Virus record (IMG/VR): IMGVR_UViG_3300046683_000683
Location: 1-45,591 of that record
Origin: a virus
Length of the DNA stretch: 45,591 nucleotides
Reading direction: 5' to 3' (one strand)
Part shown: one piece after another, positions 1 to 45,591 of the stretch
Layout: the number at the start of each line of letters is the position of its first letter
Numbering within the stretch: the stretch's first letter is position 1
Notes under the pieces: generated by a model
The model's input: only the letters and a program-made list of their open reading frames with translations
Databases searched by the model: none
What the model was told of the DNA's origin: nothing
Made by a program: the position numbers and the translations under genes

Positions 1-211
1 TCTCGACCGGAAGAAACGCGACGTCTGAACTCTTGAGCGAGAGGAAGCCATGCGTCTCGCCGAGCTCGCAAGCGAGAACAAGAGGCTCCATGCCGGCTTT
101 CTTCAACGACGCAATGCTTCTCGTCTTGCCGGCGCCTGCCGGACCGTACGAGAGCACTGTGCCGAAGGAGGCATTGAGCTGACCTGTTCTCTGAAGCTTC
201 GGAAGGGTCAT
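1..211 (-). CDS. Sak4-like RecA-fold ATPase, C-terminus beyond window
   Basis: Only the first 70 residues lie in the window; the gene runs off the left edge, so no stop is visible. The ATG is at 211-209, three bases after the upstream stop. A Walker A motif, GPAGAGKTRS, follows a short N-terminal strand (TVLSY), then comes LVLACELGETHGFLSL. This order fits the AAA_24/Sak4 group of phage nucleotide-binding proteins, which act as RecA-like single-strand annealing or recombination mediators. The neighbouring Cas4-like nuclease and DnaQ-like exonuclease support a recombination/replication role. The assignment to Sak4 rather than another small P-loop ATPase is inference from about a quarter of the protein. 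Confidence 0.7.
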   Translation of the reverse strand, partial: MTLPKLQRTGQLNASFGTVLSYGPAGAGKTRSIASLKKAGMEPLVLACELGETHGFLSLKSSDVAFLPVE

Positions 212-214
212 CTT

Positions 215-460
215 CTACCGAAGCTTCACATGCCCGCTCGTGGCGACGCGGGCGGAGAGATCGGCTCGAAGCGTCGTCTCGTACGCACGAGTCGCTGCTG
301 CGATCTTCTTGTCCACGACGGCTTGGGCAGCGTAGACCTCGAGCCGTGCGGCTTGCTCTTGGTCCAAGGAGAACTTGATCGGATCGACCGGCGCTGCTGC
401 CGCCCTCGACGACGACTTCATCGGCACGACTCGGCTTCTCACGGCGTTGCTGTTCTTCAC
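215..460 (-). CDS. Small hypothetical protein (81 aa)
   Basis: The GTG at 460 is chosen because AAGGAG lies seven bases upstream; an upstream GTG at 604 would overlap the nuclease gene and adds residues with poor coding character. The protein has a basic, Ala-rich N-terminus and a helical Glu/Ala/Arg-rich C-terminal half (FSLDQEQAARLEVYAAQAVV). It ends three bases before the ATPase start, so the two are probably co-translated. No family is recognised. The position between a Cas4-like nuclease and a Sak4-like ATPase hints at an accessory recombination role, which is inference only. Confidence 0.6.
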   Translation of the reverse strand: MKNSNAVRSRVVPMKSSSRAAAAPVDPIKFSLDQEQAARLEVYAAQAVVDKKIAAATRAYETTLRADLSARVATSGHVKLR

Positions 461-579
461 GTCCTTGCTCCTTGCGAGGCGGTGAGCGTGGCGCACGCCA
501 CCCTGCTCGCAGTTGCGGGGTTTGAGAGAGACGAAGTAGCCGGAAACCCCAACCGAGTACTTCGTAGTTTGAGCTCGTG

Positions 580-1521
580 TCACGCCTGCTGCTCCGCTCG
601 CCACTTCTCATCGAGCTCCTCTTGAGCAGCAGTGATGTAGTCCGGATCTTTCTCGACGTACAGCTGACGCCGCGCCGGCGTGTCCTTCAGACAGAGATCC
701 CGCATGGGACACGTGCCGTAGCGGAAGCAGTGCTCCGGGTTCTTGGGAAAGACAACCTTCCAGTCCTCGCCGGCATCCACGCGGTCGTGAGCGGAGCGAA
801 TGCGTCGGCCGTATTCGACGAACTCTTTCTCGAACTCCTCGAGCTCCTCGTCGCTGCGCGTGAACTGCTCTCTCGCGTACTGCGGAACTTTCGTCTTCAC
901 CAGGAGGTCGATGATTGCTCCTTGGATTCTGATCGGCTCGCCTCCTGCGGCTTCGCTCTCGGCCGAGAGGTACTTGCTGAGACCGTAGATGTACGAGGTG
1001 AGCTGGACGTCCATTTCGTACTTCATCAAGTCTCGAGGATCCATCTTGCCGGCTGTCTTGTAGTCGACGAGCCAGAGGCTTCCTTGTGAGCTGCTGAGGT
1101 TGTCCGCACGGCCGCGAAGCCAGACGCCGGTCTTGATTCCGACTTCAACCGTAAACTCGATCTCCTGATTCAGCGGCGCCCACAGGCCTCGAACGTCTGC
1201 TCCCCAGTGCTCGACGTAGCCGCGGAGCAAGTCTTCCGCGATCACTGAGGCCTGGTTGAGGTGCATGTCTTGAAACGTAGTCGAGGGTCCGGAGCGTTCG
1301 GTGATGACTGCCTTCGTGATGTTGACCGCCGCTTCGATATCTCCTCCCTGCTCGGCGTCGTGGAAGAGCGCGAGTCCGGCATGTACTGCATGGCCGATCT
1401 CCGGCGCAGCCCGTCTCATCGGACTCTCGATTCTCTCGACTCTCTCCCAACCATACAGCCGATTGCAGTTCAACCACGTCTTCAGCGAAGACTGATTGAG
1501 CACGATTGGTCTAGTAGACAT
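580..1521 (-). CDS. Cas4/RecB-like PD-(D/E)XK exonuclease with Fe-S cysteines
   Basis: 313 aa. The ATG at 1521 overlaps the exonuclease stop by 11 bases. RecB-family nuclease motifs are visible: His44 in EIGHAVH, the GRAD motif (Asp140) and LVDYKT (Asp153, Lys155). Cys19 in the N-terminus plus Cys265, Cys271 and Cys277 near the C-terminus form the four-cysteine pattern that holds a 4Fe-4S cluster in Cas4 and AddB. Family members degrade or resect DNA ends. There is no CRISPR array or cas1 in the window, so this is a phage recombination/replication nuclease rather than an adaptation enzyme. It is in one operon with the DnaQ-like exonuclease and the Sak4-like ATPase. Confidence 0.88.
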   Translation of the reverse strand: MSTRPIVLNQSSLKTWLNCNRLYGWERVERIESPMRRAAPEIGHAVHAGLALFHDAEQGGDIEAAVNITKAVITERSGPSTTFQDMHLNQASVIAEDLLRGYVEHWGADVRGLWAPLNQEIEFTVEVGIKTGVWLRGRADNLSSSQGSLWLVDYKTAGKMDPRDLMKYEMDVQLTSYIYGLSKYLSAESEAAGGEPIRIQGAIIDLLVKTKVPQYAREQFTRSDEELEEFEKEFVEYGRRIRSAHDRVDAGEDWKVVFPKNPEHCFRYGTCPMRDLCLKDTPARRQLYVEKDPDYITAAQEELDEKWRAEQQA

Positions 1522-2311
1522 CCTGGTCTCTCCTGTCGAGCTCCTCTTGGACGATCTTGATAACGTGCCTCGAGAAGTCTTGGCGGAGCATCCAGTCCAA
1601 GAAGCCTCGTTCCACCGTGCGAATGTCTCGGCCGTTGTTCTTGCTGAAGGTGAAGATGTAGCGATCCCCGCGGAGCATGAACTTGCCCTCGGGATCCGCG
1701 AAGCCGGCAGGAATCTGCTCGAAGCACGCAGCGTGGATCTCGTCGACTGTCTGCGGAAGGCTCTCGCTGCCAGGAAGCTTCTCCAGCCCAATCAACAGCT
1801 GCTGCTCGAGAACTGCCAGCGTCGTCTCGACGTCGGCAAGCGCGCGATGAGACTCTTCTGCTTCAGAATTGAGGTAGTGCTGAGCTGCCGCCGTCAGCGT
1901 TCGAGGTGACTGCATCTGGAAGATTCTGTAGACATCCACGTACTTCGTCTCGTCGGTGAAGATCGAGCTCGAGTCCAGCTTCGCTCGCTCAAACTCTGCT
2001 TTCAGCAGCGGCACGTCGAACTTCCGAACGTTGAAGCCAGCGATGTCGCAGCCAACAAAACCCTTCGCCAACTCCTTCGCGAGCTCCGCGAACTTCGGAG
2101 CAGCTGCTACGTCTGCGTCCTTGATCCCGTGGATTGCTGTGGCTTCGGCTGGAATCGGAATGCCAGGATTGACAAGCTGAGAGTATGACTTCGACCCTCC
2201 GCCCGGATACAGCTTCACGAGTCCGATCTCCACAATTCTGTCGAGCTTCGGCATTGGCCCTGTGCTCTCAAGATCGAAGCACACCAGCGGACGACTGAGC
2301 TCAAGCTTCAT
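1511..2311 (-). CDS. DnaQ-like 3'-5' exonuclease (DEDDh) with C-terminal extension
   Basis: 266 aa. The ATG at 2311 follows AAGGAG with a seven-base spacer; the TTG one codon earlier is less likely. The DEDDh residues are all present: Asp13 and Glu15 in CFDLES, Asp99 in FNVRKFDVPLL, and His155/Asp160 in HRALADVE. This predicts an active 3'-5' exonuclease of the DnaQ/epsilon type used for proofreading or end trimming. The last 90 residues continue beyond the exonuclease fold and are not recognised. The gene overlaps the membrane peptide gene upstream and the nuclease gene downstream, giving a tight translationally coupled operon. Confidence 0.92.
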   Translation of the reverse strand: MKLELSRPLVCFDLESTGPMPKLDRIVEIGLVKLYPGGGSKSYSQLVNPGIPIPAEATAIHGIKDADVAAAPKFAELAKELAKGFVGCDIAGFNVRKFDVPLLKAEFERAKLDSSSIFTDETKYVDVYRIFQMQSPRTLTAAAQHYLNSEAEESHRALADVETTLAVLEQQLLIGLEKLPGSESLPQTVDEIHAACFEQIPAGFADPEGKFMLRGDRYIFTFSKNNGRDIRTVERGFLDWMLRQDFSRHVIKIVQEELDRRDQDVY

Positions 2312-2459
2312 CAATCTTCTCCTTGCTCCATTCCGGCCGTCGAGCGATGTAGACTCCTCGCTGCCGCCGGCGCTTCAGTGCTCGCAGCGCTGCTCTCACG
2401 AGAACGACGATCGTCAAGGGCGATGAGAAAATCACCGCCAGCGGCAGCCAAATGCTCAC
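2301..2459 (-). CDS. Small single-span membrane protein (52 aa)
   Basis: Read directly from the reverse strand. A GTG at 2459 is preceded by GAGGA at an eight-base spacing. The peptide starts with a hydrophobic segment (IWLPLAVIFSSPLTIVVLV) that can cross the membrane once, followed by a strongly basic stretch (RALKRRRQRG) expected to stay in the cytoplasm. It overlaps the exonuclease start by 11 bases. A competing frame here gives a longer ORF with no ribosome site and antisense-like composition. The function is unknown; a superinfection or membrane-anchoring role would be guesswork. Confidence 0.6.
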   Translation of the reverse strand: MSIWLPLAVIFSSPLTIVVLVRAALRALKRRRQRGVYIARRPEWSKEKIDEA

Positions 2460-2521
2460 AGGGTTGGTCCTCGGGAAAGTGGGAGAAGCGCCTGGCGCGA
2501 GCCACTCCTCCCACGAAGTCT

Positions 2522-3229
2522 TTAGTTGCCTTCGACTCCAGACTCGGCTTCGCTGGCCTCCATCGTCGGCTGCGGCTCGTACGCCGTGGGATCGTCAACT
2601 CCGGCCTCTCGGAACGCCTCTCGCCGCTCGTAGCACGTGCCACACCGACCGCAGTGAATCTCTTCGCCGCGGTAGCAGGAGTACGTCGCCTCGAACGGCA
2701 CGCCGAGCTTCGCACCGAGCCGAACGATGTCCGTCTTCGTCTGATATGCGAACAGCGCGCGCAGCTCGACATCCGTGGCGAGGTAGAGCGCCTGGCGCGC
2801 GGCGTCGATGAAGTCCGGTCGGCAATCCGGATAGATGGGATGATCTCCGGCGTGAGCCGCGTAGGCGACTTGCCGCGCGCCGATCGCTTGAGCATACGCT
2901 CCGGCGATGGAGATGAGCAGCATGTTCCTATTCGGCACGACGGTCAGCGCCATGCTGGGATCGGCGTAGTGGCCCTCGGGAACATCGACGTTCTGTCCGA
3001 CTTGCGAGCTCCTCGCCTGCTCGAACACCGGAGCGAGCGCGGAGTCTGCGTTGACGACGACGAGCGGGCACTCGGCCGCTTCCGCGATCTGCTCGGCCGC
3101 CGCCAGCTCGACGTTGTGCCGCTGGCCGTAGTTCACGGCGAGAGGAAAACACTCGATCCGATCTGCCTTGAGCTTGTACAGCAGGACCGTTGAATCCAGT
3201 CCGCCAGAAAGTAGAACAACTGCCTTCAT
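2522..3229 (-). CDS. queC: 7-cyano-7-deazaguanine synthase
   Basis: 235 aa, typical QueC length. It makes preQ0 from 7-carboxy-7-deazaguanine, ammonia and ATP. The PP-loop ATP motif SGGLDS lies at residues 8-13, and the zinc site CYRGEEIHCGRCGTC (Cys185, 193, 196, 199) is intact. The ATG at 3229 has AAGGAG eight bases upstream. In phages, QueC normally supplies preQ0 for 7-deazaguanine modification of the phage genome, which protects it from restriction enzymes. QueD, QueE, FolE and the transglycosylase DpdA are not in this window, so whether the base goes into DNA or tRNA cannot be decided here. Confidence 0.95.
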   Translation of the reverse strand: MKAVVLLSGGLDSTVLLYKLKADRIECFPLAVNYGQRHNVELAAAEQIAEAAECPLVVVNADSALAPVFEQARSSQVGQNVDVPEGHYADPSMALTVVPNRNMLLISIAGAYAQAIGARQVAYAAHAGDHPIYPDCRPDFIDAARQALYLATDVELRALFAYQTKTDIVRLGAKLGVPFEATYSCYRGEEIHCGRCGTCYERREAFREAGVDDPTAYEPQPTMEASEAESGVEGN

Positions 3230-3326
3230 GCTAAGACTCCTTGCTTCGTTGTGAGGAGAAAAGAAAAGGGAGAGCGTAAACGACCGCTCTCCCAAGAGGG
3301 AACGACGGCGGCGAAGCCGCTGCCGC

Positions 3327-3761
3327 TTAGATCGTGATGCCGAGCTCGGCGGCGCGGGCGAGGATCATCTTCTGCGCTTCCCGCTTCGCCTTGTTCCGCT
3401 CGCTCATGCGCTCCTTGACTTCCGGCTTGGAGCGGTAGGCCTTCATCTTCTCCTTCACCTCCGGCCGCGCGTTGCGCTCGCGCTGACGGATCTTCTGCGC
3501 TTCCTTCTGCTCCGGCGTCAGATTGTGCTTCTTGCCGGCGTGATACTCGCGCTGGCGTTCGCGCTGAGCCTTGAGCTTCGCGAGCTGCTCGCGGACTTCG
3601 TCGGCGGACATCGTCGCAACCGACTCGCGAATCTTGTCCAGGATCGGCTTCGAGGCCTGTGACTGCGTCGCGGCGGGAGCGGCCGAAGCCGCGGGAGTCT
3701 TCGCCGGCGCGGGCGCGGCGGCGGGCTTGTTCTGCGTGCTCTTGTTCGGGAGTGGCGGCAT
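3327..3761 (-). CDS. Basic repeat-containing protein, probably nucleic-acid binding
   Basis: 144 aa from the ATG at 3761, preceded by AGGAAGAG. The first 50 residues are an Ala/Pro-rich, probably disordered segment. The rest is a highly charged helical region with imperfect repeats of the form RPEVKEKMKAYRSKPEVKER. The C-terminal half resembles the 75-residue protein at 6624-6851: both have ELxxxxxKLxAQR, a Lys/Arg-rich helix and the end ELGITI / KLGLTLK. High Lys/Arg content suggests DNA or RNA binding, for example a histone-like or scaffold role. It lies 97 bases upstream of queC with a promoter (3812-3841) just before it. Confidence 0.75.
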   Translation of the reverse strand: MPPLPNKSTQNKPAAAPAPAKTPAASAAPAATQSQASKPILDKIRESVATMSADEVREQLAKLKAQRERQREYHAGKKHNLTPEQKEAQKIRQRERNARPEVKEKMKAYRSKPEVKERMSERNKAKREAQKMILARAAELGITI

Positions 3762-3811
3762 CTTGATCTCTTCCTTTCGTTTCAACGTCGTTCGTGCGGC
3801 GACTTGAGAAC

Positions 3812-3841
3812 ATCATATTGAATCGCGCTCAGTTGAGGCAA
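3812..3841 (-). promoter_or_regulatory. Promoter for the queC operon with GGACGTCC site
   Basis: On the minus strand TTGCCT (3841-3836), an 18-base spacer and TATGAT (3817-3812) form a sigma70-like promoter. The palindrome GGACGTCC lies one base upstream of the -35 box (3843-3850), with a second copy at 3863-3870. The arrangement is the same as at 4165-4203 and 44991-45027. Transcription would start near 3804, about 43 bases before the ATG at 3761. Confidence 0.6.
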
Positions 3842-3842
3842 C

Positions 3843-3870
3843 GGACGTCCTGCCGAATTTTAGGACGTCC
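3843..3870. repeat. GGACGTCC palindromes, left cluster
   Basis: Two perfect GGACGTCC copies at 3843-3850 and 3863-3870. The second belongs to the 12-base repeat TTTAGGACGTCC, which recurs at 4247-4258. They sit upstream of the promoter at 3812-3841 and overlap the end of the 97-residue gene, so they look like operator sites. Confidence 0.6.
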
Positions 3871-4153
3871 GGGATTCTGCGGTCGCCGTTGTCGTGACGT
3901 GCTTGGTCCTCGCTGCGATGTCCACGTTCTCGAGAGTCTCGTTCTGCCGATTGCCGTCTCGCCAGAAGGGAAAAAGATCGAGCTCGCTCCAGTCGTCAGG
4001 AGCAACGCCGAACTTCTTCCATGCGAGCCAGGCTAAAACCGTACAGCAGCTGCCGTCCGCGAAGACGGCTAGGCGGGATTCTGTGAAGACGCTCCGACCC
4101 CTACGCACCGGCTCGATGAAACGCACTGGAGTTGCTGCGAGATCGCGGAGCAT
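3860..4153 (-). CDS. Orphan protein (97 aa), start uncertain
   Basis: The reading frame has clear coding character in its middle (for example DDWSELDLFPFWRDG and LENVDIAARTK) and is Trp-rich. No ribosome site precedes the ATG at 4153. However, a promoter with its -10 box at 4170-4165 would place the transcript start within a few bases of this ATG, so leaderless translation is possible. The central part faintly recalls Vsr-type nucleases (AVFADG, FWRD), but the catalytic Asp and His are absent, so I do not assign that function. GGACGTCC clusters flank it on both sides. Confidence 0.5.
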   Translation of the reverse strand: MLRDLAATPVRFIEPVRRGRSVFTESRLAVFADGSCCTVLAWLAWKKFGVAPDDWSELDLFPFWRDGNRQNETLENVDIAARTKHVTTTATAESRTS

Positions 4154-4164
4154 TCGAGGCAGGG

Positions 4165-4203
4165 ATTGTAGTTCATTTCAAAGCGTCTGAGCAAGGGACG
4201 TCC
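4165..4203 (-). promoter_or_regulatory. Promoter with abutting GGACGTCC operator
   Basis: Reading the minus strand: GGACGTCC (4203-4196), one base, TTGCTC (4194-4189), an 18-base spacer and TACAAT (4170-4165). The geometry is identical to the promoter before the basic repeat protein. The -10 box is good and the -35 box poor, which is typical of a promoter that needs an activator bound next to the -35. It points at the ATG at 4153. Confidence 0.55.
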
Positions 4204-4258
4204 GACGTTCAACGTCCTACTGACAGGACGTCTGGACGTCCAGTGATTTAGGACGTCC
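4196..4258. repeat. GGACGTCC palindromes, right cluster
   Basis: Perfect copies lie at 4196-4203, 4234-4241 and 4251-4258. A 7/8 copy is at 4226-4233 and a partial one is near 4211. The copy nearest the promoter has the same spacing to the -35 box as in the left cluster; the rest extend upstream, as expected for a multi-site operator. Confidence 0.6.
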
Positions 4259-4281
4259 TGCGGCTACGCTGCTCCGCGGCT

Positions 4282-4476
4282 TCACTCAGCCTTTTTCTGA
4301 TTCCACGGATGGCACAAGCAGCGACACACGGCGAACCAGCCGTAGCGCACTCCGGGCCTCGCGGCTTCGCTGCTGCACCGTTCATGCTGAGCAGCTCGGT
4401 AGCGTAGCGCCTCGCCGACCTCGTTCGGCTCGCTGCACTCGACCGATTTGTACGGTGTTCGCTTCGGCTTCGCCAT
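4282..4476 (-). CDS. Small Cys/His-rich protein (64 aa)
   Basis: The ATG at 4476 follows TGGAGGTG at a good distance. The protein starts with a basic stretch (MAKPKRTPYKS). It carries Cys and His residues in two groups, around HERCSS and in the C-terminal CRCLCH, consistent with one small zinc site. Similar short proteins ending in CxCxCH are common and uncharacterised in actinophages and environmental phages. It is co-transcribed with the 63-residue gene upstream (26-base gap). The function is unknown. Confidence 0.7.
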   Translation of the reverse strand: MAKPKRTPYKSVECSEPNEVGEALRYRAAQHERCSSEAARPGVRYGWFAVCRCLCHPWNQKKAE

Positions 4477-4501
4477 CGAAGACACCTCCAGACCCATCAT
4501 C

Positions 4502-4693
4502 TCAGCTCGCGAGGACTTCGTCAAGCTCCTCCTCGACAAGCGAGACGTCGGCAGCATCAACGAGCCGCGGCGCAGCCTCGCCCTCGAGCTGGACGAGAAG
4601 ACGAAGACCCTCCGCCAGCGAGACGCTCAGCATGAGCACTCGACCGACACGGCCAAGCCGACCGAAGCGAACGACCGAACCTTCACGAAGCAC
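4502..4693 (-). CDS. Small beta-rich hypothetical protein (63 aa)
   Basis: A GTG start at 4693 has a perfect AGGAGG six bases upstream. The sequence alternates hydrophobic and polar residues (GSVVRFGRLG, VLMLSVSLAEGLRLLVQLEG), then has an acidic helix (SLVEEELDEVLAS), so a small beta-barrel is likely. It is the first gene of the leftward operon after the divergent control region. A degenerate GGACGTTG site followed by TTGCTT lies just upstream (4751-4736) and may be a weak member of the promoter family. No function is recognised. Confidence 0.7.
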   Translation of the reverse strand: MLREGSVVRFGRLGRVGRVLMLSVSLAEGLRLLVQLEGEAAPRLVDAADVSLVEEELDEVLAS

Positions 4694-4841
4694 AACGAAC
4701 CTCCTGAGTCAAGAATCTCAGCTCGTCGAGGCTGAAAGCAACCCAACGTCCGGGAGCACGGCGCTTCGCGCTTAGATTACTTTCTCGAGCAGCTAAGTCT
4801 TCTCGCGGCGTCTTAGTCGACTACTCTGCTCAACATTCTCA

Positions 4842-4904
4842 CCGGCGGCGCTGACGTTGACATCGGCCGGCTTACCGTCGGTAAGCTGTCAGCGCAGCCG
4901 CCGG
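4842..4904. repeat. Large imperfect dyad / cruciform
   Basis: The outer arms CCGGCGGC-GCTGAC (4842-4855) and GTCAGC-gca-GCCGCCGG (4888-4904) are complementary apart from a three-base bulge. Nested inside is a perfect 8-bp stem, GCTTACCG (4870-4877) and CGGTAAGC (4879-4886), around a single base. No U-run follows on either strand, so it is not a standard terminator. Confidence 0.65.
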
Positions 4905-5017
4905 CGCTAGGATGCCCTACAAGGCGTTGACACCGCTGCCGACGATGGATCACACGGCGAGCCTCGAGATCGTCGCTCCTGAGCGAAGTCGGTGCTGAAC
5001 TCGGAGTTCATCTTCGG

Positions 5018-5036
5018 CATCATCATTATATACGCG
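5018..5036 (-). promoter_or_regulatory. Repeated -10-like element, copy 1
   Basis: The 19-mer CATCATCATTATATACGCG recurs at 5341-5359 with one change (A to G). On the minus strand it contains TATAAT (5030-5025) in the context CGCGTATATAATGATGATG. No TTGACA-like -35 lies at the usual distance, so the conserved flanks may be the recognition element. It is a candidate promoter for the leftward operon. Confidence 0.4.
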
Positions 5037-5243
5037 CCGCCGCGCTTCGTAGCCGGTGGCACTTACTTACCGTTGCCACTCCGCCGCTGCGCTCGGCGTA
5101 ACTCCTTACTCGCTCAACTCCTTGCGCCACGGCGCAGCTGTCGCTTCGCAGGATCGCTCAGGAGCCGGTGACACTCGTGCCGACGCGCAATCACACGCCG
5201 AAGGCGACGATTGGCGATCCTGGGGCAACGTCGAGCGCCGCTC

Positions 5244-5497
5244 GTAACTTGTTGATTCTAAAGGAGTTACGGACTTTTACTAAGTCTCTCCAAGACGTTG
5301 ATTCTAAACGACTTACGCGGCTACGCCGCTGCCGAAGGCGCATCATCATTGTATACGCGGTCGCCGAACTTCTTCCGCTGAGACTTAGACGAAGTGCTTC
5401 TAAGTCGTTGATTCTACATAGGTTATAACTTTCTCTAAATACTTTGTAACCTATTGATTCTAAAAGACTTCCGAGGACGACTTTTCTCTAGAAAAGT
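5244..5497. repeat. Hairpin array with conserved TTGATTCTA
   Basis: TTGATTCTA occurs at 5252-5260, 5298-5306, 5408-5416 and 5454-5462. Each copy lies next to or inside an inverted repeat of different sequence: CGTAACT/AGTTACG around the first, TAAGTC/GACTTA around the second, GACTTAGA/TCTAAGTC before the third, ATAGGTTA/TAACCTAT (5418-5425/5447-5454) between the third and fourth. ACTTTTCT/AGAAAAGT (5480-5487/5490-5497) follows. The core is constant while the stems vary. Confidence 0.55.
5341..5359 (-). promoter_or_regulatory. Repeated -10-like element, copy 2
   Basis: CATCATCATTGTATACGCG, 18 of 19 bases identical to 5018-5036. On the minus strand the box reads TACAAT (5353-5348). See the first copy. 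Confidence 0.4.
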
Positions 5498-5525
5498 TGA
5501 CGTCCGACGTGCCACGGCCTATTAT
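5497..5525 (+). promoter_or_regulatory. Promoter of the rightward operon
   Basis: TTGACG (5497-5502), a 17-base spacer and TATTAT (5520-5525) match the sigma70 consensus at five of six positions each. A perfect 8-bp hairpin (5480-5497) ends at its -35 box. Transcription would begin near 5532, giving a leader of about 540 bases before the HTH gene at 6074. Confidence 0.65.
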
Positions 5526-5611
5526 TGTGTTCGTAGGGCAGGGACAACAAGGACGGCGCAGACGGCAGGCAACGCAGCCACCGAGTCAAGCGCCAACAGG
5601 ATCGGGACGAG

Positions 5612-5761
5612 ATGGAAGCGCCACAAGGCGGCTCGAGTCCCCCGAGACCGAAGCAGCGACGACACGGGGTGGACGTGTCAGTCGCGAGTCGTGCGGGCCT
5701 AAGCCGCGCGGCGAAGAACATCGGTGCAAGATTCAAGGCGCGGCTGGTTAGCGAGGCTTGA
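5612..5761 (+). CDS. Possible small basic protein (49 aa)
   Basis: The ATG at 5612 opens a 49-residue frame, MEAPQGGSSPPRPK onward, with a basic C-terminal helix (SRAAKNIGARFKARLV). No clear ribosome site is present; GGGACGAG lies just upstream. Its stop falls in a stem-loop (GCGAGGC 5751-5757 with GCCTCGC 5781-5787). It may be a real leader-encoded peptide or chance coding in a structured leader. Confidence 0.3.
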   Translation: MEAPQGGSSPPRPKQRRHGVDVSVASRAGLSRAAKNIGARFKARLVSEA

Positions 5762-5911
5762 GATACAAAACCTCAGGCATGCCTCGCGGCGTGCGCGAAC
5801 GAATTGCTTCCGAGCGGTGCAGGATCCCGCGAAACAACAACACGACTCGGCGCAAACGGCCGAGCGTTTGAGACGGGAAAATCTCCAACAACCCCAAGAC
5901 GTGCGGACGCT

Positions 5912-5932
5912 ACGAGGGCCGTTTGCCCTCGT
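5912..5932 (+). repeat. Perfect 8-bp stem-loop in the leader
   Basis: ACGAGGGC (5912-5919) and GCCCTCGT (5925-5932) enclose a five-base loop. It immediately precedes the long inverted repeat at 5935-6038 and lacks a following U-run. Confidence 0.6.
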
Positions 5933-5934
5933 CG

Positions 5935-6053
5935 CTTCCGTTCGGCGTTCGACTAGCGATTCTAACGCGCTGAATTACTTCGTTCACGGTACAGTAAGCG
6001 CGAGGCTAAGGATTGCGACATCGAACGCCGAACGGAAGTGCGAACTACCGCAC
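5935..6053 (+). ncRNA. Structured leader RNA candidate with 18-bp perfect stem
   Basis: CTTCCGTTCGGCGTTCGA (5935-5952) is perfectly complementary to 6021-6038; in RNA a G-U and a C-G pair extend it to 20 bp. The 68-base interior holds a further nested stem, CGCGCT/AGCGCG, flanked by TAGC/GCTA. Directly after it GTGCG (6038-6042) pairs with CGCAC (6049-6053). Base 6038 belongs to both helices, so the two cannot be fully formed together. The ribosome site AAGGAG of the HTH gene follows at 6062. This looks like an attenuator, a processed small RNA or a protein-binding leader. Confidence 0.5.
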
Positions 6054-6073
6054 TCCATTTCAAGGAGACTCAA

Positions 6074-6238
6074 ATGACGAAGTCTACGAAGAAGAACACG
6101 CTGCGCGGTGACAAGGCTCAGTTCAAGGCCGTCTCAATGTTCCTCGCCGGCAAGTCGGTTCGCGCGATCGCCGAGCACTTCGGCGTCTCGTACGAATGGA
6201 CGCGCCGGGTCGTAACGGGCATCCGCTACTCCTACTAG
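6074..6238 (+). CDS. Small helix-turn-helix DNA-binding protein (54 aa)
   Basis: The ATG at 6074 follows AAGGAG with a six-base spacer. After a Lys-rich N-terminus (MTKSTKKNTLRGDK) comes a homeodomain-like helix-turn-helix: FKAVSMFLAGKSVRAIAEHF then GVSYEWTRRVVTG, with the typical AxxxGVS turn. It ends IRYSY. The protein is little more than the HTH and probably acts as a dimer or with a partner. It is the first well-supported gene of the rightward operon and sits behind an elaborate structured leader, so it is a candidate transcription regulator that may control its own mRNA (inference). Confidence 0.8.
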   Translation: MTKSTKKNTLRGDKAQFKAVSMFLAGKSVRAIAEHFGVSYEWTRRVVTGIRYSY

Positions 6239-6244
6239 ATTCGC

Positions 6245-6291
6245 TGCCTGCTAGAATCGACGCTTCGGCGTCGGTTCACTGGAGGCCACGA
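6245..6291 (+). repeat. Intergenic stem-loop element 1
   Basis: GCTGCCTGCTAG leader, then the stem AATCGACGC/GCGTCGGTT (6255-6263/6268-6276) capped by a UUCG tetraloop closed by C-G, then CTGGAGGCCACGA before the ATG at 6292. A member of the recurrent leader/hairpin/GGAGG family. Confidence 0.65.
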
Positions 6292-6528
6292 ATGCGAGTA
6301 ATTAACAACTCAGCAACGTCGATTCAAGTCCGGGATCTCATCCCGGGCGACCACGTTTTCATCGACGGAAACGCGGTCGTTGTCACGCTGAACCGGAAGT
6401 CGAAGTACGTCGGCTTTCGTCGAGTGCAGTATAGCAACGATGGTTCAATCGGCGTTGCCACGCAGGAGAAGCAATTGCGGTGCAACGACGAACTCCAGAC
6501 ATCGGTGCAACCGATCAATCCGAGCTGA
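6292..6528 (+). CDS. Hypothetical protein (78 aa)
   Basis: The ATG at 6292 has GGAGG at good spacing. Predicted as a small beta-rich protein: VRDLIPGDHVFIDGNAVVVTLNRKSKYVGFRRV looks like a compact SH3-like or barrel fold (GDHVFIDG followed by alternating strands). No family is recognised. It is preceded by a stem-loop element with a UUCG loop and followed by a run of hairpins (6531-6604). Confidence 0.7.
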   Translation: MRVINNSATSIQVRDLIPGDHVFIDGNAVVVTLNRKSKYVGFRRVQYSNDGSIGVATQEKQLRCNDELQTSVQPINPS

Positions 6529-6530
6529 AC

Positions 6531-6604
6531 GCCTACGGTAGGCAGCAGCGATGCTGCCCTCCGCGGACGGTCACGGACCGCCGACTCGAGCGACTACGCT
6601 CGAG
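6531..6604 (+). repeat. Tandem hairpins between genes
   Basis: Four adjacent stems fill this gap: GCCTA/TAGGC (6531-6543), GGCAGC/GCTGCC (6541-6546/6553-6558), CGGTC/GACCG near 6570, and CTCGAGCG/CGCTCGAG (6585-6592/6597-6604). The last is followed by GTTTT and then the ribosome site GAGGAG, so partial termination or a structured leader for the next gene is possible. Confidence 0.55.
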
Positions 6605-6623
6605 GTTTTGAGGAGATAAACCC

Positions 6624-6851
6624 ATGGCCATCAAGAACACGACGTCCACGCAGTCCGAGGCGAAGTTCAAGTTCACCGAGGAGGAGTTGCGTGAGGGCAT
6701 GAAGAAGTTGCAAGCCCAGCGTGACGCGAGTCGCGCGCGTCGTAACACCCCGGAGTTCAAGGCGGCGCAGGCCGCCCGCAACTCCCAGCGTCGTGAGCGC
6801 CAGAACGCGCTCAAGGCCGCGGCTGCGAAGCTCGGCCTGACGCTCAAGTAG
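6624..6851 (+). CDS. Small basic protein, paralogue of the 3327-3761 product
   Basis: 75 aa; ATG at 6624 after GAGGAG. The sequence is very Lys/Arg/Ala-rich and almost all helix: EEELREGMKKLQAQRDASR, then EFKAAQAARNSQRRER, ending KLGLTLK. It aligns by eye with the C-terminal part of the protein at 3327-3761, which carries EVREQLAKLKAQRERQR and ends ELGITI. The two are encoded on opposite strands in different operons, so the domain was duplicated. A nucleic-acid-binding or histone-like role is suggested by composition; nothing more specific can be said. Confidence 0.8.
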   Translation: MAIKNTTSTQSEAKFKFTEEELREGMKKLQAQRDASRARRNTPEFKAAQAARNSQRRERQNALKAAAAKLGLTLK

Positions 6852-6854
6852 TAC

Positions 6855-6912
6855 CTCGTCGCCTACTAGAAGGCACGGCAGCGGATCGCCGTGCCTTCCG
6901 TGGAGGTTGCGA
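6855..6912 (+). repeat. Intergenic stem-loop element 2
   Basis: CTCGTCGCCTACTAG, then the 10-bp perfect stem AAGGCACGGC/GCCGTGCCTT (6870-6879/6888-6897), then CGTGGAGGTTGCGA ending at the ATG at 6913. Confidence 0.75.
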
Positions 6913-7143
6913 ATGCTAGATGATAAGTTCAATCCCCGTTTCCTCTTCGCTCTTCAACTCGCCCGACTCGCCTCCAAGGCGATCAAGGCGGCGGCAGACG
7001 AGGATCTCGAGATCAAGCCGAGCGCCGGCATCGGTTTCGAGTTTTGGCGTGACAACGACGAGTCGGCGCAAGTGTTGAACGGCCTCCGCGGCTTCGAGCG
7101 GAAGCGCGTGCGGCAACACTTCATCGAAGTCTGGAATCGCTGA
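6913..7143 (+). CDS. Hypothetical protein (76 aa)
   Basis: Starts at the ATG directly after the conserved GGAGGTTGCGA block. The N-terminal half is helical (RFLFALQLARLASKAIKAAA), the middle acidic, and the C-terminus amphipathic (GLRGFERKRVRQHFIEVW). No motif is recognised. The in-frame TTG at 6907 lies inside the ribosome site and is not used. Confidence 0.7.
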   Translation: MLDDKFNPRFLFALQLARLASKAIKAAADEDLEIKPSAGIGFEFWRDNDESAQVLNGLRGFERKRVRQHFIEVWNR

Positions 7144-7144
7144 G

Positions 7145-7197
7145 TCGTCGCCTGCTGGCGCCCTCGCTCACCCCGAGGGCGTTGTGGAGGTTGCGAA
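7145..7197 (+). repeat. Intergenic stem-loop element 3
   Basis: CGTCGCCTGCTGG, the 8-bp stem CGCCCTCG/CGAGGGCG (7159-7166/7174-7181), then GTGGAGGTTGCGAA before the ATG at 7198. Confidence 0.75.
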
Positions 7198-7389
7198 ATG
7201 ACGAAACGAATTGAAGTCTCCCCACTCACCGAGGACACGACCTACCGCGGCAGCGAGATCCGCCTTTGGCGGAAGACTTACAACGTTGCCGACGACACGG
7301 AGTTGCAGACGGAAGTCTTCTGTCTCTTCTCGAACACTCGGAAGCGCTGGACCGTGGCCGAGGTCATCTCATCTTGTTGGACGCTGTAG
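7198..7389 (+). CDS. Hypothetical protein (63 aa)
   Basis: ATG at 7198 behind GGAGGTTGCGAA. The product is short and strand-rich (SEIRLWRKTYNV, LQTEVFCLFSNTRKRW), ending VISSCWTL, with two Cys. No family is recognised. Its position within the array of gene cassettes with hairpin leaders is the main observation. Confidence 0.65.
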   Translation: MTKRIEVSPLTEDTTYRGSEIRLWRKTYNVADDTELQTEVFCLFSNTRKRWTVAEVISSCWTL

Positions 7390-7439
7390 CCTGCTAAAGA
7401 CCGCGCGCGGCGAATGCCGCGGTCTTCGTGGAGGTTGCA
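7388..7439 (+). repeat. Intergenic stem-loop element 4
   Basis: TAGCCTGCTAAAG overlaps the upstream stop; then the 9-bp stem AAGACCGCG/CGCGGTCTT (7397-7405/7418-7426), then CGTGGAGGTTGCA before the ATG at 7440. Confidence 0.7.
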
Positions 7440-7718
7440 ATGGAAGACAGACAAGGAGCCGTCCCCGGAATCACCGTGAGCGAAGGCGGCGGAATCATGG
7501 TCGAAGGCGCCGAAGCAATCGACTACTTCCGCCTTTGCACCCTCGTCTCCGCGCTCGGACTCGAGGTTCAAGGATTGCGTTCGCGCCGCTACAGCGCCTA
7601 CGCTATCGCCAAGCGCGAGTACGGACTCAAGGGATCGAAGCCGAGGGTCCTCGAGCAGCTCACGCTGATCCGAGATCGGATTCGAGACGAGATGAACAAC
7701 AGGAAGAACGTCAACTAA
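7440..7718 (+). CDS. Hypothetical protein (92 aa)
   Basis: ATG at 7440. The N-terminus is Gly-rich (GITVSEGGGIMVEGAEAIDY). It is followed by a helical region with a basic patch (GLRSRRYSAYAIAKREYGLKG) that resembles the layout of small DNA-binding proteins, and by an amphipathic C-terminal helix (VLEQLTLIRDRIRDEMNN). No family is recognised with confidence. Confidence 0.7.
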   Translation: MEDRQGAVPGITVSEGGGIMVEGAEAIDYFRLCTLVSALGLEVQGLRSRRYSAYAIAKREYGLKGSKPRVLEQLTLIRDRIRDEMNNRKNVN

Positions 7719-7721
7719 TCG

Positions 7722-7772
7722 TCGCCTGCTACAGCGCTCGCTAACACCGAGCGCTGCGTGGAGGTTGCGAAG
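7722..7772 (+). repeat. Intergenic stem-loop element 5
   Basis: CGTCGCCTGCTA, the 9-bp stem CAGCGCTCG/CGAGCGCTG (7732-7740/7748-7756), then CGTGGAGGTTGCGAAG before the ATG at 7773. Confidence 0.75.
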
Positions 7773-7970
7773 ATGCCCTGTGAAGATTACCCTTGTTGCG
7801 GACACACGTCCGGCGATCCCTGTCCGAAGCGAGACGCGAAAGGCCGGATCATCATGACTTGCTGCGAATGCGGCGCGCGCTTGCCACGCGGAGCGCGGTC
7901 GTCGATCTGCGAAGGCTGCCAGCGACGCATGCTGAACAGCGAAGACATGCCGGACTACGAGTCCTACTGA
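7773..7970 (+). CDS. Small zinc-ribbon-like protein (65 aa)
   Basis: Nine Cys and one His in 65 residues: CEDYPCCGH, PCP, TCCECG and CEGC. The second part (TCCECGARLPRGARSSICEGCQ) is a classical CxxC-x(n)-CxxC zinc knuckle; the first (PCCGHTSGDPCP) resembles a second metal site. It probably binds nucleic acid or a protein partner in the cytoplasm. ATG at 7773 directly after the conserved GGAGGTTGCGAAG block. Confidence 0.75.
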   Translation: MPCEDYPCCGHTSGDPCPKRDAKGRIIMTCCECGARLPRGARSSICEGCQRRMLNSEDMPDYESY

Positions 7971-7972
7971 TC

Positions 7973-8047
7973 GTCGCCTGCTAGCGGCTACGCTTCGGCG
8001 CAGCCGCCGTGGAGGTTGCGAACTACCGCACCACCAAGGAGGAGAAC
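7973..8047 (+). repeat. Intergenic stem-loop element 6
   Basis: CGTCGCCTGCTA, then GCGGCT/AGCCGC (7984-7989/8002-8007) with an inner GC/GC pair around a UUCG loop, then CGTGGAGGTTGCGAAC. The segment TGCGAACTACCGCAC (8017-8031) repeats the one at 6039-6053. A second ribosome site, AAGGAGGAG, serves the ATG at 8048. Confidence 0.65.
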
Positions 8048-8212
8048 ATGCGCGTTGCTTGCGCTTGGTGCCGTCGGATCAGATTCAACGGCAGCTTCGT
8101 CGCTGTGATGGAAGACTTGTACGAGGAGATCAAGGCGGTCTTCGGACTGTCGCACACGATCTGCCCCGACTGTCGAGCTGCTCAGTTCAAAGCATACAAC
8201 CGTACCGCGTAG
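8048..8212 (+). CDS. Small zinc-binding protein, CAWC...ICPDC type (54 aa)
   Basis: ATG at 8048 after AAGGAGGAG; an in-frame GTG at 8009 lies inside the conserved leader block and is unlikely. The protein has CAWCRRIRFNG near the start and SHTICPDC towards the end, the pattern of a short treble-clef-like zinc motif also found at the C-termini of some bacterial sensor kinases (CxWCxxIR...SHxICPxC). Here it stands alone. It probably binds zinc and a partner; its role in infection is unknown. Confidence 0.75.
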   Translation: MRVACAWCRRIRFNGSFVAVMEDLYEEIKAVFGLSHTICPDCRAAQFKAYNRTA

Positions 8213-8299
8213 CCGTCTGCTAGAAGCGAAGGATCGGCGCAGCGTTACCGCGCGCCTTCGCTTCCGTGGAGCCTACTACGTGCTCCGTTGGAGGACAGA
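8213..8299 (+). repeat. Intergenic stem-loop element 7, two hairpins
   Basis: CCGTCTGCTA, the 10-bp stem GAAGCGAAGG/CCTTCGCTTC (8223-8232/8255-8264), then CGTGGAGC. Here GGAGC (8268-8272) pairs with GCTCC (8282-8286), hiding the first ribosome site; a second one, TTGGAGGACAG, precedes the ATG at 8300. Confidence 0.65.
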
Positions 8300-8524
8300 A
8301 TGCAAGAAGTTACCCCGCAACAAGTCACGGCAGCGATTGAAATGGCCAAGGCCTTTGCAGCCGCAATCCGTGAGCTCGGCTCGGTGCCGTCAGGACACTT
8401 GTACGCTCGCGTACAGGATCGGGTTAGCCTCGCGTCGTATGAAGCAATCATCGACACCCTGATCCGAGCCAAGGTCGTTCGCCGCGACGGTTCGCATCTG
8501 CTGACGTGGATCGGGAGGAGGTAG
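8300..8524 (+). CDS. Hypothetical protein (74 aa), winged-helix-like
   Basis: ATG at 8300 after GGAGG. The sequence matches by pattern a common small bacterial and phage protein with VPSGxLYAxV, SLxxYxxxIxxLxxAxxV and HLLTWIG; here VPSGHLYARVQDRVSLASYE and ending HLLTWIGRR. The helix-helix-strand layout suggests a small winged-helix domain, possibly DNA binding. No experimentally known role. Confidence 0.7.
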   Translation: MQEVTPQQVTAAIEMAKAFAAAIRELGSVPSGHLYARVQDRVSLASYEAIIDTLIRAKVVRRDGSHLLTWIGRR

Positions 8525-8526
8525 CA

Positions 8527-8745
8527 ATGCTGACCTGCTCCACGAACGTTCTCGCCGTTCACTCGGACGGCACGGCGACTGTCGTCAAGACGGTCGACTG
8601 GGCCGACGGCATCCGACGCGCTCAGCTTTGGCTGACGCTCCCCGGCACGCCGATCGTCCGAGTCTTCATCTCGACGCCAGACGGCGACGGAGCGCCGTCG
8701 CTCGAGGAGTACACGCCAGACCAGCTGAGACGAGTCGCTGCGTAG
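8527..8745 (+). CDS. Hypothetical protein (72 aa)
   Basis: ATG at 8527 follows GGGAGGAGG, which overlaps the end of the previous gene, so the two are coupled. The protein reads as a small beta sheet (NVLAVHSDGTATVVKTVDW, IVRVFISTPDG) with a short C-terminal helix. No family is recognised. Confidence 0.7.
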   Translation: MLTCSTNVLAVHSDGTATVVKTVDWADGIRRAQLWLTLPGTPIVRVFISTPDGDGAPSLEEYTPDQLRRVAA

Positions 8746-8821
8746 CGGTTGCTGCTAAAGCACACGGGCCCGGTGAGCCGTGTGCTTCGTGGAGCAACTA
8801 CGCTCCGAAGGGAAGGGTTGA
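8746..8821 (+). repeat. Intergenic stem-loop element 8, two hairpins
   Basis: CGGTTGCTGCTA, the 10-bp stem AAGCACACGG/CCGTGTGCTT (8758-8767/8778-8787), then CGTGGAGC. GGAGC (8791-8795) pairs with GCTCC (8802-8806) as in element 7. The ATG at 8822 follows GGGAAGGG. Confidence 0.7.
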
Positions 8822-9025
8822 ATGAAGAAGTTTCTCTACATCCACAGGCCCGGCGCCAGCGTCAAGCCTTGCATTCTCGATCTCTCTCCCGAGGATCAGG
8901 CCTACCTCACTGGCGTAAAGACGCAGGACCTCGAGGAGCTGGCGACGATGTTCGGACCGCTAGTTGCTCGACTTCTCAAGGCGGCTGCGCTCGCTCTCGA
9001 TGAGCTGCCGAAGGCGGGCCTGTGA
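8822..9025 (+). CDS. Hypothetical protein (67 aa)
   Basis: ATG at 8822. N-terminal strand-like segment (KKFLYIHRPGASVKPCILDL), then a helical part (YLTGVKTQDLEELATMFGPL and an Ala/Leu-rich C-terminus). The stop overlaps the next start (GTGA at 9022). No family is recognised. Confidence 0.65.
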   Translation: MKKFLYIHRPGASVKPCILDLSPEDQAYLTGVKTQDLEELATMFGPLVARLLKAAALALDELPKAGL

Positions 9026-9249
9026 CTCACTATACAAAAGACTATTCCAACCTCTCCGACGAGGAGAAGCGGACGGAGGCGCTCGCGGACATCCGCGAGT
9101 ACCTCGGCTCGGCTCAGTTCAACAAGATCACTCGCAGCATGCGCTCTCAGCCCAAGCCGACGCCGCACCTCTGGCGCTTCATCGCGAGCTTCGCCGGAGT
9201 GCAAGGCTACCCAGCAGAAGTTTGGTACGAGCACATCTGGCCGTCCTAG
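9022..9249 (+). CDS. Hypothetical protein (75 aa)
   Basis: GTG start at 9022 overlaps the preceding TGA, implying translational coupling. The protein is helical and polar, with DEEKRTEALADIREYLGSAQ and a Trp-rich C-terminus (HLWRFIASFAG, EVWYEHIWPS). No function is recognised. Confidence 0.65.
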   Translation: MTHYTKDYSNLSDEEKRTEALADIREYLGSAQFNKITRSMRSQPKPTPHLWRFIASFAGVQGYPAEVWYEHIWPS

Positions 9250-9326
9250 TCGGCTACAAGTGAGGGCACGAGCTCGGCTCGTCGTGCCCTCCCTGGAGCT
9301 TACTACTGCTCCAAAGGAGATTTCCG
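9250..9326 (+). repeat. Intergenic stem-loop element 9, two hairpins
   Basis: TCGGCTACAAGT, the 9-bp stem GAGGGCACG/CGTGCCCTC (9262-9270/9283-9291), then CCTGGAGC. GGAGC (9295-9299) pairs with GCTCC (9308-9312). A second ribosome site, AAAGGAG, serves the ATG at 9327. Confidence 0.7.
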
Positions 9327-9536
9327 ATGATCGTCAAGTTCACCATGAACAAGCCGGAGCCGAAGAAGAATTCCACGCGCTTCAACTTCGAGGCTGTGGA
9401 ATCCATACTCGACCAAGAAGGGAAGGAATACCCCGAGGCTCCGTTCGACACCTCTCGCTTCGACCCCAGCTTCTACGTGCCGCTGCCGCTGGCACGCAGC
9501 GCGAAGCGAATCCGCGTCACCATCGAGGAGCTGTGA
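9327..9536 (+). CDS. Hypothetical protein (69 aa)
   Basis: ATG at 9327 after AAAGGAG. Lys/Pro-rich start (MNKPEPKKNSTRFNF), acidic middle, a Phe/Pro-rich turn (SRFDPSFYVPLPLARS) and a strand-like end (RIRVTIEEL). It overlaps the next gene by four bases. No family is recognised. Confidence 0.6.
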   Translation: MIVKFTMNKPEPKKNSTRFNFEAVESILDQEGKEYPEAPFDTSRFDPSFYVPLPLARSAKRIRVTIEEL

Positions 9537-9757
9537 GAGTCGAGCTCGAGTCGTCAACAGCATCCGAGGCTCGTCGCGAGGCGCTGCAGAAGTATCCTCA
9601 AGGCGGGCAGCTCACAGGCTACGCCGAAGGCGTTGCGGTCTACATCTCGACCGTCCGCCCTCGCGGCGATAAGTCGCACGTAGCAACGGCAGTCCGGAAT
9701 CGTTCGCCGCGAGCTACGAGTTTTCTCTTCGTGCCGAATCCGAATCCGCAGGCGTAG
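9533..9757 (+). CDS. Hypothetical protein (74 aa)
   Basis: GTG at 9533 overlaps the TGA of the previous gene (GTGA), with GAGGAG close upstream. Helical N-terminus (TASEARREALQKYPQGG), then strands (GYAEGVAVYISTVRPRGDKS) and a final strand (SFLFVPNPNPQA). No family is recognised. A 115-base gap with a 10-bp stem follows. Confidence 0.6.
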   Translation: MRVELESSTASEARREALQKYPQGGQLTGYAEGVAVYISTVRPRGDKSHVATAVRNRSPRATSFLFVPNPNPQA

Positions 9758-9772
9758 ACGAGACGAGACGTC

Positions 9773-9814
9773 GAGGCGGCGAGCTCAGCTCGGTCGCCGC
9801 CTCACTTCGCGAAG
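9773..9814 (+). repeat. 10-bp stem-loop and adjacent palindrome
   Basis: GAGGCGGCGA (9773-9782) pairs with TCGCCGCCTC (9794-9803). The 10-base palindrome CTTCGCGAAG (9805-9814) follows. There is no U-run, so this resembles the intergenic stem-loops more than a terminator. Confidence 0.6.
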
Positions 9815-9872
9815 CGCAGCTTAGAATCCATACCTTAGCGAGAAAGTCATCTAAGAAGAAGGAGGACCACGG

Positions 9873-10157
9873 ATGCCGCCGCTGCCGAAGTCGATTCCAG
9901 TTCAGCAGACGTTCTGCTCCTGCGGGCACTGGATCGGAATTCACAAGTACAACTACGAGCTCGAAGAATTCGACGGCTGTCAGCTGTGCATCAGCTGTCC
10001 GTCTGTAGAAACCTTCGCCGTCGTCAAGCGAAGCCTCGGCAGCGCCGAGTGTCAGTGGTGCGGCGTAGCCGAAGCCGCACACGACGGGCTAGATCACAAA
10101 TGGAGAAAACCCTATGAAGTTCTTAGCAGCATTCGTAGTCAGCTTCAGCAGACGTGA
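9873..10157 (+). CDS. Cys/His-rich protein with two putative zinc sites (94 aa)
   Basis: ATG at 9873 after AAGGAGGA. Two metal-binding patterns are visible: FCSCGHWIGIH with CQLCISC in the first half, and CQWCGVAEAAHDGLDH in the second, both with Cys/His spacing typical of treble-clef or zinc-ribbon modules. Its last 44 bases overlap the next gene. Probably nucleic-acid or protein binding; one of a group of Cys-rich small proteins in this operon. Confidence 0.7.
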   Translation: MPPLPKSIPVQQTFCSCGHWIGIHKYNYELEEFDGCQLCISCPSVETFAVVKRSLGSAECQWCGVAEAAHDGLDHKWRKPYEVLSSIRSQLQQT

Positions 10158-10299
10158 AGACGGCTCGCCGCGGAATGTTCTCATCGCAGCGAAGAGCATT
10201 CGAGCCGTGCGTGAGCTCTTCGACGCGCTGCCGATTGCCGCGGGCGCTGTCAACGTCGAAATTCGAGCCGCGGAGAATGGCGAGTACGCCTGGGATTGA
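10114..10299 (+). CDS. Hypothetical protein (61 aa)
   Basis: ATG at 10114 with GGAGA upstream, overlapping the preceding gene by 44 bases in another frame. The sequence alternates strand and helix (MKFLAAFVVSFSRRE, VLIAAKSIRAVRELFDALP, VNVEIRAAENGEYAW) like a small ferredoxin-like fold. No family is recognised. The overlap is long but both frames look coding. Confidence 0.6.
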   Translation: MKFLAAFVVSFSRREDGSPRNVLIAAKSIRAVRELFDALPIAAGAVNVEIRAAENGEYAWD

Positions 10300-10589
10300 C
10301 CGTGCTTCACTCCATCCTCTGCCGTCAATGCCGCAAGCCTTACGAAGCCTGCCGGTTGTCGCCGTGCGTCTTCGGCTTCGACCACGCCTTCGGTCGGTGC
10401 TCAGACTGTATGCTGCGCGAAGCGCTGACCGACGCACAGAAGCACTTCTCAAAACGCCGCTGGCAAGACGAGATGCTCTACAACTGCATCCCGGACGACA
10501 ACGACTGGCTCGTGCCACAGCACATCTGCTGCGAGAAGCACAGAGCACAGCTCGAAGCTTACTCATTAGAAGGAGGACTCGAGGAATGA
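10296..10589 (+). CDS. Cys-rich hypothetical protein (97 aa)
   Basis: Start is either TTG at 10296, overlapping the previous TGA, or GTG at 10302. It has LCRQCRKPYEACRLSPC and RCSDCMLRE, giving a CxxC-x(n)-CxxC zinc pattern, then a helical polar part and HICCEKH near the end. It overlaps the next gene by four bases (ATGA). Probably a zinc-binding accessory protein; the role is unknown. Confidence 0.65.
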   Translation: MTVLHSILCRQCRKPYEACRLSPCVFGFDHAFGRCSDCMLREALTDAQKHFSKRRWQDEMLYNCIPDDNDWLVPQHICCEKHRAQLEAYSLEGGLEE

Positions 10590-10819
10590 AGAAGAGAAAG
10601 AAAGCTGACGACCGACCGTGCGCGATTCCAGGCTGCGAGGAGAACGCGAAGACTGCAGGTTTCTGCGCTGCCTGCTACAGCGCGTGGTATCGACTCCGCG
10701 ATCTCAGCATGCCCGAGATCGGCCGCTACCTCTGGCAGAAGCGCCGACTGATTGCTCGCGTGCCGATCCTCTCACGACGCCGGAGTACGAGAGGAAGCAA
10801 AGCGCGAAGCGCTGCGTAG
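10586..10819 (+). CDS. Small zinc-finger protein (77 aa)
   Basis: ATG at 10586 overlaps the preceding TGA; AAGGAGGA lies upstream. CAIPGCEENAKTAGFCAACY followed by SAWYRLR matches the short phage/bacterial zinc finger CxxxGCxxxxxxxGxCxxCYxxWxR. The C-terminal third is strongly basic (RRLIARVPILSRRRSTRGSK). Likely DNA binding. A long-stem intergenic element follows. Confidence 0.75.
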   Translation: MKKRKKADDRPCAIPGCEENAKTAGFCAACYSAWYRLRDLSMPEIGRYLWQKRRLIARVPILSRRRSTRGSKARSAA

Positions 10820-10930
10820 CCTACAAGGACGAGCGAGCCTGGAAACTCACCTCACTCCCGTGTAACGGCACCGCCGCTCGCTCGTCTCATGGAGGCTGCG
10901 CATCTACTCGCCTCTCAAAGGAGACCAACA
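10820..10930 (+). repeat. Intergenic stem-loop element 10, long loop
   Basis: CCTACAAG leader, then the 11-bp stem GACGAGCGAGC/GCTCGCTCGTC (10828-10838/10876-10886) with a 37-base loop, then CATGGAGGCTGCGC. A second site, AAAGGAG, lies seven bases before the TTG at 10931. Confidence 0.65.
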
Positions 10931-11212
10931 TTGGCCGAAAACAAAGTCGAATTCCCTTACTCTGACTTCGATGCAGGCCTCGCCGATGACTTCGTCAAGA
11001 TCGGAGGTCGAGCGGAAGCCTTCCGCTACATGGCGAAGGGCTTCAAGGAAATCCGGTGGCGTCGCCGGACCGAACGCTCGAGAGTCATTCGCGAGCTTGC
11101 AGCGGACGCTGAGCTGAGGAAGTCGGTCTTCGAGACAGTCAAGAGCAACAAGGCAGCTGCTGCGGAGGCGAAGCCGTCACCAAAGGACGGGAGGCCTCCG
11201 AATGAGAAGTAA
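10931..11212 (+). CDS. Hypothetical helical protein (93 aa)
   Basis: TTG at 10931 is preferred because AAAGGAG lies seven bases upstream; an ATG at 10889 falls inside the conserved leader. The protein has DAGLADDFVKIGGRAEAFRY, a very basic helix (FKEIRWRRRTERSRVIREL) and a Lys/Pro-rich tail. It overlaps the next gene by 11 bases. No family is recognised. Confidence 0.65.
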   Translation: MAENKVEFPYSDFDAGLADDFVKIGGRAEAFRYMAKGFKEIRWRRRTERSRVIRELAADAELRKSVFETVKSNKAAAAEAKPSPKDGRPPNEK

Positions 11213-11402
11213 GAGAGAAGTGCTAAAGCTTCTCCGAACCTTCGGCAAGGAGAGGCCGCTGCCTCGCAACCCCGATGCTCTGCCGCTTAGCGAAGTCGTC
11301 GAGGCAAGACCGAGCGACGATCCGCTATTCCATAAACCAACTCAGTTTAGTCTTTCCGGAGTGCCGAAGAAGCGCTCGGCGAAGCCGGAAGTGGAGGAGT
11401 GA
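11202..11402 (+). CDS. Hypothetical protein (66 aa)
   Basis: ATG at 11202 after GGGAGGCC. Basic N-terminus (MRSKREVLKLLRTFGKERPL) and a Pro/Ser-rich, probably disordered rest ending KKRSAKPEVEE. It lies between a basic helical protein and the glycosyltransferase, overlapping the end of the former. No function is recognised. Confidence 0.6.
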   Translation: MRSKREVLKLLRTFGKERPLPRNPDALPLSEVVEARPSDDPLFHKPTQFSLSGVPKKRSAKPEVEE

Positions 11403-12289
11403 TGAGACGAACAACTGTCCTCGTGGACGTTCTCCCCGGCGCTCTGACAAGCAGGAGCATTCTTCGCGTAGCGAAGGCGCTGAGGCGCTATGCTCCAGCA
11501 GACGTCGAGCTCGTCGAGCCGGAGACGCTAGACCCTGACCTCCACGTCCTGCACGTCATTGGCAGCGACGTGTTAACGCGGCCAGAGCTGACTCGCAGCA
11601 GCCGCTACGCCGTGATCCAGTATTGCTTCAAGACCGCAGGAGGCGAGCTCGAGGCTTGGCAGAAGCTGTGGAGCGGAGCGCAGCTGACGTGGAGCTACTA
11701 CAACCTCCCGATTCTCTCCGGACGCTTCATGTACTCCCCGCTCGGCGTGGACGAGAACTTCTACGAAATTCCCTCGCAGCAACCGGGGCTTCGCCGGATC
11801 GGAGTCGTCACTTCCGGCTTCGTCTCCGGTCCTCCGGCAGAAGCGATTGAAGAAGTCGCAGACGCTGCGCTTCGCGCTAACTGCTCTGTCTTCCATCTCG
11901 GTCCTCGAGGAATCGAGAACATGACCCCGCGACTCGAGGAGTCATGGTCGAATGCCATGAACATCTCCGACACCGAGCTGTGCTTCAAGTACAACCTCGC
12001 CCGCTACGTCTCCGGCCTCCGCTACATCGAAGGCTTCGAGATGCCAGTCGTCGAAGGCTTCGCTTGCGGTGCAGCTCCTATTGTCTTCTCCCGCGAGGAG
12101 ACGAGAGCGTGGTTTGCTCCGCCACTCGCGACTCATGTTCCGGAGTGCAGCGGCGAGGAGCTCGTTGAGCGACTCGTTGAGATTCTTCGGACGCCTCCAG
12201 CGAAGCTCGCTGATGCTGAGCGAGAACGACTGCTCGCGGAGTTCAACTGGCAAGTGATCGCCGAGCGCTTCTGGAAGGCGGTGCTCTGA
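11402..12289 (+). CDS. Glycosyltransferase, GT-B fold, group 1-like
   Basis: 295 aa from the ATG at 11402, which overlaps the preceding TGA. The C-terminal half carries the group 1/GT4 signature: YIEGFEMPVVEGFACGAAPIVF, where the two Glu residues of the E-x7-E motif bracket MPVVEGF. The middle has YSPLGVDENFYEI, a common donor-domain entry. The N-terminal half is shorter than in classic GT4 enzymes. The gene sits just before DNA ligase in the early/middle operon, away from the late sugar cassette, so it might modify phage DNA, a host target or a virion part. The substrate cannot be told from the sequence. Confidence 0.8.
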   Translation: MRRTTVLVDVLPGALTSRSILRVAKALRRYAPADVELVEPETLDPDLHVLHVIGSDVLTRPELTRSSRYAVIQYCFKTAGGELEAWQKLWSGAQLTWSYYNLPILSGRFMYSPLGVDENFYEIPSQQPGLRRIGVVTSGFVSGPPAEAIEEVADAALRANCSVFHLGPRGIENMTPRLEESWSNAMNISDTELCFKYNLARYVSGLRYIEGFEMPVVEGFACGAAPIVFSREETRAWFAPPLATHVPECSGEELVERLVEILRTPPAKLADAERERLLAEFNWQVIAERFWKAVL

Positions 12290-13137
12290 TGGTACTCGTA
12301 CAAGGCGGAAAGCTCGGATTGATAAACGACAGCCGCTTCATCTCGCCGATGCTGTGCGGTCTGTATCGTCCGGAGAAGAACGACATCGTTCCGGGCGAGT
12401 GGATCGCGGAAGAGAAGTTCGACGGCCACAGACTCATCGTGCTGAAGGAAGGCGCCGAAATCCAAAGCTGGAGTCGCTACGGCGAGCCGCGAGGTCTGCC
12501 GGCGCATCTCTGGGCTCAGATCGACGCTTGGCCAGACGGAGTCTACGATGGCGAGCTCCTGGTGCCAGGCGGCACCTCGAGCGATGTGAAGGCGACAGTC
12601 AGCGAGCGCGAGCTTCGACTCGTCATCTTCGACGTGCTCAAGCTCGGCAGGAACGACTGCACAAACGGAATGCCGTACTCGGAACGACGAAAGCTCCTCG
12701 ACTTCATCGTTGACTCCGAGTTGCCGATGCAATCGTCCGAGACGTTCGAGCTCAACTCCGCAGACGACGTCGATCTGCTGACCGTCTCAGTCTGGAACCG
12801 AGGCGGCGAAGGACTGATTCTCAAGCGCAAGGCGAGCAGCTACAAGCCCGCGAAGCGCAGCAAAGACTGGCTGAAGATCAAGAAACTCCACACCGCCGTC
12901 GTGACGCTCGTTGGCTACCAGCTCGGCCTGCTCGGACCTCAAGCTGTCGTCGTCGTTCGTGACAGCGAAGGCTTCCAGACGACCGTGAAGACTCTCAACA
13001 ACGCCGAACGCGCGAAGCTCGAGGCGGAGCCGAACAAGTTCATCGGCAAGAAGCTGGTGATCGAGTATCAAGAACGAACAGCAGATGGCAGCTATCGCCA
13101 CCCTCGCTGGGATCGCTGGGCGGAAGACAATGAATAA
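12289..13137 (+). CDS. ATP-dependent DNA ligase
   Basis: 282 aa; the ATG at 12289 overlaps the TGA of the glycosyltransferase gene. All nucleotidyltransferase motifs are visible: motif I EEKFDGHR with adenylated Lys43, motif III-like VYDGELL, VIFDVLK, motif IV EGLILK and motif V DWLKIKK. A C-terminal OB-fold follows (VVTLVGYQLG, KLVIEYQERTADGSYRHPRW). The length fits the minimal ligases of phages. It seals nicks in phage DNA during replication and recombination, and works with the nuclease genes on the opposite strand. Confidence 0.95.
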   Translation: MVLVQGGKLGLINDSRFISPMLCGLYRPEKNDIVPGEWIAEEKFDGHRLIVLKEGAEIQSWSRYGEPRGLPAHLWAQIDAWPDGVYDGELLVPGGTSSDVKATVSERELRLVIFDVLKLGRNDCTNGMPYSERRKLLDFIVDSELPMQSSETFELNSADDVDLLTVSVWNRGGEGLILKRKASSYKPAKRSKDWLKIKKLHTAVVTLVGYQLGLLGPQAVVVVRDSEGFQTTVKTLNNAERAKLEAEPNKFIGKKLVIEYQERTADGSYRHPRWDRWAEDNE

Positions 13138-13306
13138 ACACTACCTCGGCGACGGCGTCTACCTCGAGCTCGAGGAGAGCGGGATGATAATCCTCACCAC
13201 TGAGAACGGCATCGAAGCAACGAACACCATCTACCTCGAGCCCGAAGTCTACCACGCCATGACGATGCTAGTCGACGGGCTCCGAGGAATCAAGAAATCT
13301 CGATAG
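13130..13306 (+). CDS. Conserved small phage protein, IYLEPEV type (58 aa)
   Basis: ATG at 13130 lies within the end of the ligase gene. The pattern YLGDGVYLELEESGMIILTT, then NTIYLEPEVY, matches a widespread small phage protein with the core GDGVYxxxxxxxxxLTTxxG...IYLEPEV, still without a known role. It is a compact beta-rich domain. It is co-transcribed with ligase. Confidence 0.8.
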   Translation: MNKHYLGDGVYLELEESGMIILTTENGIEATNTIYLEPEVYHAMTMLVDGLRGIKKSR

Positions 13307-13323
13307 CAAGAAAGGATTTAGTA

Positions 13324-13707
13324 ATGAGGACCAAGCGTATCGAACCCAAGCGACGCAGCGTCAAGCCGAAGACTCCAGCTCGCACCAGCATCACCCTCGA
13401 GTTCTCAACGGAGAAGCTGAACGCCATCCGAGAACGCGCCGAGTCCGAAGGCCTGACCGTGAAAGCCTTCATGCTCGAGGGAATCCAGATCCGCTTTGAG
13501 TATAAGAAAGTCTCCAAGCTGATCGAGATCGACAGCTCGGACCGCTTCCCTTTCGGCAAGTACAAAGACGTCAAACTCCGAGACGTGCCGTCTGCCTACT
13601 TGCTCTGGGCCATTGCCGAGAACGTCAGCGTGAACGAAGACTTCCGCGAACGCATTCGCCAGGAGCTCGCAACGCGCCGAACAGCGCAGGAGGCGAAGGG
13701 AGCATGA
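13324..13707 (+). CDS. DUF3820-like protein with basic N-terminus (127 aa)
   Basis: ATG at 13324 behind AAAGGATTTAGTA. The basic N-terminus (RTKRIEPKRRSVKPK) is followed by a ribbon-helix-helix-like stretch (TSITLEFSTEKLNAIRERAE). The C-terminal part has FPFGKYKDVKLRDVPSAYLL and WAIAE, the core of DUF3820, a small domain also found at the C-terminus of some DnaQ-like exonucleases. Possibly a DNA-processing accessory factor. It overlaps the next gene by four bases. Confidence 0.75.
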   Translation: MRTKRIEPKRRSVKPKTPARTSITLEFSTEKLNAIRERAESEGLTVKAFMLEGIQIRFEYKKVSKLIEIDSSDRFPFGKYKDVKLRDVPSAYLLWAIAENVSVNEDFRERIRQELATRRTAQEAKGA

Positions 13708-14150
13708 GCAGCAGCGACAAACCCATGCGCATCTACTGCAAGACCCTCGGTGGTCACGTTCACTGCCGCTTCTTCACGACCGGCAGCATGTGCGGCGAGC
13801 TCGTCTTCACCATCGAGGAATGGCCGAGGGTTCAGAAGTTCTTCCAGACCCAGTTCGTCGAGCTCATCAACGAGACGCCGACTGCTCTCTCCGCCGAACA
13901 CCAGGACACAGTACACCGCAATGGCAGCGAATGTCTCGACGGCTGCGACAAGCCGCCAGCAACTCGGATGCTCATCACCTGTACAGAGTGCAAGCGAATC
14001 TCCAACGTCGTCTGGCTTATCAAGTCCGGCAGTCAGCATTGCTTCTTCTGCCTGCCGGCGCATATGCAAGACGGACTTCGTCACGACGCGCTTCGCTCCG
14101 ACTCCTTCGGTGAAAGCACTCGCCGCGCGCTTGCGCTGGCCGGAGCCTAG
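13704..14150 (+). CDS. Hypothetical protein with C-terminal zinc motif (148 aa)
   Basis: ATG at 13704 overlaps the preceding stop (ATGA). The N-terminal 55 residues (RIYCKTLGGHVHCRFFTTGS...GELVFTIEEW) look like a small beta domain common in phages. The rest has CTECKRISNVVW and HCFFCLPAHM, a zinc-knuckle arrangement, and a polar C-terminus. The function is unknown. Confidence 0.65.
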   Translation: MSSSDKPMRIYCKTLGGHVHCRFFTTGSMCGELVFTIEEWPRVQKFFQTQFVELINETPTALSAEHQDTVHRNGSECLDGCDKPPATRMLITCTECKRISNVVWLIKSGSQHCFFCLPAHMQDGLRHDALRSDSFGESTRRALALAGA

Positions 14151-14154
14151 CTCA

Positions 14155-14448
14155 ATGCTTGCAGTGTACAAGTACGAAGTTCCACTCTATCCAACGCTTC
14201 AGATTCCGAACGTCCCCTCGGGAGCGAGGTTTCTCTCCATCATTCCGCAGGGAGAGAAGCTCGTCGCCTACTTCCTCGTTGACCCGCCAACCCACCTTCG
14301 ACCGGTCGTCTGCTTCTCGATCATGACGGGTCAGTACATCGACGCTCCCTCGATTCCGCTCTTTACTCAAGGGCTGAAGTTCGCCGGAACGTTTGCATTC
14401 CAGAACGCTACCTTCATCCTCCACACGTTCGTCCAGGAAGAAGCGTAG
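14155..14448 (+). CDS. DUF7352-like protein (97 aa)
   Basis: ATG at 14155 with GGAG upstream, five bases after the previous stop. The sequence follows the DUF7352 pattern: VYKYEVPLYPTLQIPNVPSG then RFLSIIPQGEKLVAYFLVDP, RPVVCFSIMTGQ and a final FAGTFAFQNATFILHTFV. This family is frequent in phages, with no known activity. It is all-beta and probably cytoplasmic. Confidence 0.85.
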   Translation: MLAVYKYEVPLYPTLQIPNVPSGARFLSIIPQGEKLVAYFLVDPPTHLRPVVCFSIMTGQYIDAPSIPLFTQGLKFAGTFAFQNATFILHTFVQEEA

Positions 14449-14559
14449 CGGTTGCCGTCTGCCTCGCTCTCGTCGACTCGCTAGCTCGGCCAGAGCGAGG
14501 CGCTCTTCGTCCTTTCCACCAGCGGCAGCGAAGCTGCTGGTTTCTGTGAAGGAGTTCTC
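14449..14559 (+). repeat. Intergenic stem-loop element 11
   Basis: CGGTTGCCGTCT leader, then the 10-bp stem GCCTCGCTCT/AGAGCGAGGC (14461-14470/14492-14501). A second bulged hairpin follows: ACCAGC plus AGC against GCTGCTGGT (14518-14541). The ribosome site AAGGAG precedes the GTG at 14560. Confidence 0.65.
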
Positions 14560-15060
14560 GTGCCCTCAAAACCTCAAGGGTCGCCGTCGTCGACCGAAGC
14601 CGTGACGACGTTGCAAGACGACGTCTTCGCTCGGCCGTACTTCCAAGCTCAAACCATTGCCGTCATCAAGCCAGACGCAGTCGCGCGCAAGTTGCTCGGA
14701 ACGATTCTCGACAAGATCGAAGACGAACGTTTCGACATTCTCCGAGCTCACATGGTGCAGACAGCCGAGCGCGAACTCTGGGAGTCGTTCTACAGCCGAC
14801 AGCATGGCGATAAGGAATACTTCCCCTCGCTCGTGGAGTTCATGGCCTCCGGACCCTCCCTCGTGCTTCTGCTTCGCCGCCCGGATGCAATCAGCACCTG
14901 GCGCCGGCTCATGGGGCCGTTCAAGAATCCGCGGGAGCCGCACACGATCCGCGGTGAGTACATGCTCGACGGCGCTCCGCCGATGAAGAACCTCGTCCAC
15001 GGCTCAGACGGTCCGGAGTCGTTCCTCTGGGAGTTTCAATGTCTCGAGCACATCTTCTGA
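14560..15060 (+). CDS. ndk: Nucleoside diphosphate kinase
   Basis: 166 aa, longer than usual NDKs because of an N-terminal extension of about 30 residues (MPSKPQGSPSSTEAV...). The GTG at 14560 follows AAGGAG. Core motifs are intact: TIAVIKPDAV (Lys37), HTIRGEY (Arg131) and NLVHGSDGPES, with the phosphorylated His147. The enzyme transfers the gamma-phosphate of ATP to NDPs and dNDPs, supplying dNTPs. NDK genes are uncommon in phages and suggest a bid for independence in nucleotide supply. A stem-loop element precedes it. Confidence 0.93.
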   Translation: MPSKPQGSPSSTEAVTTLQDDVFARPYFQAQTIAVIKPDAVARKLLGTILDKIEDERFDILRAHMVQTAERELWESFYSRQHGDKEYFPSLVEFMASGPSLVLLLRRPDAISTWRRLMGPFKNPREPHTIRGEYMLDGAPPMKNLVHGSDGPESFLWEFQCLEHIF

Positions 15061-15284
15061 TGCTACCAAAGATGCCGCCGCCACGTCCGGCAGAGCCCGA
15101 AGCCGAAGGCTTCTACTGGATTCGTAGCAACGATGGCGATCCGATGCAATGGCGGATCGTCGAGAAAGAACAGCTGCACCACCCTCAACATCGGCACTGG
15201 CAGTCGCTCGGAAGCGATGAGTGTCATCACTGGGATGACTTCGAGGTTCTAGAAGTCGTCGGTCCGATCAAGCCGCCGAGTTGA
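15039..15284 (+). CDS. Hypothetical protein (81 aa)
   Basis: The ATG at 15039 has GGAG five bases upstream; another ATG at 15060 overlaps the NDK stop (TGATG) and is equally possible, giving 74 residues. The region GFYWIRSNDGDPMQWRIVEK looks like the short phage WYW/beta domain seen in many small proteins (xGxYWxRxxxxxxWxxVE). Six His residues are clustered in the second half (LHHPQHRHW, DECHHWDDF). The function is unknown. Confidence 0.65.
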   Translation: MSRAHLLMLPKMPPPRPAEPEAEGFYWIRSNDGDPMQWRIVEKEQLHHPQHRHWQSLGSDECHHWDDFEVLEVVGPIKPPS

Positions 15285-15329
15285 GCATTCTGAACTCCGG
15301 CCTCCGGCCTCCTGCCCTCGAGAAACTCA

Positions 15330-15358
15330 GTGACAGCAAAACTAGCAAAGCGTAAAAT
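15330..15358 (+). promoter_or_regulatory. Promoter for the lipoprotein gene
   Basis: GTGACA (15330-15335), a 17-base spacer and TAAAAT (15353-15358): both boxes match sigma70 at five of six bases. It lies 41 bases before the ATG at 15399, so this gene can be expressed independently of the rightward operon, as expected for a lysogenic-conversion or constitutive gene. Confidence 0.65.
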
Positions 15359-15398
15359 TGTAGTTGACGTACAAGCAGACCTAACAAGGAGGTCTTAG

Positions 15399-15914
15399 AT
15401 GAAGTACAAGTTGTTAGTCGCAGCAGTCGTAGTCGTCGCAGCCCTCAGCTTCGCCTGTGGCGGAGGCAACGGTGGCGGAAACTCAATCACTGGCCCGGGC
15501 GGCAGCGGCAACGGTGTAGGCGCAACAGACAACCCGACACCGACACCGACACCGACCGAAACCCCGACGCCTACGGCCGTGCCGACAGGCGAGCCGACAG
15601 CAACACCGACCGAGACGCCCTCGGGCCCTGATCTCAACGCTTGCAGTGCCGACGGCGCTACCGGCGCCACGCAGTCCTCGCTGACGTTCGGCTATCGCTG
15701 GTGGGCGAACCGCGAGACCACGGTCACGACAACCGTCACCCTCGCCGGTGGTGCCGGCAGCTGTTCTCGAACCGACAGCGGCAGTGACTTCGGCGCAGCC
15801 TGCAAGATCACTGGCCTCGCCAAGTGCACCTCGTACACTGCCACCTACTCCTTCACCGCGAGCGACGGAAGCTCGTGCTCGGCCCCGGCCAAATCCGGCT
15901 TCACGAAGTGCTAA
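15399..15914 (+). CDS. Secreted lipoprotein with Pro-Thr linker (171 aa)
   Basis: ATG at 15399 after AAGGAGG. A signal peptide (MKYKLLVAAVVVVAALSFAC) leads to Cys20 followed by GGGNGGGNS, a lipoprotein-type maturation site with a slightly atypical -3 position. Then comes a PTPTPTPTETPTPTAVPT linker, and a C-terminal beta domain of about 95 residues with six Cys, likely disulfide-bonded (NACSADG, GSCSRTDSG, KCTSY, SSCSAPAK), resembling a fibronectin-like fold. It is probably exposed on the cell envelope. Its own promoter makes superinfection exclusion or lysogenic conversion plausible; this is inference. Confidence 0.8.
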   Translation: MKYKLLVAAVVVVAALSFACGGGNGGGNSITGPGGSGNGVGATDNPTPTPTPTETPTPTAVPTGEPTATPTETPSGPDLNACSADGATGATQSSLTFGYRWWANRETTVTTTVTLAGGAGSCSRTDSGSDFGAACKITGLAKCTSYTATYSFTASDGSSCSAPAKSGFTKC

Positions 15915-15931
15915 CGACCTAAAGGAGCTGC

Positions 15932-15973
15932 GAGACCAGCATGGCGGCTTGCGCCGGCAACCGTGCTGGTCTC
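15932..15973 (+). repeat. 10-bp stem-loop after the lipoprotein gene
   Basis: GAGACCAGCA (15932-15941) pairs with TGCTGGTCTC (15964-15973), with an inner GGCG/CGCC. No U-run follows, so it is either a weak terminator or another leader hairpin for the gene at 16020. Confidence 0.6.
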
Positions 15974-16019
15974 TCGGCTGGGTTGAAGCAATTGACGAAC
16001 GAAAGGAACTCCGGCCCTC

Positions 16020-16265
16020 ATGCACTCACGTCTCAGCCTTGCGCTCGCCTCTTTCCTCGTCGGACTCGTCGTCGGAATCTTCTCGATCTGGTCGTGGCAT
16101 GAGCAGGCAGACAAGCGCCTCGTCGAGAAGCTTGCAGTGAAAGTCGAGCAAGCTCAAGCTCGTTGTGATGATGCTGTGATTGGGATCTCGTCTGCACTGC
16201 TTGAGTGCAGAGGCGGCTTTGCGCCCGCAGCGACGACTGAGTGTGCTGCGAGCGCGAGCGATTAG
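16020..16265 (+). CDS. Small membrane protein with coiled coil, possible inner-membrane spanin
   Basis: 81 aa, ATG at 16020. An N-terminal membrane segment (LALASFLVGLVVGIFSIW) is followed by a helical, charged region (HEQADKRLVEKLAVKVEQAQ) and a Cys-containing tail. The topology (N-in, one span, periplasmic coiled coil) recalls Rz-type i-spanins, but it is shorter than most and no overlapping Rz1 gene is evident. It is the last gene of the rightward operon; its stop overlaps the stop of the converging leftward gene. Confidence 0.6.
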   Translation: MHSRLSLALASFLVGLVVGIFSIWSWHEQADKRLVEKLAVKVEQAQARCDDAVIGISSALLECRGGFAPAATTECAASASD

Positions 16266-16615
16266 TCTTTGTCGTCCGGTGGCTTCGTCAGGCCTCGAGC
16301 TGCGAGCTGACCGTTGAGGTAGGAAAGCTGGTTCGACAGCTTCTCGAGCCGCTTGAGCAAGTCGCCGACGGCCGCTTGGACCCTCAGCTCCTCCTCCTTC
16401 TTCTCAAGGGCGATCATTGAGAAGCGTCGGTCGTTCTCGTCTGCACGCTTGGCGGCGGATCTTTCTGCATCGGCGAAGCGAGTCTCGATTGCTACGAACT
16501 TCGCGTCTAGCTCGCGCAGCCACGAGGCGATGAGCAGACGGGCGAGAATGGCATTCAAGCCAGACGCCGTAAGCCCACCGCCGATTACAGCTCCTACTGC
16601 CTCGGGGATAGTCAT
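16262..16615 (-). CDS. Small membrane-anchored coiled-coil protein (117 aa)
   Basis: ATG at 16615 overlaps the upstream stop (ATGA). A Gly/Ala-rich hydrophobic N-terminus (EAVGAVIGGGLTASGLNAIL) forms one membrane segment. It is followed by a long coiled coil (residues about 40-105, LEKKEEELRVQAAVGDLLKR). Such proteins occur in phage lysis regions, though a holin needs more hydrophobic length. It is the last gene of the late operon, next to a DUF5675 protein. The lysis role is inference. Confidence 0.6.
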   Translation of the reverse strand: MTIPEAVGAVIGGGLTASGLNAILARLLIASWLRELDAKFVAIETRFADAERSAAKRADENDRRFSMIALEKKEEELRVQAAVGDLLKRLEKLSNQLSYLNGQLAARGLTKPPDDKD

Positions 16616-17037
16616 CGCGCTGCCTCCTCGATCTGGGGAATGAAGTCCAGCACGACAAGTCGAAAGCGCTGGACGCCAGTTAGTAAGCTCATGAGCTCAG
16701 CGAAGCCGGCCTTGCTGTCAGCAATGCCAGGCAGCGCGCCGAAGATGCGACCGAATTCTTTGAAGCTTTCCCCGACGCCGATGCAGCCATCGAGGTCGGA
16801 GGCGTAGTTTGCTTTGTGCAACAGGATCCGATCGTGTCCTGGCACTTGCACCTCGAACGTCTCATATCCGCCAGCGTGGTAGAAGTCTCGCAGCGCGTCA
16901 TACTCACCAGGCGGAATCTTCACCCCGGAAGTGTAGTCGTGCTCGAGGGTCACAGCGAACGGCTGAGCGTTGAAGATCAGCACGCCGTAGACGCCGGAGG
17001 CAGTTGCAGCAACTCGAACAAGTACGAGCTTCAGCAT
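16612..17037 (-). CDS. DUF5675 family protein
   Basis: 141 aa; ATG at 17037 follows AAGGAG with a seven-base spacer. The sequence follows DUF5675: TLEHDYTSGVKIPPGEYDAL, then HDRILLHKANYASDLDGCIG with the conserved His, Asn and the DxxGCI motif. The family is common in phages and its activity is unproven; the conserved HxxN...GC pattern looks like an active site. It overlaps the downstream gene by four bases and follows the HExxH gene by one base. Confidence 0.85.
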   Translation of the reverse strand: MLKLVLVRVAATASGVYGVLIFNAQPFAVTLEHDYTSGVKIPPGEYDALRDFYHAGGYETFEVQVPGHDRILLHKANYASDLDGCIGVGESFKEFGRIFGALPGIADSKAGFAELMSLLTGVQRFRLVVLDFIPQIEEAAR

Positions 17038-17038
17038 C

Positions 17039-17845
17039 TCACCACTCCTTCTGCGGAACAGGCACGAGGGCAATGCGCCGCTCACGCAGCAGCACTTCCG
17101 CCTCGTCCACGAGGAACCACGCGAAGCCGAGGAAGGCGTGAAGCCAGTTCCGGCCCTCGGTCGTGGGCTCAGCAGCATCTTCTAGAATCTCAAGACCGAG
17201 CTTGGTCTTCGGCATGTTCACAGCTAGTCGCTGCTCGCCATCGGCGTGGCCGACAGCAGCGAGGTCGATGCCGAGCATAAAGCTCCAAGCATAGACGCCA
17301 TGCAGCAGGGCGCTGAAGGGTCGCGGCACGTCTCGACGAATCGGTGAGAAGTGCACGGCTGCGCCGTCGTTGTTGAACAAGACGCCATCGTGCTGCTCGA
17401 GGTCGATTCCGAGAACGTGGAGTCGCTGGTGAGCAATCTCATGAACGATGCCCTCAGCACAGCCTGTCGGATCGTTGACAGTCACAGAGATCGTTAGATT
17501 GCCATTCTCGTCTGTCGGTTGTTGATGACCGCTGCTGCAGCCGCGACCTTCACCCGCAGTCGTCGAGACGTGCGGGATGAAGGAGTCAATGAGCGCAGTC
17601 AGTGGCGGTGCGAGCTTCCAGCGCTTCAGCGCAACTGCTGCCTGCCAGACTCGGGCATCGTCGAACTCGGCGAGCTTCATCTCCGGCAGCATCAGCGGTC
17701 CAGCTGCGAGCTTGGTCCAGATGAACGCCAAGCCCTCAACCGGCGAGACTCGAGGCCAGCGAAGTCGCGCAAGCCGCTTGAGCTCAAGCGTGTCGCTACC
17801 GTCAGCTTGCGGTGCCGCCAACTTCGCATAGCCACTCAGTGCCAC
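17039..17845 (-). CDS. HExxH protein resembling peptide beta-hydroxylases of RiPP clusters
   Basis: 268 aa from a GTG at 17845, with GGAG seven bases upstream and a 10-base overlap with the preceding gene; longer frames start inside that gene. The metal-binding motif HEIAH (His135, Glu136, His139) lies in GCAEGIVHEIAHQRLHVLGI. It is followed by HFSPIRRDVPRPFSALLHGV, the second conserved block of the aKG-HExxH peptide modification family found beside FxsB-type radical SAM enzymes. The family members hydroxylate peptide side chains using iron and 2-oxoglutarate. With a radical SAM maturase in the same operon, a role in modifying a tail protein is likely but unproven. Confidence 0.7.
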   Translation of the reverse strand: MALSGYAKLAAPQADGSDTLELKRLARLRWPRVSPVEGLAFIWTKLAAGPLMLPEMKLAEFDDARVWQAAVALKRWKLAPPLTALIDSFIPHVSTTAGEGRGCSSGHQQPTDENGNLTISVTVNDPTGCAEGIVHEIAHQRLHVLGIDLEQHDGVLFNNDGAAVHFSPIRRDVPRPFSALLHGVYAWSFMLGIDLAAVGHADGEQRLAVNMPKTKLGLEILEDAAEPTTEGRNWLHAFLGFAWFLVDEAEVLLRERRIALVPVPQKEW

Positions 17846-19104
17846 GAGATCACTCCAGCCTCGGTCGTTCCGGACTTCACGAGCATCGAGGGCAGCGGCA
17901 GCCCTGACTTTGAGCAAAGCGTGCCGAGATCCTCGCCGGCGTACGTGTAGACGATTAGCTTCTTGATTCCACGCAAGCGAGTCAGCAGCGGAGCGAACTC
18001 GTCAGCGCGGATCTCGAGCAATCGGCCGGGCATCAGCAGTGCAGCGTCTGCGCCCCAAGCGTCGATGGGAAACGCTTCGAGCTTGCCGACGAGGAAGTCG
18101 ACTGCTGGATGGCGTCGAGCTCCTCGCGCTGCTCGCTCCTTGTCGCTCTCGACCCCGATGCACTTGAGCAGCGAGTTGCGAATCCACAGCTTCGAGAGCA
18201 GCGTTCCGTCTCCACAGCCGAGGTCGATGACTGTTCCATTGGTCTGGCCGCAAGCACTGAGAACGGTCGCGTGCGCAGCGGCCATTGCGTTGTAGGAGCT
18301 GAAGCCGTTGTCGGCATACGGCGTCGGCTCGATCTTCGGAACAGTCAGCTCGGCACTCGGCTGCCAAGAGAATCTCACCTCGCCGGGAGTGTAGTCGGTC
18401 GAGAATTCAAACTGGAAGCCGCGAGCTCGCACGTAGGCGAGGCCATGGTAGGCGCTGTACAGGGCAGGCAGTGAGAGAAGCTCGACGGCCGCTGCTGCTC
18501 CTGAGCCGAGACCAAGCTGGACGGCAACGCCGATCATCGCTTCAGCAATTGCTGCGCTCGCTGTGCAGGAGTAGGAGCAAGGAAGATGCGGAACGAGTCG
18601 GACGCCGAGCTGGCGAAGAAGAACATTCGTTCCAGGGTTGCCTCCGACCACGGTTGCGCCGTGTGCTTGCGCTCGCGCGCTATCACGCACGCCTGCAATC
18701 TGCCAAGTGTCACGGAAGAAGGCGCGGCAGCACGAGGGAAAGCCGAGCAGCTCACCGATGGCCTCGTCGTCGTTACGATCCCAAGCTTCTGTCCAACTCC
18801 GGCTGAAGCGAGTAAGCGCAACTCGCACGCCTAACGAGCCAGCCGTTGGCGTAGCATTTGAGTATGCTGCGCCTAGCGGTTGTTCAGTGAGAACGACAAG
18901 CTCGAGTCTGTTGTCCACGGCCCAGCGACTGAGAGACGGCAGCTCGCAGTATGGAACAGCGAGAAGACAGCTGTCTCGCTGGCGAAGCCGAACGCTCTCG
19001 CGCTCGAGCACCGGCCACGTTGCAGAAGCATCCGCGATCTTCCCACGGAGCGAGTCTGCATCCGCTGCCGAAGCCCAGATCGGACCGCGAACATACTCAC
19101 GCAT
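17836..19104 (-). CDS. DUF483-like domain fused to SAM-dependent methyltransferase
   Basis: 422 aa; ATG at 19104 after GGAGGAGG. The first half has LLGFPSCCRAFFRDTW (Cys125, Cys126) and RLVPHLPCSYSC (Cys176, Cys180), the Cys blocks I associate with DUF483. The C-terminal half is a class I methyltransferase with motif I TVIDLGCGDG (292-300) and an acidic loop, CIGVESD. The paired Cys motifs could bind metal or an Fe-S cluster. It lies between a tail-fibre region and the HExxH gene, overlapping both neighbours, so it probably acts in the same modification pathway. The DUF483 assignment is from memory of the pattern. Confidence 0.7.
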   Translation of the reverse strand: MREYVRGPIWASAADADSLRGKIADASATWPVLERESVRLRQRDSCLLAVPYCELPSLSRWAVDNRLELVVLTEQPLGAAYSNATPTAGSLGVRVALTRFSRSWTEAWDRNDDEAIGELLGFPSCCRAFFRDTWQIAGVRDSARAQAHGATVVGGNPGTNVLLRQLGVRLVPHLPCSYSCTASAAIAEAMIGVAVQLGLGSGAAAAVELLSLPALYSAYHGLAYVRARGFQFEFSTDYTPGEVRFSWQPSAELTVPKIEPTPYADNGFSSYNAMAAAHATVLSACGQTNGTVIDLGCGDGTLLSKLWIRNSLLKCIGVESDKERAARGARRHPAVDFLVGKLEAFPIDAWGADAALLMPGRLLEIRADEFAPLLTRLRGIKKLIVYTYAGEDLGTLCSKSGLPLPSMLVKSGTTEAGVISWH

Positions 19105-19462
19105 GCTGAACCTCCTCCTTCTTCTCGACCGTCTGCAGCAGCCAGTTGATTGTGTCGTGGATGATTCCCTGGACTTCAGGCCGCCAGGAGGTCGTCTGCA
19201 AGTAGCGGAAGATTAGCACGAGCTCGGCTTCAGTAATCTCGATCGTCGTCGGCCCTGGCAGAAGCCGAGGCATTCGAAGACCGTACGGCAGCGCCCGATC
19301 GTCTGGAACTGAAGCAGCGTCAAGCTTCTCGAGCAGCCGGGTCAAGTCAGCGAGCAAGAGAACATCCTGCTCGCGTGGCGCTGCCATCATCAGCGCGCCG
19401 TAGATGTATTGGAATCGGATGGGATCGGGATCGTCGGTGAAGCGAAGAACAGCAGTTGTCAT
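19097..19462 (-). CDS. Tail-region hypothetical protein (121 aa)
   Basis: ATG at 19462 with GAGGT upstream, overlapping the fibre stop (ATGA). Starts LRFTDDPDPIRFQYIYGALM; mostly helical, with ITEAELVLIFRYLQTTSW and NWLLQTVEKKEEV. It sits between a short fibre and the DUF483/methyltransferase gene. It could be a fibre chaperone or a partner of the modification enzymes; no family is recognised. Confidence 0.65.
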   Translation of the reverse strand: MTTAVLRFTDDPDPIRFQYIYGALMMAAPREQDVLLLADLTRLLEKLDAASVPDDRALPYGLRMPRLLPGPTTIEITEAELVLIFRYLQTTSWRPEVQGIIHDTINWLLQTVEKKEEVQHA

Positions 19463-20010
19463 GCGAACCTCTGAGCAACGATGAAGCTGTTGGCACGGAA
19501 GATTGTGTTGACAGCGACGGCAGCGTTCTGCGCCATCTGAATCTGAATTGCTCCGGCCGTGGTGCTGTTGATAACGAAGCCTTGCATGATGAGAGTGGTC
19601 TCGACGTTCAGACCGGTCAGCGCAAGCCCTGTGCCGTAGGCCGTGCCTGCGGAGCCAGTGCCTTCTCCGATGATGCCGAGCTGTCCGGTAGCGCCGGCAG
19701 GAGCAGTCGCTGTCACCTTGAACGTCGCTCCCGCGCCGCTGATGGCTTTGATGTATGCCGCCCACGCCCATTGCTCACTGGCAGCAATAGGGAATGTGAG
19801 ACCAGGCGCATCTCCGAGCGTTGTGTTGTTGTTCTTCGTCAGCGCGGAAGTCTGCTTACCGACGACAGGGTAGATCGGCAGCAGCGAGTCGTTGATGAGA
19901 ACGTTCACGAGAGACTTGAGAAAGTTGAGATTGTCTCGGACGTGCGTGTTCATCAAGTCCGCTGTGACGGTCTCGCCCGGGTTCCACGTTCGCGGAGTCG
20001 TCCACGCCAT
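19459..20010 (-). CDS. Short tail fibre protein (183 aa)
   Basis: ATG at 20010 directly follows the stop of the radical SAM gene, with GGGAGG upstream. The N-terminus WTTPRTWNPGETVTADLMN, then HVRDNLNFL, is the attachment module shared with two other proteins here (22841-23122 and 22037-22837). The rest is a Gly/Ala/Thr-rich beta region (APAGATGQLGIIGEG, TTLIMQGFVINSTTAGAIQI) typical of trimeric fibre tips. A receptor-binding role is likely. Confidence 0.8.
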   Translation of the reverse strand: MAWTTPRTWNPGETVTADLMNTHVRDNLNFLKSLVNVLINDSLLPIYPVVGKQTSALTKNNNTTLGDAPGLTFPIAASEQWAWAAYIKAISGAGATFKVTATAPAGATGQLGIIGEGTGSAGTAYGTGLALTGLNVETTLIMQGFVINSTTAGAIQIQMAQNAAVAVNTIFRANSFIVAQRFA

Positions 20011-21240
20011 TTACTTCCTCCCTCCGAAGTCGGTATGATCGCCATGAGCATCGCCGTGCTCGACAGCTGAAGAAGAGTTGAAGCCGCTGCCTCGAGAAGC
20101 GAGAGCGGAAGCACGACGGATGGAGACCTGACGTCCTGCCTCCCATTCCCAAAGGGCAGCGGCTTCGATCTGTTTGCGGTGCGGAGCGAGGCTGAGAGGC
20201 AGCTCGCGAGTTGCCAGAAGCGCTGCTTCGAGATGCTCGAAGAGGCGGAACCAGATGCCACAGTTCGCACTCCTGTTCCGCGGATCGCCGAGCATGGCTT
20301 CGCCAGGGCACTGGCCTTTGCACATTAGAAAGAATCGACAGTCAGCACAGCCGCCGTCGGCAAAGGGAGTAGCGTACAGCGCGAGCTGGCGAGCGTAGCT
20401 CGGCGTCTCCGACTTCAACCACGAGACGTCTGTCTTGTACGTTCTCGCGCAGTTCAGCAACTCTCCTTGCGGACCGACGGCCTGAACGGCCGCCGTCGTC
20501 TGCGGATCGCAAGCGTTCCAGATGCACGTCGTGCTCTCGTCGTCACCACGCAGGAGTGCCAGCATCTCCTTGAAGATGTCGAAGTGGATGCCGAGCATCG
20601 GCTCAGCTCGATGCAGGGTCACGAGAGCCTCGAACGCCTCCTCCTCGCCGAGCGCAAGCTTTGCCGCCTCCGGCGAATCCACCTCGAGAAGATGCAGTCG
20701 AGCATTCTGCAAGCCGAGCTCGGCTAGCGTCTGAAGCCACGAGAGGAGCAGCTTGATCCTCGAGCGCGAAGCGTTCAAGGAGTGAAGGGTGAGGATTAGA
20801 CTGCAAGGAATCTCGCGACGAAGCAACTCCTCAAGCGCAGCGCAACTCTTCGCCGTCGCGCTTCTCGTCGCTTCCAGCGTCTCGAGTCTTCGAGCGTCGT
20901 TGAGCTCGGCTGGTCCGTCGATGCTGACTCCGACGTGCGTCTTGTACTTCTCGAACATCTCGAAGTGTGCCTCAGTGATTAACGAGGCGTTCGTCTGAAC
21001 TCCGGAGGAGCCGCTAAGCTTGAAGCTGCTCTCAAGAAACTTCTCGAGATCAGCAAGAGGAGTAAGGAGTGGCTCGCCTCCGAACACCGTGAAGCCCGAG
21101 CTTCCGCCGATCTTCTCGAGGCTCGCGAGCATCTTGTCCATGGAGTAGGGTGGCGCTGCAACTTCTCGCACTGTCTCCTGGTAGCAGTACGTACAGCGAA
21201 GGTTGCAGCGAACTCCGACCGGCATTGCTTCGACTGTCAT
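20011..21240 (-). CDS. Radical SAM/SPASM peptide or protein maturase with HxD tail
   Basis: 409 aa; ATG at 21240 overlaps the upstream TGA. The CxxxCxxC cluster motif is CNLRCTYC (Cys12, 16, 19), followed by GGEPLL. The C-terminal SPASM region has CIWNACDP, LLNCART, CADCRFFLMCKGQCPGEA and NCGIWF, enough Cys for auxiliary Fe-S clusters. Such enzymes install carbon-carbon, thioether or ether crosslinks in peptides. The last 19 residues (AVEHGDAHGDHTDFGGRK) are an unusual extension matching the HxD repeats of the fibre encoded two genes upstream. It lies inside the tail-fibre operon, so a structural protein is the likely substrate. Confidence 0.9.
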   Translation of the reverse strand: MTVEAMPVGVRCNLRCTYCYQETVREVAAPPYSMDKMLASLEKIGGSSGFTVFGGEPLLTPLADLEKFLESSFKLSGSSGVQTNASLITEAHFEMFEKYKTHVGVSIDGPAELNDARRLETLEATRSATAKSCAALEELLRREIPCSLILTLHSLNASRSRIKLLLSWLQTLAELGLQNARLHLLEVDSPEAAKLALGEEEAFEALVTLHRAEPMLGIHFDIFKEMLALLRGDDESTTCIWNACDPQTTAAVQAVGPQGELLNCARTYKTDVSWLKSETPSYARQLALYATPFADGGCADCRFFLMCKGQCPGEAMLGDPRNRSANCGIWFRLFEHLEAALLATRELPLSLAPHRKQIEAAALWEWEAGRQVSIRRASALASRGSGFNSSSAVEHGDAHGDHTDFGGRK

Positions 21241-22022
21241 AGCCCGAGTCCTGTCGGAGGAGTCGGCGGCGTGACGGCAGGGTTTATCAAGATCGTGTAG
21301 GATCCCTGTCCGGTTGCGCCGAGCGAGTCGGTTGCGAGAACTCGAAACGTCTTCGTCTGCGCAAGCGTAGGCGTGCCAGTGATCGTGCCGTCGATATTCA
21401 CCACGAGCCCTTGCGGTGGCCGGTCTGGACTGACGAGAGCGAAGGAGCTAAAGACTCCGCTTCCGCCCATGGCGCTGACTCTCGAGGAGTATGGAACGCT
21501 GACTTGGCCAGTCGGCAACGTGGCCGGCAGCATCGTGACGGGATGAGGCAGCGCGGCGGTAGGGTAGATTTCAATCACAAGAGTCCTCGTGCCGATTGCT
21601 CCGGCGGAATCTGTCACGGAGAAACTGATCGTCTGCCGCTGGACGCTTGTCGGCACGCCGTAGATCACGCCGGTCGTTTCGTCGAGTGAGAGACCGATCG
21701 GAAGTCGAGCTCCACCGTTGAAACCGTACTTGACGTAGTTTCCCGTTCCGCCGGAGGCGCTGATCTGCGCAGCGTAGCTGACGTTGACTGCTCCAGCCGG
21801 CAGCGAAGCAGGGATGACCGTTATCGGCTGGACTTGCAGCAGCAGTGCGTCGATCTGAGCTTGCATGGAGTCCAGTACAGCTTGCGTTCCGTTCAAGTCG
21901 CGAATGCGAGCTTGGACGAAGGCAATTACATCGTCTGTCGTGATTCGGCCCTTGGAGGCTAGGAGCAAAGCTTCCACTTGCCTCGCAAACGTCAGCAGCT
22001 CAGATGTGATATCGACTGCCAT
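21237..22022 (-). CDS. Tail fibre/adhesin with two Ig-like (He_PIG) domains
   Basis: 261 aa; ATG at 22022 after AGGAGAG. An N-terminal helical segment (LLTFARQVEALLLASKG...DDVIAFVQARI), likely coiled coil, is followed by two similar beta domains. Each has the He_PIG signature of the form LPxGxxxVxYxxxxxxxGGxG and GLxxxxxxGxIxGxPT (LPAGAVNVSYAAQISASGG...GVIYGVPT and LPTGQVSVPYSSRVSAMGG...GTITGTPT). Such domains mediate weak binding to cell-surface polymers. It ends in a Pro-rich tail. The gene lies directly upstream of the radical SAM gene, overlapping by four bases. Confidence 0.85.
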   Translation of the reverse strand: MAVDITSELLTFARQVEALLLASKGRITTDDVIAFVQARIRDLNGTQAVLDSMQAQIDALLLQVQPITVIPASLPAGAVNVSYAAQISASGGTGNYVKYGFNGGARLPIGLSLDETTGVIYGVPTSVQRQTISFSVTDSAGAIGTRTLVIEIYPTAALPHPVTMLPATLPTGQVSVPYSSRVSAMGGSGVFSSFALVSPDRPPQGLVVNIDGTITGTPTLAQTKTFRVLATDSLGATGQGSYTILINPAVTPPTPPTGLGL

Positions 22023-22036
22023 CGGTCTCTCCTCTT

Positions 22037-22837
22037 CTACGTCGGCTGGTCGCCGTGAGCGACGTCACCGTGGCCGGCATCAGTATGAGTATCGGTATGA
22101 GTATCGCTATGCGTGTCAACATGCGCGGCATCCGCATGAGCGTCAGCATGACCGGTGTCCGAGTGATCGGTGTGAGAGTCTTGATGCGCAGTGTCGGTAT
22201 GCGTATCGCTGTGCGTGTCAACGTGCGCAACGTCGCCATGGCCGGAGTCAGTGTGAGAGTCAATATGACCGAACATCTCACTTGTGCCGGTCTGAATAAT
22301 CCAATGGAGATAAGTCGTCTCGCCCCAGAGGCTCGCCGCGCTTGCAGCTGCGTCGCTGTGCATTGCAGTCGCTGCGCCGGGAACGATTCTCTCGACGCCA
22401 GTCGAGGAGATGTAGTGGAGATCGCTGCCCTCGATCCAGATGCTCCCAGCGAGCGCGCCACCGCCAGGCGAGCCGTTCGAGGTGCCAGCGAACGTCTTAG
22501 TCGTTCCTGCGGAATCCTTGTAGACAAGGTTCTGCCCGACGACTGCCATGTCTCCTGCATCCGTCCCCGTGTACGCTCCTTCAACCGGGATGACTAGTCT
22601 TCCTGCTCCGCTGAAAGTGTTCTTCGCCGTCAGCGTGTTTGCCGAGGCGAGCAGCCCGACTCCTGTTAGATTGAGTCCGCTGAGGTCGAGGAGGTAGGAG
22701 GAGCTGAGTCCGAGAATCTTCCCCGCGTCGTTCCGAGATGTCTTCAGCACGTTCAGATTGTCGCGAATCTGCTCGTTGAAGTCGTCGTGATCCGGAATCG
22801 GAATCGTCGACCAGTCAACAGGAGTATGCCAGCTCAT
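22037..22837 (-). CDS. Tail fibre with C-terminal His-X-Asp repeat array
   Basis: 266 aa, ATG at 22837. Three regions are visible: an attachment module (MSWHTPVDWS...EQIRDNLNVL), a beta region (SANTLTAKNTFSGAGRLVIP, shared with the gene upstream, up to about residue 190), and a tail of 73 residues (191-263) built of 17 HxD units separated by zero to two residues. The repeat has an extreme composition (His, Asp, Thr, Ser, Ala, Gly). It could coordinate metal ions along a trimeric fibre axis or be the substrate of the nearby radical SAM and HExxH enzymes. Both roles are inference. Confidence 0.85.
   Translation of the reverse strand: MSWHTPVDWSTIPIPDHDDFNEQIRDNLNVLKTSRNDAGKILGLSSSYLLDLSGLNLTGVGLLASANTLTAKNTFSGAGRLVIPVEGAYTGTDAGDMAVVGQNLVYKDSAGTTKTFAGTSNGSPGGGALAGSIWIEGSDLHYISSTGVERIVPGAATAMHSDAAASAASLWGETTYLHWIIQTGTSEMFGHIDSHTDSGHGDVAHVDTHSDTHTDTAHQDSHTDHSDTGHADAHADAAHVDTHSDTHTDTHTDAGHGDVAHGDQPT
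22049..22267 (-). repeat. His-X-Asp codon repeat, 17 units
   Basis: Encodes residues 191-263 of the fibre: H-I-D, H-T-D, H-G-D, H-V-D, H-S-D and so on. The DNA contains related but non-identical 9-12 base units, for example around GTATGAGTATCGGTATG, so the array probably grew by slippage and then diverged at synonymous sites. Confidence 0.85.
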
Positions 22838-22840
22838 TGC

Positions 22841-23122
22841 TTACGTTCCCCACTTGTCCGCGCCAGTCGGAATCACGAGCCGACCTGCACCAGAGTAAGT
22901 GTTCTTCGCCGTCAGAGTGTTCGCGCTCGCGGTCTTTACTACTCCCGTGAGATTTGCTCCGCTCAAGTCTGCAAGCGTTGAGCTTGAGAGTGCGCTGATC
23001 TTGCCAGTTGCGGTGTCGACCGGAACAGCGAGAATCGTCATGTTGTCTCGGATCTGCTGATTGAGATCAGTTGCAGTCACGAGCTGGTTCGGAGTCCACG
23101 TTGCTGGAGTTGTCCATGCCAT
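22841..23122 (-). CDS. Small tail protein, attachment-module paralogue (93 aa)
   Basis: ATG at 23122. The N-terminus MAWTTPATWTPNQLVTATDL, then QQIRDNMTIL, aligns with the two other attachment modules. LSGANLTGV and ASANTLTAKNTYSGAGRLVIP match residues 53-84 of the HxD fibre closely. It stops where that fibre continues, so it is either a short connector or a partial duplicate of the fibre's N-terminal part. It lies directly downstream of the tail-tip gene. Confidence 0.75.
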   Translation of the reverse strand: MAWTTPATWTPNQLVTATDLNQQIRDNMTILAVPVDTATGKISALSSSTLADLSGANLTGVVKTASANTLTAKNTYSGAGRLVIPTGADKWGT

Positions 23123-23132
23123 ACTTTTCTCC

Positions 23133-24728
23133 TTACGTACTCAGCCGAGTGTCTGTGCCAGTCGTGCTGACACCGAGCAGCCAGAAGCGATTCCAGAGCC
23201 CGTAGGCGAGCTTGGTTGTCTGATCGAGCTGGGATTGCGTAGCGCTGTCGAGAATCCAGTAGACATCCCGCGAAGCGGGAGCGAGCGTCCAAGTGCAGTG
23301 CATAACGTACTCTTCATCAACGGTGATCTGAACTCGGTTGATGAAGAAGTCCGCACTGACTCCCGTTACCTCGTCTTGGATTGTGATTCGGTCGCTGATT
23401 TCTCGAACGATTGCTTGCTCTGTGAAGGTTGCGTCTCCACAGATGAAGCCGCATTGCTCGGGGATTGTGTCCTCGGTCTTGTTCGTGTTGAGCAAGTAGT
23501 ACGCGGCTTGCCGAGCGATCTCTGTCTGCGCTTGGTACGGCATCTCGAACGGCAGCGACTGATCGCCAACATCTGCTTGGCTCGTTGCGTCTGCTGCTTC
23601 GAAGATAACCTCGCCATTGTCATAGATTCCGATTCCTCGCAGCTGGTTGAGGTTGAGATAGCCGTCTTGAGGACCGTTGTTCGTAACGACAATGTCTGCC
23701 GCGTTGCCGTAGGCGACTGTTCCGGTGAAGCTGAGCTGAGAAGTGATGTTCGTTCCGCTGCCGTCCTGTGCGGTGTTGAAAAGATAATCGGTCGTGGCGG
23801 TCGGAGGAATCTGAACGCTCGAGGCTTGAGCGCCGATGCGCTGGGAGTCTTGACTGTTGTCCTTGTACAGCGCTTTGATTGTGTAGCTCGTTCCTCGGGG
23901 AATGAACGGCTTGTCTTGCTGTGTGTAGATGACCGTCAACGAGGCGTCTTGCCGCCGCGGGTGCATCTTCACAAGGACTCGGTTGAAGATGTTGTCTCGC
24001 GAGCGCTTAGGATCGAGCGCGTTGACTGAGGTGAAAGTCGCAACGGAAGTCAGATTCGTTCCGCGAGCTCGCCGATCCTCGAAGACCACGAGTCCGTCGT
24101 TGACGCTGTCTCCCTTCGGATAGAAGAAGCCGAGCTCGGAGTTGCAGATTTTCTGAATCTCACCGAGCGCTGCGAGTCCTTCGTCTCGAGCCGTGTCGAA
24201 GGCGAAAGGATACGTCTCCATGCCGAAGCCAATCTGCCGAGTGATCGGTTGCTTCACCATGGAGTTTAGAAGTGTCGTGATAAGCTCGTCGCTGCGCTTG
24301 TTCGTCTGGACGTCGAGACCTTTCACCGTTGCGCGCGCCGCCTCGTCCATCCAGTCGACGGCTTGGAAGATTGTCCTCTGCTCGCCATACAGTCCCGGAA
24401 TCGGAGCAATCTCGCTAATCCTCCCGTTCCACTTGTAGTAGGTTGGAACGAGAGGATCATAGGCGAACCAAGCTCGAACAGGCGTGCCGAGCTTGAAGCC
24501 GCTGCGAGCATTCGCATGGCCGGGAGAATAGAGTCCGACTTTCTTCTGACTGTTGTTCGCGGAGTTGTTCAGCGCGCCATGAAGCGTGCCAGTATCAGCA
24601 ACTCGATCACTTGGACTCTTTCCCGAGATGCCGTAGTCGAAGTCAATCGGCCGGATGAGATCATCATCCACGCTCGTCCACACGCCTGGCGAGAACTGCA
24701 TCTCGACGTGGAGAGTGAACTCACTCAC
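23133..24728 (-). CDS. Minor tail / tail-tip hub protein
   Basis: 531 aa, ATG at 24728, overlapping the tape measure stop by four bases. Position (after tape measure, before fibres), length and beta-rich sequence fit the hub or distal-tail protein of siphoviruses. Features include SPGVWTSVDDDLIRPIDFDY near the start and VYWILDSATQSQLDQTTKLA near the end, the latter a common ending in actinophage-like minor tail proteins. It would link the tail tube to the fibres and probably contacts the DNA-ejection path. No enzymatic motif is seen. Confidence 0.8.
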   Translation of the reverse strand: MSEFTLHVEMQFSPGVWTSVDDDLIRPIDFDYGISGKSPSDRVADTGTLHGALNNSANNSQKKVGLYSPGHANARSGFKLGTPVRAWFAYDPLVPTYYKWNGRISEIAPIPGLYGEQRTIFQAVDWMDEAARATVKGLDVQTNKRSDELITTLLNSMVKQPITRQIGFGMETYPFAFDTARDEGLAALGEIQKICNSELGFFYPKGDSVNDGLVVFEDRRARGTNLTSVATFTSVNALDPKRSRDNIFNRVLVKMHPRRQDASLTVIYTQQDKPFIPRGTSYTIKALYKDNSQDSQRIGAQASSVQIPPTATTDYLFNTAQDGSGTNITSQLSFTGTVAYGNAADIVVTNNGPQDGYLNLNQLRGIGIYDNGEVIFEAADATSQADVGDQSLPFEMPYQAQTEIARQAAYYLLNTNKTEDTIPEQCGFICGDATFTEQAIVREISDRITIQDEVTGVSADFFINRVQITVDEEYVMHCTWTLAPASRDVYWILDSATQSQLDQTTKLAYGLWNRFWLLGVSTTGTDTRLST

Positions 24729-27700
24729 TTCTTCACCGCCTGAGTCTTGATCTGCGCATCTCGGAAAGCTCGCTGCAGCATTGCTGGCAGGACTGTCCGC
24801 ATGTCTTGCCGCAGTGAGCGCAGCTCGTTGAGCGTTGCATGTCCGCCGTCTCCCGCGCTCGAGGCAGCAGACGCGCCGCCGCCTGAGAACGAAGTCGATG
24901 CCGTCATCGGCAACGCCGCGGTCATCTGCCCTGCGGTCGAGGCTACGACTTCTCCCGTGAACGCTTGCAGCTGCGGCTTCGTAACAACTGCCTCGATACC
25001 ATGGAGCACTGCGAGCATTCCGCTTCCGTAGTTCTGAAAGCCGTCGCTGCCGCCAGCGTAGCCAGGCGTCCCGGGCGGCGGACCGTAGGCAAGGCTGTCA
25101 GGTCCTGCAGGAATCCCGGCCGGAACGTTTGGATCAGGAATCGCGTTGATTGCTGTTGCTGCTTTCTTGGCCGCGGCCGGAATCTCTGCTCCGAGCACTT
25201 CAGCAATGCTGCGCAGCAGCTCGACCATCTGCTCCATCGGATCAGTCGGGAAGGCGACGCCAGCAGCAGTAGCTTGGTCAATGAGCGCTTGAGTATTTGC
25301 GTCGATGGCGAAGCCATACTTCTTGCTGGCGTCAATGATCTGCCCGAGCTGCGGAGCAAGCGCCTGGTACAGAGCGGTGCCGTTCACTCCTGCTTCGCTC
25401 AGTGCATTCGCTGTTCCGCTGATCGCACTCTCGAGACCAGTGAACGTCCCTAGCGTCACGAAGCCAAGCTTGTCCATTGCTCCGAACTGCTGACTCATGC
25501 CGTCGAGGACTTCGAGGAAACCTTTCACCGAAGGATCGGTCTGGTTGTTGATGACGTTCGCGAGCTGAACGAACGGCGCGAGCAGTGCAGCAGCTGCCGT
25601 GTTCCCTTCAGCCGAAAGCTTGTTGTAGAAGTCGACGATCTTGTCTCCCTGATCCTCGAGTGCTTGGACCAGGCCCTTCTCCGCAATCTCCGCTTGGAAG
25701 CCACCGACGAAGAACTCGGCAGCTGCCGAGCCCATCTCGCCGAGAGGAACGTCCTTGGCAATGTTGGTGATTCCTTCGAGAATTTTGTCTGCGCCAGCCT
25801 CGAGCTCGCTGATTGCCTGCTGAGCGTACTCCTTCATGTTCGCCGTAAGCTCGCCGGTTGCGATTGCTTGCTGGAACAGTTGAGCCGTTAGCTTCTTCGA
25901 TGCAGCCGTGCCCTCGTCTGCGAGCTGACCGAAGAGCTTGTCGATCTCCGCCAGTCCTTCTTTCGCTGGCGCTGTGCCATCGGCGACTGCCGTCATGAGC
26001 TCGCCAATCTTGTCTGCGAACTCGCTGGCGCCTTTGCCACTGTCCTCGATGATCTTGTCGAGGTTCAGGAGCTCGGCAACGCTTCGAGAAACCTTCGCGC
26101 TCGACTCCGTCGACTCGATTGCTTTGGCCGTGGCCTCAGTGATGTCGACTCCCCACTCCTTGCCAACTTCGCTCATCACCTTCTTATACTCCGGCTTGTG
26201 GAAGAGCGACTTCACTGCCGAGAAGACTTTCGTCGCTCCGGAGATCACGGCTGTGATCTTCTGAGTAATGTCTCCCTTCATAAAGTTGCCGGCATCGGTT
26301 AGAAGTCCTGCGCCGAGCTTCGAGACTCCTCCAAGCGCCTTGCCGATCTTCCCACCGAGGGCGTCGAACATTCCGCCGAGACCATCGAGCAGCCCGCCCA
26401 TCTCTCCCATCTTCCGAAGCTCCTCGTTGAGCTTCGCCTGTTGCTCCTTCACTCCTTCCGTTGCAGTCGCAACAGCGATGAGATTCTGTCCTCGTTCCGT
26501 CAACTGACCGTCGACCGTGTTCTCCAGCGTGATCTGTGCAACTTGAGCCGCGAGCTGCATCTTGAGATTCGCCAGAGTGCGATCGAGGCTAGGCTGCAAG
26601 CTGTTCAGCGCATCGTTCCAGCCGATGAGAGACTGAAGGTATTGCTGCTGATACCGAACTGCTTCCTCAACGGCGTTCTGAGATGCCACGACCGCGTGCA
26701 TCGACTGAGCCCAGAGCGTTGTCTCCGTTCTCAACTTCGCAATCGTAGCAGCGAGCATTGGGTACTTGGCGAGTTGTTCGGAAAGCTTAACGTTAAACTC
26801 GTCGGCTTTCTGGTCGATGTCGCTCTGAGCTTTCTGATACTGCGTCATGCCAGCTTGCGTGACGCCGAGCCACATCTTATTCAGCTCGACGCCAAGCTTC
26901 TGAGCGGCAGCGTTTGCTTGCTCCTGGTCTTTCGTCAACTTCTGCCAGGAGTCGCCGAGCGCTTTGCCATGGCCGGCAGCGACAGCCGCTGCTGTTCCCG
27001 CGTGTTCGATGCCGTGCTGCAGCTTGCCTGCTCCGTCGAAGACGGCATCCACAACCTTGAGCGCTTTGCCCCAGCCCTGAAGGTGTGCCGCAACGGTCTT
27101 CCTCGTCTCCTCAGTCGTCTTCGCAAGCGACTTGGTATACTCATTCCACGCTGACTTGACTCCGTCAATCGAGCCGTGCTCCAAGGAAGCGAGCGCTTTG
27201 CCGAGGAAGAGAATACTCGCTACGAGCATCTTCGCTCCGCCAACTGCGGAGTCGAAGACGACGTTGAGATAGCCGAAGTAGAGCAGCGCGCCGCCAATGA
27301 CTGCAACGAGCACGCGGAAAGCGCCGACCGCGTAGTAGAGACCGACCTCGACGAGTTTGCGAATCTCCTCCTTGTGCCTGTTGACCCACGCTGTTGCTTG
27401 GACAATGGCATCGGTAACGGTGTTGATTACGAGATGCAAGGCTTCGCTGTTGGCAATTGCTCCGCCGATGTTGTGCTCCATCGACTCGAGGGCGATGCTG
27501 ACTCCCTTAAACTTGATCGCCAGCTCGGCGCCAGCCTTGATGTCTTCCTCGCTCATGACTGCCCCGAGCTCATGCGCGCGTTTCTTCAGCTCAGCGAGAT
27601 GCTCTGCCATCGGCAGTATCTCGCGGAAGCCTCGGCCAAGCAGCGCAGCTGCGTCTGCCGCTCTCCGCGCGGGATTCTCGATGCCTGAGAGATGCTCGAG

Positions 27701-28183
27701 AACGTCGGAGAGTGCTTTGTCCGGAGATTCGTTCCGAAGCTTCTCGAAGCTCAAGCCGAGGTCGCTGACAGCTTCGATTGTCTTCGACGATCCTTCGCCG
27801 AGACTCTTCTCGAGCTTCGCGCTGGCGCCTGTAAGCGCGTCAACGCTAACGCCAGAGAGTCGAGCCGCAATCGCCATTTCTTGGTAGGCGTCGGTCGACA
27901 TCTGCGCTTTGGCAGCAGCGACTTCTGTCTCATGCGCGAACTCAGCAGTCTTCTCCGTCAGCTCGCCGAGGGCAACGAACGTTCCGACAACTGCAGTCGT
28001 GACGACGAGCAAGCCTGCGGCAACAGCACCAGCCCCGCCTGCTGCCAGCGTGCCGAGGGAGAGATTGAAGTGTTCGAATTTCCCTTCTGCATGTTCAATC
28101 CCGTGCTCGAACTTCTCGAAGGCCTCGTGGAACTTCTCTCGAACCTCGAGGCTTGCACCGATTACGCCTAGATCAAGACTCAT
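24725..28183 (-). CDS. Tape measure protein
   Basis: 1152 aa, the longest gene here. ATG at 28183, four bases after the stop of the frameshifted chaperone. Helical, Ala/Leu/Glu-rich throughout, with hydrophobic segments near residues 45-75 (GTLAAGGAGAVAAGLLVVTT) and 265-315, and Gly-rich stretches in the C-terminal part. This is the usual make-up of siphovirus tape measures, which set tail length and pass through the host membrane. Downstream of the G/GT pair as expected. No lytic domain is recognised within it. Confidence 0.95.
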   Translation of the reverse strand: MSLDLGVIGASLEVREKFHEAFEKFEHGIEHAEGKFEHFNLSLGTLAAGGAGAVAAGLLVVTTAVVGTFVALGELTEKTAEFAHETEVAAAKAQMSTDAYQEMAIAARLSGVSVDALTGASAKLEKSLGEGSSKTIEAVSDLGLSFEKLRNESPDKALSDVLEHLSGIENPARRAADAAALLGRGFREILPMAEHLAELKKRAHELGAVMSEEDIKAGAELAIKFKGVSIALESMEHNIGGAIANSEALHLVINTVTDAIVQATAWVNRHKEEIRKLVEVGLYYAVGAFRVLVAVIGGALLYFGYLNVVFDSAVGGAKMLVASILFLGKALASLEHGSIDGVKSAWNEYTKSLAKTTEETRKTVAAHLQGWGKALKVVDAVFDGAGKLQHGIEHAGTAAAVAAGHGKALGDSWQKLTKDQEQANAAAQKLGVELNKMWLGVTQAGMTQYQKAQSDIDQKADEFNVKLSEQLAKYPMLAATIAKLRTETTLWAQSMHAVVASQNAVEEAVRYQQQYLQSLIGWNDALNSLQPSLDRTLANLKMQLAAQVAQITLENTVDGQLTERGQNLIAVATATEGVKEQQAKLNEELRKMGEMGGLLDGLGGMFDALGGKIGKALGGVSKLGAGLLTDAGNFMKGDITQKITAVISGATKVFSAVKSLFHKPEYKKVMSEVGKEWGVDITEATAKAIESTESSAKVSRSVAELLNLDKIIEDSGKGASEFADKIGELMTAVADGTAPAKEGLAEIDKLFGQLADEGTAASKKLTAQLFQQAIATGELTANMKEYAQQAISELEAGADKILEGITNIAKDVPLGEMGSAAAEFFVGGFQAEIAEKGLVQALEDQGDKIVDFYNKLSAEGNTAAAALLAPFVQLANVINNQTDPSVKGFLEVLDGMSQQFGAMDKLGFVTLGTFTGLESAISGTANALSEAGVNGTALYQALAPQLGQIIDASKKYGFAIDANTQALIDQATAAGVAFPTDPMEQMVELLRSIAEVLGAEIPAAAKKAATAINAIPDPNVPAGIPAGPDSLAYGPPPGTPGYAGGSDGFQNYGSGMLAVLHGIEAVVTKPQLQAFTGEVVASTAGQMTAALPMTASTSFSGGGASAASSAGDGGHATLNELRSLRQDMRTVLPAMLQRAFRDAQIKTQAVKK

Positions 28184-28186
28184 CGG

Positions 28187-28531
28187 TCATTTGCTCCCGG
28201 TGACGAATGCGAAGGCAGCTTTCGCCGCTGCCTTCAACTGCTGCCACGTCTTGCGAGGCGGTTCGTAATCTCCGAACCGGAGAAGTACGTCGCTTACACT
28301 TACCGGCGAGGCACCTTTAGCTCGGTTGACGTTGACAATTGCGCTAGTAATCTGTGCTGCTCGCATGTCTGCTCGCTCCTCATCGAACGGCTCGACTTCT
28401 GCGAATGCCATCCATTCTACTAGCTGCTCCCACGTGATCTGCGAGAGCATATGGTCGACGTTTACGTGCCCGAGCTTTGCTGCAAGCCGATAGGCGAAGC
28501 GACGTACCTCGCCCCGCCCTAGTCGTTTTTT
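28187..28531 (-). CDS. Tail assembly chaperone GT extension (made by -1 frameshift)
   Basis: This frame has no ribosome site of its own and is read by -1 slippage on A AAA AAC at 28531-28525, just before the stop of the G-like gene. It adds about 113 residues (KKRLGRGEVRRFAYRLAAKL and onward, including SQITWEQLVEWMAFAEVEPF) to the upstream protein. The T-type domain with its WExLxEWxAF-like core is typical of Gp-T in lambda-like tails. GT binds the tape measure and recruits tail tube subunits. The stop lies four bases before the tape measure start. Confidence 0.88.
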   Translation of the reverse strand, partial: KKRLGRGEVRRFAYRLAAKLGHVNVDHMLSQITWEQLVEWMAFAEVEPFDEERADMRAAQITSAIVNVNRAKGASPVSVSDVLLRFGDYEPPRKTWQQLKAAAKAAFAFVTGSK

Positions 28532-28926
28532 GCTTCGGCCTTTGCGTCTTTCTTGTTGAGACCGTTGAGCTCGAGGGCGGCGTCCTGGATTCTGTTGATC
28601 GCCTTCAGGCTCTTCTTCCTCAGCGCGTCCACGTCTGCCTCGCTGAAGAGCGGCTTGCCGTCGTCGCCGATGATGCAGATCACGAGCAGTCGAATCGCCG
28701 CCTTGCTCTTGTCGGTCTTCGAGCGCTCGTGGAAGTCGATTGCTTCTTCCGCACTGAGCGAGCGAATCGTTACGGAGCCGTTCCACTCCGGCACGTCGAC
28801 TTCAACGGTCTTGACGTCAACGACGTCCAGGATCTCTTTCGCCGAAAGCTTGCGCTTGCGGACTGCGTTGAAGGTTTCCTGAGAAACAACGTTGTCCTTG
28901 ACCGCTTCGTCTTTCTCGTTCTCCAT
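28519..28926 (-). CDS. Tail assembly chaperone G-like protein
   Basis: 135 aa; ATG at 28926. Acidic, helical protein (LSAEEAIDFHERSKTDKSKA, LRKKSLKAINRIQDAALELNG) in the canonical place between tail tube and tape measure. It ends DAKAEAKND and stop; the final codons GCA AAA AAC form the slippery site that yields the longer GT form. G alone is made in excess over GT in known phages. It coats the tape measure during assembly and is absent from virions. Confidence 0.88.
   Translation of the reverse strand: MENEKDEAVKDNVVSQETFNAVRKRKLSAKEILDVVDVKTVEVDVPEWNGSVTIRSLSAEEAIDFHERSKTDKSKAAIRLLVICIIGDDGKPLFSEADVDALRKKSLKAINRIQDAALELNGLNKKDAKAEAKND
28525..28531 (-). other. -1 ribosomal frameshift site AAAAAAC
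   Basis: On the minus strand the codons GCA AAA AAC GAC TAG contain the classical X XXY YYZ heptamer A AAA AAC. Shifting back by one base continues as AAA CGA CTA GGG CGG, entering the open T-type frame. The heptamer lies two codons before the zero-frame stop, as in other G/GT pairs. Confidence 0.88.
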
Positions 28927-28947
28927 CTTGTCCTCTTCTTTCTAAGC

Positions 28948-28980
28948 GGCTCGGATGAGGTCTCGCGGCTCACCCGAGCC
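28948..28980 (-). repeat. 7-bp stem-loop between tail tube and chaperone genes
   Basis: GGCTCGG (28948-28954) pairs with CCGAGCC (28974-28980) on either strand. It lies in the 77-base gap after the abundant tail tube gene and could stabilise its mRNA or reduce readthrough. No U-run. Confidence 0.5.
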
Positions 28981-29003
28981 AAGGTTTACGGCTGTGCGAA
29001 CGA

Positions 29004-29450
29004 CTAACCCCAGATATGCCCGCCGGTCGGCTTGATCGTGATATCCGCCGTGAGCTTGTCGTCCACCGGCGCGCTCGGCTTGATGCCGACGACGTAGCCG
29101 GAGAAGATCAAGTACGAGCTGTCGGGGTAGGTGATCTTGTAGATGTCGCGACTCCCGTCCTTCCACTTCTTCTGAAGACCGGTCGTCTCGTCGTGCGTCG
29201 TGTCGTTCGGGTTGAAGTTGATCTTGAACGTCACTTCTCCCTTACGCCTGATGCCGACGATGATCCGGTCGTCCGACTCGTTGTGCGTGGTCGTCTCGAT
29301 CGCCTTCCGCGTCATCTCGGGCGGATTCAGATCGAGCAACTCGCTGATGTTTACGAAAGCCAGCGAACTCCCCGACGGACTGGCATCCGGCCAGTACGGG
29401 TCGGGAGAGACGGCGATGATCGTCCCCTGTGCCGACATTCCATAGGTCAT
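29004..29450 (-). CDS. Major tail (tube) protein
   Basis: 148 aa; ATG at 29450 after AGGAGGAAG. All-beta protein: EVTFKINFNPNDTTHDETTG, SSYLIFSGYVVGIKPSAPVD and TADITIKPTGGHIWG match the tail tube fold with its long loop and C-terminal hairpin. ISELLDLNPPEMTRKAIETT is a typical N-terminal block. Gene order (terminator, tube, chaperone, tape measure) confirms the role. It polymerises as hexameric rings around the tape measure. Confidence 0.88.
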   Translation of the reverse strand: MTYGMSAQGTIIAVSPDPYWPDASPSGSSLAFVNISELLDLNPPEMTRKAIETTTHNESDDRIIVGIRRKGEVTFKINFNPNDTTHDETTGLQKKWKDGSRDIYKITYPDSSYLIFSGYVVGIKPSAPVDDKLTADITIKPTGGHIWG

Positions 29451-29469
29451 GTTTTCTCTTCCTCCTAGC

Positions 29470-29886
29470 TCAGAAGCTAACGTCTCTGTTCTTCACTGCG
29501 GTAAAAGCGTTGAATGCCGCCTTCACCATTGTCCGTGCGGCTGCGTACGTCCCGGCTCGCACGATGATCTGAACCGACGGCTTCTCGTAGGAAACAGTCG
29601 TCGGCTCGTTCTGCGTCAAGCCGGGCGCAGCTCCCGGCGTCTCGATGATGAGAAGGAAAGGGCCTGCTCCATCCGGGATCCTTGCTTGCGATCCACCGAA
29701 GATATTGCTATTCGCTACTCCAACGCCGGCGGCAACGAGGACCGAGGCGAGCTCCTCGATTACCGTCTCGCTTGGCTTCTTGTCGAGGAGGAAGTTGTAC
29801 GCCAGCATCGCTCGACCGGTTGAGTCTGCCTTCAGATCGACGAGTCCGCCGAGCGGTGCGATTCGGAGATAGCGAGTCGTTGGCAT
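29470..29886 (-). CDS. Tail terminator / tail completion protein
   Basis: 138 aa; ATG at 29886 overlaps the upstream stop (ATGA). A small alpha/beta protein directly before the tail tube gene, with ETVIEELASVLVAAGVG early and VSYEKPSVQIIVRAG and YAAARTMVKAAFNAF later. This is the layout of phage tail terminator proteins (gpU-like), which cap the tube and join it to the head. Motif evidence is modest; context is strong. Confidence 0.75.
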   Translation of the reverse strand: MPTTRYLRIAPLGGLVDLKADSTGRAMLAYNFLLDKKPSETVIEELASVLVAAGVGVANSNIFGGSQARIPDGAGPFLLIIETPGAAPGLTQNEPTTVSYEKPSVQIIVRAGTYAAARTMVKAAFNAFTAVKNRDVSF

Positions 29887-30278
29887 CAGCGCACCTTCAT
29901 CTCTTTCGCTATGTCTTCCATCATCGAGCCGCCGGTCTCAGCGAGCCAGGCTTTCTGGAGGAACTTCTGGCCAGTTCCTGGAGGATTGAAGACGATTGTC
30001 TTCCCCTCCCAGCTCGGCGGATCGTGTTTGGAAGGGTTCTCGTGGACAGCGATGGCGTGTTCTGCGGTGAAGACAACTGTGACCGACCGGCCTTCTTTCG
30101 AGACGATCAGCTCGGCGCTTCCCCTGAGAATTCCGTCTCGCTCCGGAGCGTTCTCGACAGCCGTCTCCTTGACCCTCTTGCCGACTCGCAGAAGTCCCGC
30201 TCGAGCGCGCTTGCTGAAGTCGCCTCCCAGCTTCCGAACGTTCGCGCGTACTCGCGCGGAATCAAGCTTCGACGGCAT
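29886..30278 (-). CDS. Neck protein, HK97 gp10-like
   Basis: 130 aa, ATG at 30278. Helical N-terminus (DFSKRARAGLLRVGKRVKET), then APERDGILRGS and VTVVFTAEHAIAVHENPSKH, with KFLQKAW near the end. The pattern AP-x-x-x-G-x-LRxS with a following strand and xxAxxVHE is typical of the HK97 gp10-like connectors between head and tail. It is separated from the other connector genes by the inserted sugar cassette. Confidence 0.82.
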   Translation of the reverse strand: MPSKLDSARVRANVRKLGGDFSKRARAGLLRVGKRVKETAVENAPERDGILRGSAELIVSKEGRSVTVVFTAEHAIAVHENPSKHDPPSWEGKTIVFNPPGTGQKFLQKAWLAETGGSMMEDIAKEMKVR

Positions 30279-31425
30279 CTTCCACCTTGATAGGTTGAAG
30301 AACAGAGGAGACTTCTTCGGCGAAGCGTGCGCCGATCTTCTCCCAGCGGAAGCGAGGCTCGCCGATCAGAGACAAGCCTTTCCTTCTGAGCTCCGTCCGA
30401 AGATCCTGCTCGCGGTACAGCCGGTCGAAAGCAGCGATCATCTCTTCCTTGTCCGGGATTCCGCCGACTGCGTTGATGTTGTTCGGAGTGCAGGAGACGG
30501 TCGGACAGCTGATCTGAAGCGACGCTTCTCTCGGCCACTCGCCCGTCGCCGACCACGCCGGCAGGATCTGCGGAATACCGCAGGCCATGGCTTCCATGTG
30601 GCAAAGCCCCCAACCTTCGTAAGCTGTCGAGAACATCCCGTCGAAGGAGGAGTAGACGTTTCGCATTGCAGCATCCGAAGGCCCGCAGCCCGTGCGAGGT
30701 TCTCCGACGATCATCCTCGCGCTGATGCCCAAGTATTCGCCGAGCTGTTTGATATCGAAGCCGGAGTCGCCGGTCGGAGCGACGTGCAAGTACAGATAGG
30801 CGTTCTTGACGTCCTTGCTCTTAACCCACTCGGCGAAGTACATCATGGCGAGGTCGATCCGCTTACGCGGCTGGTTGCGACCGACAACGCCGAGGATGAA
30901 AGCAGAGTCTCGCATGAACGACGGCAGGCCTTGCCGAGCTTCACTCCGAGGAACAGGGTGGAAGACGTTAATATCCACGCCGAGCGGAATGACTGAGCTC
31001 GCTCCGAGAAACCCTCCGAGCCTCGCCTCTCGCTCGCCGAACTCAGTCCAGAAGATCACCTTCTTACATCCGTTCATCTCGTTGCCGCGGCAATTCTTCC
31101 CGTCGACCGCGACGCTCGCGACCATCGGCGTACCTTTGCAGGCATCGAGGTAGACTGCAATGTTCCACGGATCATTCGTCACGCAGACGACGTCCGGGCG
31201 GATTTGCTTGATGAGTCCCGGGAGTCGGCGAAGCCCGAAGCCGTCTCCGCCGCCCAAGGCGTAGGGAGGGTAGATCGGGTACGGAAAGCCATGCGGATCG
31301 CCGAAGTAGTTGATCGCGAGCATATGCACTTCATGCCCTGCTCGCAGCAGGCCGTCTGCATATGCGTGATTCATCCGAGCGAAGCCGGTCTGCACCGCGC
31401 CGTCGCCCACCAGTAGTACTCTCAT
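30262..31425 (-). CDS. Glycosyltransferase, GT-B (group 1) family
   Basis: 387 aa; ATG at 31425, overlapping the upstream stop (ATGA). The N-terminus MRVLLVGDGAVQTGFARMNH has the usual Rossmann strand and Gly loop. The donor domain has VIPLGVDINVFHPV, FILGVVGRNQPRKRIDLAM and YEGWGLCHMEAMACGIPQI, where the E-x7-E motif is EGWGLCHMEAMACG. It transfers a sugar from an activated donor, probably the one made by the neighbouring aminotransferase and acyltransferase. Its position between neck genes suggests co-expression with virion proteins. Confidence 0.92.
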   Translation of the reverse strand: MRVLLVGDGAVQTGFARMNHAYADGLLRAGHEVHMLAINYFGDPHGFPYPIYPPYALGGGDGFGLRRLPGLIKQIRPDVVCVTNDPWNIAVYLDACKGTPMVASVAVDGKNCRGNEMNGCKKVIFWTEFGEREARLGGFLGASSVIPLGVDINVFHPVPRSEARQGLPSFMRDSAFILGVVGRNQPRKRIDLAMMYFAEWVKSKDVKNAYLYLHVAPTGDSGFDIKQLGEYLGISARMIVGEPRTGCGPSDAAMRNVYSSFDGMFSTAYEGWGLCHMEAMACGIPQILPAWSATGEWPREASLQISCPTVSCTPNNINAVGGIPDKEEMIAAFDRLYREQDLRTELRRKGLSLIGEPRFRWEKIGARFAEEVSSVLQPIKVEDAVEA

Positions 31426-32141
31426 GCTTGCCTCACTTTTAGAGATGGGACGACGCCAATGCGAAACCCCTGAGCGCGCGCGTCTTCGCACCAACCGACG
31501 AGGCATCCCTCGTTGCGAATTCTCGCGCTCCTCGCTACGTGTCCCCGCATAGCAAGACAGGAGCCGACGCTGCTAACTTCAAACACGTCTGATTCGAGTA
31601 CTCCAGGGAAGAACGGGGAGAAGGGCGCGAACCTCCGACCGTCAAGTCCTCGGAAACCCCAGATGTCGTAGAAACATTCTCCTGCCATGACGAGAGGAGC
31701 GAAGACGTCGAAGCCAGCTGGCCGCTCGTCTGCGAGCAGCGCGAGCTGCATCAGTGTCTCCGGCTCCCAGAACAAATCGCTCTCGACGTAGACAAGAAGG
31801 TCGTCTTGATCTGTGATGCTGCGAAAGATCGCATTTCCGACGAGTGAGAGCGCGGCCATTCTCTCCGGCGACTCCGTCGAGCCGAACTCCGGGCCACCAT
31901 GGTTGCACTTCACCAGCTCGAGGGAAAGATCGCGACTTCGCGCTTCAGCTAAGAGCATCTCGTCCGTTCCGTCAACGGAGTCGCCCTCCACTGCAACGAC
32001 GCGCAAGCGGCCGGGCCAGATGCTTCGCAGACGGTCAACTTGAGCGAGGTAAGAGGGCACACGACCGCGGCAATTCCTGTGCGCGGAGCCAACTACAAGG
32101 TTGACCGGCACTCTCGTTCCCTCGTCTCCGTGGTCATGCAC
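31422..32141 (-). CDS. Glycosyltransferase, GT-A type (CAP59-like)
   Basis: 239 aa, ATG at 32141. NLVVGSAHRNCRGRVPSYLA and LRVVAVEGDSVDGTDEMLLA give the GT-A nucleotide fold; DDLLVYVESDLFWEPETLMQ carries the acidic metal/donor site. The block NC-x-x-R...V-x-x-VEGDSxDGT resembles cryptococcal mannosyltransferase (CAP59/Anp1-type) proteins. It probably adds the first or a branching sugar of the glycan built by this cassette. It starts at the last base of the upstream methyltransferase stop. Confidence 0.82.
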   Translation of the reverse strand: MHDHGDEGTRVPVNLVVGSAHRNCRGRVPSYLAQVDRLRSIWPGRLRVVAVEGDSVDGTDEMLLAEARSRDLSLELVKCNHGGPEFGSTESPERMAALSLVGNAIFRSITDQDDLLVYVESDLFWEPETLMQLALLADERPAGFDVFAPLVMAGECFYDIWGFRGLDGRRFAPFSPFFPGVLESDVFEVSSVGSCLAMRGHVARSARIRNEGCLVGWCEDARAQGFRIGVVPSLKVRQA

Positions 32142-32677
32142 TACGGAACCTCCGCAACGAGCAAGTCGCCGGCTGCATGATTCGTGTCTCGATAGGAGAA
32201 TCTGTACTCGCTATTCACTTGCAGCACGAACTTCCGAATCTCCTCCGCCGCCAACCCGTGCCAATCCGGCGAGCCGAACATTCGAACATCGTCTATCAAC
32301 AACGTATGATCTCGACGAGGTTGCTCTGCGAGCACTGCAAGCTCCTCGAGCAGCGGGTTTCTCTCAACGCTGTGCGCGTCGAGGTAGACAACAGCCTTGC
32401 TCCTGATCGTCGGAAGCACTGTCCGAAGAAACGTAGGCGAGTCGCAGCACGCGAGCACGACTCTGTTATTCCCTCGATACCGATTATAGGCAACAGCGAA
32501 GATCGCCGGGTCTTCCTCAACGCTGAAAACTTGCTCAAAGCCAGCGTCAAGAGCAATCTGAATCCCTCGCCCTACATTCGTCCCGGTCTCGATGAAGATG
32601 CTACGAGGGAAGTCCGCAAGCGTCTCGACTCGAAGCGAGGAGTACGGATGCTGAAGAACGTAAGGATTCGCGCTCAC
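32141..32677 (-). CDS. SAM-dependent methyltransferase (FkbM-like)
   Basis: 178 aa from a GTG at 32677, which overlaps the acyltransferase TGA and has GGGAG eight bases upstream; a longer frame from a TTG is unlikely. Motif I is SIFIETGTNVGRGIQIAL, followed by VFSVEEDPAIF (acidic ribose-binding residue) and VVYLDAHS. It is compact, like FkbM-type enzymes that methylate sugars. In this cassette it probably caps or modifies a deoxyamino sugar. Confidence 0.82.
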   Translation of the reverse strand: MSANPYVLQHPYSSLRVETLADFPRSIFIETGTNVGRGIQIALDAGFEQVFSVEEDPAIFAVAYNRYRGNNRVVLACCDSPTFLRTVLPTIRSKAVVYLDAHSVERNPLLEELAVLAEQPRRDHTLLIDDVRMFGSPDWHGLAAEEIRKFVLQVNSEYRFSYRDTNHAAGDLLVAEVP

Positions 32678-33225
32678 TGCGAAAGCTCCCGCTTCTTCGC
32701 AAAGCGCGCGGGCGATCCGATCCAAATCTCCCAAGGCGGAATGTCTCTCGTTGCTAAAGAGTTCGCCCCGAGCACTGCGCCCTCGTGAAGCGTGACGCCC
32801 GGGAGGACCACCGAGTTAGTCAGCACGCACGAATAGCGCTCGAGGCGAACGAAAGAAGTTTGTACTCGCTGCATTTCTACCGGCGCAGCTGCGCTCATGC
32901 TGAGGGCGTCGATTTGATTGCTCCCGCTGATAAGCTTGCCACCGGAGGCCACGCAGGAGAAGTCGTCGAGGAAAGTGCTGCCACCACCGATGCCGAGATG
33001 CGCAAAGCTCGCGATGTGGACGCCTCGGCCGATGTGCAAGCCGGTTCCTCCCTCGAGCTTGACGAAGGAGTCGATCCGAGCGCCCGAGAGCACGACGATC
33101 TTGTGCTCCTTCGTTCTCACGATTGGCTCGTAGAAAACAGCTGGCGGAAGATCATGCAGCAGCTCGTCGATCTCGAGTCCGTCCTTTAGAAAGCGGAGCA
33201 TTCGACCGTACTGTTCTTCGCTCAC
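32674..33225 (-). CDS. Hexapeptide-repeat acyltransferase
   Basis: 183 aa; GTG at 33225 after AGGAGG. Left-handed beta-helix repeats run from ARIDSFVKLEGGTGLHIGRG through ASFAHLGIGGG to CVLTNSVVLPGVTLHEGAVL, ending in VIGSPA-like WIGSPARFAKK, the classic ending of sugar O- or N-acetyltransferases. Adjacent to a DegT aminotransferase it most likely N-acylates the new amino sugar. It overlaps both neighbours by four bases. Confidence 0.9.
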   Translation of the reverse strand: MSEEQYGRMLRFLKDGLEIDELLHDLPPAVFYEPIVRTKEHKIVVLSGARIDSFVKLEGGTGLHIGRGVHIASFAHLGIGGGSTFLDDFSCVASGGKLISGSNQIDALSMSAAAPVEMQRVQTSFVRLERYSCVLTNSVVLPGVTLHEGAVLGANSLATRDIPPWEIWIGSPARFAKKRELSQ

Positions 33226-34259
33226 GCTACCACCTCCTCGAGCACACGGAGCAGGCTGCGAACGACATACTGAACGTCCAGCAGCGTCATTCCGAGATGC
33301 AGCGGCAGCACGAGTCCGGTTTTCGCAAGCTCTTCTGCAACTGGCAGACTCTGCTCTCGCCGATAGATCGGCTGCGTGTGCAACGCGGGAAAGATCGGCC
33401 GAGTCTCGATGCCGTATGTCTCGAGCTCAGCAGCGACGCGCGGAGCGTCTTCGACACAGACCGGCATCACCCAGTCGACGCTTCCTGCGGGTCGAGCTTG
33501 CAGCCGAACGCTGCTCCCGAGCCGCGCTCTGTACACATCTGCAAGCTGACGCCTCCGGCGCAGCGCGTCGTGGATGAGCTCAATCTGCCCACAGCCCAGC
33601 GCCGCCTGGAGGTCGGTCATTCTGTAGTTGAAGCCGAGCGTCTCGTGGATGTAGCGCTGCGCGCCACTCGTCCCTTGTCCTCGGAGCAGCCGGACCTTCG
33701 CTGCAAGCTCGTCGGAGTTCGTGAGTACCGCTCCGCCTTCTCCGGTCGTGATGATCTTGTTTCCGTAGAAACTGAGAACGCTGATGTCTCCACCGATCGG
33801 CACGCCGTGTGACTCGCAAGCGTCTTCGAGAACCCAGACTCCCGGGATGAAAGGTCGTCCGCAAGGAACGCCGTAGAGATTGACCGTCACAATCCCGACT
33901 GCATCAAACTCCCTGACTGCTTCCTCCGCTTGCTCAAGATCGAGAGTCCAAGTGTGCGGGTTGACGTCTGCGAAGATCGGCACTGCACCGCAATACCGCA
34001 CAGCGTTTGCCGTCGCAATGTAGGAGCAGGCCGGCACAACGACCCTGTCTGCCGGCTTCACTCCCAAGGCAAGGAGCGAAGTGTGAAGTGCGGCTGTTCC
34101 GCTAGAGACTGCAACAGCGTGCTGTGAGCTCGCGAGCGAGCGAAGGAAGCTTTCAAACTGCAGAACGTACTTCCCCATCGACAGGCTCTTAATCCTCAGC
34201 GCTTCCGTAACGTACTCAGCCTCACGGCCGAGAAACGTCGGCTCGGCTAGTCGAATCAC
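33222..34259 (-). CDS. DegT/DnrJ/EryC1 sugar aminotransferase
   Basis: 345 aa from a GTG at 34259; longer frames start within the upstream gene. PLP-enzyme motifs: AVSSGTAALHTSL, VVVPACSYIATANAV, WVLEDACESHG, and SFYGNKIITTGEGG with the PLP lysine Lys168. GFNYRMTDLQAALG is the standard family block. Such enzymes make 4-amino-4,6-dideoxy sugars (perosamine/viosamine type) or 3-amino sugars from keto sugars. The keto-sugar supplying enzymes are not in the window, so the phage probably draws on a host pool. Confidence 0.94.
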   Translation of the reverse strand: MIRLAEPTFLGREAEYVTEALRIKSLSMGKYVLQFESFLRSLASSQHAVAVSSGTAALHTSLLALGVKPADRVVVPACSYIATANAVRYCGAVPIFADVNPHTWTLDLEQAEEAVREFDAVGIVTVNLYGVPCGRPFIPGVWVLEDACESHGVPIGGDISVLSFYGNKIITTGEGGAVLTNSDELAAKVRLLRGQGTSGAQRYIHETLGFNYRMTDLQAALGCGQIELIHDALRRRRQLADVYRARLGSSVRLQARPAGSVDWVMPVCVEDAPRVAAELETYGIETRPIFPALHTQPIYRREQSLPVAEELAKTGLVLPLHLGMTLLDVQYVVRSLLRVLEEVVA

Positions 34260-34272
34260 TCCGCCTCGTGCT

Positions 34273-34611
34273 TCACGCAAAGTACACCACTTCGTGATGA
34301 GAACCGTTCTCGTCGGGCTCGAGGTTGACTGCGATCGGCTCCGGAGATGCAGGAGAAAACTGCGCCGGCAGCGAAAGCTCGTAGTCAATCGTGAGTCCGT
34401 AGACTCCGGCAACGTACATCGTCACGGCCGACTTCTTCTCCACGCCCGAGACTTGAACTTGCCTATGCTGATTCACGCAACGGCCGTAGATGACTTGTCC
34501 GCTACCATAGGCAGTTGGCGCGCCAAGAATGTCTCTCGAGAGAATCTGCCTTGCCGTCACGGCATGAGGGAACATGCCTTCGGTAAGCAAGTCGTCGACT
34601 ATACTCCTCAC
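34273..34611 (-). CDS. Head-tail connector / neck protein (112 aa)
   Basis: GTG at 34611 overlaps the preceding TGA. A beta-rich protein with VIYGRCVNQHRQVQVSGVEK and YVAGVYGLTIDYELSLP, followed by an acidic end. Its place after the first connector and before the neck protein suggests head-tail joining or head completion. No confident family match. Confidence 0.65.
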   Translation of the reverse strand: MRSIVDDLLTEGMFPHAVTARQILSRDILGAPTAYGSGQVIYGRCVNQHRQVQVSGVEKKSAVTMYVAGVYGLTIDYELSLPAQFSPASPEPIAVNLEPDENGSHHEVVYFA

Positions 34612-34964
34612 AAAACCCTCAGCGAATGCGCTCCAGTCGTCGAGAGCAGCTCCCGCGCTCCCCGCTCTCGCAAACGATCCAGGGCTCGCATGTACGGCGA
34701 ATCGCTTGCGTCGCTCCACTCGAGCTTGAGATCCCCGACTGCTTTGGCAACGGCACCGGCACCCGCTGCAACGATGCGATCTCCGCATTGCGCCGCCGCG
34801 AGCCACTTATTCGGCTCAGCCGCGACGACTGCGAGAATCTCCTCATCGCTGAAGCGCGCTCCCGTAATCGTCGTTCCGACTCCCGTACTCGTACCTCGGT
34901 CGCCGATCAGGAAGCGCACCCAGTCTTTGTCCGTTGATAGCGTTGGATCGTAGGTCATAGACAT
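34608..34964 (-). CDS. Head-tail connector (gp6/adaptor-like) protein
   Basis: 118 aa; ATG at 34964 after GGGAG. The pattern DWVRFLIGDRG, FSDEEILAVVAAEPN and YMRALDRLRERG (an all-helical bundle) is a familiar first connector in siphoviruses, directly downstream of the capsid gene. It would form the ring beneath the portal. Confidence 0.78.
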   Translation of the reverse strand: MSMTYDPTLSTDKDWVRFLIGDRGTSTGVGTTITGARFSDEEILAVVAAEPNKWLAAAQCGDRIVAAGAGAVAKAVGDLKLEWSDASDSPYMRALDRLRERGARELLSTTGAHSLRVL

Positions 34965-35002
34965 AAGTGCGCTCCCTTCTCAGTTTCCGCTTGTTGAACT
35001 TC

Positions 35003-36064
35003 TTAGCTCATGTGATAGATGCCGGACCGTCCCGCCTTCGTGGCGCGGACGAGCGGCACCTGGATGCACATCGCTTTGAAGTTGATGCGCATCCCGCCCT
35101 CGATGTCCCACTGGATCGTCTGCGGCGGCTCACCTTCCACGAGCGAGGTGACGTCCTCCGTCAGCTGAACCATCAGAACGTTGTCGGCCGTGAGCTGGTC
35201 GCACGTCTGGATGCTCACGATGCTGTCGACCTGCATGAGCCGCTGGCGAATGCTCAAGTCGCTGTTGGCCTTGAAGTCATTCTCCAGCTTGACGCCGATC
35301 GCCGTCGGCACGTAGATCGCGTACGGTCCGAAGAAGCGATCGCCGTGGAGCGCCGAGATCATCGTCAGCACGTCGTCCAGGATGTTGTTTCCCGTCTTCG
35401 CCGCGGCACTCCATGCGCCGTTCGTACCGAATGCTCCGGTGTTGCGAGACGGCTGCGTCGTGTAGCCGTAGATGGGAGCGCCGGCGAACGTCGGACCGCC
35501 GGTGAGCAACATGCTCTCGACCTTCTCCGCGACGACTCGGCCGGCGAGCCTCGCCTGCGTCATGTCCAGCGCTTCTCCCGGAGCGTTGCGCGAAGCGGCT
35601 AGCGTGCGCAAGTTCAGGAAGAAGTCCTTGTGCGTGATGACGAGCGGGATGCTGCCCTGATCCCACTCGATCCTCTCGTTGCCGCTCTTCGCCAGGCCGT
35701 CGAGCGACACCTGAGCCGCGCCCAGATCGCTCTGCTTGTCGTACTGGAGAACCGTTCGGCCGAGGCCGTTCGGTACGGGCTTCACGAGCCCGTGAGCGAT
35801 CAGATCGGCGACGGCGCGGAGGCGAACGACCGTCTCCGCCACCACGACTTCGTCGAACTGAGTCCACTCGTACGGCCGGAGTGTGCCGAGCGCACGAAGC
35901 TCCGACGTCGAAAGATCACGTCCCTCGTCGAGCGCCTGGAGAAGTCGCTCGCCGGCCCAACGACCCGACGAACCTCCCCAGAAGTCCTGACCGCCTTCGG
36001 CTCGCGCGCTTCCGCCGACCGGCAGCGACGCTCGGCCGCGGCTTGCATTCCTGCTGCGTCCCAT
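35003..36064 (-). CDS. Major capsid protein, encapsulin-like HK97 fold
   Basis: 353 aa; ATG at 36064. After a basic/Gly-rich N-terminus, the body follows the encapsulin/linocin-type pattern: LRPYEWTQFDEVVVAETVVR, LGRTVLQYDKQSD, IPLVITHKDFFLNLRTLAAS, ARLAGRVVAEKVESMLLTGG and YGYTTQPS, ending VPLVRATKAGRSGIYHM. These capsids are HK97-fold proteins related to bacterial encapsulin nanocompartments. Placement after decoration and protease genes confirms the role. No separate long delta domain is visible; scaffolding probably comes from the protease gene's C-terminal part. Confidence 0.9.
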   Translation of the reverse strand: MGRSRNASRGRASLPVGGSARAEGGQDFWGGSSGRWAGERLLQALDEGRDLSTSELRALGTLRPYEWTQFDEVVVAETVVRLRAVADLIAHGLVKPVPNGLGRTVLQYDKQSDLGAAQVSLDGLAKSGNERIEWDQGSIPLVITHKDFFLNLRTLAASRNAPGEALDMTQARLAGRVVAEKVESMLLTGGPTFAGAPIYGYTTQPSRNTGAFGTNGAWSAAAKTGNNILDDVLTMISALHGDRFFGPYAIYVPTAIGVKLENDFKANSDLSIRQRLMQVDSIVSIQTCDQLTADNVLMVQLTEDVTSLVEGEPPQTIQWDIEGGMRINFKAMCIQVPLVRATKAGRSGIYHMS

Positions 36065-36097
36065 GTTCTTCTCTCCTCTCTGCCTTGAAGCCGGCGG

Positions 36098-36562
36098 TTA
36101 GACGAACTCGACGATGATGCGAGCGTCCGTGCCCGTACCGTTTGTGGAGATCGGCGAGTTGCCGTTGCCGTTGGTGTTGTTGACGGCTTCGACCGCTCGC
36201 GCGATCGGCTGGTTCGACGAAGCGGCGACGAGACGTCCGTAGCCGTCCGGCGTGAGATAGTCGCCCTTGGCGATGTTGGAGCCCGAGGGAATCACGCACA
36301 TCGCGCGCTGCCCTGGAGCGAAGGCACCGACCTTCACCTGGTCGTTGACGGCGTAAGGCTGGTCGATGTCCTTGTTGAGCTCCTCCCTCTCGAGAGCGAC
36401 CGTGCGGCCAACGATCTTGTTGGCCGTGTTGTTGAGCTTGTAGCCGCTACCGTCGTAGGCTACGAGGTAGCCGGGGTAGACGATCGCAGCCGTGAGATCC
36501 TCGTCGTGGATGATGGGGTCGCCGAGGACCGTGATGACTCGTCCGCTGGAACCGACTGACAT
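36098..36562 (-). CDS. Capsid decoration / head fibre-like protein
   Basis: 154 aa; ATG at 36562. All-beta and Gly/Asn-rich: DPIIHDEDLTAAIVYPGYLV, QVKVGAFAPGQRAMCVIPSG, GDYLTPDGYGRLVAAS, ending in a strand (RIIVEFV). This is the layout of DUF2190-like capsid cement proteins that trimerise on the shell, and it lies between protease/scaffold and capsid genes as is usual. Confidence 0.78.
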   Translation of the reverse strand: MSVGSSGRVITVLGDPIIHDEDLTAAIVYPGYLVAYDGSGYKLNNTANKIVGRTVALEREELNKDIDQPYAVNDQVKVGAFAPGQRAMCVIPSGSNIAKGDYLTPDGYGRLVAASSNQPIARAVEAVNNTNGNGNSPISTNGTGTDARIIVEFV

Positions 36563-36607
36563 TGTGCTTCTCCTTTCTCTACTGGATCGAGAACGCGATC
36601 CTCGTTC

Positions 36608-37120
36608 TTACGACGCCTTCTTACCGCGCGCCGCGAGCACTCGCTCACGGAGGTTCGGAGGAGCCGCGACGGCGTCCGTGCGAGCGGCGCCCGTCACGAC
36701 ACCGGCGGCCTGGAAGTCGACGGCGCGAGGAGCTGCCGCCTTTCCGGGCTTCGCCGTGAGAGCGACGAGCTTCTCGAGCTGAGCGACGTCCATGCCCTTG
36801 AGCTCGTCGGCGCTGTAGACCTTCTGGTCCTTCAGCGCGAGAATCGCGGCTTCACGCCGCGCGGCACTGCGAGCCTGACTCTCGCTCAGCGCCGTCTGCA
36901 GATCCGGGAAGAGCGACAGCACGCGCTCCCGCAGGATCTTGGGGTCCTCTTCCGGCTGCGGCTCCTCTTCCTTCGGCGGCTCTGCCGGCTGCTCCTCTTC
37001 GTCCGCGAGAGCCTTCAGTCTCGCATCCGAGAGGTGCTCGAGGGCCGGCACGTCTTCCTGGACGAAGCGAGCGGGCTTCTTCCCCAGGATCTTGGCGATC
37101 AACGTCTTTCGGCATTCCAT
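36608..37120 (-). CDS. Putative scaffold protein from an internal start
   Basis: An ATG at 37120 inside the protease gene is preceded by AGGAGG six bases upstream, the strongest ribosome site nearby. It would yield 170 residues, in frame: a short Cys/basic start (MECRKTLIAKILGKK), an acidic helical region (EEEQPAEPPKEEEPQPEEDP) and a helical, Ala/Lys-rich C-terminus. This matches nested scaffolds such as lambda Nu3 within C. A second internal start (ATG at 37576 after AAAGGAG) is possible. Confidence 0.6.
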   Translation of the reverse strand: MECRKTLIAKILGKKPARFVQEDVPALEHLSDARLKALADEEEQPAEPPKEEEPQPEEDPKILRERVLSLFPDLQTALSESQARSAARREAAILALKDQKVYSADELKGMDVAQLEKLVALTAKPGKAAAPRAVDFQAAGVVTGAARTDAVAAPPNLRERVLAARGKKAS

Positions 37121-38167
37121 GTTTGCCTCCTGTTTGGTTGCGAGTGTACGGTCGCCGCCACATCCGCAACCAGAGGCTGCAGCGGACATCTGAGTCGGTT
37201 CGGCTTCGCCGGCTTCGTCGGCAGCGGGAGTCTCGACCGCGGCTTCCGCTTCGGAGACGACAACGTACTTCTCCTGCTTCTCGACCTTCTGCACGTCGGT
37301 GCCGAGAGTGATTGTTCCGTCGGCAGCAGCGGTGTACGAGACGGAGTACAAGCAGCTCGGACCGTCGTAGGGACTTGGCCCTTCGCTGACTGCGTAGATC
37401 ACGGTCGACGTGTCGGGGAAGATGTCGACCACGCCGACGAAAGCCGGAACGTTGGCGTAGAGCATCTCCCACAGCTCGTCTCGAAGCTCGTTCGCCGACT
37501 CGCCTTGGATCTCCGCGGCAGCCGCGAGCCTTGCAGCAAGCGCAGCGATCTTCTCCTTGAGCTTGAGCTTCAGCATCCCTTCTCCTTTTGCTTTCTGCTT
37601 CGCAGCGCGAGGGGCGCCGCAACCCATCTCGACGCTGCAAGCGCCGATTTCTCCCTCCCGCAGCATCGCAAGATGATCGGGAAGAACGTCGGTCCAGACT
37701 CCGCTGTACTCGAGTCCGCCGAAGGTTCCGGTCTTGGCTTCGGCCGTGACGAGAACACCGACGGAGACCTCGACGGTTTCGCCAGCCTGAAGCTTCGAGA
37801 CAAGGCCTTCGGCCTTGGCCGCTGCGATCATCACAGGATCCAGCCATGCCTCGCACTTCAGCGCCGAGTCGTCGATGCGAGAAGCGAAGACGCTGCCGAT
37901 CTGGTAGGATTGCAGAATCTCAGGAGTGTTTGCCGAGACCGGCTCGCCTTCAACGATTGGATGGCCGTAGACGACCGGACGACCGTTCCACGCTGAGAGC
38001 GACGCCTGAAGCTCGCGCGCGAGTACGAGCTCGGCATGCTCCGCGTTCGAGGCGAAGATCACACCCTCGCGCAGCGCTACGACCGGCACAACTAGGTGCT
38101 CGAGTCCGCGGAAGCTCGCAGTGCGAATCTGCGCGCCTTGCAGCAAAACCTTTAGCTGTCTTCGCAT
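36608..38167 (-). CDS. Head maturation protease-scaffold fusion (DUF2213-like)
   Basis: 519 aa; ATG at 38167 after AGGAG. The N-terminal 190 residues match the DUF2213 putative protease: NGRPVVYGHP, VSANTPEILQS, IGSVFASRIDD, EAWLDPVMI, GETVEVSVG, VLPDHLAMLREG and GACSVEMGCGAPR. His69 and the conserved HLA block are candidate active-site residues. The central part is variable, with a CGCGG cluster near residue 335; the C-terminal 170 residues are acidic and helical like a scaffold. The protease would remove scaffold during capsid maturation. Confidence 0.85.
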   Translation of the reverse strand: MRRQLKVLLQGAQIRTASFRGLEHLVVPVVALREGVIFASNAEHAELVLARELQASLSAWNGRPVVYGHPIVEGEPVSANTPEILQSYQIGSVFASRIDDSALKCEAWLDPVMIAAAKAEGLVSKLQAGETVEVSVGVLVTAEAKTGTFGGLEYSGVWTDVLPDHLAMLREGEIGACSVEMGCGAPRAAKQKAKGEGMLKLKLKEKIAALAARLAAAAEIQGESANELRDELWEMLYANVPAFVGVVDIFPDTSTVIYAVSEGPSPYDGPSCLYSVSYTAAADGTITLGTDVQKVEKQEKYVVVSEAEAAVETPAADEAGEAEPTQMSAAASGCGCGGDRTLATKQEANMECRKTLIAKILGKKPARFVQEDVPALEHLSDARLKALADEEEQPAEPPKEEEPQPEEDPKILRERVLSLFPDLQTALSESQARSAARREAAILALKDQKVYSADELKGMDVAQLEKLVALTAKPGKAAAPRAVDFQAAGVVTGAARTDAVAAPPNLRERVLAARGKKAS

Positions 38168-38173
38168 CTCTTC

Positions 38174-38467
38174 TTACTCCTGTGGCAGCGACTTCGTCGA
38201 GACAGTGTCGCGTTTCTCGCGAGCGGCTGCGAGCTCCTTCTTAACCGCGTGGCCAATTGCAACGAGACCCGCGGCAGTGCCGGCAAGAACGCTGAGCGGC
38301 ACTGGCATCGCTCCGCCGTCATTCCACCCGATTGCCGCTGCGATCAGCCCAACAATCCCAGACTGATCCGGATGACCGAGTGCTGCGAAGATCGCGGCAA
38401 TCATGTACGCTGCAAGCACGATGATTCGCTTGTAGCCGTTAACGAACGTCAAAGCATCTCGCAGCAT
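38174..38467 (-). CDS. Small membrane protein, holin candidate (97 aa)
   Basis: ATG at 38467 after AAAGGAGG. Two or three hydrophobic segments are visible: RIIVLAAYMIAAIFAALG, GIVGLIAAAIG and VPLSVLAGTAAGLVAIG, followed by a charged C-terminus (KKELAAAREKRD). Size and topology fit holins. Its location within the head genes next to lipoproteins suggests a small lysis/envelope cluster here, but no endolysin is recognised nearby. Confidence 0.65.
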   Translation of the reverse strand: MLRDALTFVNGYKRIIVLAAYMIAAIFAALGHPDQSGIVGLIAAAIGWNDGGAMPVPLSVLAGTAAGLVAIGHAVKKELAAAREKRDTVSTKSLPQE

Positions 38468-38478
38468 TCTCGCCTCCT

Positions 38479-39714
38479 TTAGAAGACTGACGTCGAGACG
38501 GTCGGCTTGAAACCTGGAACTTTCTTAATCTCCTCACCCTTCTGATTAACTGCTTCCGGTTCGAGGTCGGAGATGAAGCTGTACGACTTGCCCTTGACTC
38601 CGCAGAATGCCACGTTGCTACCGCGGAAAACATTCTTCGGCTCGCCGTCGAGATGAAGCGTCTGCCAGGAGTCGAGAACGCTCGGTCCTGTCTTCGCAAT
38701 TACGCTCGCTCCTCCGACTGGCACGTCACACGTCTGCGCGCAGTACTCATGATGCTCCGCGTTGCACGGGCAGCCGTCGGTGCTATTCCTCGGGCATCCT
38801 TTGTTAACGAAGCGAAGAGTTCTGCTCCACCATTGACACTGCAAGGCGCCGACCGCGAAGGCATTACCAAGCTTCGATGAGCCAACCTTGATAAGCGGGC
38901 CACAGCTCGAGGGCGCTGTTGCGGAGGGTCGTGCAGTCGGACTCGTAGAGGAAGAGGTTGCAGTAGCGGTCGCTGTCCTCGTCGGCCGCCGGGTGGGAGT
39001 TGGGCTCACCGAAGTTGCTGTTGCTGTCGCTGTTGCGGACGCCGTGCTGGTCGGCTTCGAGGTTCGGGTTGGGAATGGGCTCCTCGTTGAAGTCGCGCTC
39101 GGGCTCGGCGCCGGAGTAGGGCGCGCCGTCGGTCTCGGTCTCGCAGTCGGCGCAGCCGTAGGCACTGCCGTCGGCGTCAGTCCCCAGCATCGCGGCTCAC
39201 AGCGAGCGCGGAAGCCGTCCATGTTCGGCGGACGAAGCTGACCGTTGGAGATGAGCAGAGCGTACTCTTCGTAGTAGGAGGTTTCGCCGCGAGGAACGAT
39301 CTCGATAGTGTCGCAGTTGCAAGCATCGACGATCGCTTCCCAAGTGCCATACGCTGTCTGCGTGCGAATCTCCTCAGCAACGGCGAAGTCGAACTTCTGC
39401 CGGTAGGGCTCGAGCACGACGGTCTTCTCGTTGTTAAACCACTCGGGATGCTGAGCCTTTACAACGTCGAAGGCTGCAAGCACAACGTTCGAGTGCCACG
39501 GCTTCACGTCTGGCCAGCTCGCGGAGCACGTCTGCGGAATGTTCGGAGGACAGTCAGGCGGTACGAGTGTCGGCTGAGCCGTCGCCGTGTTCACTGGAGC
39601 AGGCGAAGGAGTCGGAGTCGGCTGTGCCGGCCCTTGCGGTCTCACGCAGGAGATCACGGTCACGACGATCAGCGCGAGAGTTGCTCGGAGCATCGCAGCA
39701 TTCCTCGTCTTCAT
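38479..39714 (-). CDS. Lipoprotein with long Pro/Thr/Ser linker (411 aa)
   Basis: ATG at 39714 after GGAGGTG. A signal peptide ends in VVTVISC (Cys23), followed by a PQGPAQPTPTPSPAPV linker. An N-terminal globular part has several Cys and KPWHSNVVLAAFDVVKAQHP and TYGTWEAI-like helices. A low-complexity PT/AT/SP stretch of about 90 residues follows, then a C-terminal Cys-rich domain (GCPRNSTDGCPCN, EYCAQTCDVP). No catalytic motif is recognised. It is either a host-envelope lipoprotein or a virion-associated exported protein; it is oddly placed in the head operon. Confidence 0.7.
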   Translation of the reverse strand: MKTRNAAMLRATLALIVVTVISCVRPQGPAQPTPTPSPAPVNTATAQPTLVPPDCPPNIPQTCSASWPDVKPWHSNVVLAAFDVVKAQHPEWFNNEKTVVLEPYRQKFDFAVAEEIRTQTAYGTWEAIVDACNCDTIEIVPRGETSYYEEYALLISNGQLRPPNMDGFRARCEPRCWGLTPTAVPTAAPTARPRPTARPTPAPSPSATSTRSPFPTRTSKPTSTASATATATATSVSPTPTRRPTRTATATATSSSTSPTARPSATAPSSCGPLIKVGSSKLGNAFAVGALQCQWWSRTLRFVNKGCPRNSTDGCPCNAEHHEYCAQTCDVPVGGASVIAKTGPSVLDSWQTLHLDGEPKNVFRGSNVAFCGVKGKSYSFISDLEPEAVNQKGEEIKKVPGFKPTVSTSVF

Positions 39715-39911
39715 TGCCCACCTCCGGCTTCCGCCTCGGCGAGCGCCTGGCGACGTGCGGCATCCTCGATCACTTGTTCCAGAAGTGCCGAGTCCGCTTC
39801 GACTCCGTGGTTTGCGAGAACGAGCTTGATGTCGTTCCACAGTGGCATGCCGACCTCGATGACTCGCTGACCTATCTTCATCCACTCGATCAGCGTTGCT
39901 AGATTCCACAT
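39711..39911 (-). CDS. Small helical protein (66 aa)
   Basis: ATG at 39911 after GAGGAGG; its stop overlaps the lipoprotein start (ATGA), so the two are coupled. Amphipathic N-terminal helix (MWNLATLIEWMKIGQRVIEV) and an Ala/Glu-rich end. It might associate with the membrane. No family is recognised. Confidence 0.65.
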   Translation of the reverse strand: MWNLATLIEWMKIGQRVIEVGMPLWNDIKLVLANHGVEADSALLEQVIEDAARRQALAEAEAGGGQ

Positions 39912-39953
39912 ACGGTCCTCCTCTTTCTTCTCAAACTCGCGGCGGCGCAGCCG

Positions 39954-40400
39954 CTACCAGGTCTCTTTCTTTGCGAGTGCGGCTTTCAGCTTCTCGGTCG
40001 CAGGAGCTCCTGCCGGAAGGTCGGTGAGAACGCTCTGGACGATTCCGCCGATGTCTGCGAGCAGCCGCGCAACCTCGACGGTGTTGGGCGCAGCCCCGAC
40101 CGGCACGTCGTGGACGAGAGAAGCAATCTTGCCATCGTACTCGAATGCTCTCGCGAGCTTGGCGCTGATGGCATGATGCAGCTCGACCGACACGCAGCTT
40201 GGCGGCTGCGGCGCCGTCTCCCTTCCGCAGACCAAGAGCATCTCCGTATCCTGCACCGCGCTCAGCGTCGCGTGTGCCGTGACAACCGAGACCGTCGCGA
40301 GATGCCGCTGGCTCGTGGCGCAAGCGCCTGAGAGTGTCAGCATCCAGGCGACACCGCAAGCCAGTCCGAACATTGCTCGACTCCAACTCTGCTGCTGCAT
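39954..40400 (-). CDS. Lipoprotein (148 aa)
   Basis: ATG at 40400 after AAAGGAGAG. The signal peptide ends in LTLSGAC (Cys27), a standard lipobox. The mature part is helical (TVEVARLLADIGGIVQSVLT) and contains two further Cys (LLVCGRE, PPSCVSV). Possibly an outer-membrane spanin-like or envelope protein belonging with the neighbouring membrane protein. No family match. Confidence 0.75.
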   Translation of the reverse strand: MQQQSWSRAMFGLACGVAWMLTLSGACATSQRHLATVSVVTAHATLSAVQDTEMLLVCGRETAPQPPSCVSVELHHAISAKLARAFEYDGKIASLVHDVPVGAAPNTVEVARLLADIGGIVQSVLTDLPAGAPATEKLKAALAKKETW

Positions 40401-40412
40401 AGGTCCTCTCCT

Positions 40413-42788
40413 TTAAGCTTCTGCGCCATCGCCTTCGGCACTCGAATCAGCGGCGCTGCCACCCGAGCCCGATTCTACGAACAAGTCCTCGTCACATCCG
40501 CAGTGCGGATGGACAGGAGGACCGTCGGTCACTTCGCCGTCTCCGCTGTACGGCTCGCCGAGCGCAGCGGTTGCTCCGTCGAGCTCAAGGCAGATATCGC
40601 AAGCGTCGCCGCCGGCGCGGAAGATTCGCATCGTCTGTTCCGGAAGCTCGCCTGCTGCCTCCATCTCCGACCACGCTGCTCGCTGGCCGTCGTGGATTGT
40701 TTGAGCGAGCGAGGTGTCGGCGATCATTTCTGCTCGATCGGAAAGCAGATCGTTGGAGTAGCGGTCAACTTGCTTGTCGATCCAGGCATCGCTGCCGCCG
40801 TCGGCCGGGATCCGCGCGCTGCGCGAGCCGAACTCGATGATGTCGCCTGGCTGCGCGTTCTCGAGCTTCTCGCGCAGATTGTCCAGAGCACCCACTTGCC
40901 GCTCGTTCAAGCCGAGAATGCTTTCGAGGTTGCTTGCGAGCCGGCTCGTCGACCAGTCTTTCTCTGCTGCTCGCTCGAGAAGCGCGCTGATCTCTGCTCG
41001 CTGCGCACGGTCGAGGTCGGTGATGAGATCAACCGCCTGCTTCGCAGCGTAGCTGATGCTTTTGTCGGAGACATCCGTCTGCCGTGCCATCCAGCGATAC
41101 TTGCCAGCTCGAATCGCCTTCCGAGTCAAGTGATGCGCTTCCGCCATCGGCCGTTCGAGGTTTCTCATTCCCGTCCGGAGCAACGTGAGCGGACCGCTGA
41201 GAGCGATGAGAACGTCCGAGTGGCCGGTGACGAGTGCTCGCCGCAACGTTGCACGGTTGAGTCCGCGGCGCATGCTGCGAAGCGCGTGCTTGGCGTGATA
41301 GCGCATCTTACCACGGCTGCGAGTGCGAATGTTCTCCCGAACATCTCGAGCCGTCAGTGCTCTCGCTGTCCTCGGCGGCGCTGCCGAAGACGTGTCTGCG
41401 TGCGACTCGTCGCTCTCGGTGACAGGAGTTTGCGGATCGACTGTTGCGCCAGGAGCAGGAGTGATGATGCTGACCGGCTGCTCAGCATCCTCTTCCGCAA
41501 GCTGCTCCGGCGTCAGCGGATCGAGGCGGAGCACGCGGTCGCGAATCTCACTCGCTGTCACGACGACCCCGCCGCTCTGACTGTTCAGCTTGCTCCACTT
41601 ATCTGCGACGTCTGCCTTCTCCAGCTCGTCGAGATGCTCGATCTCCGGCCAGCGGATGATGATGTCTTCCGGCTCGGCGAAGACATTGTGCTCGATCATC
41701 CGGTCGATGAACGGACGCAGAACCACGCCTTCGCCGAAGTCATGGCGTCGGTCGCCAATTCTGTCTTGCCAGTTCTCCCGATCCTGCGTGCTCGCAAGCT
41801 CGCCGCGCTCGCTGCCTACCAAGATGCGCTTAGGAATACCCGTTGCTCCGGAGATGACCGTGAGCAAGGAGTCCACGCTCTTGCTGAAGTCCGCAACGTC
41901 CGAGCCCATCTGCTGAGCTTTCATTCCTCTCGTGGAGAACATGCGCCGGTAGCCGTGCATGAACTCGTCCGCGGCTTCTTTCACCTTCGCAACTTCGGCC
42001 GCGTCCCACTCGAGATCCTTGTCCATGTCAAAGATGATGCCTTGATCCGCTCGCTTCCAGAAGGCTTCCGAGCCGCCGCCGAGGACTTTGTCCAAGTCGT
42101 CCAAGCGATTCCAGATGCGCTGCAAGCGAGGATTTCCGAAGACGCGGTCGTCAAGGCGATTGTCGGCAATGTGAAGAATGCGAGTCCAGTGGACCATGCG
42201 GCTCACGACGGTCGTGCTGTTCGGCGTTGCTCCAGCAAGCCGCTTCAGTTGATACTGAGTCGGCAAGCCGAAGCGCGGAGAAGCCGTGTCGATCTCGATT
42301 GCTTGGACGATCGTGGAGTCTTGGCCATACGGAGCAAGATATGCAATCTCCTCAGGACGGATGCTATCGGGAAGAGGCTCCTCGAGCATCCCTGGCGCGC
42401 CGATCAGCACGACTGAGAACTGACCGAGTCCTGCGAGAATGTCTGCTCGAGTGAAAACGCTCCAGAGATTCAGCCGCTTGGAGAAGTCGAGAAACTCCTG
42501 CTCGAACTCGGTCTCTACCGTGGGATCTTCGTCTTCGAGGATCTCGACGCCACCGCGCCAAGTAGCCTTGGGCTCGGCTTCGACGATTCTCGCTGCGATG
42601 TCTCCGCGGCGGTATCGGTCGATGAAGTCTTCAGGGAAAAGCTCGCGCTTGTAGCCGAGAGCAGCGTAGCTGTCTCGCTTTCCACTGAACGTGATGCCAG
42701 CACGGATTGCCAGCATCAGTCGCGAGACGAGTGCACTCGCATTGGTCCGGAATGCTCGAACGTTTGAGGGCTTCGTTGTCGAGGCCAT
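40413..42788 (-). CDS. Portal protein fused to MuF-like minor head protein
   Basis: 791 aa; ATG at 42788 overlaps the terminase stop (TAATG). The N-terminal 440 residues are a DUF1073-type portal: YKRELFPEDFIDRYRRGDIA with EAEPKATWRGG, RLQRIWNRLDDLDKVLGGGS, ISGATGIPKRILVGSERGEL and WPEIEHLDELEKADV. After a linker (about 440-500) comes a helical head-morphogenesis domain ending in the MuF block: TIHDGQRAAW, CDICLELDGATAALGEPYS, PPVHPHCGCDED. Portal and MuF are usually separate genes; here they are one chain, giving fixed stoichiometry. Confidence 0.92.
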   Translation of the reverse strand: MASTTKPSNVRAFRTNASALVSRLMLAIRAGITFSGKRDSYAALGYKRELFPEDFIDRYRRGDIAARIVEAEPKATWRGGVEILEDEDPTVETEFEQEFLDFSKRLNLWSVFTRADILAGLGQFSVVLIGAPGMLEEPLPDSIRPEEIAYLAPYGQDSTIVQAIEIDTASPRFGLPTQYQLKRLAGATPNSTTVVSRMVHWTRILHIADNRLDDRVFGNPRLQRIWNRLDDLDKVLGGGSEAFWKRADQGIIFDMDKDLEWDAAEVAKVKEAADEFMHGYRRMFSTRGMKAQQMGSDVADFSKSVDSLLTVISGATGIPKRILVGSERGELASTQDRENWQDRIGDRRHDFGEGVVLRPFIDRMIEHNVFAEPEDIIIRWPEIEHLDELEKADVADKWSKLNSQSGGVVVTASEIRDRVLRLDPLTPEQLAEEDAEQPVSIITPAPGATVDPQTPVTESDESHADTSSAAPPRTARALTARDVRENIRTRSRGKMRYHAKHALRSMRRGLNRATLRRALVTGHSDVLIALSGPLTLLRTGMRNLERPMAEAHHLTRKAIRAGKYRWMARQTDVSDKSISYAAKQAVDLITDLDRAQRAEISALLERAAEKDWSTSRLASNLESILGLNERQVGALDNLREKLENAQPGDIIEFGSRSARIPADGGSDAWIDKQVDRYSNDLLSDRAEMIADTSLAQTIHDGQRAAWSEMEAAGELPEQTMRIFRAGGDACDICLELDGATAALGEPYSGDGEVTDGPPVHPHCGCDEDLFVESGSGGSAADSSAEGDGAEA

Positions 42789-44326
42789 TAGAATACCAAC
42801 CCTCCCTTCTTCCTCGCCGGTGCTTCCAGCGGATCGAGGAAGGCTAGCATGAGAGCGTCCGCTTCGTCAGGGCTACGCCCTGTCTCGGAGCGAATCTCAT
42901 CTTTGGATTGAATGAGAATCTGGCCTTTCGAGTTGACCTTATACTTCAGCGCCGCAAGCTGAGCAGCGAGGTCGTCGTCAAAAGGGTCGATGTCGATGTT
43001 TCCGGCGATGAAGCGCTCGCGAAGCTCCCAGTATCCTTCGGAGCGAAGGTTGAAGAAGCGAATCGGATCCTTCGGAGTGCGGCTGACGTTCACGCCGACT
43101 ACGTTCGCCTTGAGCTCCTTGGCGCGGTCTACGATGCCGCGGCCAACTCCGATCTCGTCGATCTTCGCGCGGCTGGCATTCGTGGCAGTGATGCTCTGCA
43201 AGAACCTTCCGCATGTCTCCATCGTGTTCGGGATGCTGTCACGGTGGATGATGCGAGCAACCATACCACGGCGAAGGCATTGGATGTTCTTGTCTCCGCC
43301 GGCGCCTACGTCTCCACCGATCTCGATCGGAGTGGAAGGAGCAAGCTCGCGGTCTTGCGCAGCTCGAATGCTGACGAGAGGGATGAGACCGTCAATGCTG
43401 TTCTCAGGAAAGCGGCCGAGGATCTTCGAGACATACGTCGGGCTGTCTTCTCCCCACTTGCGTTTCTTCTCCTCGACCCAGACAGGCGAGATTAGTTGCT
43501 TGCTGAGGTATTCAGGAACAGGCTCGCCTGTGAAGTTCGGAGTGTCGAAGGCGCTGAGTGTGATGGCATTCCATCCGCTGCCAGGCTTGCAGTTCTCAGC
43601 AAACTCCGACTTCGGGTCGTCAGGGTTGCCGATCGCAAGAGCTCGGCTGTCCTCGTTGGCGATGAGAGAGTCTCCGGCGTCCCAGAGTGCCTTGGGAATA
43701 CCGCAAGCCTCGTCAAGAAGCAGCAGCACTGCTGGCGCGTGGATTCCTTGGAAGGCCGTGGGATCGGTGTCTGCGGGCTTCTGGCCGAAGGCCACGAGCT
43801 CCTCTTTCCCTGCAGTCGGAAGGAACCATTCGGTCTGATTCATCCGGCCGGGAAGCTGGCAGCGCGTGTGCAGCTTGTTCAGCTCGCGCCAGAGTATTGC
43901 TCTGACTTGCTTTGCCGTAGGCGCAGACGTCACGGCGAAGGCTGTGCCAGGTCTGTGAGTGTCGATCCACCAGGCGATTGTTGCAGAAGCGATGAAGCTC
44001 TTGCCGACCTCATGGCACGTATATACAGTTGTACGCCTGTTCTCTTTGACGCTTTGAAGGATTCGTCGCTGCGCACTCCACAGGAAAAGTCCGCAGCGAT
44101 CGCTTGCCCAGAAGAGCGGGTCGCGAGCGTAAGCTCGTCTCTTGTACTCAGCTTCGATCGCAACGAGCTCCTGCCCTGCTTGCGAGAGCATCGTCTGCCG
44201 AGTAATTCCGACCGTGAGCGCGGCCCTCGTGTCCTCGTCCACAGACGGCGAAGCATGAGTTGTCATCTCGGACAACTCGCTTAAGAGCGCCGTTAGCTCC
44301 TCACGTTCGGAAAGCAAAAGGCTCAA
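42788..44326 (-). CDS. terL: Terminase large subunit
   Basis: 512 aa if the TTG at 44326 (overlapping the small-subunit TGA) is used; the ATG at codon 21 is an alternative. ATPase motifs: Walker A-like TCHEVGKS (104-111) and Walker B LLLLDEA (201-207). Nuclease residues: Asp339 in IGGDVGAGGD, Asp390 in KIDEIGVGRG and an Asp in RSPDEADAL. It cuts and pumps DNA into the prohead at the portal encoded next. Confidence 0.95.
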   Translation of the reverse strand: MSLLLSEREELTALLSELSEMTTHASPSVDEDTRAALTVGITRQTMLSQAGQELVAIEAEYKRRAYARDPLFWASDRCGLFLWSAQRRILQSVKENRRTTVYTCHEVGKSFIASATIAWWIDTHRPGTAFAVTSAPTAKQVRAILWRELNKLHTRCQLPGRMNQTEWFLPTAGKEELVAFGQKPADTDPTAFQGIHAPAVLLLLDEACGIPKALWDAGDSLIANEDSRALAIGNPDDPKSEFAENCKPGSGWNAITLSAFDTPNFTGEPVPEYLSKQLISPVWVEEKKRKWGEDSPTYVSKILGRFPENSIDGLIPLVSIRAAQDRELAPSTPIEIGGDVGAGGDKNIQCLRRGMVARIIHRDSIPNTMETCGRFLQSITATNASRAKIDEIGVGRGIVDRAKELKANVVGVNVSRTPKDPIRFFNLRSEGYWELRERFIAGNIDIDPFDDDLAAQLAALKYKVNSKGQILIQSKDEIRSETGRSPDEADALMLAFLDPLEAPARKKGGLVF

Positions 44327-44721
44327 TCCTCGCCTTGAACTAGAGACAGTGCTTTCTTGGTAAGAATGGCTTGCGCCACGGGTTCGGCAGCGGCTGCGCC
44401 TTCAGCAGTCAGCGTCTTGCTCTCGCCGTTCAGCGCGGACTTCACAGCTTCAATCCGCGCCATAAGCTGCTCCTCGCTCAGCTCGCTGAGATCCGGACCG
44501 CGTCCGATCTCCAGACGATCCGGCGGCTTGCCGTAGGCGTAGTGGAAGAGCATGAGCATGATCGGTGGCGGAAGCCGACCGCTTCGCGCTTGCTCGAGAA
44601 GCCGAGTACGAACTGCCGGGTCTCGAACGATCTGCAAGGCGAACAGTCGAGCCTCGTTCCTCTGAGCATTCGAGAGCCTTCCGCCGTCGATAACTTCGAA
44701 GCTCGCAGCTGCGGTGCTCAT
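44323..44721 (-). CDS. Terminase small subunit (putative)
   Basis: 132 aa; ATG at 44721 overlaps the upstream stop (ATGA). Helical, with ALQIVRDPAVRTRLLEQARS, MLMLFHYAYGKPPDRLEIG and ELSEEQLMARIEAVKSAL. The middle block, FHYAYGKPP, is a familiar feature of small terminase-like proteins directly before terL. It would recognise the packaging site and regulate TerL. Confidence 0.75.
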   Translation of the reverse strand: MSTAAASFEVIDGGRLSNAQRNEARLFALQIVRDPAVRTRLLEQARSGRLPPPIMLMLFHYAYGKPPDRLEIGRGPDLSELSEEQLMARIEAVKSALNGESKTLTAEGAAAAEPVAQAILTKKALSLVQGED

Positions 44722-44984
44722 GCTGCCACCGATGGAGCGGCGCCGAGCCACGAGGTCTCGGGAAGCATCTCGCCGCGACAGAACTGAGACCACTTCTCGA
44801 CGAGCACGCGCTCACGAGAGCTGAGCTCGACGACGCAGTTTCCATCCTGAATCTCCTTCAGTCGAGTGGCGCTGTAGCTCCGCAGGCCGAGAAGATTCCG
44901 GACGAAGAAGCTCAAGCTCCGCGTCGCGCGCTCGGCGCTCGTCGCTCGAAGCTCAGCTGCTGCGCTCTGTGGAGTGACCGTCAT
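44718..44984 (-). CDS. Hypothetical protein, first gene of the late operon (88 aa)
   Basis: ATG at 44984 lies only six bases after the -10 box of the promoter at 44991-45027, so the message is probably leaderless; no ribosome site is present. Helical (SAAAELRATSAERATRSLSF), with VVELSSRERVLVEKWSQFC, a short motif seen in small phage proteins before terminase. The function is unknown. Confidence 0.7.
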   Translation of the reverse strand: MTVTPQSAAAELRATSAERATRSLSFFVRNLLGLRSYSATRLKEIQDGNCVVELSSRERVLVEKWSQFCRGEMLPETSWLGAAPSVAA

Positions 44985-44990
44985 GATTCG

Positions 44991-45027
44991 ATTTTACGAT
45001 AGGATCCGGAGTTGGCAAGGGACGTGG
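44991..45027 (-). promoter_or_regulatory. Late-operon promoter with GGACGTCC-type site
   Basis: Reading the minus strand: CCACGTCC (45027-45020), one base, TTGCCA (45018-45013), a 16-base spacer and TAAAAT (44996-44991). The first 11 bases after the CC (ACGTCCCTTGC) are identical to the promoter at 4165-4203. Transcription would start at or within a base or two of the ATG at 44984. Confidence 0.6.
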
Positions 45028-45088
45028 AGCGGTGGATTTTTCAAACCAGCTGAGCAGCCGCCGGCCGAAACGGCCGCACTTTTACAGC

Positions 45089-45388
45089 TTACTCAGGAGT
45101 TTTAGGGAGAACGACGGCTTCGTCGAGGTAGATTGCGGGTTCGAGGAAGCGATAGGTTTGGAAGAACCAAGCTGCACTTGTGCAAGTAGGGTATTTGCTG
45201 CGAGTACGAAGAGCGGCTTCGCCGCGAGGAATGTGCCAGAAGTGAATCATGCCGCGAGGAGAGTAGAACAGTTTGCGATGGGTTACGCGCTTGATGACAA
45301 CGAGGTCTCCGGTGCGAGCTCGGCCGCAGGAGCGGACTCGAACCCAGACGCTTCCGACTTCGGGATCGGCAGCAGCAGCGTTAGTCAT
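45089..45388 (-). CDS. Hypothetical beta-rich protein (99 aa)
   Basis: ATG at 45388 with GAGG upstream, overlapping the preceding gene by eight bases. VGSVWVRVRSCGRARTGDLV, VTHRKLFYSPRGMIHFWHI and AAWFFQTYRFLEPAIYLDEA look like a small beta-barrel. No family is recognised. It ends before the 104-base gap holding the late promoter. Confidence 0.65.
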   Translation of the reverse strand: MTNAAAADPEVGSVWVRVRSCGRARTGDLVVIKRVTHRKLFYSPRGMIHFWHIPRGEAALRTRSKYPTCTSAAWFFQTYRFLEPAIYLDEAVVLPKTPE

Positions 45389-45591
45389 TTTCCTCTGACG
45401 TTCTAGCGTGGAAGGCTTCGCTGATGCGGACGCGAGCGTGGAGGTGGGTGTAGCGGACGCCGAGGCGCTTTGCTGCAGCTGCGATGCCTTCAGCTCGGAT
45501 CAGCTCGCAAGCGGAGCGAGAGAGAAACTCGTAGCGTTGGTTGTTAGGGCCTCCTCGGCCTCGGCGAGGGATTCCTGAGCTCGCCAGCGCC
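45381..45591 (-). CDS. HTH DNA-binding protein, N-terminus beyond window
   Basis: The frame is open to the right edge and ends with TAA at 45383-45381. Visible residues include RGGPNNQRYEFLSRSACELI, then RAEGIAAAAKRLGVRYTHLH and ARVRISEAF. The segment IAAAAKRLGVRYTHLHARV is a helix-turn-helix with an A-x3-LGV turn, as in homeodomain-like phage regulators. Lying just before the late promoter it could regulate the late operon; this is inference. Confidence 0.6.
   Translation of the reverse strand, partial: ALASSGIPRRGRGGPNNQRYEFLSRSACELIRAEGIAAAAKRLGVRYTHLHARVRISEAFHARTSEEND

Follow-up and report, generated by a model that had tools for sequence, protein, structure and literature searches.

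What do the enzymes of a putative post-translational modification system act on when their genes lie among the tail genes of a virus? We addressed this question in a window consisting of the whole 45,591-nucleotide stretch of IMG/VR record IMGVR_UViG_3300046683_000683. An earlier interpretation made from the letters alone (the sequence-only reading) had described three enzymes and three fibres encoded on one strand by overlapping genes, and the coordinates, strand and overlaps of this cassette were all found to be correct on re-examination (Table 1). Neighbouring cassette genes abut or share 4-10 bases.

Table 1 Tail genes and the fibre-linked enzyme cassette of the window
Feature	Position	Strand	Remarks
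Tail assembly protein	28187-28786		Upstream of cassette
Tape measure	24725-28183		Upstream of cassette
93-aa protein, short paralogue	22841..23122	(-)	60% identity to first 85 aa of HxD fibre
HxD-repeat tail fibre, predicted substrate	22037..22837	(-)	266 aa; 19 HxD
HxD region, predicted cross-link sites	22049..22267	(-)	17 His-x-Asp triplets
Ig-domain (He_PIG) fibre	21237..22022	(-)	Between HxD fibre and radical SAM gene
Radical SAM/SPASM enzyme, predicted to mature the fibre by forming cyclophanes	20011..21240	(-)	Pfam/NCBIfam, cysteines, AlphaFold model
C-terminal tail of radical SAM enzyme	20029..20058	(-)	HGDAHGDHTD; resembles substrate motif
Small fibre	19459..20010	(-)	Only a short N-terminal motif in common with HxD fibre
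DUF483-like domain (LLGFPSCC) plus class I methyltransferase	17836..19104	(-)	Predicted partner/methylating enzyme
Alpha-KG-HExxH peptide beta-hydroxylase	17039..17845	(-)	Accessory; TIGR04267

Enzymes and fibre of the cassette

The radical SAM protein scored 55 bits against Pfam Radical_SAM (cut-off 29.5). Its CxxxCxxC motif (C12, C16, C19) and eight further cysteines (C239, C244, C264, C298, C301, C307, C311, C327) were invariant in the 15 sequences compared, giving the CxxxCxxC and the cysteines for two auxiliary clusters that mark SPASM enzymes. The best PDB matches of its AlphaFold model were anSME, matched over the full length, and the cyclophane synthase ChlB; the surroundings of the active site were modelled with only moderate confidence, and the HxD tail was not ordered. 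NCBIfam scores were led by the dynobactin maturase DynA (78.5 bits against a cut-off of 450), with AmcB (71.7 against 425) and GrrM/OscB (52.6 against 310) also below threshold, and with scores so far under the cut-offs the enzyme is not assigned to any of these subfamilies. The HExxH protein reached 53.3 bits against TIGR04267 (cut-off 40), and both its HE..H motif and the second conserved block, FSALLHG..Y, align with relatives.

These data agree with the identities that the sequence-only reading had given to the radical SAM/SPASM enzyme and the aKG-HExxH beta-hydroxylase. Its third assignment, a DUF483-like/methyltransferase fusion, stood for the C-terminal half, a class I methyltransferase, which was also the only half matched when the model was used in a fold search. 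The other half matched no fold and scored 18.7 bits against DUF483 (PF04467), under the Pfam gathering cut-off of 25; 13 of 16 relatives matched DUF483 at E<=0.01 (best 7e-6). Judged through these relatives, the window protein is related to DUF483 but is no formal member of the family.

The N-terminal half of the HxD fibre contains GS-I/V-WIEG..LHYI repeats in common with Cumys_13 of the Thermus phage Cumys, and 17 of its 19 HxD triplets fall in the C-terminal region, a clue to the substrate of the enzymes that the sequence-only reading had left undeveloped. The His, Asp, Thr, Ser and Ala codons of this region are mixed synonymous ones, so the repeat is not a DNA microsatellite. From the position of its gene, we infer that the HxD protein is a virion component. 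A literature search, largely outside subscription journals, found no HxD or His-Asp repeat fibres. We rejected the N-terminus that this fibre has in common with its neighbouring fibres as a candidate mark of the substrate, as relatives lacking it keep the HxD triplets.

Co-inheritance of the HxD fibre, radical SAM and DUF483 genes

Scanning IMG/VR with each of the three window enzymes as a single sequence gave no matches; profiles built from Thermus phages recovered relatives there. Relatives of the radical SAM enzyme (29-48% identity) were found in Thermus phages, a Chengkuizengella chromosome, a haloarchaeal provirus and more than 30 viral contigs, nearly always adjoining an HxD fibre and with DUF483 downstream, in most cases directly. 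The HxD ORF adjoins the radical SAM gene on the same strand in L005, L085, L087-L093, L103, L104, L107, phiMa and Cumys, and phiLo has three HxD ORFs within ~10 kb of it. A density of five HxD per 40 aa was reached at 0 of 88 other radical SAM loci in the same scans.

A reverse search used DNA patterns for HxD repeats and disregarded the enzymes. Of the 43 loci it recovered that have a substantial HxD ORF, 24 had the radical SAM of this clade and/or DUF483; four more loci lay on contigs carrying the radical SAM gene. Both new matches among 398 Bacillota genomes also showed the HxD ORF paired with a radical SAM of the clade. HxD matches without the enzymes, inspected singly, were mostly tandem or low-complexity reading frames. 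Contig L293 (206 kb), which encodes a tandem HTDTA protein and no radical SAM enzyme, counts against the linkage. At E<=1e-45, no radical SAM of the clade was found in 297 Acidobacteriota, 396 Actinomycetota and 398 Pseudomonadota genomes, an empty result of little weight.

Viruses that differ widely, many of them infecting bacteria and at least one infecting archaea, inherit the HxD fibre, radical SAM and DUF483 genes together, side by side and for the most part overlapping. Across more than 40 loci checked for enzymes independent of the fibres, the outcome favours the sequence-only reading, with one exception: the non-viral haloarchaeal Halorussus plasmid L354 carries the radical SAM-DUF483 pair and no HxD protein in 21 kb. 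The conserved set is narrower than the three enzymes described in that reading. The radical SAM and DUF483 components recur; the methyltransferase domain, often fused to DUF483, is absent in phiMa, Cumys, phiLo, L005, L086, L092 and L107, and the HExxH gene is present in 4 of 41 records. HExxH relatives in IMG/VR occurred only within the same kind of cassette, and L362, L363 and L364 again have all four genes, HExxH among them. The conserved core is HxD fibre-radical SAM-DUF483, and HExxH is accessory. Of the fibres suggested as substrates, the HxD fibre is strongly backed by this linkage, whereas the Ig-domain and small fibres lie outside the conserved unit.

Motif statistics and candidate chemistry

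Repeated aromatic-x-Asp/Asn triplets are the signature of three-residue cyclophanes made by radical SAM enzymes, for which i to i+2 cross-links have been described from Tyr C3 to Cb(Asp), from Trp to Cb(Asn/Asp) and from His C2 to Cb(Ala/Arg) (PMC11002830). Repeated aromatic-x-(Asp/Asn/other) triplets, as in the triceptide class, were found in the gene neighbour here. Among 1586 His residues in 60 HxD regions, the residue at +2 was Asp in 93.2%, Asn in 4.4%, Glu in 0.7% and His in 0.4%. Where Asp had no His at -2, that position was Tyr, Trp or Phe in 47.8%, compared with a background of ~7% (7.5, 4.3 and 7.1% at -1, -3 and -4); this corresponds to 176 aromatic residues observed against 32.5+-5.1 permuted (0 of 2000 permutations). 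The HxD region of the window has no Tyr, Trp or Phe, and the aromatic rule is therefore drawn from relatives. The radical SAM enzyme itself ends in an HxD tail that, by its sequence, mimics the predicted fibre motif: at least two HxD in the last 110 aa were found in 32 of 40 enzymes of the clade, compared with 0 of 95 other radical SAM ORFs.

We consider it probable that this is a cassette of tailed viruses for maturing a fibre, in which the radical SAM enzyme cross-links the HxD tail of the fibre and the DUF483/methyltransferase protein, and sometimes HExxH, modify it further. The enzyme would recognise aromatic-x-Asp/Asn triplets on the unfolded C-terminal tail in the infected cell, without a RiPP leader, and would join the aromatic ring of residue 1 (His imidazole throughout the window fibre) to the C-beta of Asp/Asn at residue 3 by a C-C bond. 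This would yield three-residue cyclophanes in series, each lowering the mass by 2 Da, with up to 17 in the window fibre. DUF483 would assist, probably in substrate handling; the methyltransferase fused to it may methylate the product; and HExxH, where encoded, would add beta-hydroxyls to His/Asp. Enzymes of the aKG-HExxH type hydroxylate Asp and His once the cyclophane has formed (PMC12636437). The outcome could be a stiff distal tail spike, resistant to protease and heat. That tailed viruses of bacteria and archaea build a polycyclophane spike, in which one fibre chain carries about a dozen to ~100 His/Tyr/Trp/Phe-to-Asp/Asn rings, installed by a leaderless radical SAM enzyme and sometimes hydroxylated and methylated, is in our judgement an evenly balanced proposition.

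It is unlikely, although deserving of consideration, that the enzyme acts on the same fibre by other chemistry, such as a dynobactin-like C-N bond from His-N to Asp-Cb, epimerisation or ring-free oxidation of Asp/His. The genetic evidence for the substrate would stay unchanged, DynA is the best NCBIfam match and His imidazole can bond via N. However, Tyr, Trp and Phe occupy the His position, Phe has no heteroatom for a C-N or ether link, and the strict i, i+2 spacing with Asp/Asn over Glu better fits a C-beta ring than a ring-free change.

The T4 gp37 tip has an iron-binding HxH, and the HxD tail might likewise be a metal-binding fibre tip, with the enzymes only tuning ligands or acting elsewhere. 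His and Asp are good ligands, HExxH could give beta-hydroxy-Asp, a strong chelator, and metal binding is compatible with cyclophane formation. We nevertheless regard this as improbable, since a ligand array should accept the Glu and His that are so rare at +2, the enriched Trp and Phe do not bind metal, and the tight radical SAM linkage would be unexplained.

Modification of phage DNA, suggested for the 'rSAM module' of Thermus phages in a 2024 paper that places cyanobacterial homologues near deazapurine genes (PMC11437467), appears very improbable here, even with the pair lacking HxD in L354. In dozens of viruses the module lies among tail genes and directly adjoins the gene of the HxD fibre, the modelled fold is that of peptide-modifying enzymes, and the radical SAM enzyme itself bears the substrate motif.

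An ordinary RiPP cluster, with a small unannotated peptide as substrate and the fibres as bystanders, deserves almost no credence: the enzyme families are typical of such clusters, but no conserved small ORF was seen at the loci compared, the HxD fibre is the conserved neighbour, the radical SAM enzyme carries no additional sequence for leader binding outside the SPASM fold, and the motif statistics would be left unexplained. The linked candidate substrates are fibre-like proteins of 180-1290 aa, not short leader-core peptides with a cleavage site. The earlier remark that no small precursor is evident holds, though the HxD fibre fits a precursor-like role. These results strongly support the HxD fibre, rather than a small peptide, as the predicted substrate.

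Cross-linking of the fibre, if true, would add a new, cross-linked class to the viral structural proteins and explain the odd HxD repeat family. Small natural products are known to be cross-linked by radical SAM enzymes; in a structural protein of a virus, cross-links at such density would put this chemistry to a new use and make a new material. Cassette enzymes, some of them thermophilic, may be able to close many rings along a long chain. The His-Cb(Asp) linkage, each half of which is described separately, is not among the cross-links in PMC11002830 or the accessible text of PMC12636437, and would be new. The proposal offers a testable function for the DUF483 and radical SAM genes of cultured Thermus phages, and bears on the survival and binding of virus fibres from hot springs, salt and soil.

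Comparison with known systems

Radical SAM genes are also described in Campylobacter phages; as no link to a fibre is reported for them, they were set aside. anSMEcpe matures a full-length protein via a local motif. It is the closest solved fold to the window enzyme (PDB 4k36-4k39), with a full SPASM domain and two auxiliary clusters, but converts Cys/Ser to formylglycine and has no repeated sites. The triceptide enzymes XncB, OscB, YxdB, HaaB and YhhB are likewise SPASM radical SAM proteins that link an aromatic residue to C-beta at i+2 and accept Asp and Asn, some also accepting His and Tyr (PMC11002830). They act on short precursor peptides, whereas the predicted substrate here is a viral tail fibre with 13-100 sites, and by profile score the window enzyme is closer to anSME/DynA. 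In the ChlB/ChlH system, the radical SAM part (PDB 9gm3, a top fold match of the window model) forms several cyclophanes on one chain before the aKG-HExxH part hydroxylates Asp and His (PMC12636437). There the two parts are fused; in the cassette they are separate genes, HExxH is optional, DUF483 is added, and the enzymes are predicted to act on a structural protein. Thermus phages Cumys and phiMa agree with the window in the core genes and in their order (HxD protein, Cumys_13; radical SAM, 46% identical; DUF483) but have neither methyltransferase nor HExxH; the accessible text of PMC11437467 describes these phages with no mention of HxD repeats or a fibre substrate.

An HxD fibre precedes the modification enzymes

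The 45.6-kb IMG/VR virus record carries a minus-strand terminase-portal-head-tail operon directed toward lower coordinates, in which terminase, portal, head proteins, a tail assembly protein and the tape measure were identified, and past the tape measure come a tail gene, the fibre genes and the modification enzymes. Two sugar-related genes within this operon and a second glycosyltransferase-like gene on the opposite strand make virion glycosylation possible in addition to fibre modification. One fibre, named only in passing in the sequence-only reading, turned out to be the key piece, with 17 His-x-Asp (HxD) triplets within 75 residues at its end. Its coding sequence mixes the two synonymous codons for His, the two for Asp and several for Thr, Ala and Ser, which indicates that the repeat is kept at the protein level. 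No Tyr, Trp or Phe was found in this region.

Genes of the window outside and within the modification cassette
Feature	Position	Strand	Remark
PD-(D/E)XK nuclease	580-1791	-	
Glycosyltransferase-like gene, second	11399-12289	+	strand opposite to head-tail operon
ATP-dependent DNA ligase	12289-13137	+	
Nucleoside diphosphate kinase	14560-15060	+	
DUF5675 protein	16612-17043	-	
HExxH peptide beta-hydroxylase	17039-17845	-	
DUF483-methyltransferase	17836-19104	-	
Radical SAM/SPASM enzyme (rSAM)	20011-21240	-	
HxD fibre	22037-22837	-	
Short paralogue of HxD fibre N-terminus	22841-23122	-	60% identity over 85 aa; next gene upstream of HxD fibre
Tail gene	23133-24728	-	after tape measure
Tape measure	24725-28183	-	
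Glycosyltransferase	30262-31506	-	within head-tail operon
DegT/DnrJ-type aminotransferase	33222-34412	-	within head-tail operon

The positions first given for the three enzymes were all correct, their genes overlapping or abutting, and the third protein does join, as had been proposed, a DUF483-like domain to a methyltransferase, which belongs to class I. Scores were 55 bits for the rSAM (Pfam, cut-off 29.5) and 53.3 bits for the HExxH protein (NCBIfam TIGR04267, cut-off 40). The CxxxCxxC motif of the rSAM and eight more Cys were invariant among 15 relatives, a pattern that, judged from sequence, is that of a complete SPASM domain carrying two auxiliary clusters. Its predicted model (pLDDT 82) matched anSMEcpe and the multiple-cyclophane synthase ChlB over the full length, and sequence comparison agreed. 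In DUF483, GxLxGxPxCC and a third Cys were nearly or fully invariant among relatives; a PDB fold search gave no match for its own fold.

HxD proteins co-occur with the rSAM and DUF483

Among cultured phages, tblastn gave close matches only in the Thermus phages phiMa, Cumys and phiLo (40-46%). The gene immediately upstream of the rSAM in phiMa and Cumys encodes 53-54 HxD triplets and the downstream gene is DUF483, while in phiLo DUF483 adjoins the rSAM and three HxD proteins (55, 101 and 72 triplets) lie beside a baseplate wedge gene. A profile search extended the clade to viral contigs (L085-L093, L103-L107) and a Chengkuizengella chromosome (L005), and at all these loci except L086 an HxD protein adjoins the rSAM, followed by DUF483; L086 is a short phiLo-type fragment with DUF483 and no HxD protein inside it. 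The trio was also present in two more Bacillota genomes (L359 and L360) and, beside a baseplate J gene, in a haloarchaeal provirus (L355). Trp-x-Asp and Tyr-x-Asp were abundant in L360 and L107. Among the other rSAM loci from the same scans (L006-L084, L094-L102), 0 of 88 had an ORF with at least five HxD per 40 residues, the highest density being four, at one locus.

An HxD-bearing C-terminal tail was found in 32 of 40 clade rSAMs vs 0 of 95 other rSAM ORFs; the enzyme may modify this tail itself, or the tail may hold it to the fibre. At L151 (10391-13315), a tandem pair of clade rSAM genes lies behind a single HxD fibre, the first rSAM having a tail with 12 HxD. In L344, the record of L328, two mixed His-x-Asn/His-x-Asp fibres lie beside the rSAM and DUF483, and another HxD fibre, collagen-like, is ~50 kb distant, an arrangement that suggests that the enzyme acts in trans and that Asn can serve as an acceptor.

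Of the enzymes expected to co-occur with the fibre, the rSAM and DUF483 did so, but HExxH exceeded its cut-off in just 4 of 41 records. A separate IMG/VR scan for HExxH relatives found three loci, every one such a cassette, two of them sharing the window's order (fibre, rSAM, DUF483-methyltransferase, HExxH). ChlH-type HExxH enzymes act on Asp and His, hydroxylating them once the cyclophane has formed (PMC12636437), which fits an HxD substrate. Tyr, Trp and Phe were scarce in the HxD regions of the HExxH-bearing loci (window 0; L085, L171 and L185 1 each), which may reflect kinship rather than specificity.

A reverse search applied two DNA patterns for HxD repeats (spacing 4 or 5 residues) over IMG/VR, ignoring the enzymes. 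Among the matches listed, at least 43 loci had an ORF with 12 or more HxD, and 24 of the 43 carried the clade rSAM and/or DUF483 (three on contigs already known). The remaining 19 included four on contigs bearing the rSAM, about ten tandem or low-complexity reading frames, three fragments with an L328-type fibre, one 10-kb fragment and L293. On this last, a 205,857-base contig, a near-perfect HTDTA tandem protein has 48 HxD, with no clade rSAM on the contig.

Predicted substrate and product

The Cumys/phiMa 'rSAM module' has already been described, with similar prophage loci noted and DNA modification proposed; the available part of that account makes no mention of HxD repeats or a fibre substrate (PMC11437467). 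Against a fibre substrate stand the cyanobacterial homologues reported there near deazapurine genes and an rSAM-DUF483 pair without an HxD protein in a non-viral setting, a Halorussus aquaticus plasmid (L354, 10001-12206); inside cells the two enzymes may act on something else. The evidence favours the fibre over DNA, and the HxD fibre is very probably the substrate of the rSAM. The modified fibre could form a stiff, resistant distal spike, possibly contacting the receptor.

The motif was analyzed in 60 non-redundant HxD regions from 40 loci (8609 residues). At +2 of 1586 His, Asp made up 93.2%, partly by construction because regions were chosen by HxD density, Asn 4.4% and Glu 0.7%. Where Asp lacked His at -2 (n=368), Tyr, Trp or Phe occupied that position in 47.8% (background 7.2%), against 7.5% at -1, 4.3% at -3 and 7.1% at -4. 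Aromatic triplets numbered 176, compared with 32.5 +- 5.1 on permuting free residues (0/2000 permutations). The Asn-over-Glu preference and the aromatic enrichment are no product of the region choice, and together they indicate an aromatic-x-Asp/Asn rule. Were the region a metal-binding array, neither the use of Trp and Phe nor the avoidance of Glu and His would be expected.

On balance, the product of the rSAM on the fibre is probably a cyclophane joining the aromatic ring to C-beta of Asp/Asn. The rule, as read from these sequences, is the one seen in rSAM three-residue cyclophanes, where a bond links an aromatic side chain's ring to the C-beta of the second residue after it; the pairs known include Tyr-Asp (YxdB), Trp-Asp/Asn (OscB), His-Ala (HaaB) and His-Arg (YhhB) (PMC11002830).

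Follow-up and report, generated by a model that had tools for sequence, protein, structure and literature searches.

Why does a radical SAM (rSAM) maturase of a virus end in the same His-x-Asp (HxD) tripeptide that is repeated in a fibre protein encoded two genes upstream? The question is raised by the IMG/VR virus record IMGVR_UViG_3300046683_000683, of which positions 1 to 45,591 (45,591 nucleotides, hereafter the window) were analysed together with homologous loci. The explanation that we favour as a whole, and to which we give even chances, is that the enzyme belongs to a phage-specific maturase family of the rSAM/SPASM type, that it acts on the fibre array in the manner of a cyclophane maturase, and that its flexible tail is a self-substrate.

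Organization of the Locus

The genes of the window on which the argument is built are the following.

17039..17917, minus strand: αKG-HExxH-type peptide β-hydroxylase with an HEIAH motif (TIGR04267, 53.1 bits, cut-off 40)
17836..19104, minus strand: DUF483 and SAM-methyltransferase fusion, a conserved partner (PF04467, PF13649 weak, below curated cut-offs)
20011..21240, minus strand: rSAM/SPASM maturase with C-terminal HxD tail, 409 aa (Pfam PF04055, 1.3e-14)
21237..22022, minus strand: Ig-like protein (He_PIG), encoded between the fibre and maturase genes (PF05345, 2.6e-20)
22037..22837, minus strand: putative tail fibre with a C-terminal array of 19 HxD, the proposed substrate (gene position and sequence)
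24725..28183, minus strand: tail tape measure protein (phrog_2854, 5e-18)

The cassette comes after the tape measure gene of a tailed phage, and so belongs to the region for the distal tail and fibres; from its gene position, the HxD array protein would be a virion tail fibre. Nearly all of its 19 HxD units lie in the C-terminal third of the protein, which ends GHGDVAHGDQPT, confirming the fibre with an HxD end that the earlier note had placed two genes upstream of the maturase. An N-terminal module (M-A/S-W-x-T-P...RDN) is shared by three products of the window (19459-20010, 22841-23122 and 22037-22837), only one of which has an HxD array, and a glycosyltransferase gene (30262-31506; phrog_2170, 4e-22) is found among the structural genes.

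In 82 loci a DUF483 homologue was detected close to the maturase gene, with the methyltransferase glycine motif of the fusion in 72 of them, and DUF483 is present in nearly every complete locus; the form without the methyltransferase occurs in Thermus phages and some others. In the window, the DUF483 part of the 17836-19104 product, LLGFPSCCRAFF, is fused to the methyltransferase. Homologues of the HExxH protein were identified beyond the window in five loci (L226, L230, L232, L233 and L244, with L232 and L233 being near-copies), two of the four scanned scoring above the curated cut-off, and a PDB sequence search with this protein gave no match.

A Phage Family of SPASM Maturases

In the maturase, Pfam yields radical SAM-type domains only. 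An AF2 model, whose input alignment left out the rows from named phage records, has a mean pLDDT of 91.7 and matches best ChlB (9gm3, 9gmc; Z 28.8, 2.9 Å over 321 residues, 20% identity), in a tie with anSMEcpe (Z 28.5). The fold is that of an rSAM SPASM enzyme, and the nearest structures are peptide- or protein-modifying members of this group. Against the curated NCBIfam maturase models the protein scores below every cut-off, from DynA at the top (78.5 bits of 450) to AmcB (71.7/425), YhhB (55.8/445), GrrM (52.6/310), XyeB (41.6/450) and FxsB (41.2/370). The family probably works like a cyclophane maturase, yet it lies outside every curated maturase family.

A scan of viral contigs using the single maturase sequence returned no match, and an alignment with Thermus phages was required. 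Full-length homologues with 40–46% identity are encoded by the Thermus phages phiMa, Cumys and phiLo; all three carry the HxD tail, are adjoined by a DUF483 protein and have proteins with 53–101 HxD nearby. A first alignment search retrieved 18 viral relatives and a second one 271, of which 80 were retained; the patterns of the larger homologue scan were taken from the catalytic cysteine regions, so that the tail had no part in them. Once near-copies (95% identity) had been discarded, the set counted 70 sequences: 69 from phages or viruses and one from a close locus in a Bacillota genome. This locus (Chengkuizengella axinellae, L023:6614-10154), probably a prophage, encodes two HxD array proteins, a tail-less maturase and a DUF483 protein. 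The CxxxCxxC cluster motif and the SPASM cysteine pattern CX9-16GX4C...CX2CX5CX3C...C were each found in 69 of the 70 homologues; in the alignment (A4), C12, C16 and C19 are invariant, as are C244, G259, C264, C298, C301, C307, C311 and C327 in the SPASM part.

The C-Terminal HxD Tail

The maturase C-terminus reads SSAVEHGDAHGDHTDFGGRK followed by the stop codon, and two elements can be distinguished in it.

20029..20058, minus strand: tail core HGD-A-HGDHTD, with HxD at residues 395-397, 399-401 and 402-404 (read from the sequence)
20011..20028, minus strand: FGGRK and stop codons doubling as the Shine-Dalgarno sequence (GGAGGGAGG) of the next gene (sequence reading)

The open reading frame (20011-21240, minus strand) confirms that the enzyme ends in three HxD units (HGD, HGD and HTD, residues 395-404), encoded on the minus strand at 20058-20050, 20046-20038 and 20037-20029; the very end is FGGRK and not FGG. 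The last codons are TTC GGA GGG AGG AAG TAA ATG, the ATG of the next gene being at 20010. Since FGGRK is the ribosome-binding site of that gene read as protein, only the HxD part needs explaining. Shuffling placed three HxD within the final 60 residues in 0 of 20,000 cases when the whole protein was shuffled and in a fraction of 5e-5 when the tail alone was, and among the ORFs of the window of at least 60 aa only the maturase and the fibre have three HxD within 40 aa.

The tail is conserved. At least two HxD within the last 70 residues are present in 60 of the 70 homologues (one, L122, has a single unit and nine have none), whereas among the 851 remaining ORFs of 150 residues or more in these loci two reach that number. 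The check that had been proposed, whether maturase homologues keep the tail, is answered positively; conservation extends across homologues about 40% identical, and the L169 branch, ~32% identical, still carries HGDSHGDEHGDKPHGD. When the 70 sequences are arranged in a tree by their catalytic region, the tail changes state four times, versus 9.7 in shuffles. An HxDHxD core is found in 51 of the 60 tails, chiefly HGDHTD, HGDHWD or HADHTD, and a few tails have Tyr in place of His (YTD, YSD). Different synonymous codons are used side by side for H, D and G (for His, 28 CAT and 20 CAC), which indicates that the protein, not the DNA, is what is kept, and rules out a DNA-level signal as the cause of the tail. 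The maturase gene of L138 contains several copies of the HGDHTD unit, produced by an exact tandem repeat of 51 bases. The same locus (L138:10403-13316) harbors two tandem maturase paralogues, the first with the expanded tail and the second running off the locus end.

In the AF2 model, residues 390-409 have pLDDT below 50 and are predicted to be disordered, and the tail is likewise disordered in a second AlphaFold model, from a clade in which the core lies between two helices; neither model gives it a confident position. It is separated from the last SPASM cysteine by 24–95 residues (median 46), a length that would in principle bring it to an active site, either in cis or on a partner chain.

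Tail loss maps to two places of the tree, the L012/L298/L023 clade and a second clade in which L246 retains the tail. Since most of the nine tail-less homologues have arrays, the tail appears dispensable for the reaction of the family, and catalysis probably does not need it. The nine tail-less loci and L122 were searched for an HxD protein that could substitute for the tail, and only fibre arrays were found.

The Fibre Array as Putative Substrate

The association between maturase and array was also examined starting from the array. In an independent scan, viral contigs were searched with a DNA pattern for four HxD units without reference to the enzyme and, among the matches listed, all nine loci with an ORF of at least 21 HxD encode an adjoining maturase. 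In 56 of 60 non-redundant loci with an upstream array on the same strand, the array lies within 1.5 kb of the maturase, and in many of these 60 the array gene overlaps the maturase start by 1–4 bases. In most homologous loci the fibre-equivalent gene is directly upstream of the maturase, and HxD arrays sit at the C-terminus of proteins mostly about 200–1470 aa long. Together with the 60 tailed homologues, the nine rich arrays support the proposal that the tail ties the maturase and the fibre to each other. In phiLo, two array proteins, phiLo_137 (L004:15807-17231) and phiLo_136 (L004:17253-19601), with 72 and 101 units, respectively, are encoded on the strand opposite to the maturase.

Cumys and phiMa have been considered in a different light: Kolesnik et al. 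(2024; PMC11437467) describe the rSAM module of these phages and propose DNA modification, and cyanobacterial homologues, which their paper places near deazapurine genes, agree with such a role. DNA instead of protein as the target of the entire module is nevertheless very improbable. In Cumys and phiMa the gene adjoining the rSAM gene encodes an array of 53–54 HxD, and the independent scan showed, among the matches listed, an array next to the maturase in each of its nine loci; in addition, the nearest structures belong to SPASM enzymes that modify peptides or proteins, and a peptide hydroxylase co-occurs in some loci. The evidence favours protein modification.

What the enzyme may do to the array is suggested by the sequences in the gaps between HxD units, compared with within-gap shuffles. 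Aromatic-x-Asp is found 108 times (24.7 ± 4.4 expected), His-x-Asn 64 times (8.1 in shuffles) and aromatic-x-Asn 48 times (17.5), while non-aromatic-x-Asp is depleted (28 versus 72.5) and no His-x-Glu was seen; thus, His is replaced mostly by Tyr or Phe and Asp mostly by Asn. Furthermore, whole arrays beside the maturase consist of Phe-x-Asn (L299:4196-5986, 38 units; L276:2163-3200, 37 units) or His-x-Asn (L298:10859-11545, 16 units). The fibre arrays obey the rule aromatic-x-(Asp/Asn), the type of motif, with Asn or Asp as third residue, on which cyclophane maturases such as OscB, XncB and YxdB act. Known rSAM enzymes join Phe to Cβ of Asn, Tyr to Cβ of Asp and His to Cβ of Ala or Arg (PMC11002830), and the replacements observed in the arrays match these three-residue cyclophane products.

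The same replacements argue against a chelating array, Phe being no ligand and Asn a poor one. They also bear on the reading of the tail as a His/Asp-rich end that binds a metal, such as iron, for use in assembling clusters, with the arrays coordinating metal too. His-rich tails are known in nickel chaperones, and the T4 gp37 needle has metal-coordinating HxH motifs. Both H and D are metal ligands, and the tails retain His rather than Phe; however, the arrays put poor ligands or none in the place of ligands, some of them being Phe-x-Asn throughout, and the ligand-conserving exchange of Asp with Glu is absent. We therefore consider metal binding unlikely. The maturase probably introduces cross-links into the repeats of the tail fibre encoded by the same phage, and chemistry of the cyclophane type, with which the fold match to ChlB and the hydroxylase gene of the window agree, is rather likely.

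Tail and Fibre Have Different Grammars

If the tail resembles the fibre, it could simply be derived from it, as in the recombination scar considered in the earlier note: the two genes are neighbours and have the tripeptide in common. Yet in tail units the x position is occupied by Gly in 58% of cases and by Thr in 15%, versus Ser 22%, Thr 20% and Gly 17% in fibres, and adjacent units (HxDHxD) account for 32% of the spacings in tails and 7% in fibres. The tail has a grammar of its own, H-G/A-D-H-T/W-D, unlike that of the fibre. Moreover, tails do not fit their own fibre better than other fibres (p = 0.32), 47 of 200 synonymous recodings match the own fibre as well as the tail DNA does, and the tail is conserved among distant homologues. 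These results contradict a scar, which we regard as highly improbable; as a recent event it is refuted, leaving only an origin by very ancient duplication. Mixed codons, the missing fit to the own fibre and the recoding test indicate instead an old module kept at the protein level.

It had also been asked whether the repeat type of the tail covaries with that of the fibre, and this is not supported. The numbers of HxD in tail and fibre are weakly correlated (rho 0.37, p = 0.004, uncorrected for relatedness) and, in the single record L299, the array has 38 FxN and 2 HxD, the record holds no other HxD array, and the maturase keeps an HLDHSD tail; tail and fibre grammar can therefore part company. 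In the same record, HxD pattern hits in a collagen-like GPP gene were out of frame and were discarded. Two findings had been named in advance as speaking against the link of tail and fibre: absence of the tail in all close homologues, which is not what is seen, and a tail where the fibre of the phage has no HxD, of which L299 is a partial instance.

A Model for the Tail

In the mechanism that we propose, the substrate of the maturase would be the C-terminal aromatic-x-(Asp/Asn) array of the fibre protein encoded by the same phage. The reaction would most likely form three-residue cyclophanes, with a bond between the aromatic ring and the β-carbon of the residue two places on. The αKG-HExxH hydroxylase in some phages, including that of the window, and the DUF483(-methyltransferase) protein in nearly all would belong to the same pathway. 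The C-terminal HGDH(T/W)D element of the maturase, flexible and maintained by selection, would most likely be a self-substrate in cis or of a dimer partner, and once modified it may serve as a built-in regulator or anchor. The tail follows the aromatic-x-Asp grammar of the substrate, a few units with Tyr in place of His included, and a self-substrate is its most likely role. Self-modification of the tail comes somewhat short of even chances, and the enzyme is a candidate for one that modifies both itself and the fibre. More tentative still is the full form of the proposal, namely that the maturase autocatalytically cross-links its HGDH(T/W)D tail and that the cross-linked tail leads to self-regulation or to incorporation of the enzyme into the virion together with a fibre stiffened by cyclophanes.

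The strongest alternative is a role in docking or autoinhibition, in which the unmodified tail would be bound by the DUF483 protein, the hydroxylase or the groove of the maturase itself, allowing complex assembly or acting as a pseudo-substrate that inhibits the enzyme until the array displaces it. The grammar of the tail is tighter than that of the fibre (HGDHTD, HGDHWD or HADHTD in 48 of 70 cores), and this tightness agrees no less with specific recognition than with self-modification. The tail, with its His, also persists where the array has turned Phe-x-Asn (L299), which speaks against a plain substrate role, and nearly all complete loci offer DUF483 as a partner. However, DUF483 is also present in the tail-less loci L232, L241, L253, L012 and L023, and some tails are multiplied internally like the repeat array, unlike a simple tag. 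Docking is, in our estimate, possible and rather less probable than a self-modified tail.

Comparison With Known Systems

In the His-Xaa-Ser system (HxsA/B/C/D) of cellular hosts, rSAM genes lie beside a protein with a His-x-residue repeat; the repeat is HxS, and the maturase scores 35.6 bits with the HxsB model, whose cut-off is 370. In borosins such as OphMA, an autocatalytic N-methyltransferase is fused to its core peptide, so that the substrate is at the C-terminus of the same chain. The maturase of the window similarly has a substrate-like sequence at the C-terminus of the enzyme chain; it differs in the chemistry, having no N-methyltransferase domain, and in the presence of a separate substrate protein, the tail probably not being the product.

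A close parallel in enzymology is ChlB/ChlH, described as a fusion of an rSAM with an αKG-HExxH enzyme that makes a cyclophane and β-hydroxylates Asp and His (PMC12636437). The window pairs the same two kinds of enzyme in separate genes, and its proposed substrate is a large phage protein for which no leader peptide was identified; furthermore, its maturase bears a substrate-like tail. Similarly, OscB/GrrM, XncB/XyeB, YxdB, HaaB, YhhB and FxsB are SPASM rSAM enzymes acting on aromatic-x-residue motifs, including Phe-x-Asn and Tyr-x-Asp. The maturase is far below the cut-offs of these three-residue cyclophane enzymes (41.2–71.7 bits versus 310–450), whose substrates are short precursor peptides with a leader, unlike the long arrays in a structural protein found here. 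The Cumys/phiMa module shares with the window the rSAM enzyme, DUF483 and a third protein, and the accessible part of its description (Kolesnik et al., 2024) makes no mention of HxD repeats or of a maturase tail. In the openly accessible literature, no paper was found that links phage fibres with radical SAM cyclophane chemistry.

Significance

If the model is correct, phages apply RiPP-type radical chemistry to their own tail proteins, with arrays that correspond to about 20–100 predicted cross-links per chain, and a conserved substrate-like tail binds the maturase to its class of substrates. The family, which includes members in cultured Thermus phages, would make self-modification by an rSAM enzyme accessible to experiment, and C-terminal aromatic-x-Asp/Asn arrays provide a sequence rule for finding further proteins of this kind. 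A function would thereby be assigned to an otherwise unexplained gene module.

Follow-up and report, generated by a model that had tools for sequence, protein, structure and literature searches.

A His-x-Asp tract at the end of a viral tail protein as a putative many-site substrate of a neighbouring radical SAM/SPASM enzyme

A putative tail(-fibre) protein encoded in a 45,591-base record of a tailed virus (the window, i.e. the whole stretch of DNA analysed here) ends in a tract of 17 His-x-Asp (HxD) units. We give a probability of roughly 70% to the reading that a radical SAM (rSAM)/SPASM maturase encoded by the phage itself acts on this tract at many sites and would form one three-residue cyclophane per unit. 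The reading grows out of computed results, namely the tract, its conservation, its linkage to the enzyme, the aromatic rule that the units follow and the class of the enzyme. The rSAM gene is found two genes downstream of the HxD gene, on the same strand (Table 1).

Table 1. Features of the window in and around the HxD gene
Feature	Position	Strand	Basis
531-aa minor tail protein	23133..24728	-	C-terminal sequence, by eye, like the segment leading directly into HxD tracts in other viruses
93-aa paralogue of the N-terminal module of the HxD protein, without HxD tract	22841..23122	-	58% identity over residues 1-92
Putative substrate, tail(-fibre) protein with C-terminal HxD tract, 266 aa	22037..22837	-	no family match; homologues exist
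Folded beta-hairpin part, residues 97-191	22265..22549	-	'GSxWxE..LHYI..G.ER' motif common to other HxD proteins; AlphaFold2
HxD tract, 17 units, residues 191-263	22049..22267	-	translation; AlphaFold2 block means pLDDT 41-54, all coil
Putative protein with an Ig domain (He_PIG), its gene lying between the substrate and maturase genes	21237..22022	-	PF05345 2.6e-20
Radical SAM/SPASM maturase, 409 aa	20011..21240	-	PF04055 1.3e-14; NCBIfam; cysteines invariant across 16 relatives
Short HGD-A-HGD-HTD run at the maturase's own C-terminus	20029..20058	-	sequence
183-aa tail protein	19459..20010	-	N-terminus, by eye, like that of the HxD protein (MAWTTPRTWNPGE...RDNLNFLK)
DUF483-like domain (GFPSCC motif) fused to SAM-dependent methyltransferase, 422 aa	17836..19104	-	below Pfam cut-offs
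Predicted aKG-HExxH-type peptide beta-hydroxylase, HEIAH at residues 159-163	17039..17917	-	TIGR04267 53.1 bits, cut-off 40; start codon uncertain

A preliminary description of this DNA had put 17 units, separated by zero to two residues, within residues 191-263, and this is exact: they start at residues 191, 195, 200, 205, 209, 213, 218, 222, 225, 230, 234, 239, 243, 247, 251, 256 and 261, i.e. 3-5 residues apart. The 78 residues from 189 onward hold 17 H and 17 D, and 10,000 shuffles of the tract composition gave a mean of 3.5 HxD and a maximum of 10, against the real 17. The tract is not built from tandem repeats of DNA: codon use is mixed (CAT 10, CAC 7; GAC 11, GAT 6) and Tandem Repeats Finder returned only two short weak arrays over the tract DNA. 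The same description had called the protein a tail fibre. That label is supported, since the gene comes after those for the tape measure and the 531-aa tail protein of a caudovirus that also encodes portal, terminase, head and major tail proteins; a shorter paralogue lies next door. The 266-aa protein has no match in Pfam, PHROGs or NCBIfam, a single-protein scan of viral contigs found nothing, and an HxD alignment has no match among PDB sequences; tblastn in the phage collection with the low-complexity filter on gave no match for this protein or for an FxN-rich relative. AlphaFold2 folds the hairpins before the tract and renders the tract as low-confidence coil, a prediction that is uninformative about a modified chain.

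The preliminary description proposed a search for HxD-repeat fibres and their genome neighbours, and this search found many viral tracts. Viral contigs were scanned with DNA patterns for four HxD units, in two spacings, and bacterial and archaeal contigs with one of two HxD spacing patterns, with no rSAM in the query; the resulting counts rest on the matches listed for one viral spacing and for the bacterial/archaeal scan, the other viral spacing being complete. An HxD class was defined blind to neighbours as a run of at least 12 HxD, with at least 5 different x residues and at least 80% of His in units, a rule that L110 and L281, with few distinct x residues, do not pass. Three copies of the window (L004-L006) were left out of all counts, and the window and the Thermus phages (L001-L003), which were found through the rSAM, were left out of this linkage count, as were tracts with less than 300 nt downstream (4 of 53). 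Among the matches listed the class comprises 53 frames, 49 of them with at least 300 nt downstream, and an rSAM gene follows on the same strand in 48 of these 49 (43 of 44 without near-duplicates), often starting a few codons before the HxD gene ends. The sole tract of the 49 without an rSAM is a bacterial K/D-rich sequence. Other HxD-containing frames among the matches listed have an rSAM in 10 of 160 cases, all of them borderline tracts on viral contigs and none from the bacterial/archaeal scan. Nine loci without an rSAM nearby were searched over their whole records; it was present elsewhere in four and absent from five, all linear fragments. The clearest exception is L110, with 39 HxD units in the interior of an 18.9-kb fragment.

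The linkage is also observed from the side of the enzyme. Among the best 80 of 149 rSAM relatives, a run of at least 8 [HYFW]x[DN] adjoins the rSAM in 74 loci, while such runs appeared in 3 of 400 residue-shuffled versions and in none of 116 control loci from which HxD frames had been removed. A DUF483-type gene is found in 75 and an HExxH gene in 5 of these 80 loci. The six loci without a run of 8 (L314, L316, L317, L318, L327 and L361) come from whole records that are fragments of 7.8-16.2 kb, two of which contain a few HxD-encoding DNA matches. As many contigs are common to both scans, the HxD-first and rSAM-first tests are not independent.

The enzyme belongs to the radical SAM/SPASM class. 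Its CxxxCxxC motif is at residues 12-19, and C12, C16 and C19 are invariant in 16 rSAMs, as are SPASM cysteines 244, 264, 298, 301, 307, 311 and 327. SPASM domains follow the pattern CX9-15GX4C, CX2CX5CX3C, C, and the layout here (C244-x14-G259-x4-C264, C298-x2-C301-x5-C307-x3-C311, C327) agrees with it. The best NCBIfam model for the window rSAM is DynA (78.5 bits, cut-off 450), and AmcB (71.7/425), YhhB (55.8/445), GrrM/OscB (52.6/310) and HxsB (TIGR03978; 35.6/370) likewise stay below their cut-offs. Sulfatase maturase is also among its best named relatives and scores as well as the cyclophane enzymes; sulfatase maturases make no cyclophane. The AmcB, YhhB, DynA and sulfatase-maturase models match all 16 rSAMs examined. 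Since every named maturase score is far below its cut-off, we treat the rSAM as a family of its own, whose reaction is not readable by homology. The rSAM domain of ChlB is among its best PDB matches (6.6e-18). A single-protein scan of viral contigs with the window rSAM found nothing; the rSAM alignment did find relatives. At least one HxD follows the SPASM cysteines in 66 of 81 distinct rSAM frames, and this tail may be self-modified, a pseudo-substrate or a dock. Two rSAM genes stand in tandem behind one HxD protein at L042:10391-13315, the first ending in several near-identical copies of a PHGDHTDQALVEGIVDR unit, and in L387 (the record of L034) the rSAM frame has one in-frame TGA, reflecting frame damage, sequencing error or recoding.

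The units obey an aromatic-x-Asp/Asn rule. The composition set comprises 88 tract zones with 9,896 residues; it covers the window and the Thermus phages but not L127 or near-duplicates. In this set 98.6% of His have Asp at +2, and unit starts are mostly 3 to 12 apart. With a fixed +2 partner and variable spacing, the unit spans three residues and each unit is independent of the others, which fits an enzyme acting per unit and does not fit a regular stalk. Free Asp is found at +2 of F in 24/117, of Y in 31/178 and of W in 5/33 cases, against at most 3.3% for other residues except D (17/212) and C (1/11). Where His has no Asp at +2, Asn is there in 10/29. In the rSAM-first zones (best 80 of 149), which were anchored on Hx[DN] only, Asp/Asn stands at +2 of 133/236 Phe, the next-best offset counted giving 29/215, and at +2 of 222/592 F/Y/W versus 620/11,050 for the rest. 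Because the pooled sequences are related, a Fisher value on these counts overrates the certainty and the count per locus is safer: F/Y/W are above the rest in 49 of these loci and below in 2. Thr-x-Asn is somewhat raised in the rSAM-first set (206/1,707), presumably through HTDN. Beside the same rSAM family, the tract of L360 (2151-3197) is dominated by FxN (33 of 41 units); that of L383 is dominated by HxN (16 of 20). Covariation of motif type with the rSAM tree was not found by Mantel test (Asn, r 0.094, 65 of 999 permutations as high; non-His, r -0.009).

We infer the reaction, its bond, the order of steps and the mechanical role (a rigid, resistant tail tip) as follows. As first made, the tail-tip protein would end in a long and disordered run of aromatic-x-Asp/Asn units. 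The maturase would take hydrogen from the Asp/Asn beta carbon at i+2, and that carbon would be joined to the aromatic ring at i, mostly the His imidazole, giving one three-residue ring (cyclophane) per unit. Beta carbons may next be hydroxylated by the HExxH enzyme of this virus, and methyl groups may come from its DUF483-methyltransferase fusion; the rSAM possibly modifies its own HxD tail too. At the tail tip this would yield a stiff rod or adhesin that resists proteases and heat and carries up to 17 small rings; the largest relatives have more than 100 motifs. Ring closure is proposed since the aromatic-x-Asp/Asn rule falls inside the known cyclophane rule and ChlB is among the closest solved structures. 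Known three-residue-cyclophane enzymes join i and i+2, aromatic ring to beta carbon, where i is Trp, Phe, Tyr or His and i+2 is Asn, Asp, Arg, Ser or Ala; known bonds are C3(Tyr)-Cb(Asp), C2(His)-Cb(Ala/Arg) and Phe/Trp-Cb(Asn/Asp) (PMC11002830). Asp and His that neighbour a cyclophane are hydroxylated by ChlH, an enzyme of the HExxH class (PMC12636437). Probably a widespread group of tailed viruses makes such a poly-cyclophane fibre, with tens to more than 100 rings, and in some of these viruses the fibre would also be hydroxylated and perhaps methylated.

The rSAM could instead modify the aromatic-x-Asp/Asn units in another manner, i.e. by epimerisation, a His N-Asp Cb bond like that of dynobactin, a methyl or other group, or bonds between units or between chains. 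We hold this to be possible, if on the unlikely side. Any motif-specific rSAM reaction would fit the linkage and motif evidence, DynA is the best NCBIfam model for the window rSAM, and in dynobactin the enzyme installs two cross-links, one C-C and one C-N (PMC11002830). An aromatic residue at i with Asp/Asn at i+2 is, however, what an i to i+2 ring predicts, while epimerisation or methylation would have no need for F, Y, W or H.

We find it improbable that a trimer holds iron or some other metal through its HxD units, in the manner of the HxH motifs of T4 gp37, with the rSAM a chance neighbour or a modifier of something else; the preliminary description had raised such a metal-binding trimeric stalk as one option. 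His and Asp are good metal ligands; the side chains of Phe and Trp are not. Iron binding by HxH is known from T4 gp37, and a model-based description exists of a phage that has six of these motifs (PMC11705849). Yet F, Y or W take the place of His and Asn that of Asp, some tracts being mostly FxN, so that a metal stalk is not supported as the shared principle of these tracts. The irregular unit spacing is moreover unsuited to a regular trimeric stalk, AlphaFold2 gives coil for the tract, and HxH is rare (5 of the 29 non-HxD His in the 88 zones).

The rSAM matches 10 of 50,697 phage records, closely only in three Thermus phages (40-46% identity over 99%). The gene before the rSAM encodes 53 HxD units in phiMa (phiMa_29) and 54 in Cumys (Cumys_13), both with the laboratory strain T. 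thermophilus HB8 as recorded host, while phiLo has three HxD-rich frames (55, 101 and 72 HxD) about 4 kb from the rSAM on the opposite strand. All three carry a DUF483-type gene after the rSAM, and the Thermus phage rSAMs end in a short HxD run. IS605-type transposase genes stand directly before the phiLo rSAM gene (L003:12815-15449); given these and the HxD genes on the other strand, the module may have moved there. An 'rSAM module' (rSAM, DUF483 and another protein of unknown function) was reported in 2024 from Thermus phages, Cumys and phiMa among them, and from prophages (PMC11437467). There is a slight chance that the rSAM-DUF483 module modifies DNA, as was proposed for Cumys and phiMa from cyanobacterial homologues among deazapurine genes (PMC11437467), and that the HxD protein is unrelated or accessory; one cyanobacterial rSAM relative does lie near PLD-domain and DUF2325-like genes. 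Against this, the rSAM is tied to the tract, often with an overlap of a few codons, the same HxD motif recurs at the rSAM C-terminus (66/81), and the rSAM resembles peptide maturases. A close rSAM was found in 1 of 386 cyanobacterial genomes and in none of 400 Chloroflexota genomes, the latter search being run without a positive control. In the cyanobacterial-group locus L393:2771-16515, a cellular rSAM and DUF483-type pair is flanked by two fibre-like genes with coiled coils, one of which has repeated THDQ heptads, and a PLD-domain gene and a DUF2325-like gene are nearby; an HxD tract was not found in this neighbourhood.

Substitutions were counted in 10 disjoint pairs of related tracts. Non-synonymous change per site is 0.081 at H and 0.069 at D, against 0.425 at x and 0.323 in linkers, and synonymous change at H and D is ordinary (27-28%); H and D are under strong purifying selection and x and linkers change freely. 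The preliminary description had set plain disorder, combined with loss of the HxD period in homologues, against itself. Coil is indeed what AlphaFold2 gives, but the HxD unit is strongly conserved, so by that measure the description is not refuted. Least probable of all is an unmodified, disordered, charged tail (adhesive or a pH switch) whose units persist by repeat turnover: the low-confidence coil suits it, but H and D are under strong selection while x and linkers vary freely, the units follow the aromatic rule and a maturase partner is constantly there, all of which speak against it.

The last HxD lies at most 14 residues from the frame end in 51 of 52 frames, a few of which are truncated where the contig stops, and by blastp single linkage the N-terminal parts joined to tracts fall into nine families, of which one is large (70/86) and one collagen-like; from this position and these different families, the tract travels as a module. 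Relatives have about 10 to more than 100 motifs per tract, and HxD-bearing frames elsewhere reach more than 1000 aa. Collagen-like GPTG-type fibre sequence leads into a mixed HxD/HxN tract at L333:2501-4183 and L342:2680-5286, the latter also with FxN.

We note further genes of the window. The Ig-domain protein is likely a tail decoration. No family match was found for the 183-aa tail protein in Pfam or PHROGs searches; a 224-aa frame (19097-19771) overlaps its gene, and probably only the second half of that frame, from an internal start, is a gene. On the 422-aa fusion, DUF483 (PF04467) scores 18.7 bits against a gathering cut-off of 25, but the protein is related to the Cumys protein annotated as DUF483, hence the label 'DUF483-like'. 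Its model (pLDDT 87) has a methyltransferase fold at residues 258-422, and among the matches listed by Foldseek and VIA-align almost only this half was matched; the DUF483 alignment has no match among PDB sequences, nor has the HExxH protein. Relatives of the latter keep the HExxH motif, and two of five scanned reach the TIGR04267 cut-off. Between the head and major tail genes lie a glycosyltransferase and an aminotransferase gene (30262-31506 and 33222-34412), possibly for a surface or virion glycan.

If the cyclophane reading is true, this would be the first virion protein with radical SAM cross-link maturation and the most densely ring-closed ribosomal product. To our knowledge, radical SAM peptide stapling comes from small natural products and none from virus particles, and we know of no earlier virion protein matured by radical SAM cross-linking and no more densely ring-closed ribosomal product. 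Among the papers listed by searches of the open-access literature, none described HxD tracts in phages or phage tails modified by an rSAM. Phages would gain very stiff, resistant tail tips from disordered polypeptide; the 'rSAM module' of Thermus phages would acquire a purpose, and DUF483 and viral HExxH enzymes a context. Natural enzymes might then staple dozens of sites per chain under a very loose aromatic-x-Asp/Asn rule.

Several known systems invite comparison. (i) T4 gp37-type HxH needles likewise have a His-rich short motif in a phage tail tip, but the viral tracts differ by HxD/N, aromatic substitutes, variable spacing and a dedicated maturase; the window tract contains no HxH, all 17 units being HxD. 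(ii) His-Xaa-Ser (Hxs) systems share His-x-small/polar repeats beside rSAM genes, and maturation by HxsB/HxsC has been called putative (PMC9062424). The viral tracts have Asp/Asn instead of Ser (HxD in 17/17 window units) and HxsB reaches only 35.6 of 370 bits, so the multiple modification sites of the preliminary description hold in substance, with an rSAM/SPASM maturase beside nearly every tract, whereas its parallel with His-Xaa-Ser proper does not. (iii) The Cumys/phiMa module is the same gene set; that paper suggested DNA modification, and here the HxD tract of Cumys_13/phiMa_29 was seen, the words 'histidine' and 'tail fiber' not being found in the paper's main text (PMC11437467). (iv) ChlB/ChlH also pairs an rSAM with an HExxH beta-hydroxylase, acting on a cyclophane peptide with hydroxylation of Asp and His (PMC12636437), but the two are fused, whereas the viral rSAM and HExxH are separate genes, with the hydroxylase in 5 of the best 80 of 149 loci and a tail protein as substrate. 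(v) Similar in operation are the triceptides and their three-residue-cyclophane enzymes (XncB, OscB, MscB, YxdB, HaaB, YhhB, ScaB), in which an rSAM stands beside an aromatic-x-X3 protein and residues i and i+2 are used; His, Tyr, Phe, Trp and Asp/Asn are all within the known chemistry, as in the viral tracts (PMC11002830). The window has the rSAM core CxxxCxxC, a SPASM domain and a neighbouring aromatic-x-Asp/Asn substrate. Triceptide enzymes fall in curated families and their precursors are short and leader-bearing; by NCBIfam scores the viral rSAM lies outside the curated cyclophane families, and the tract belongs to a large tail protein instead of a short precursor peptide with a leader. 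For these two reasons we do not class the system as a triceptide system, although it would work like one. Its enzyme is carried by viruses with DUF483-type genes, and as substrate it has a virion tail protein whose C-terminal part holds about 10 to more than 100 motifs.
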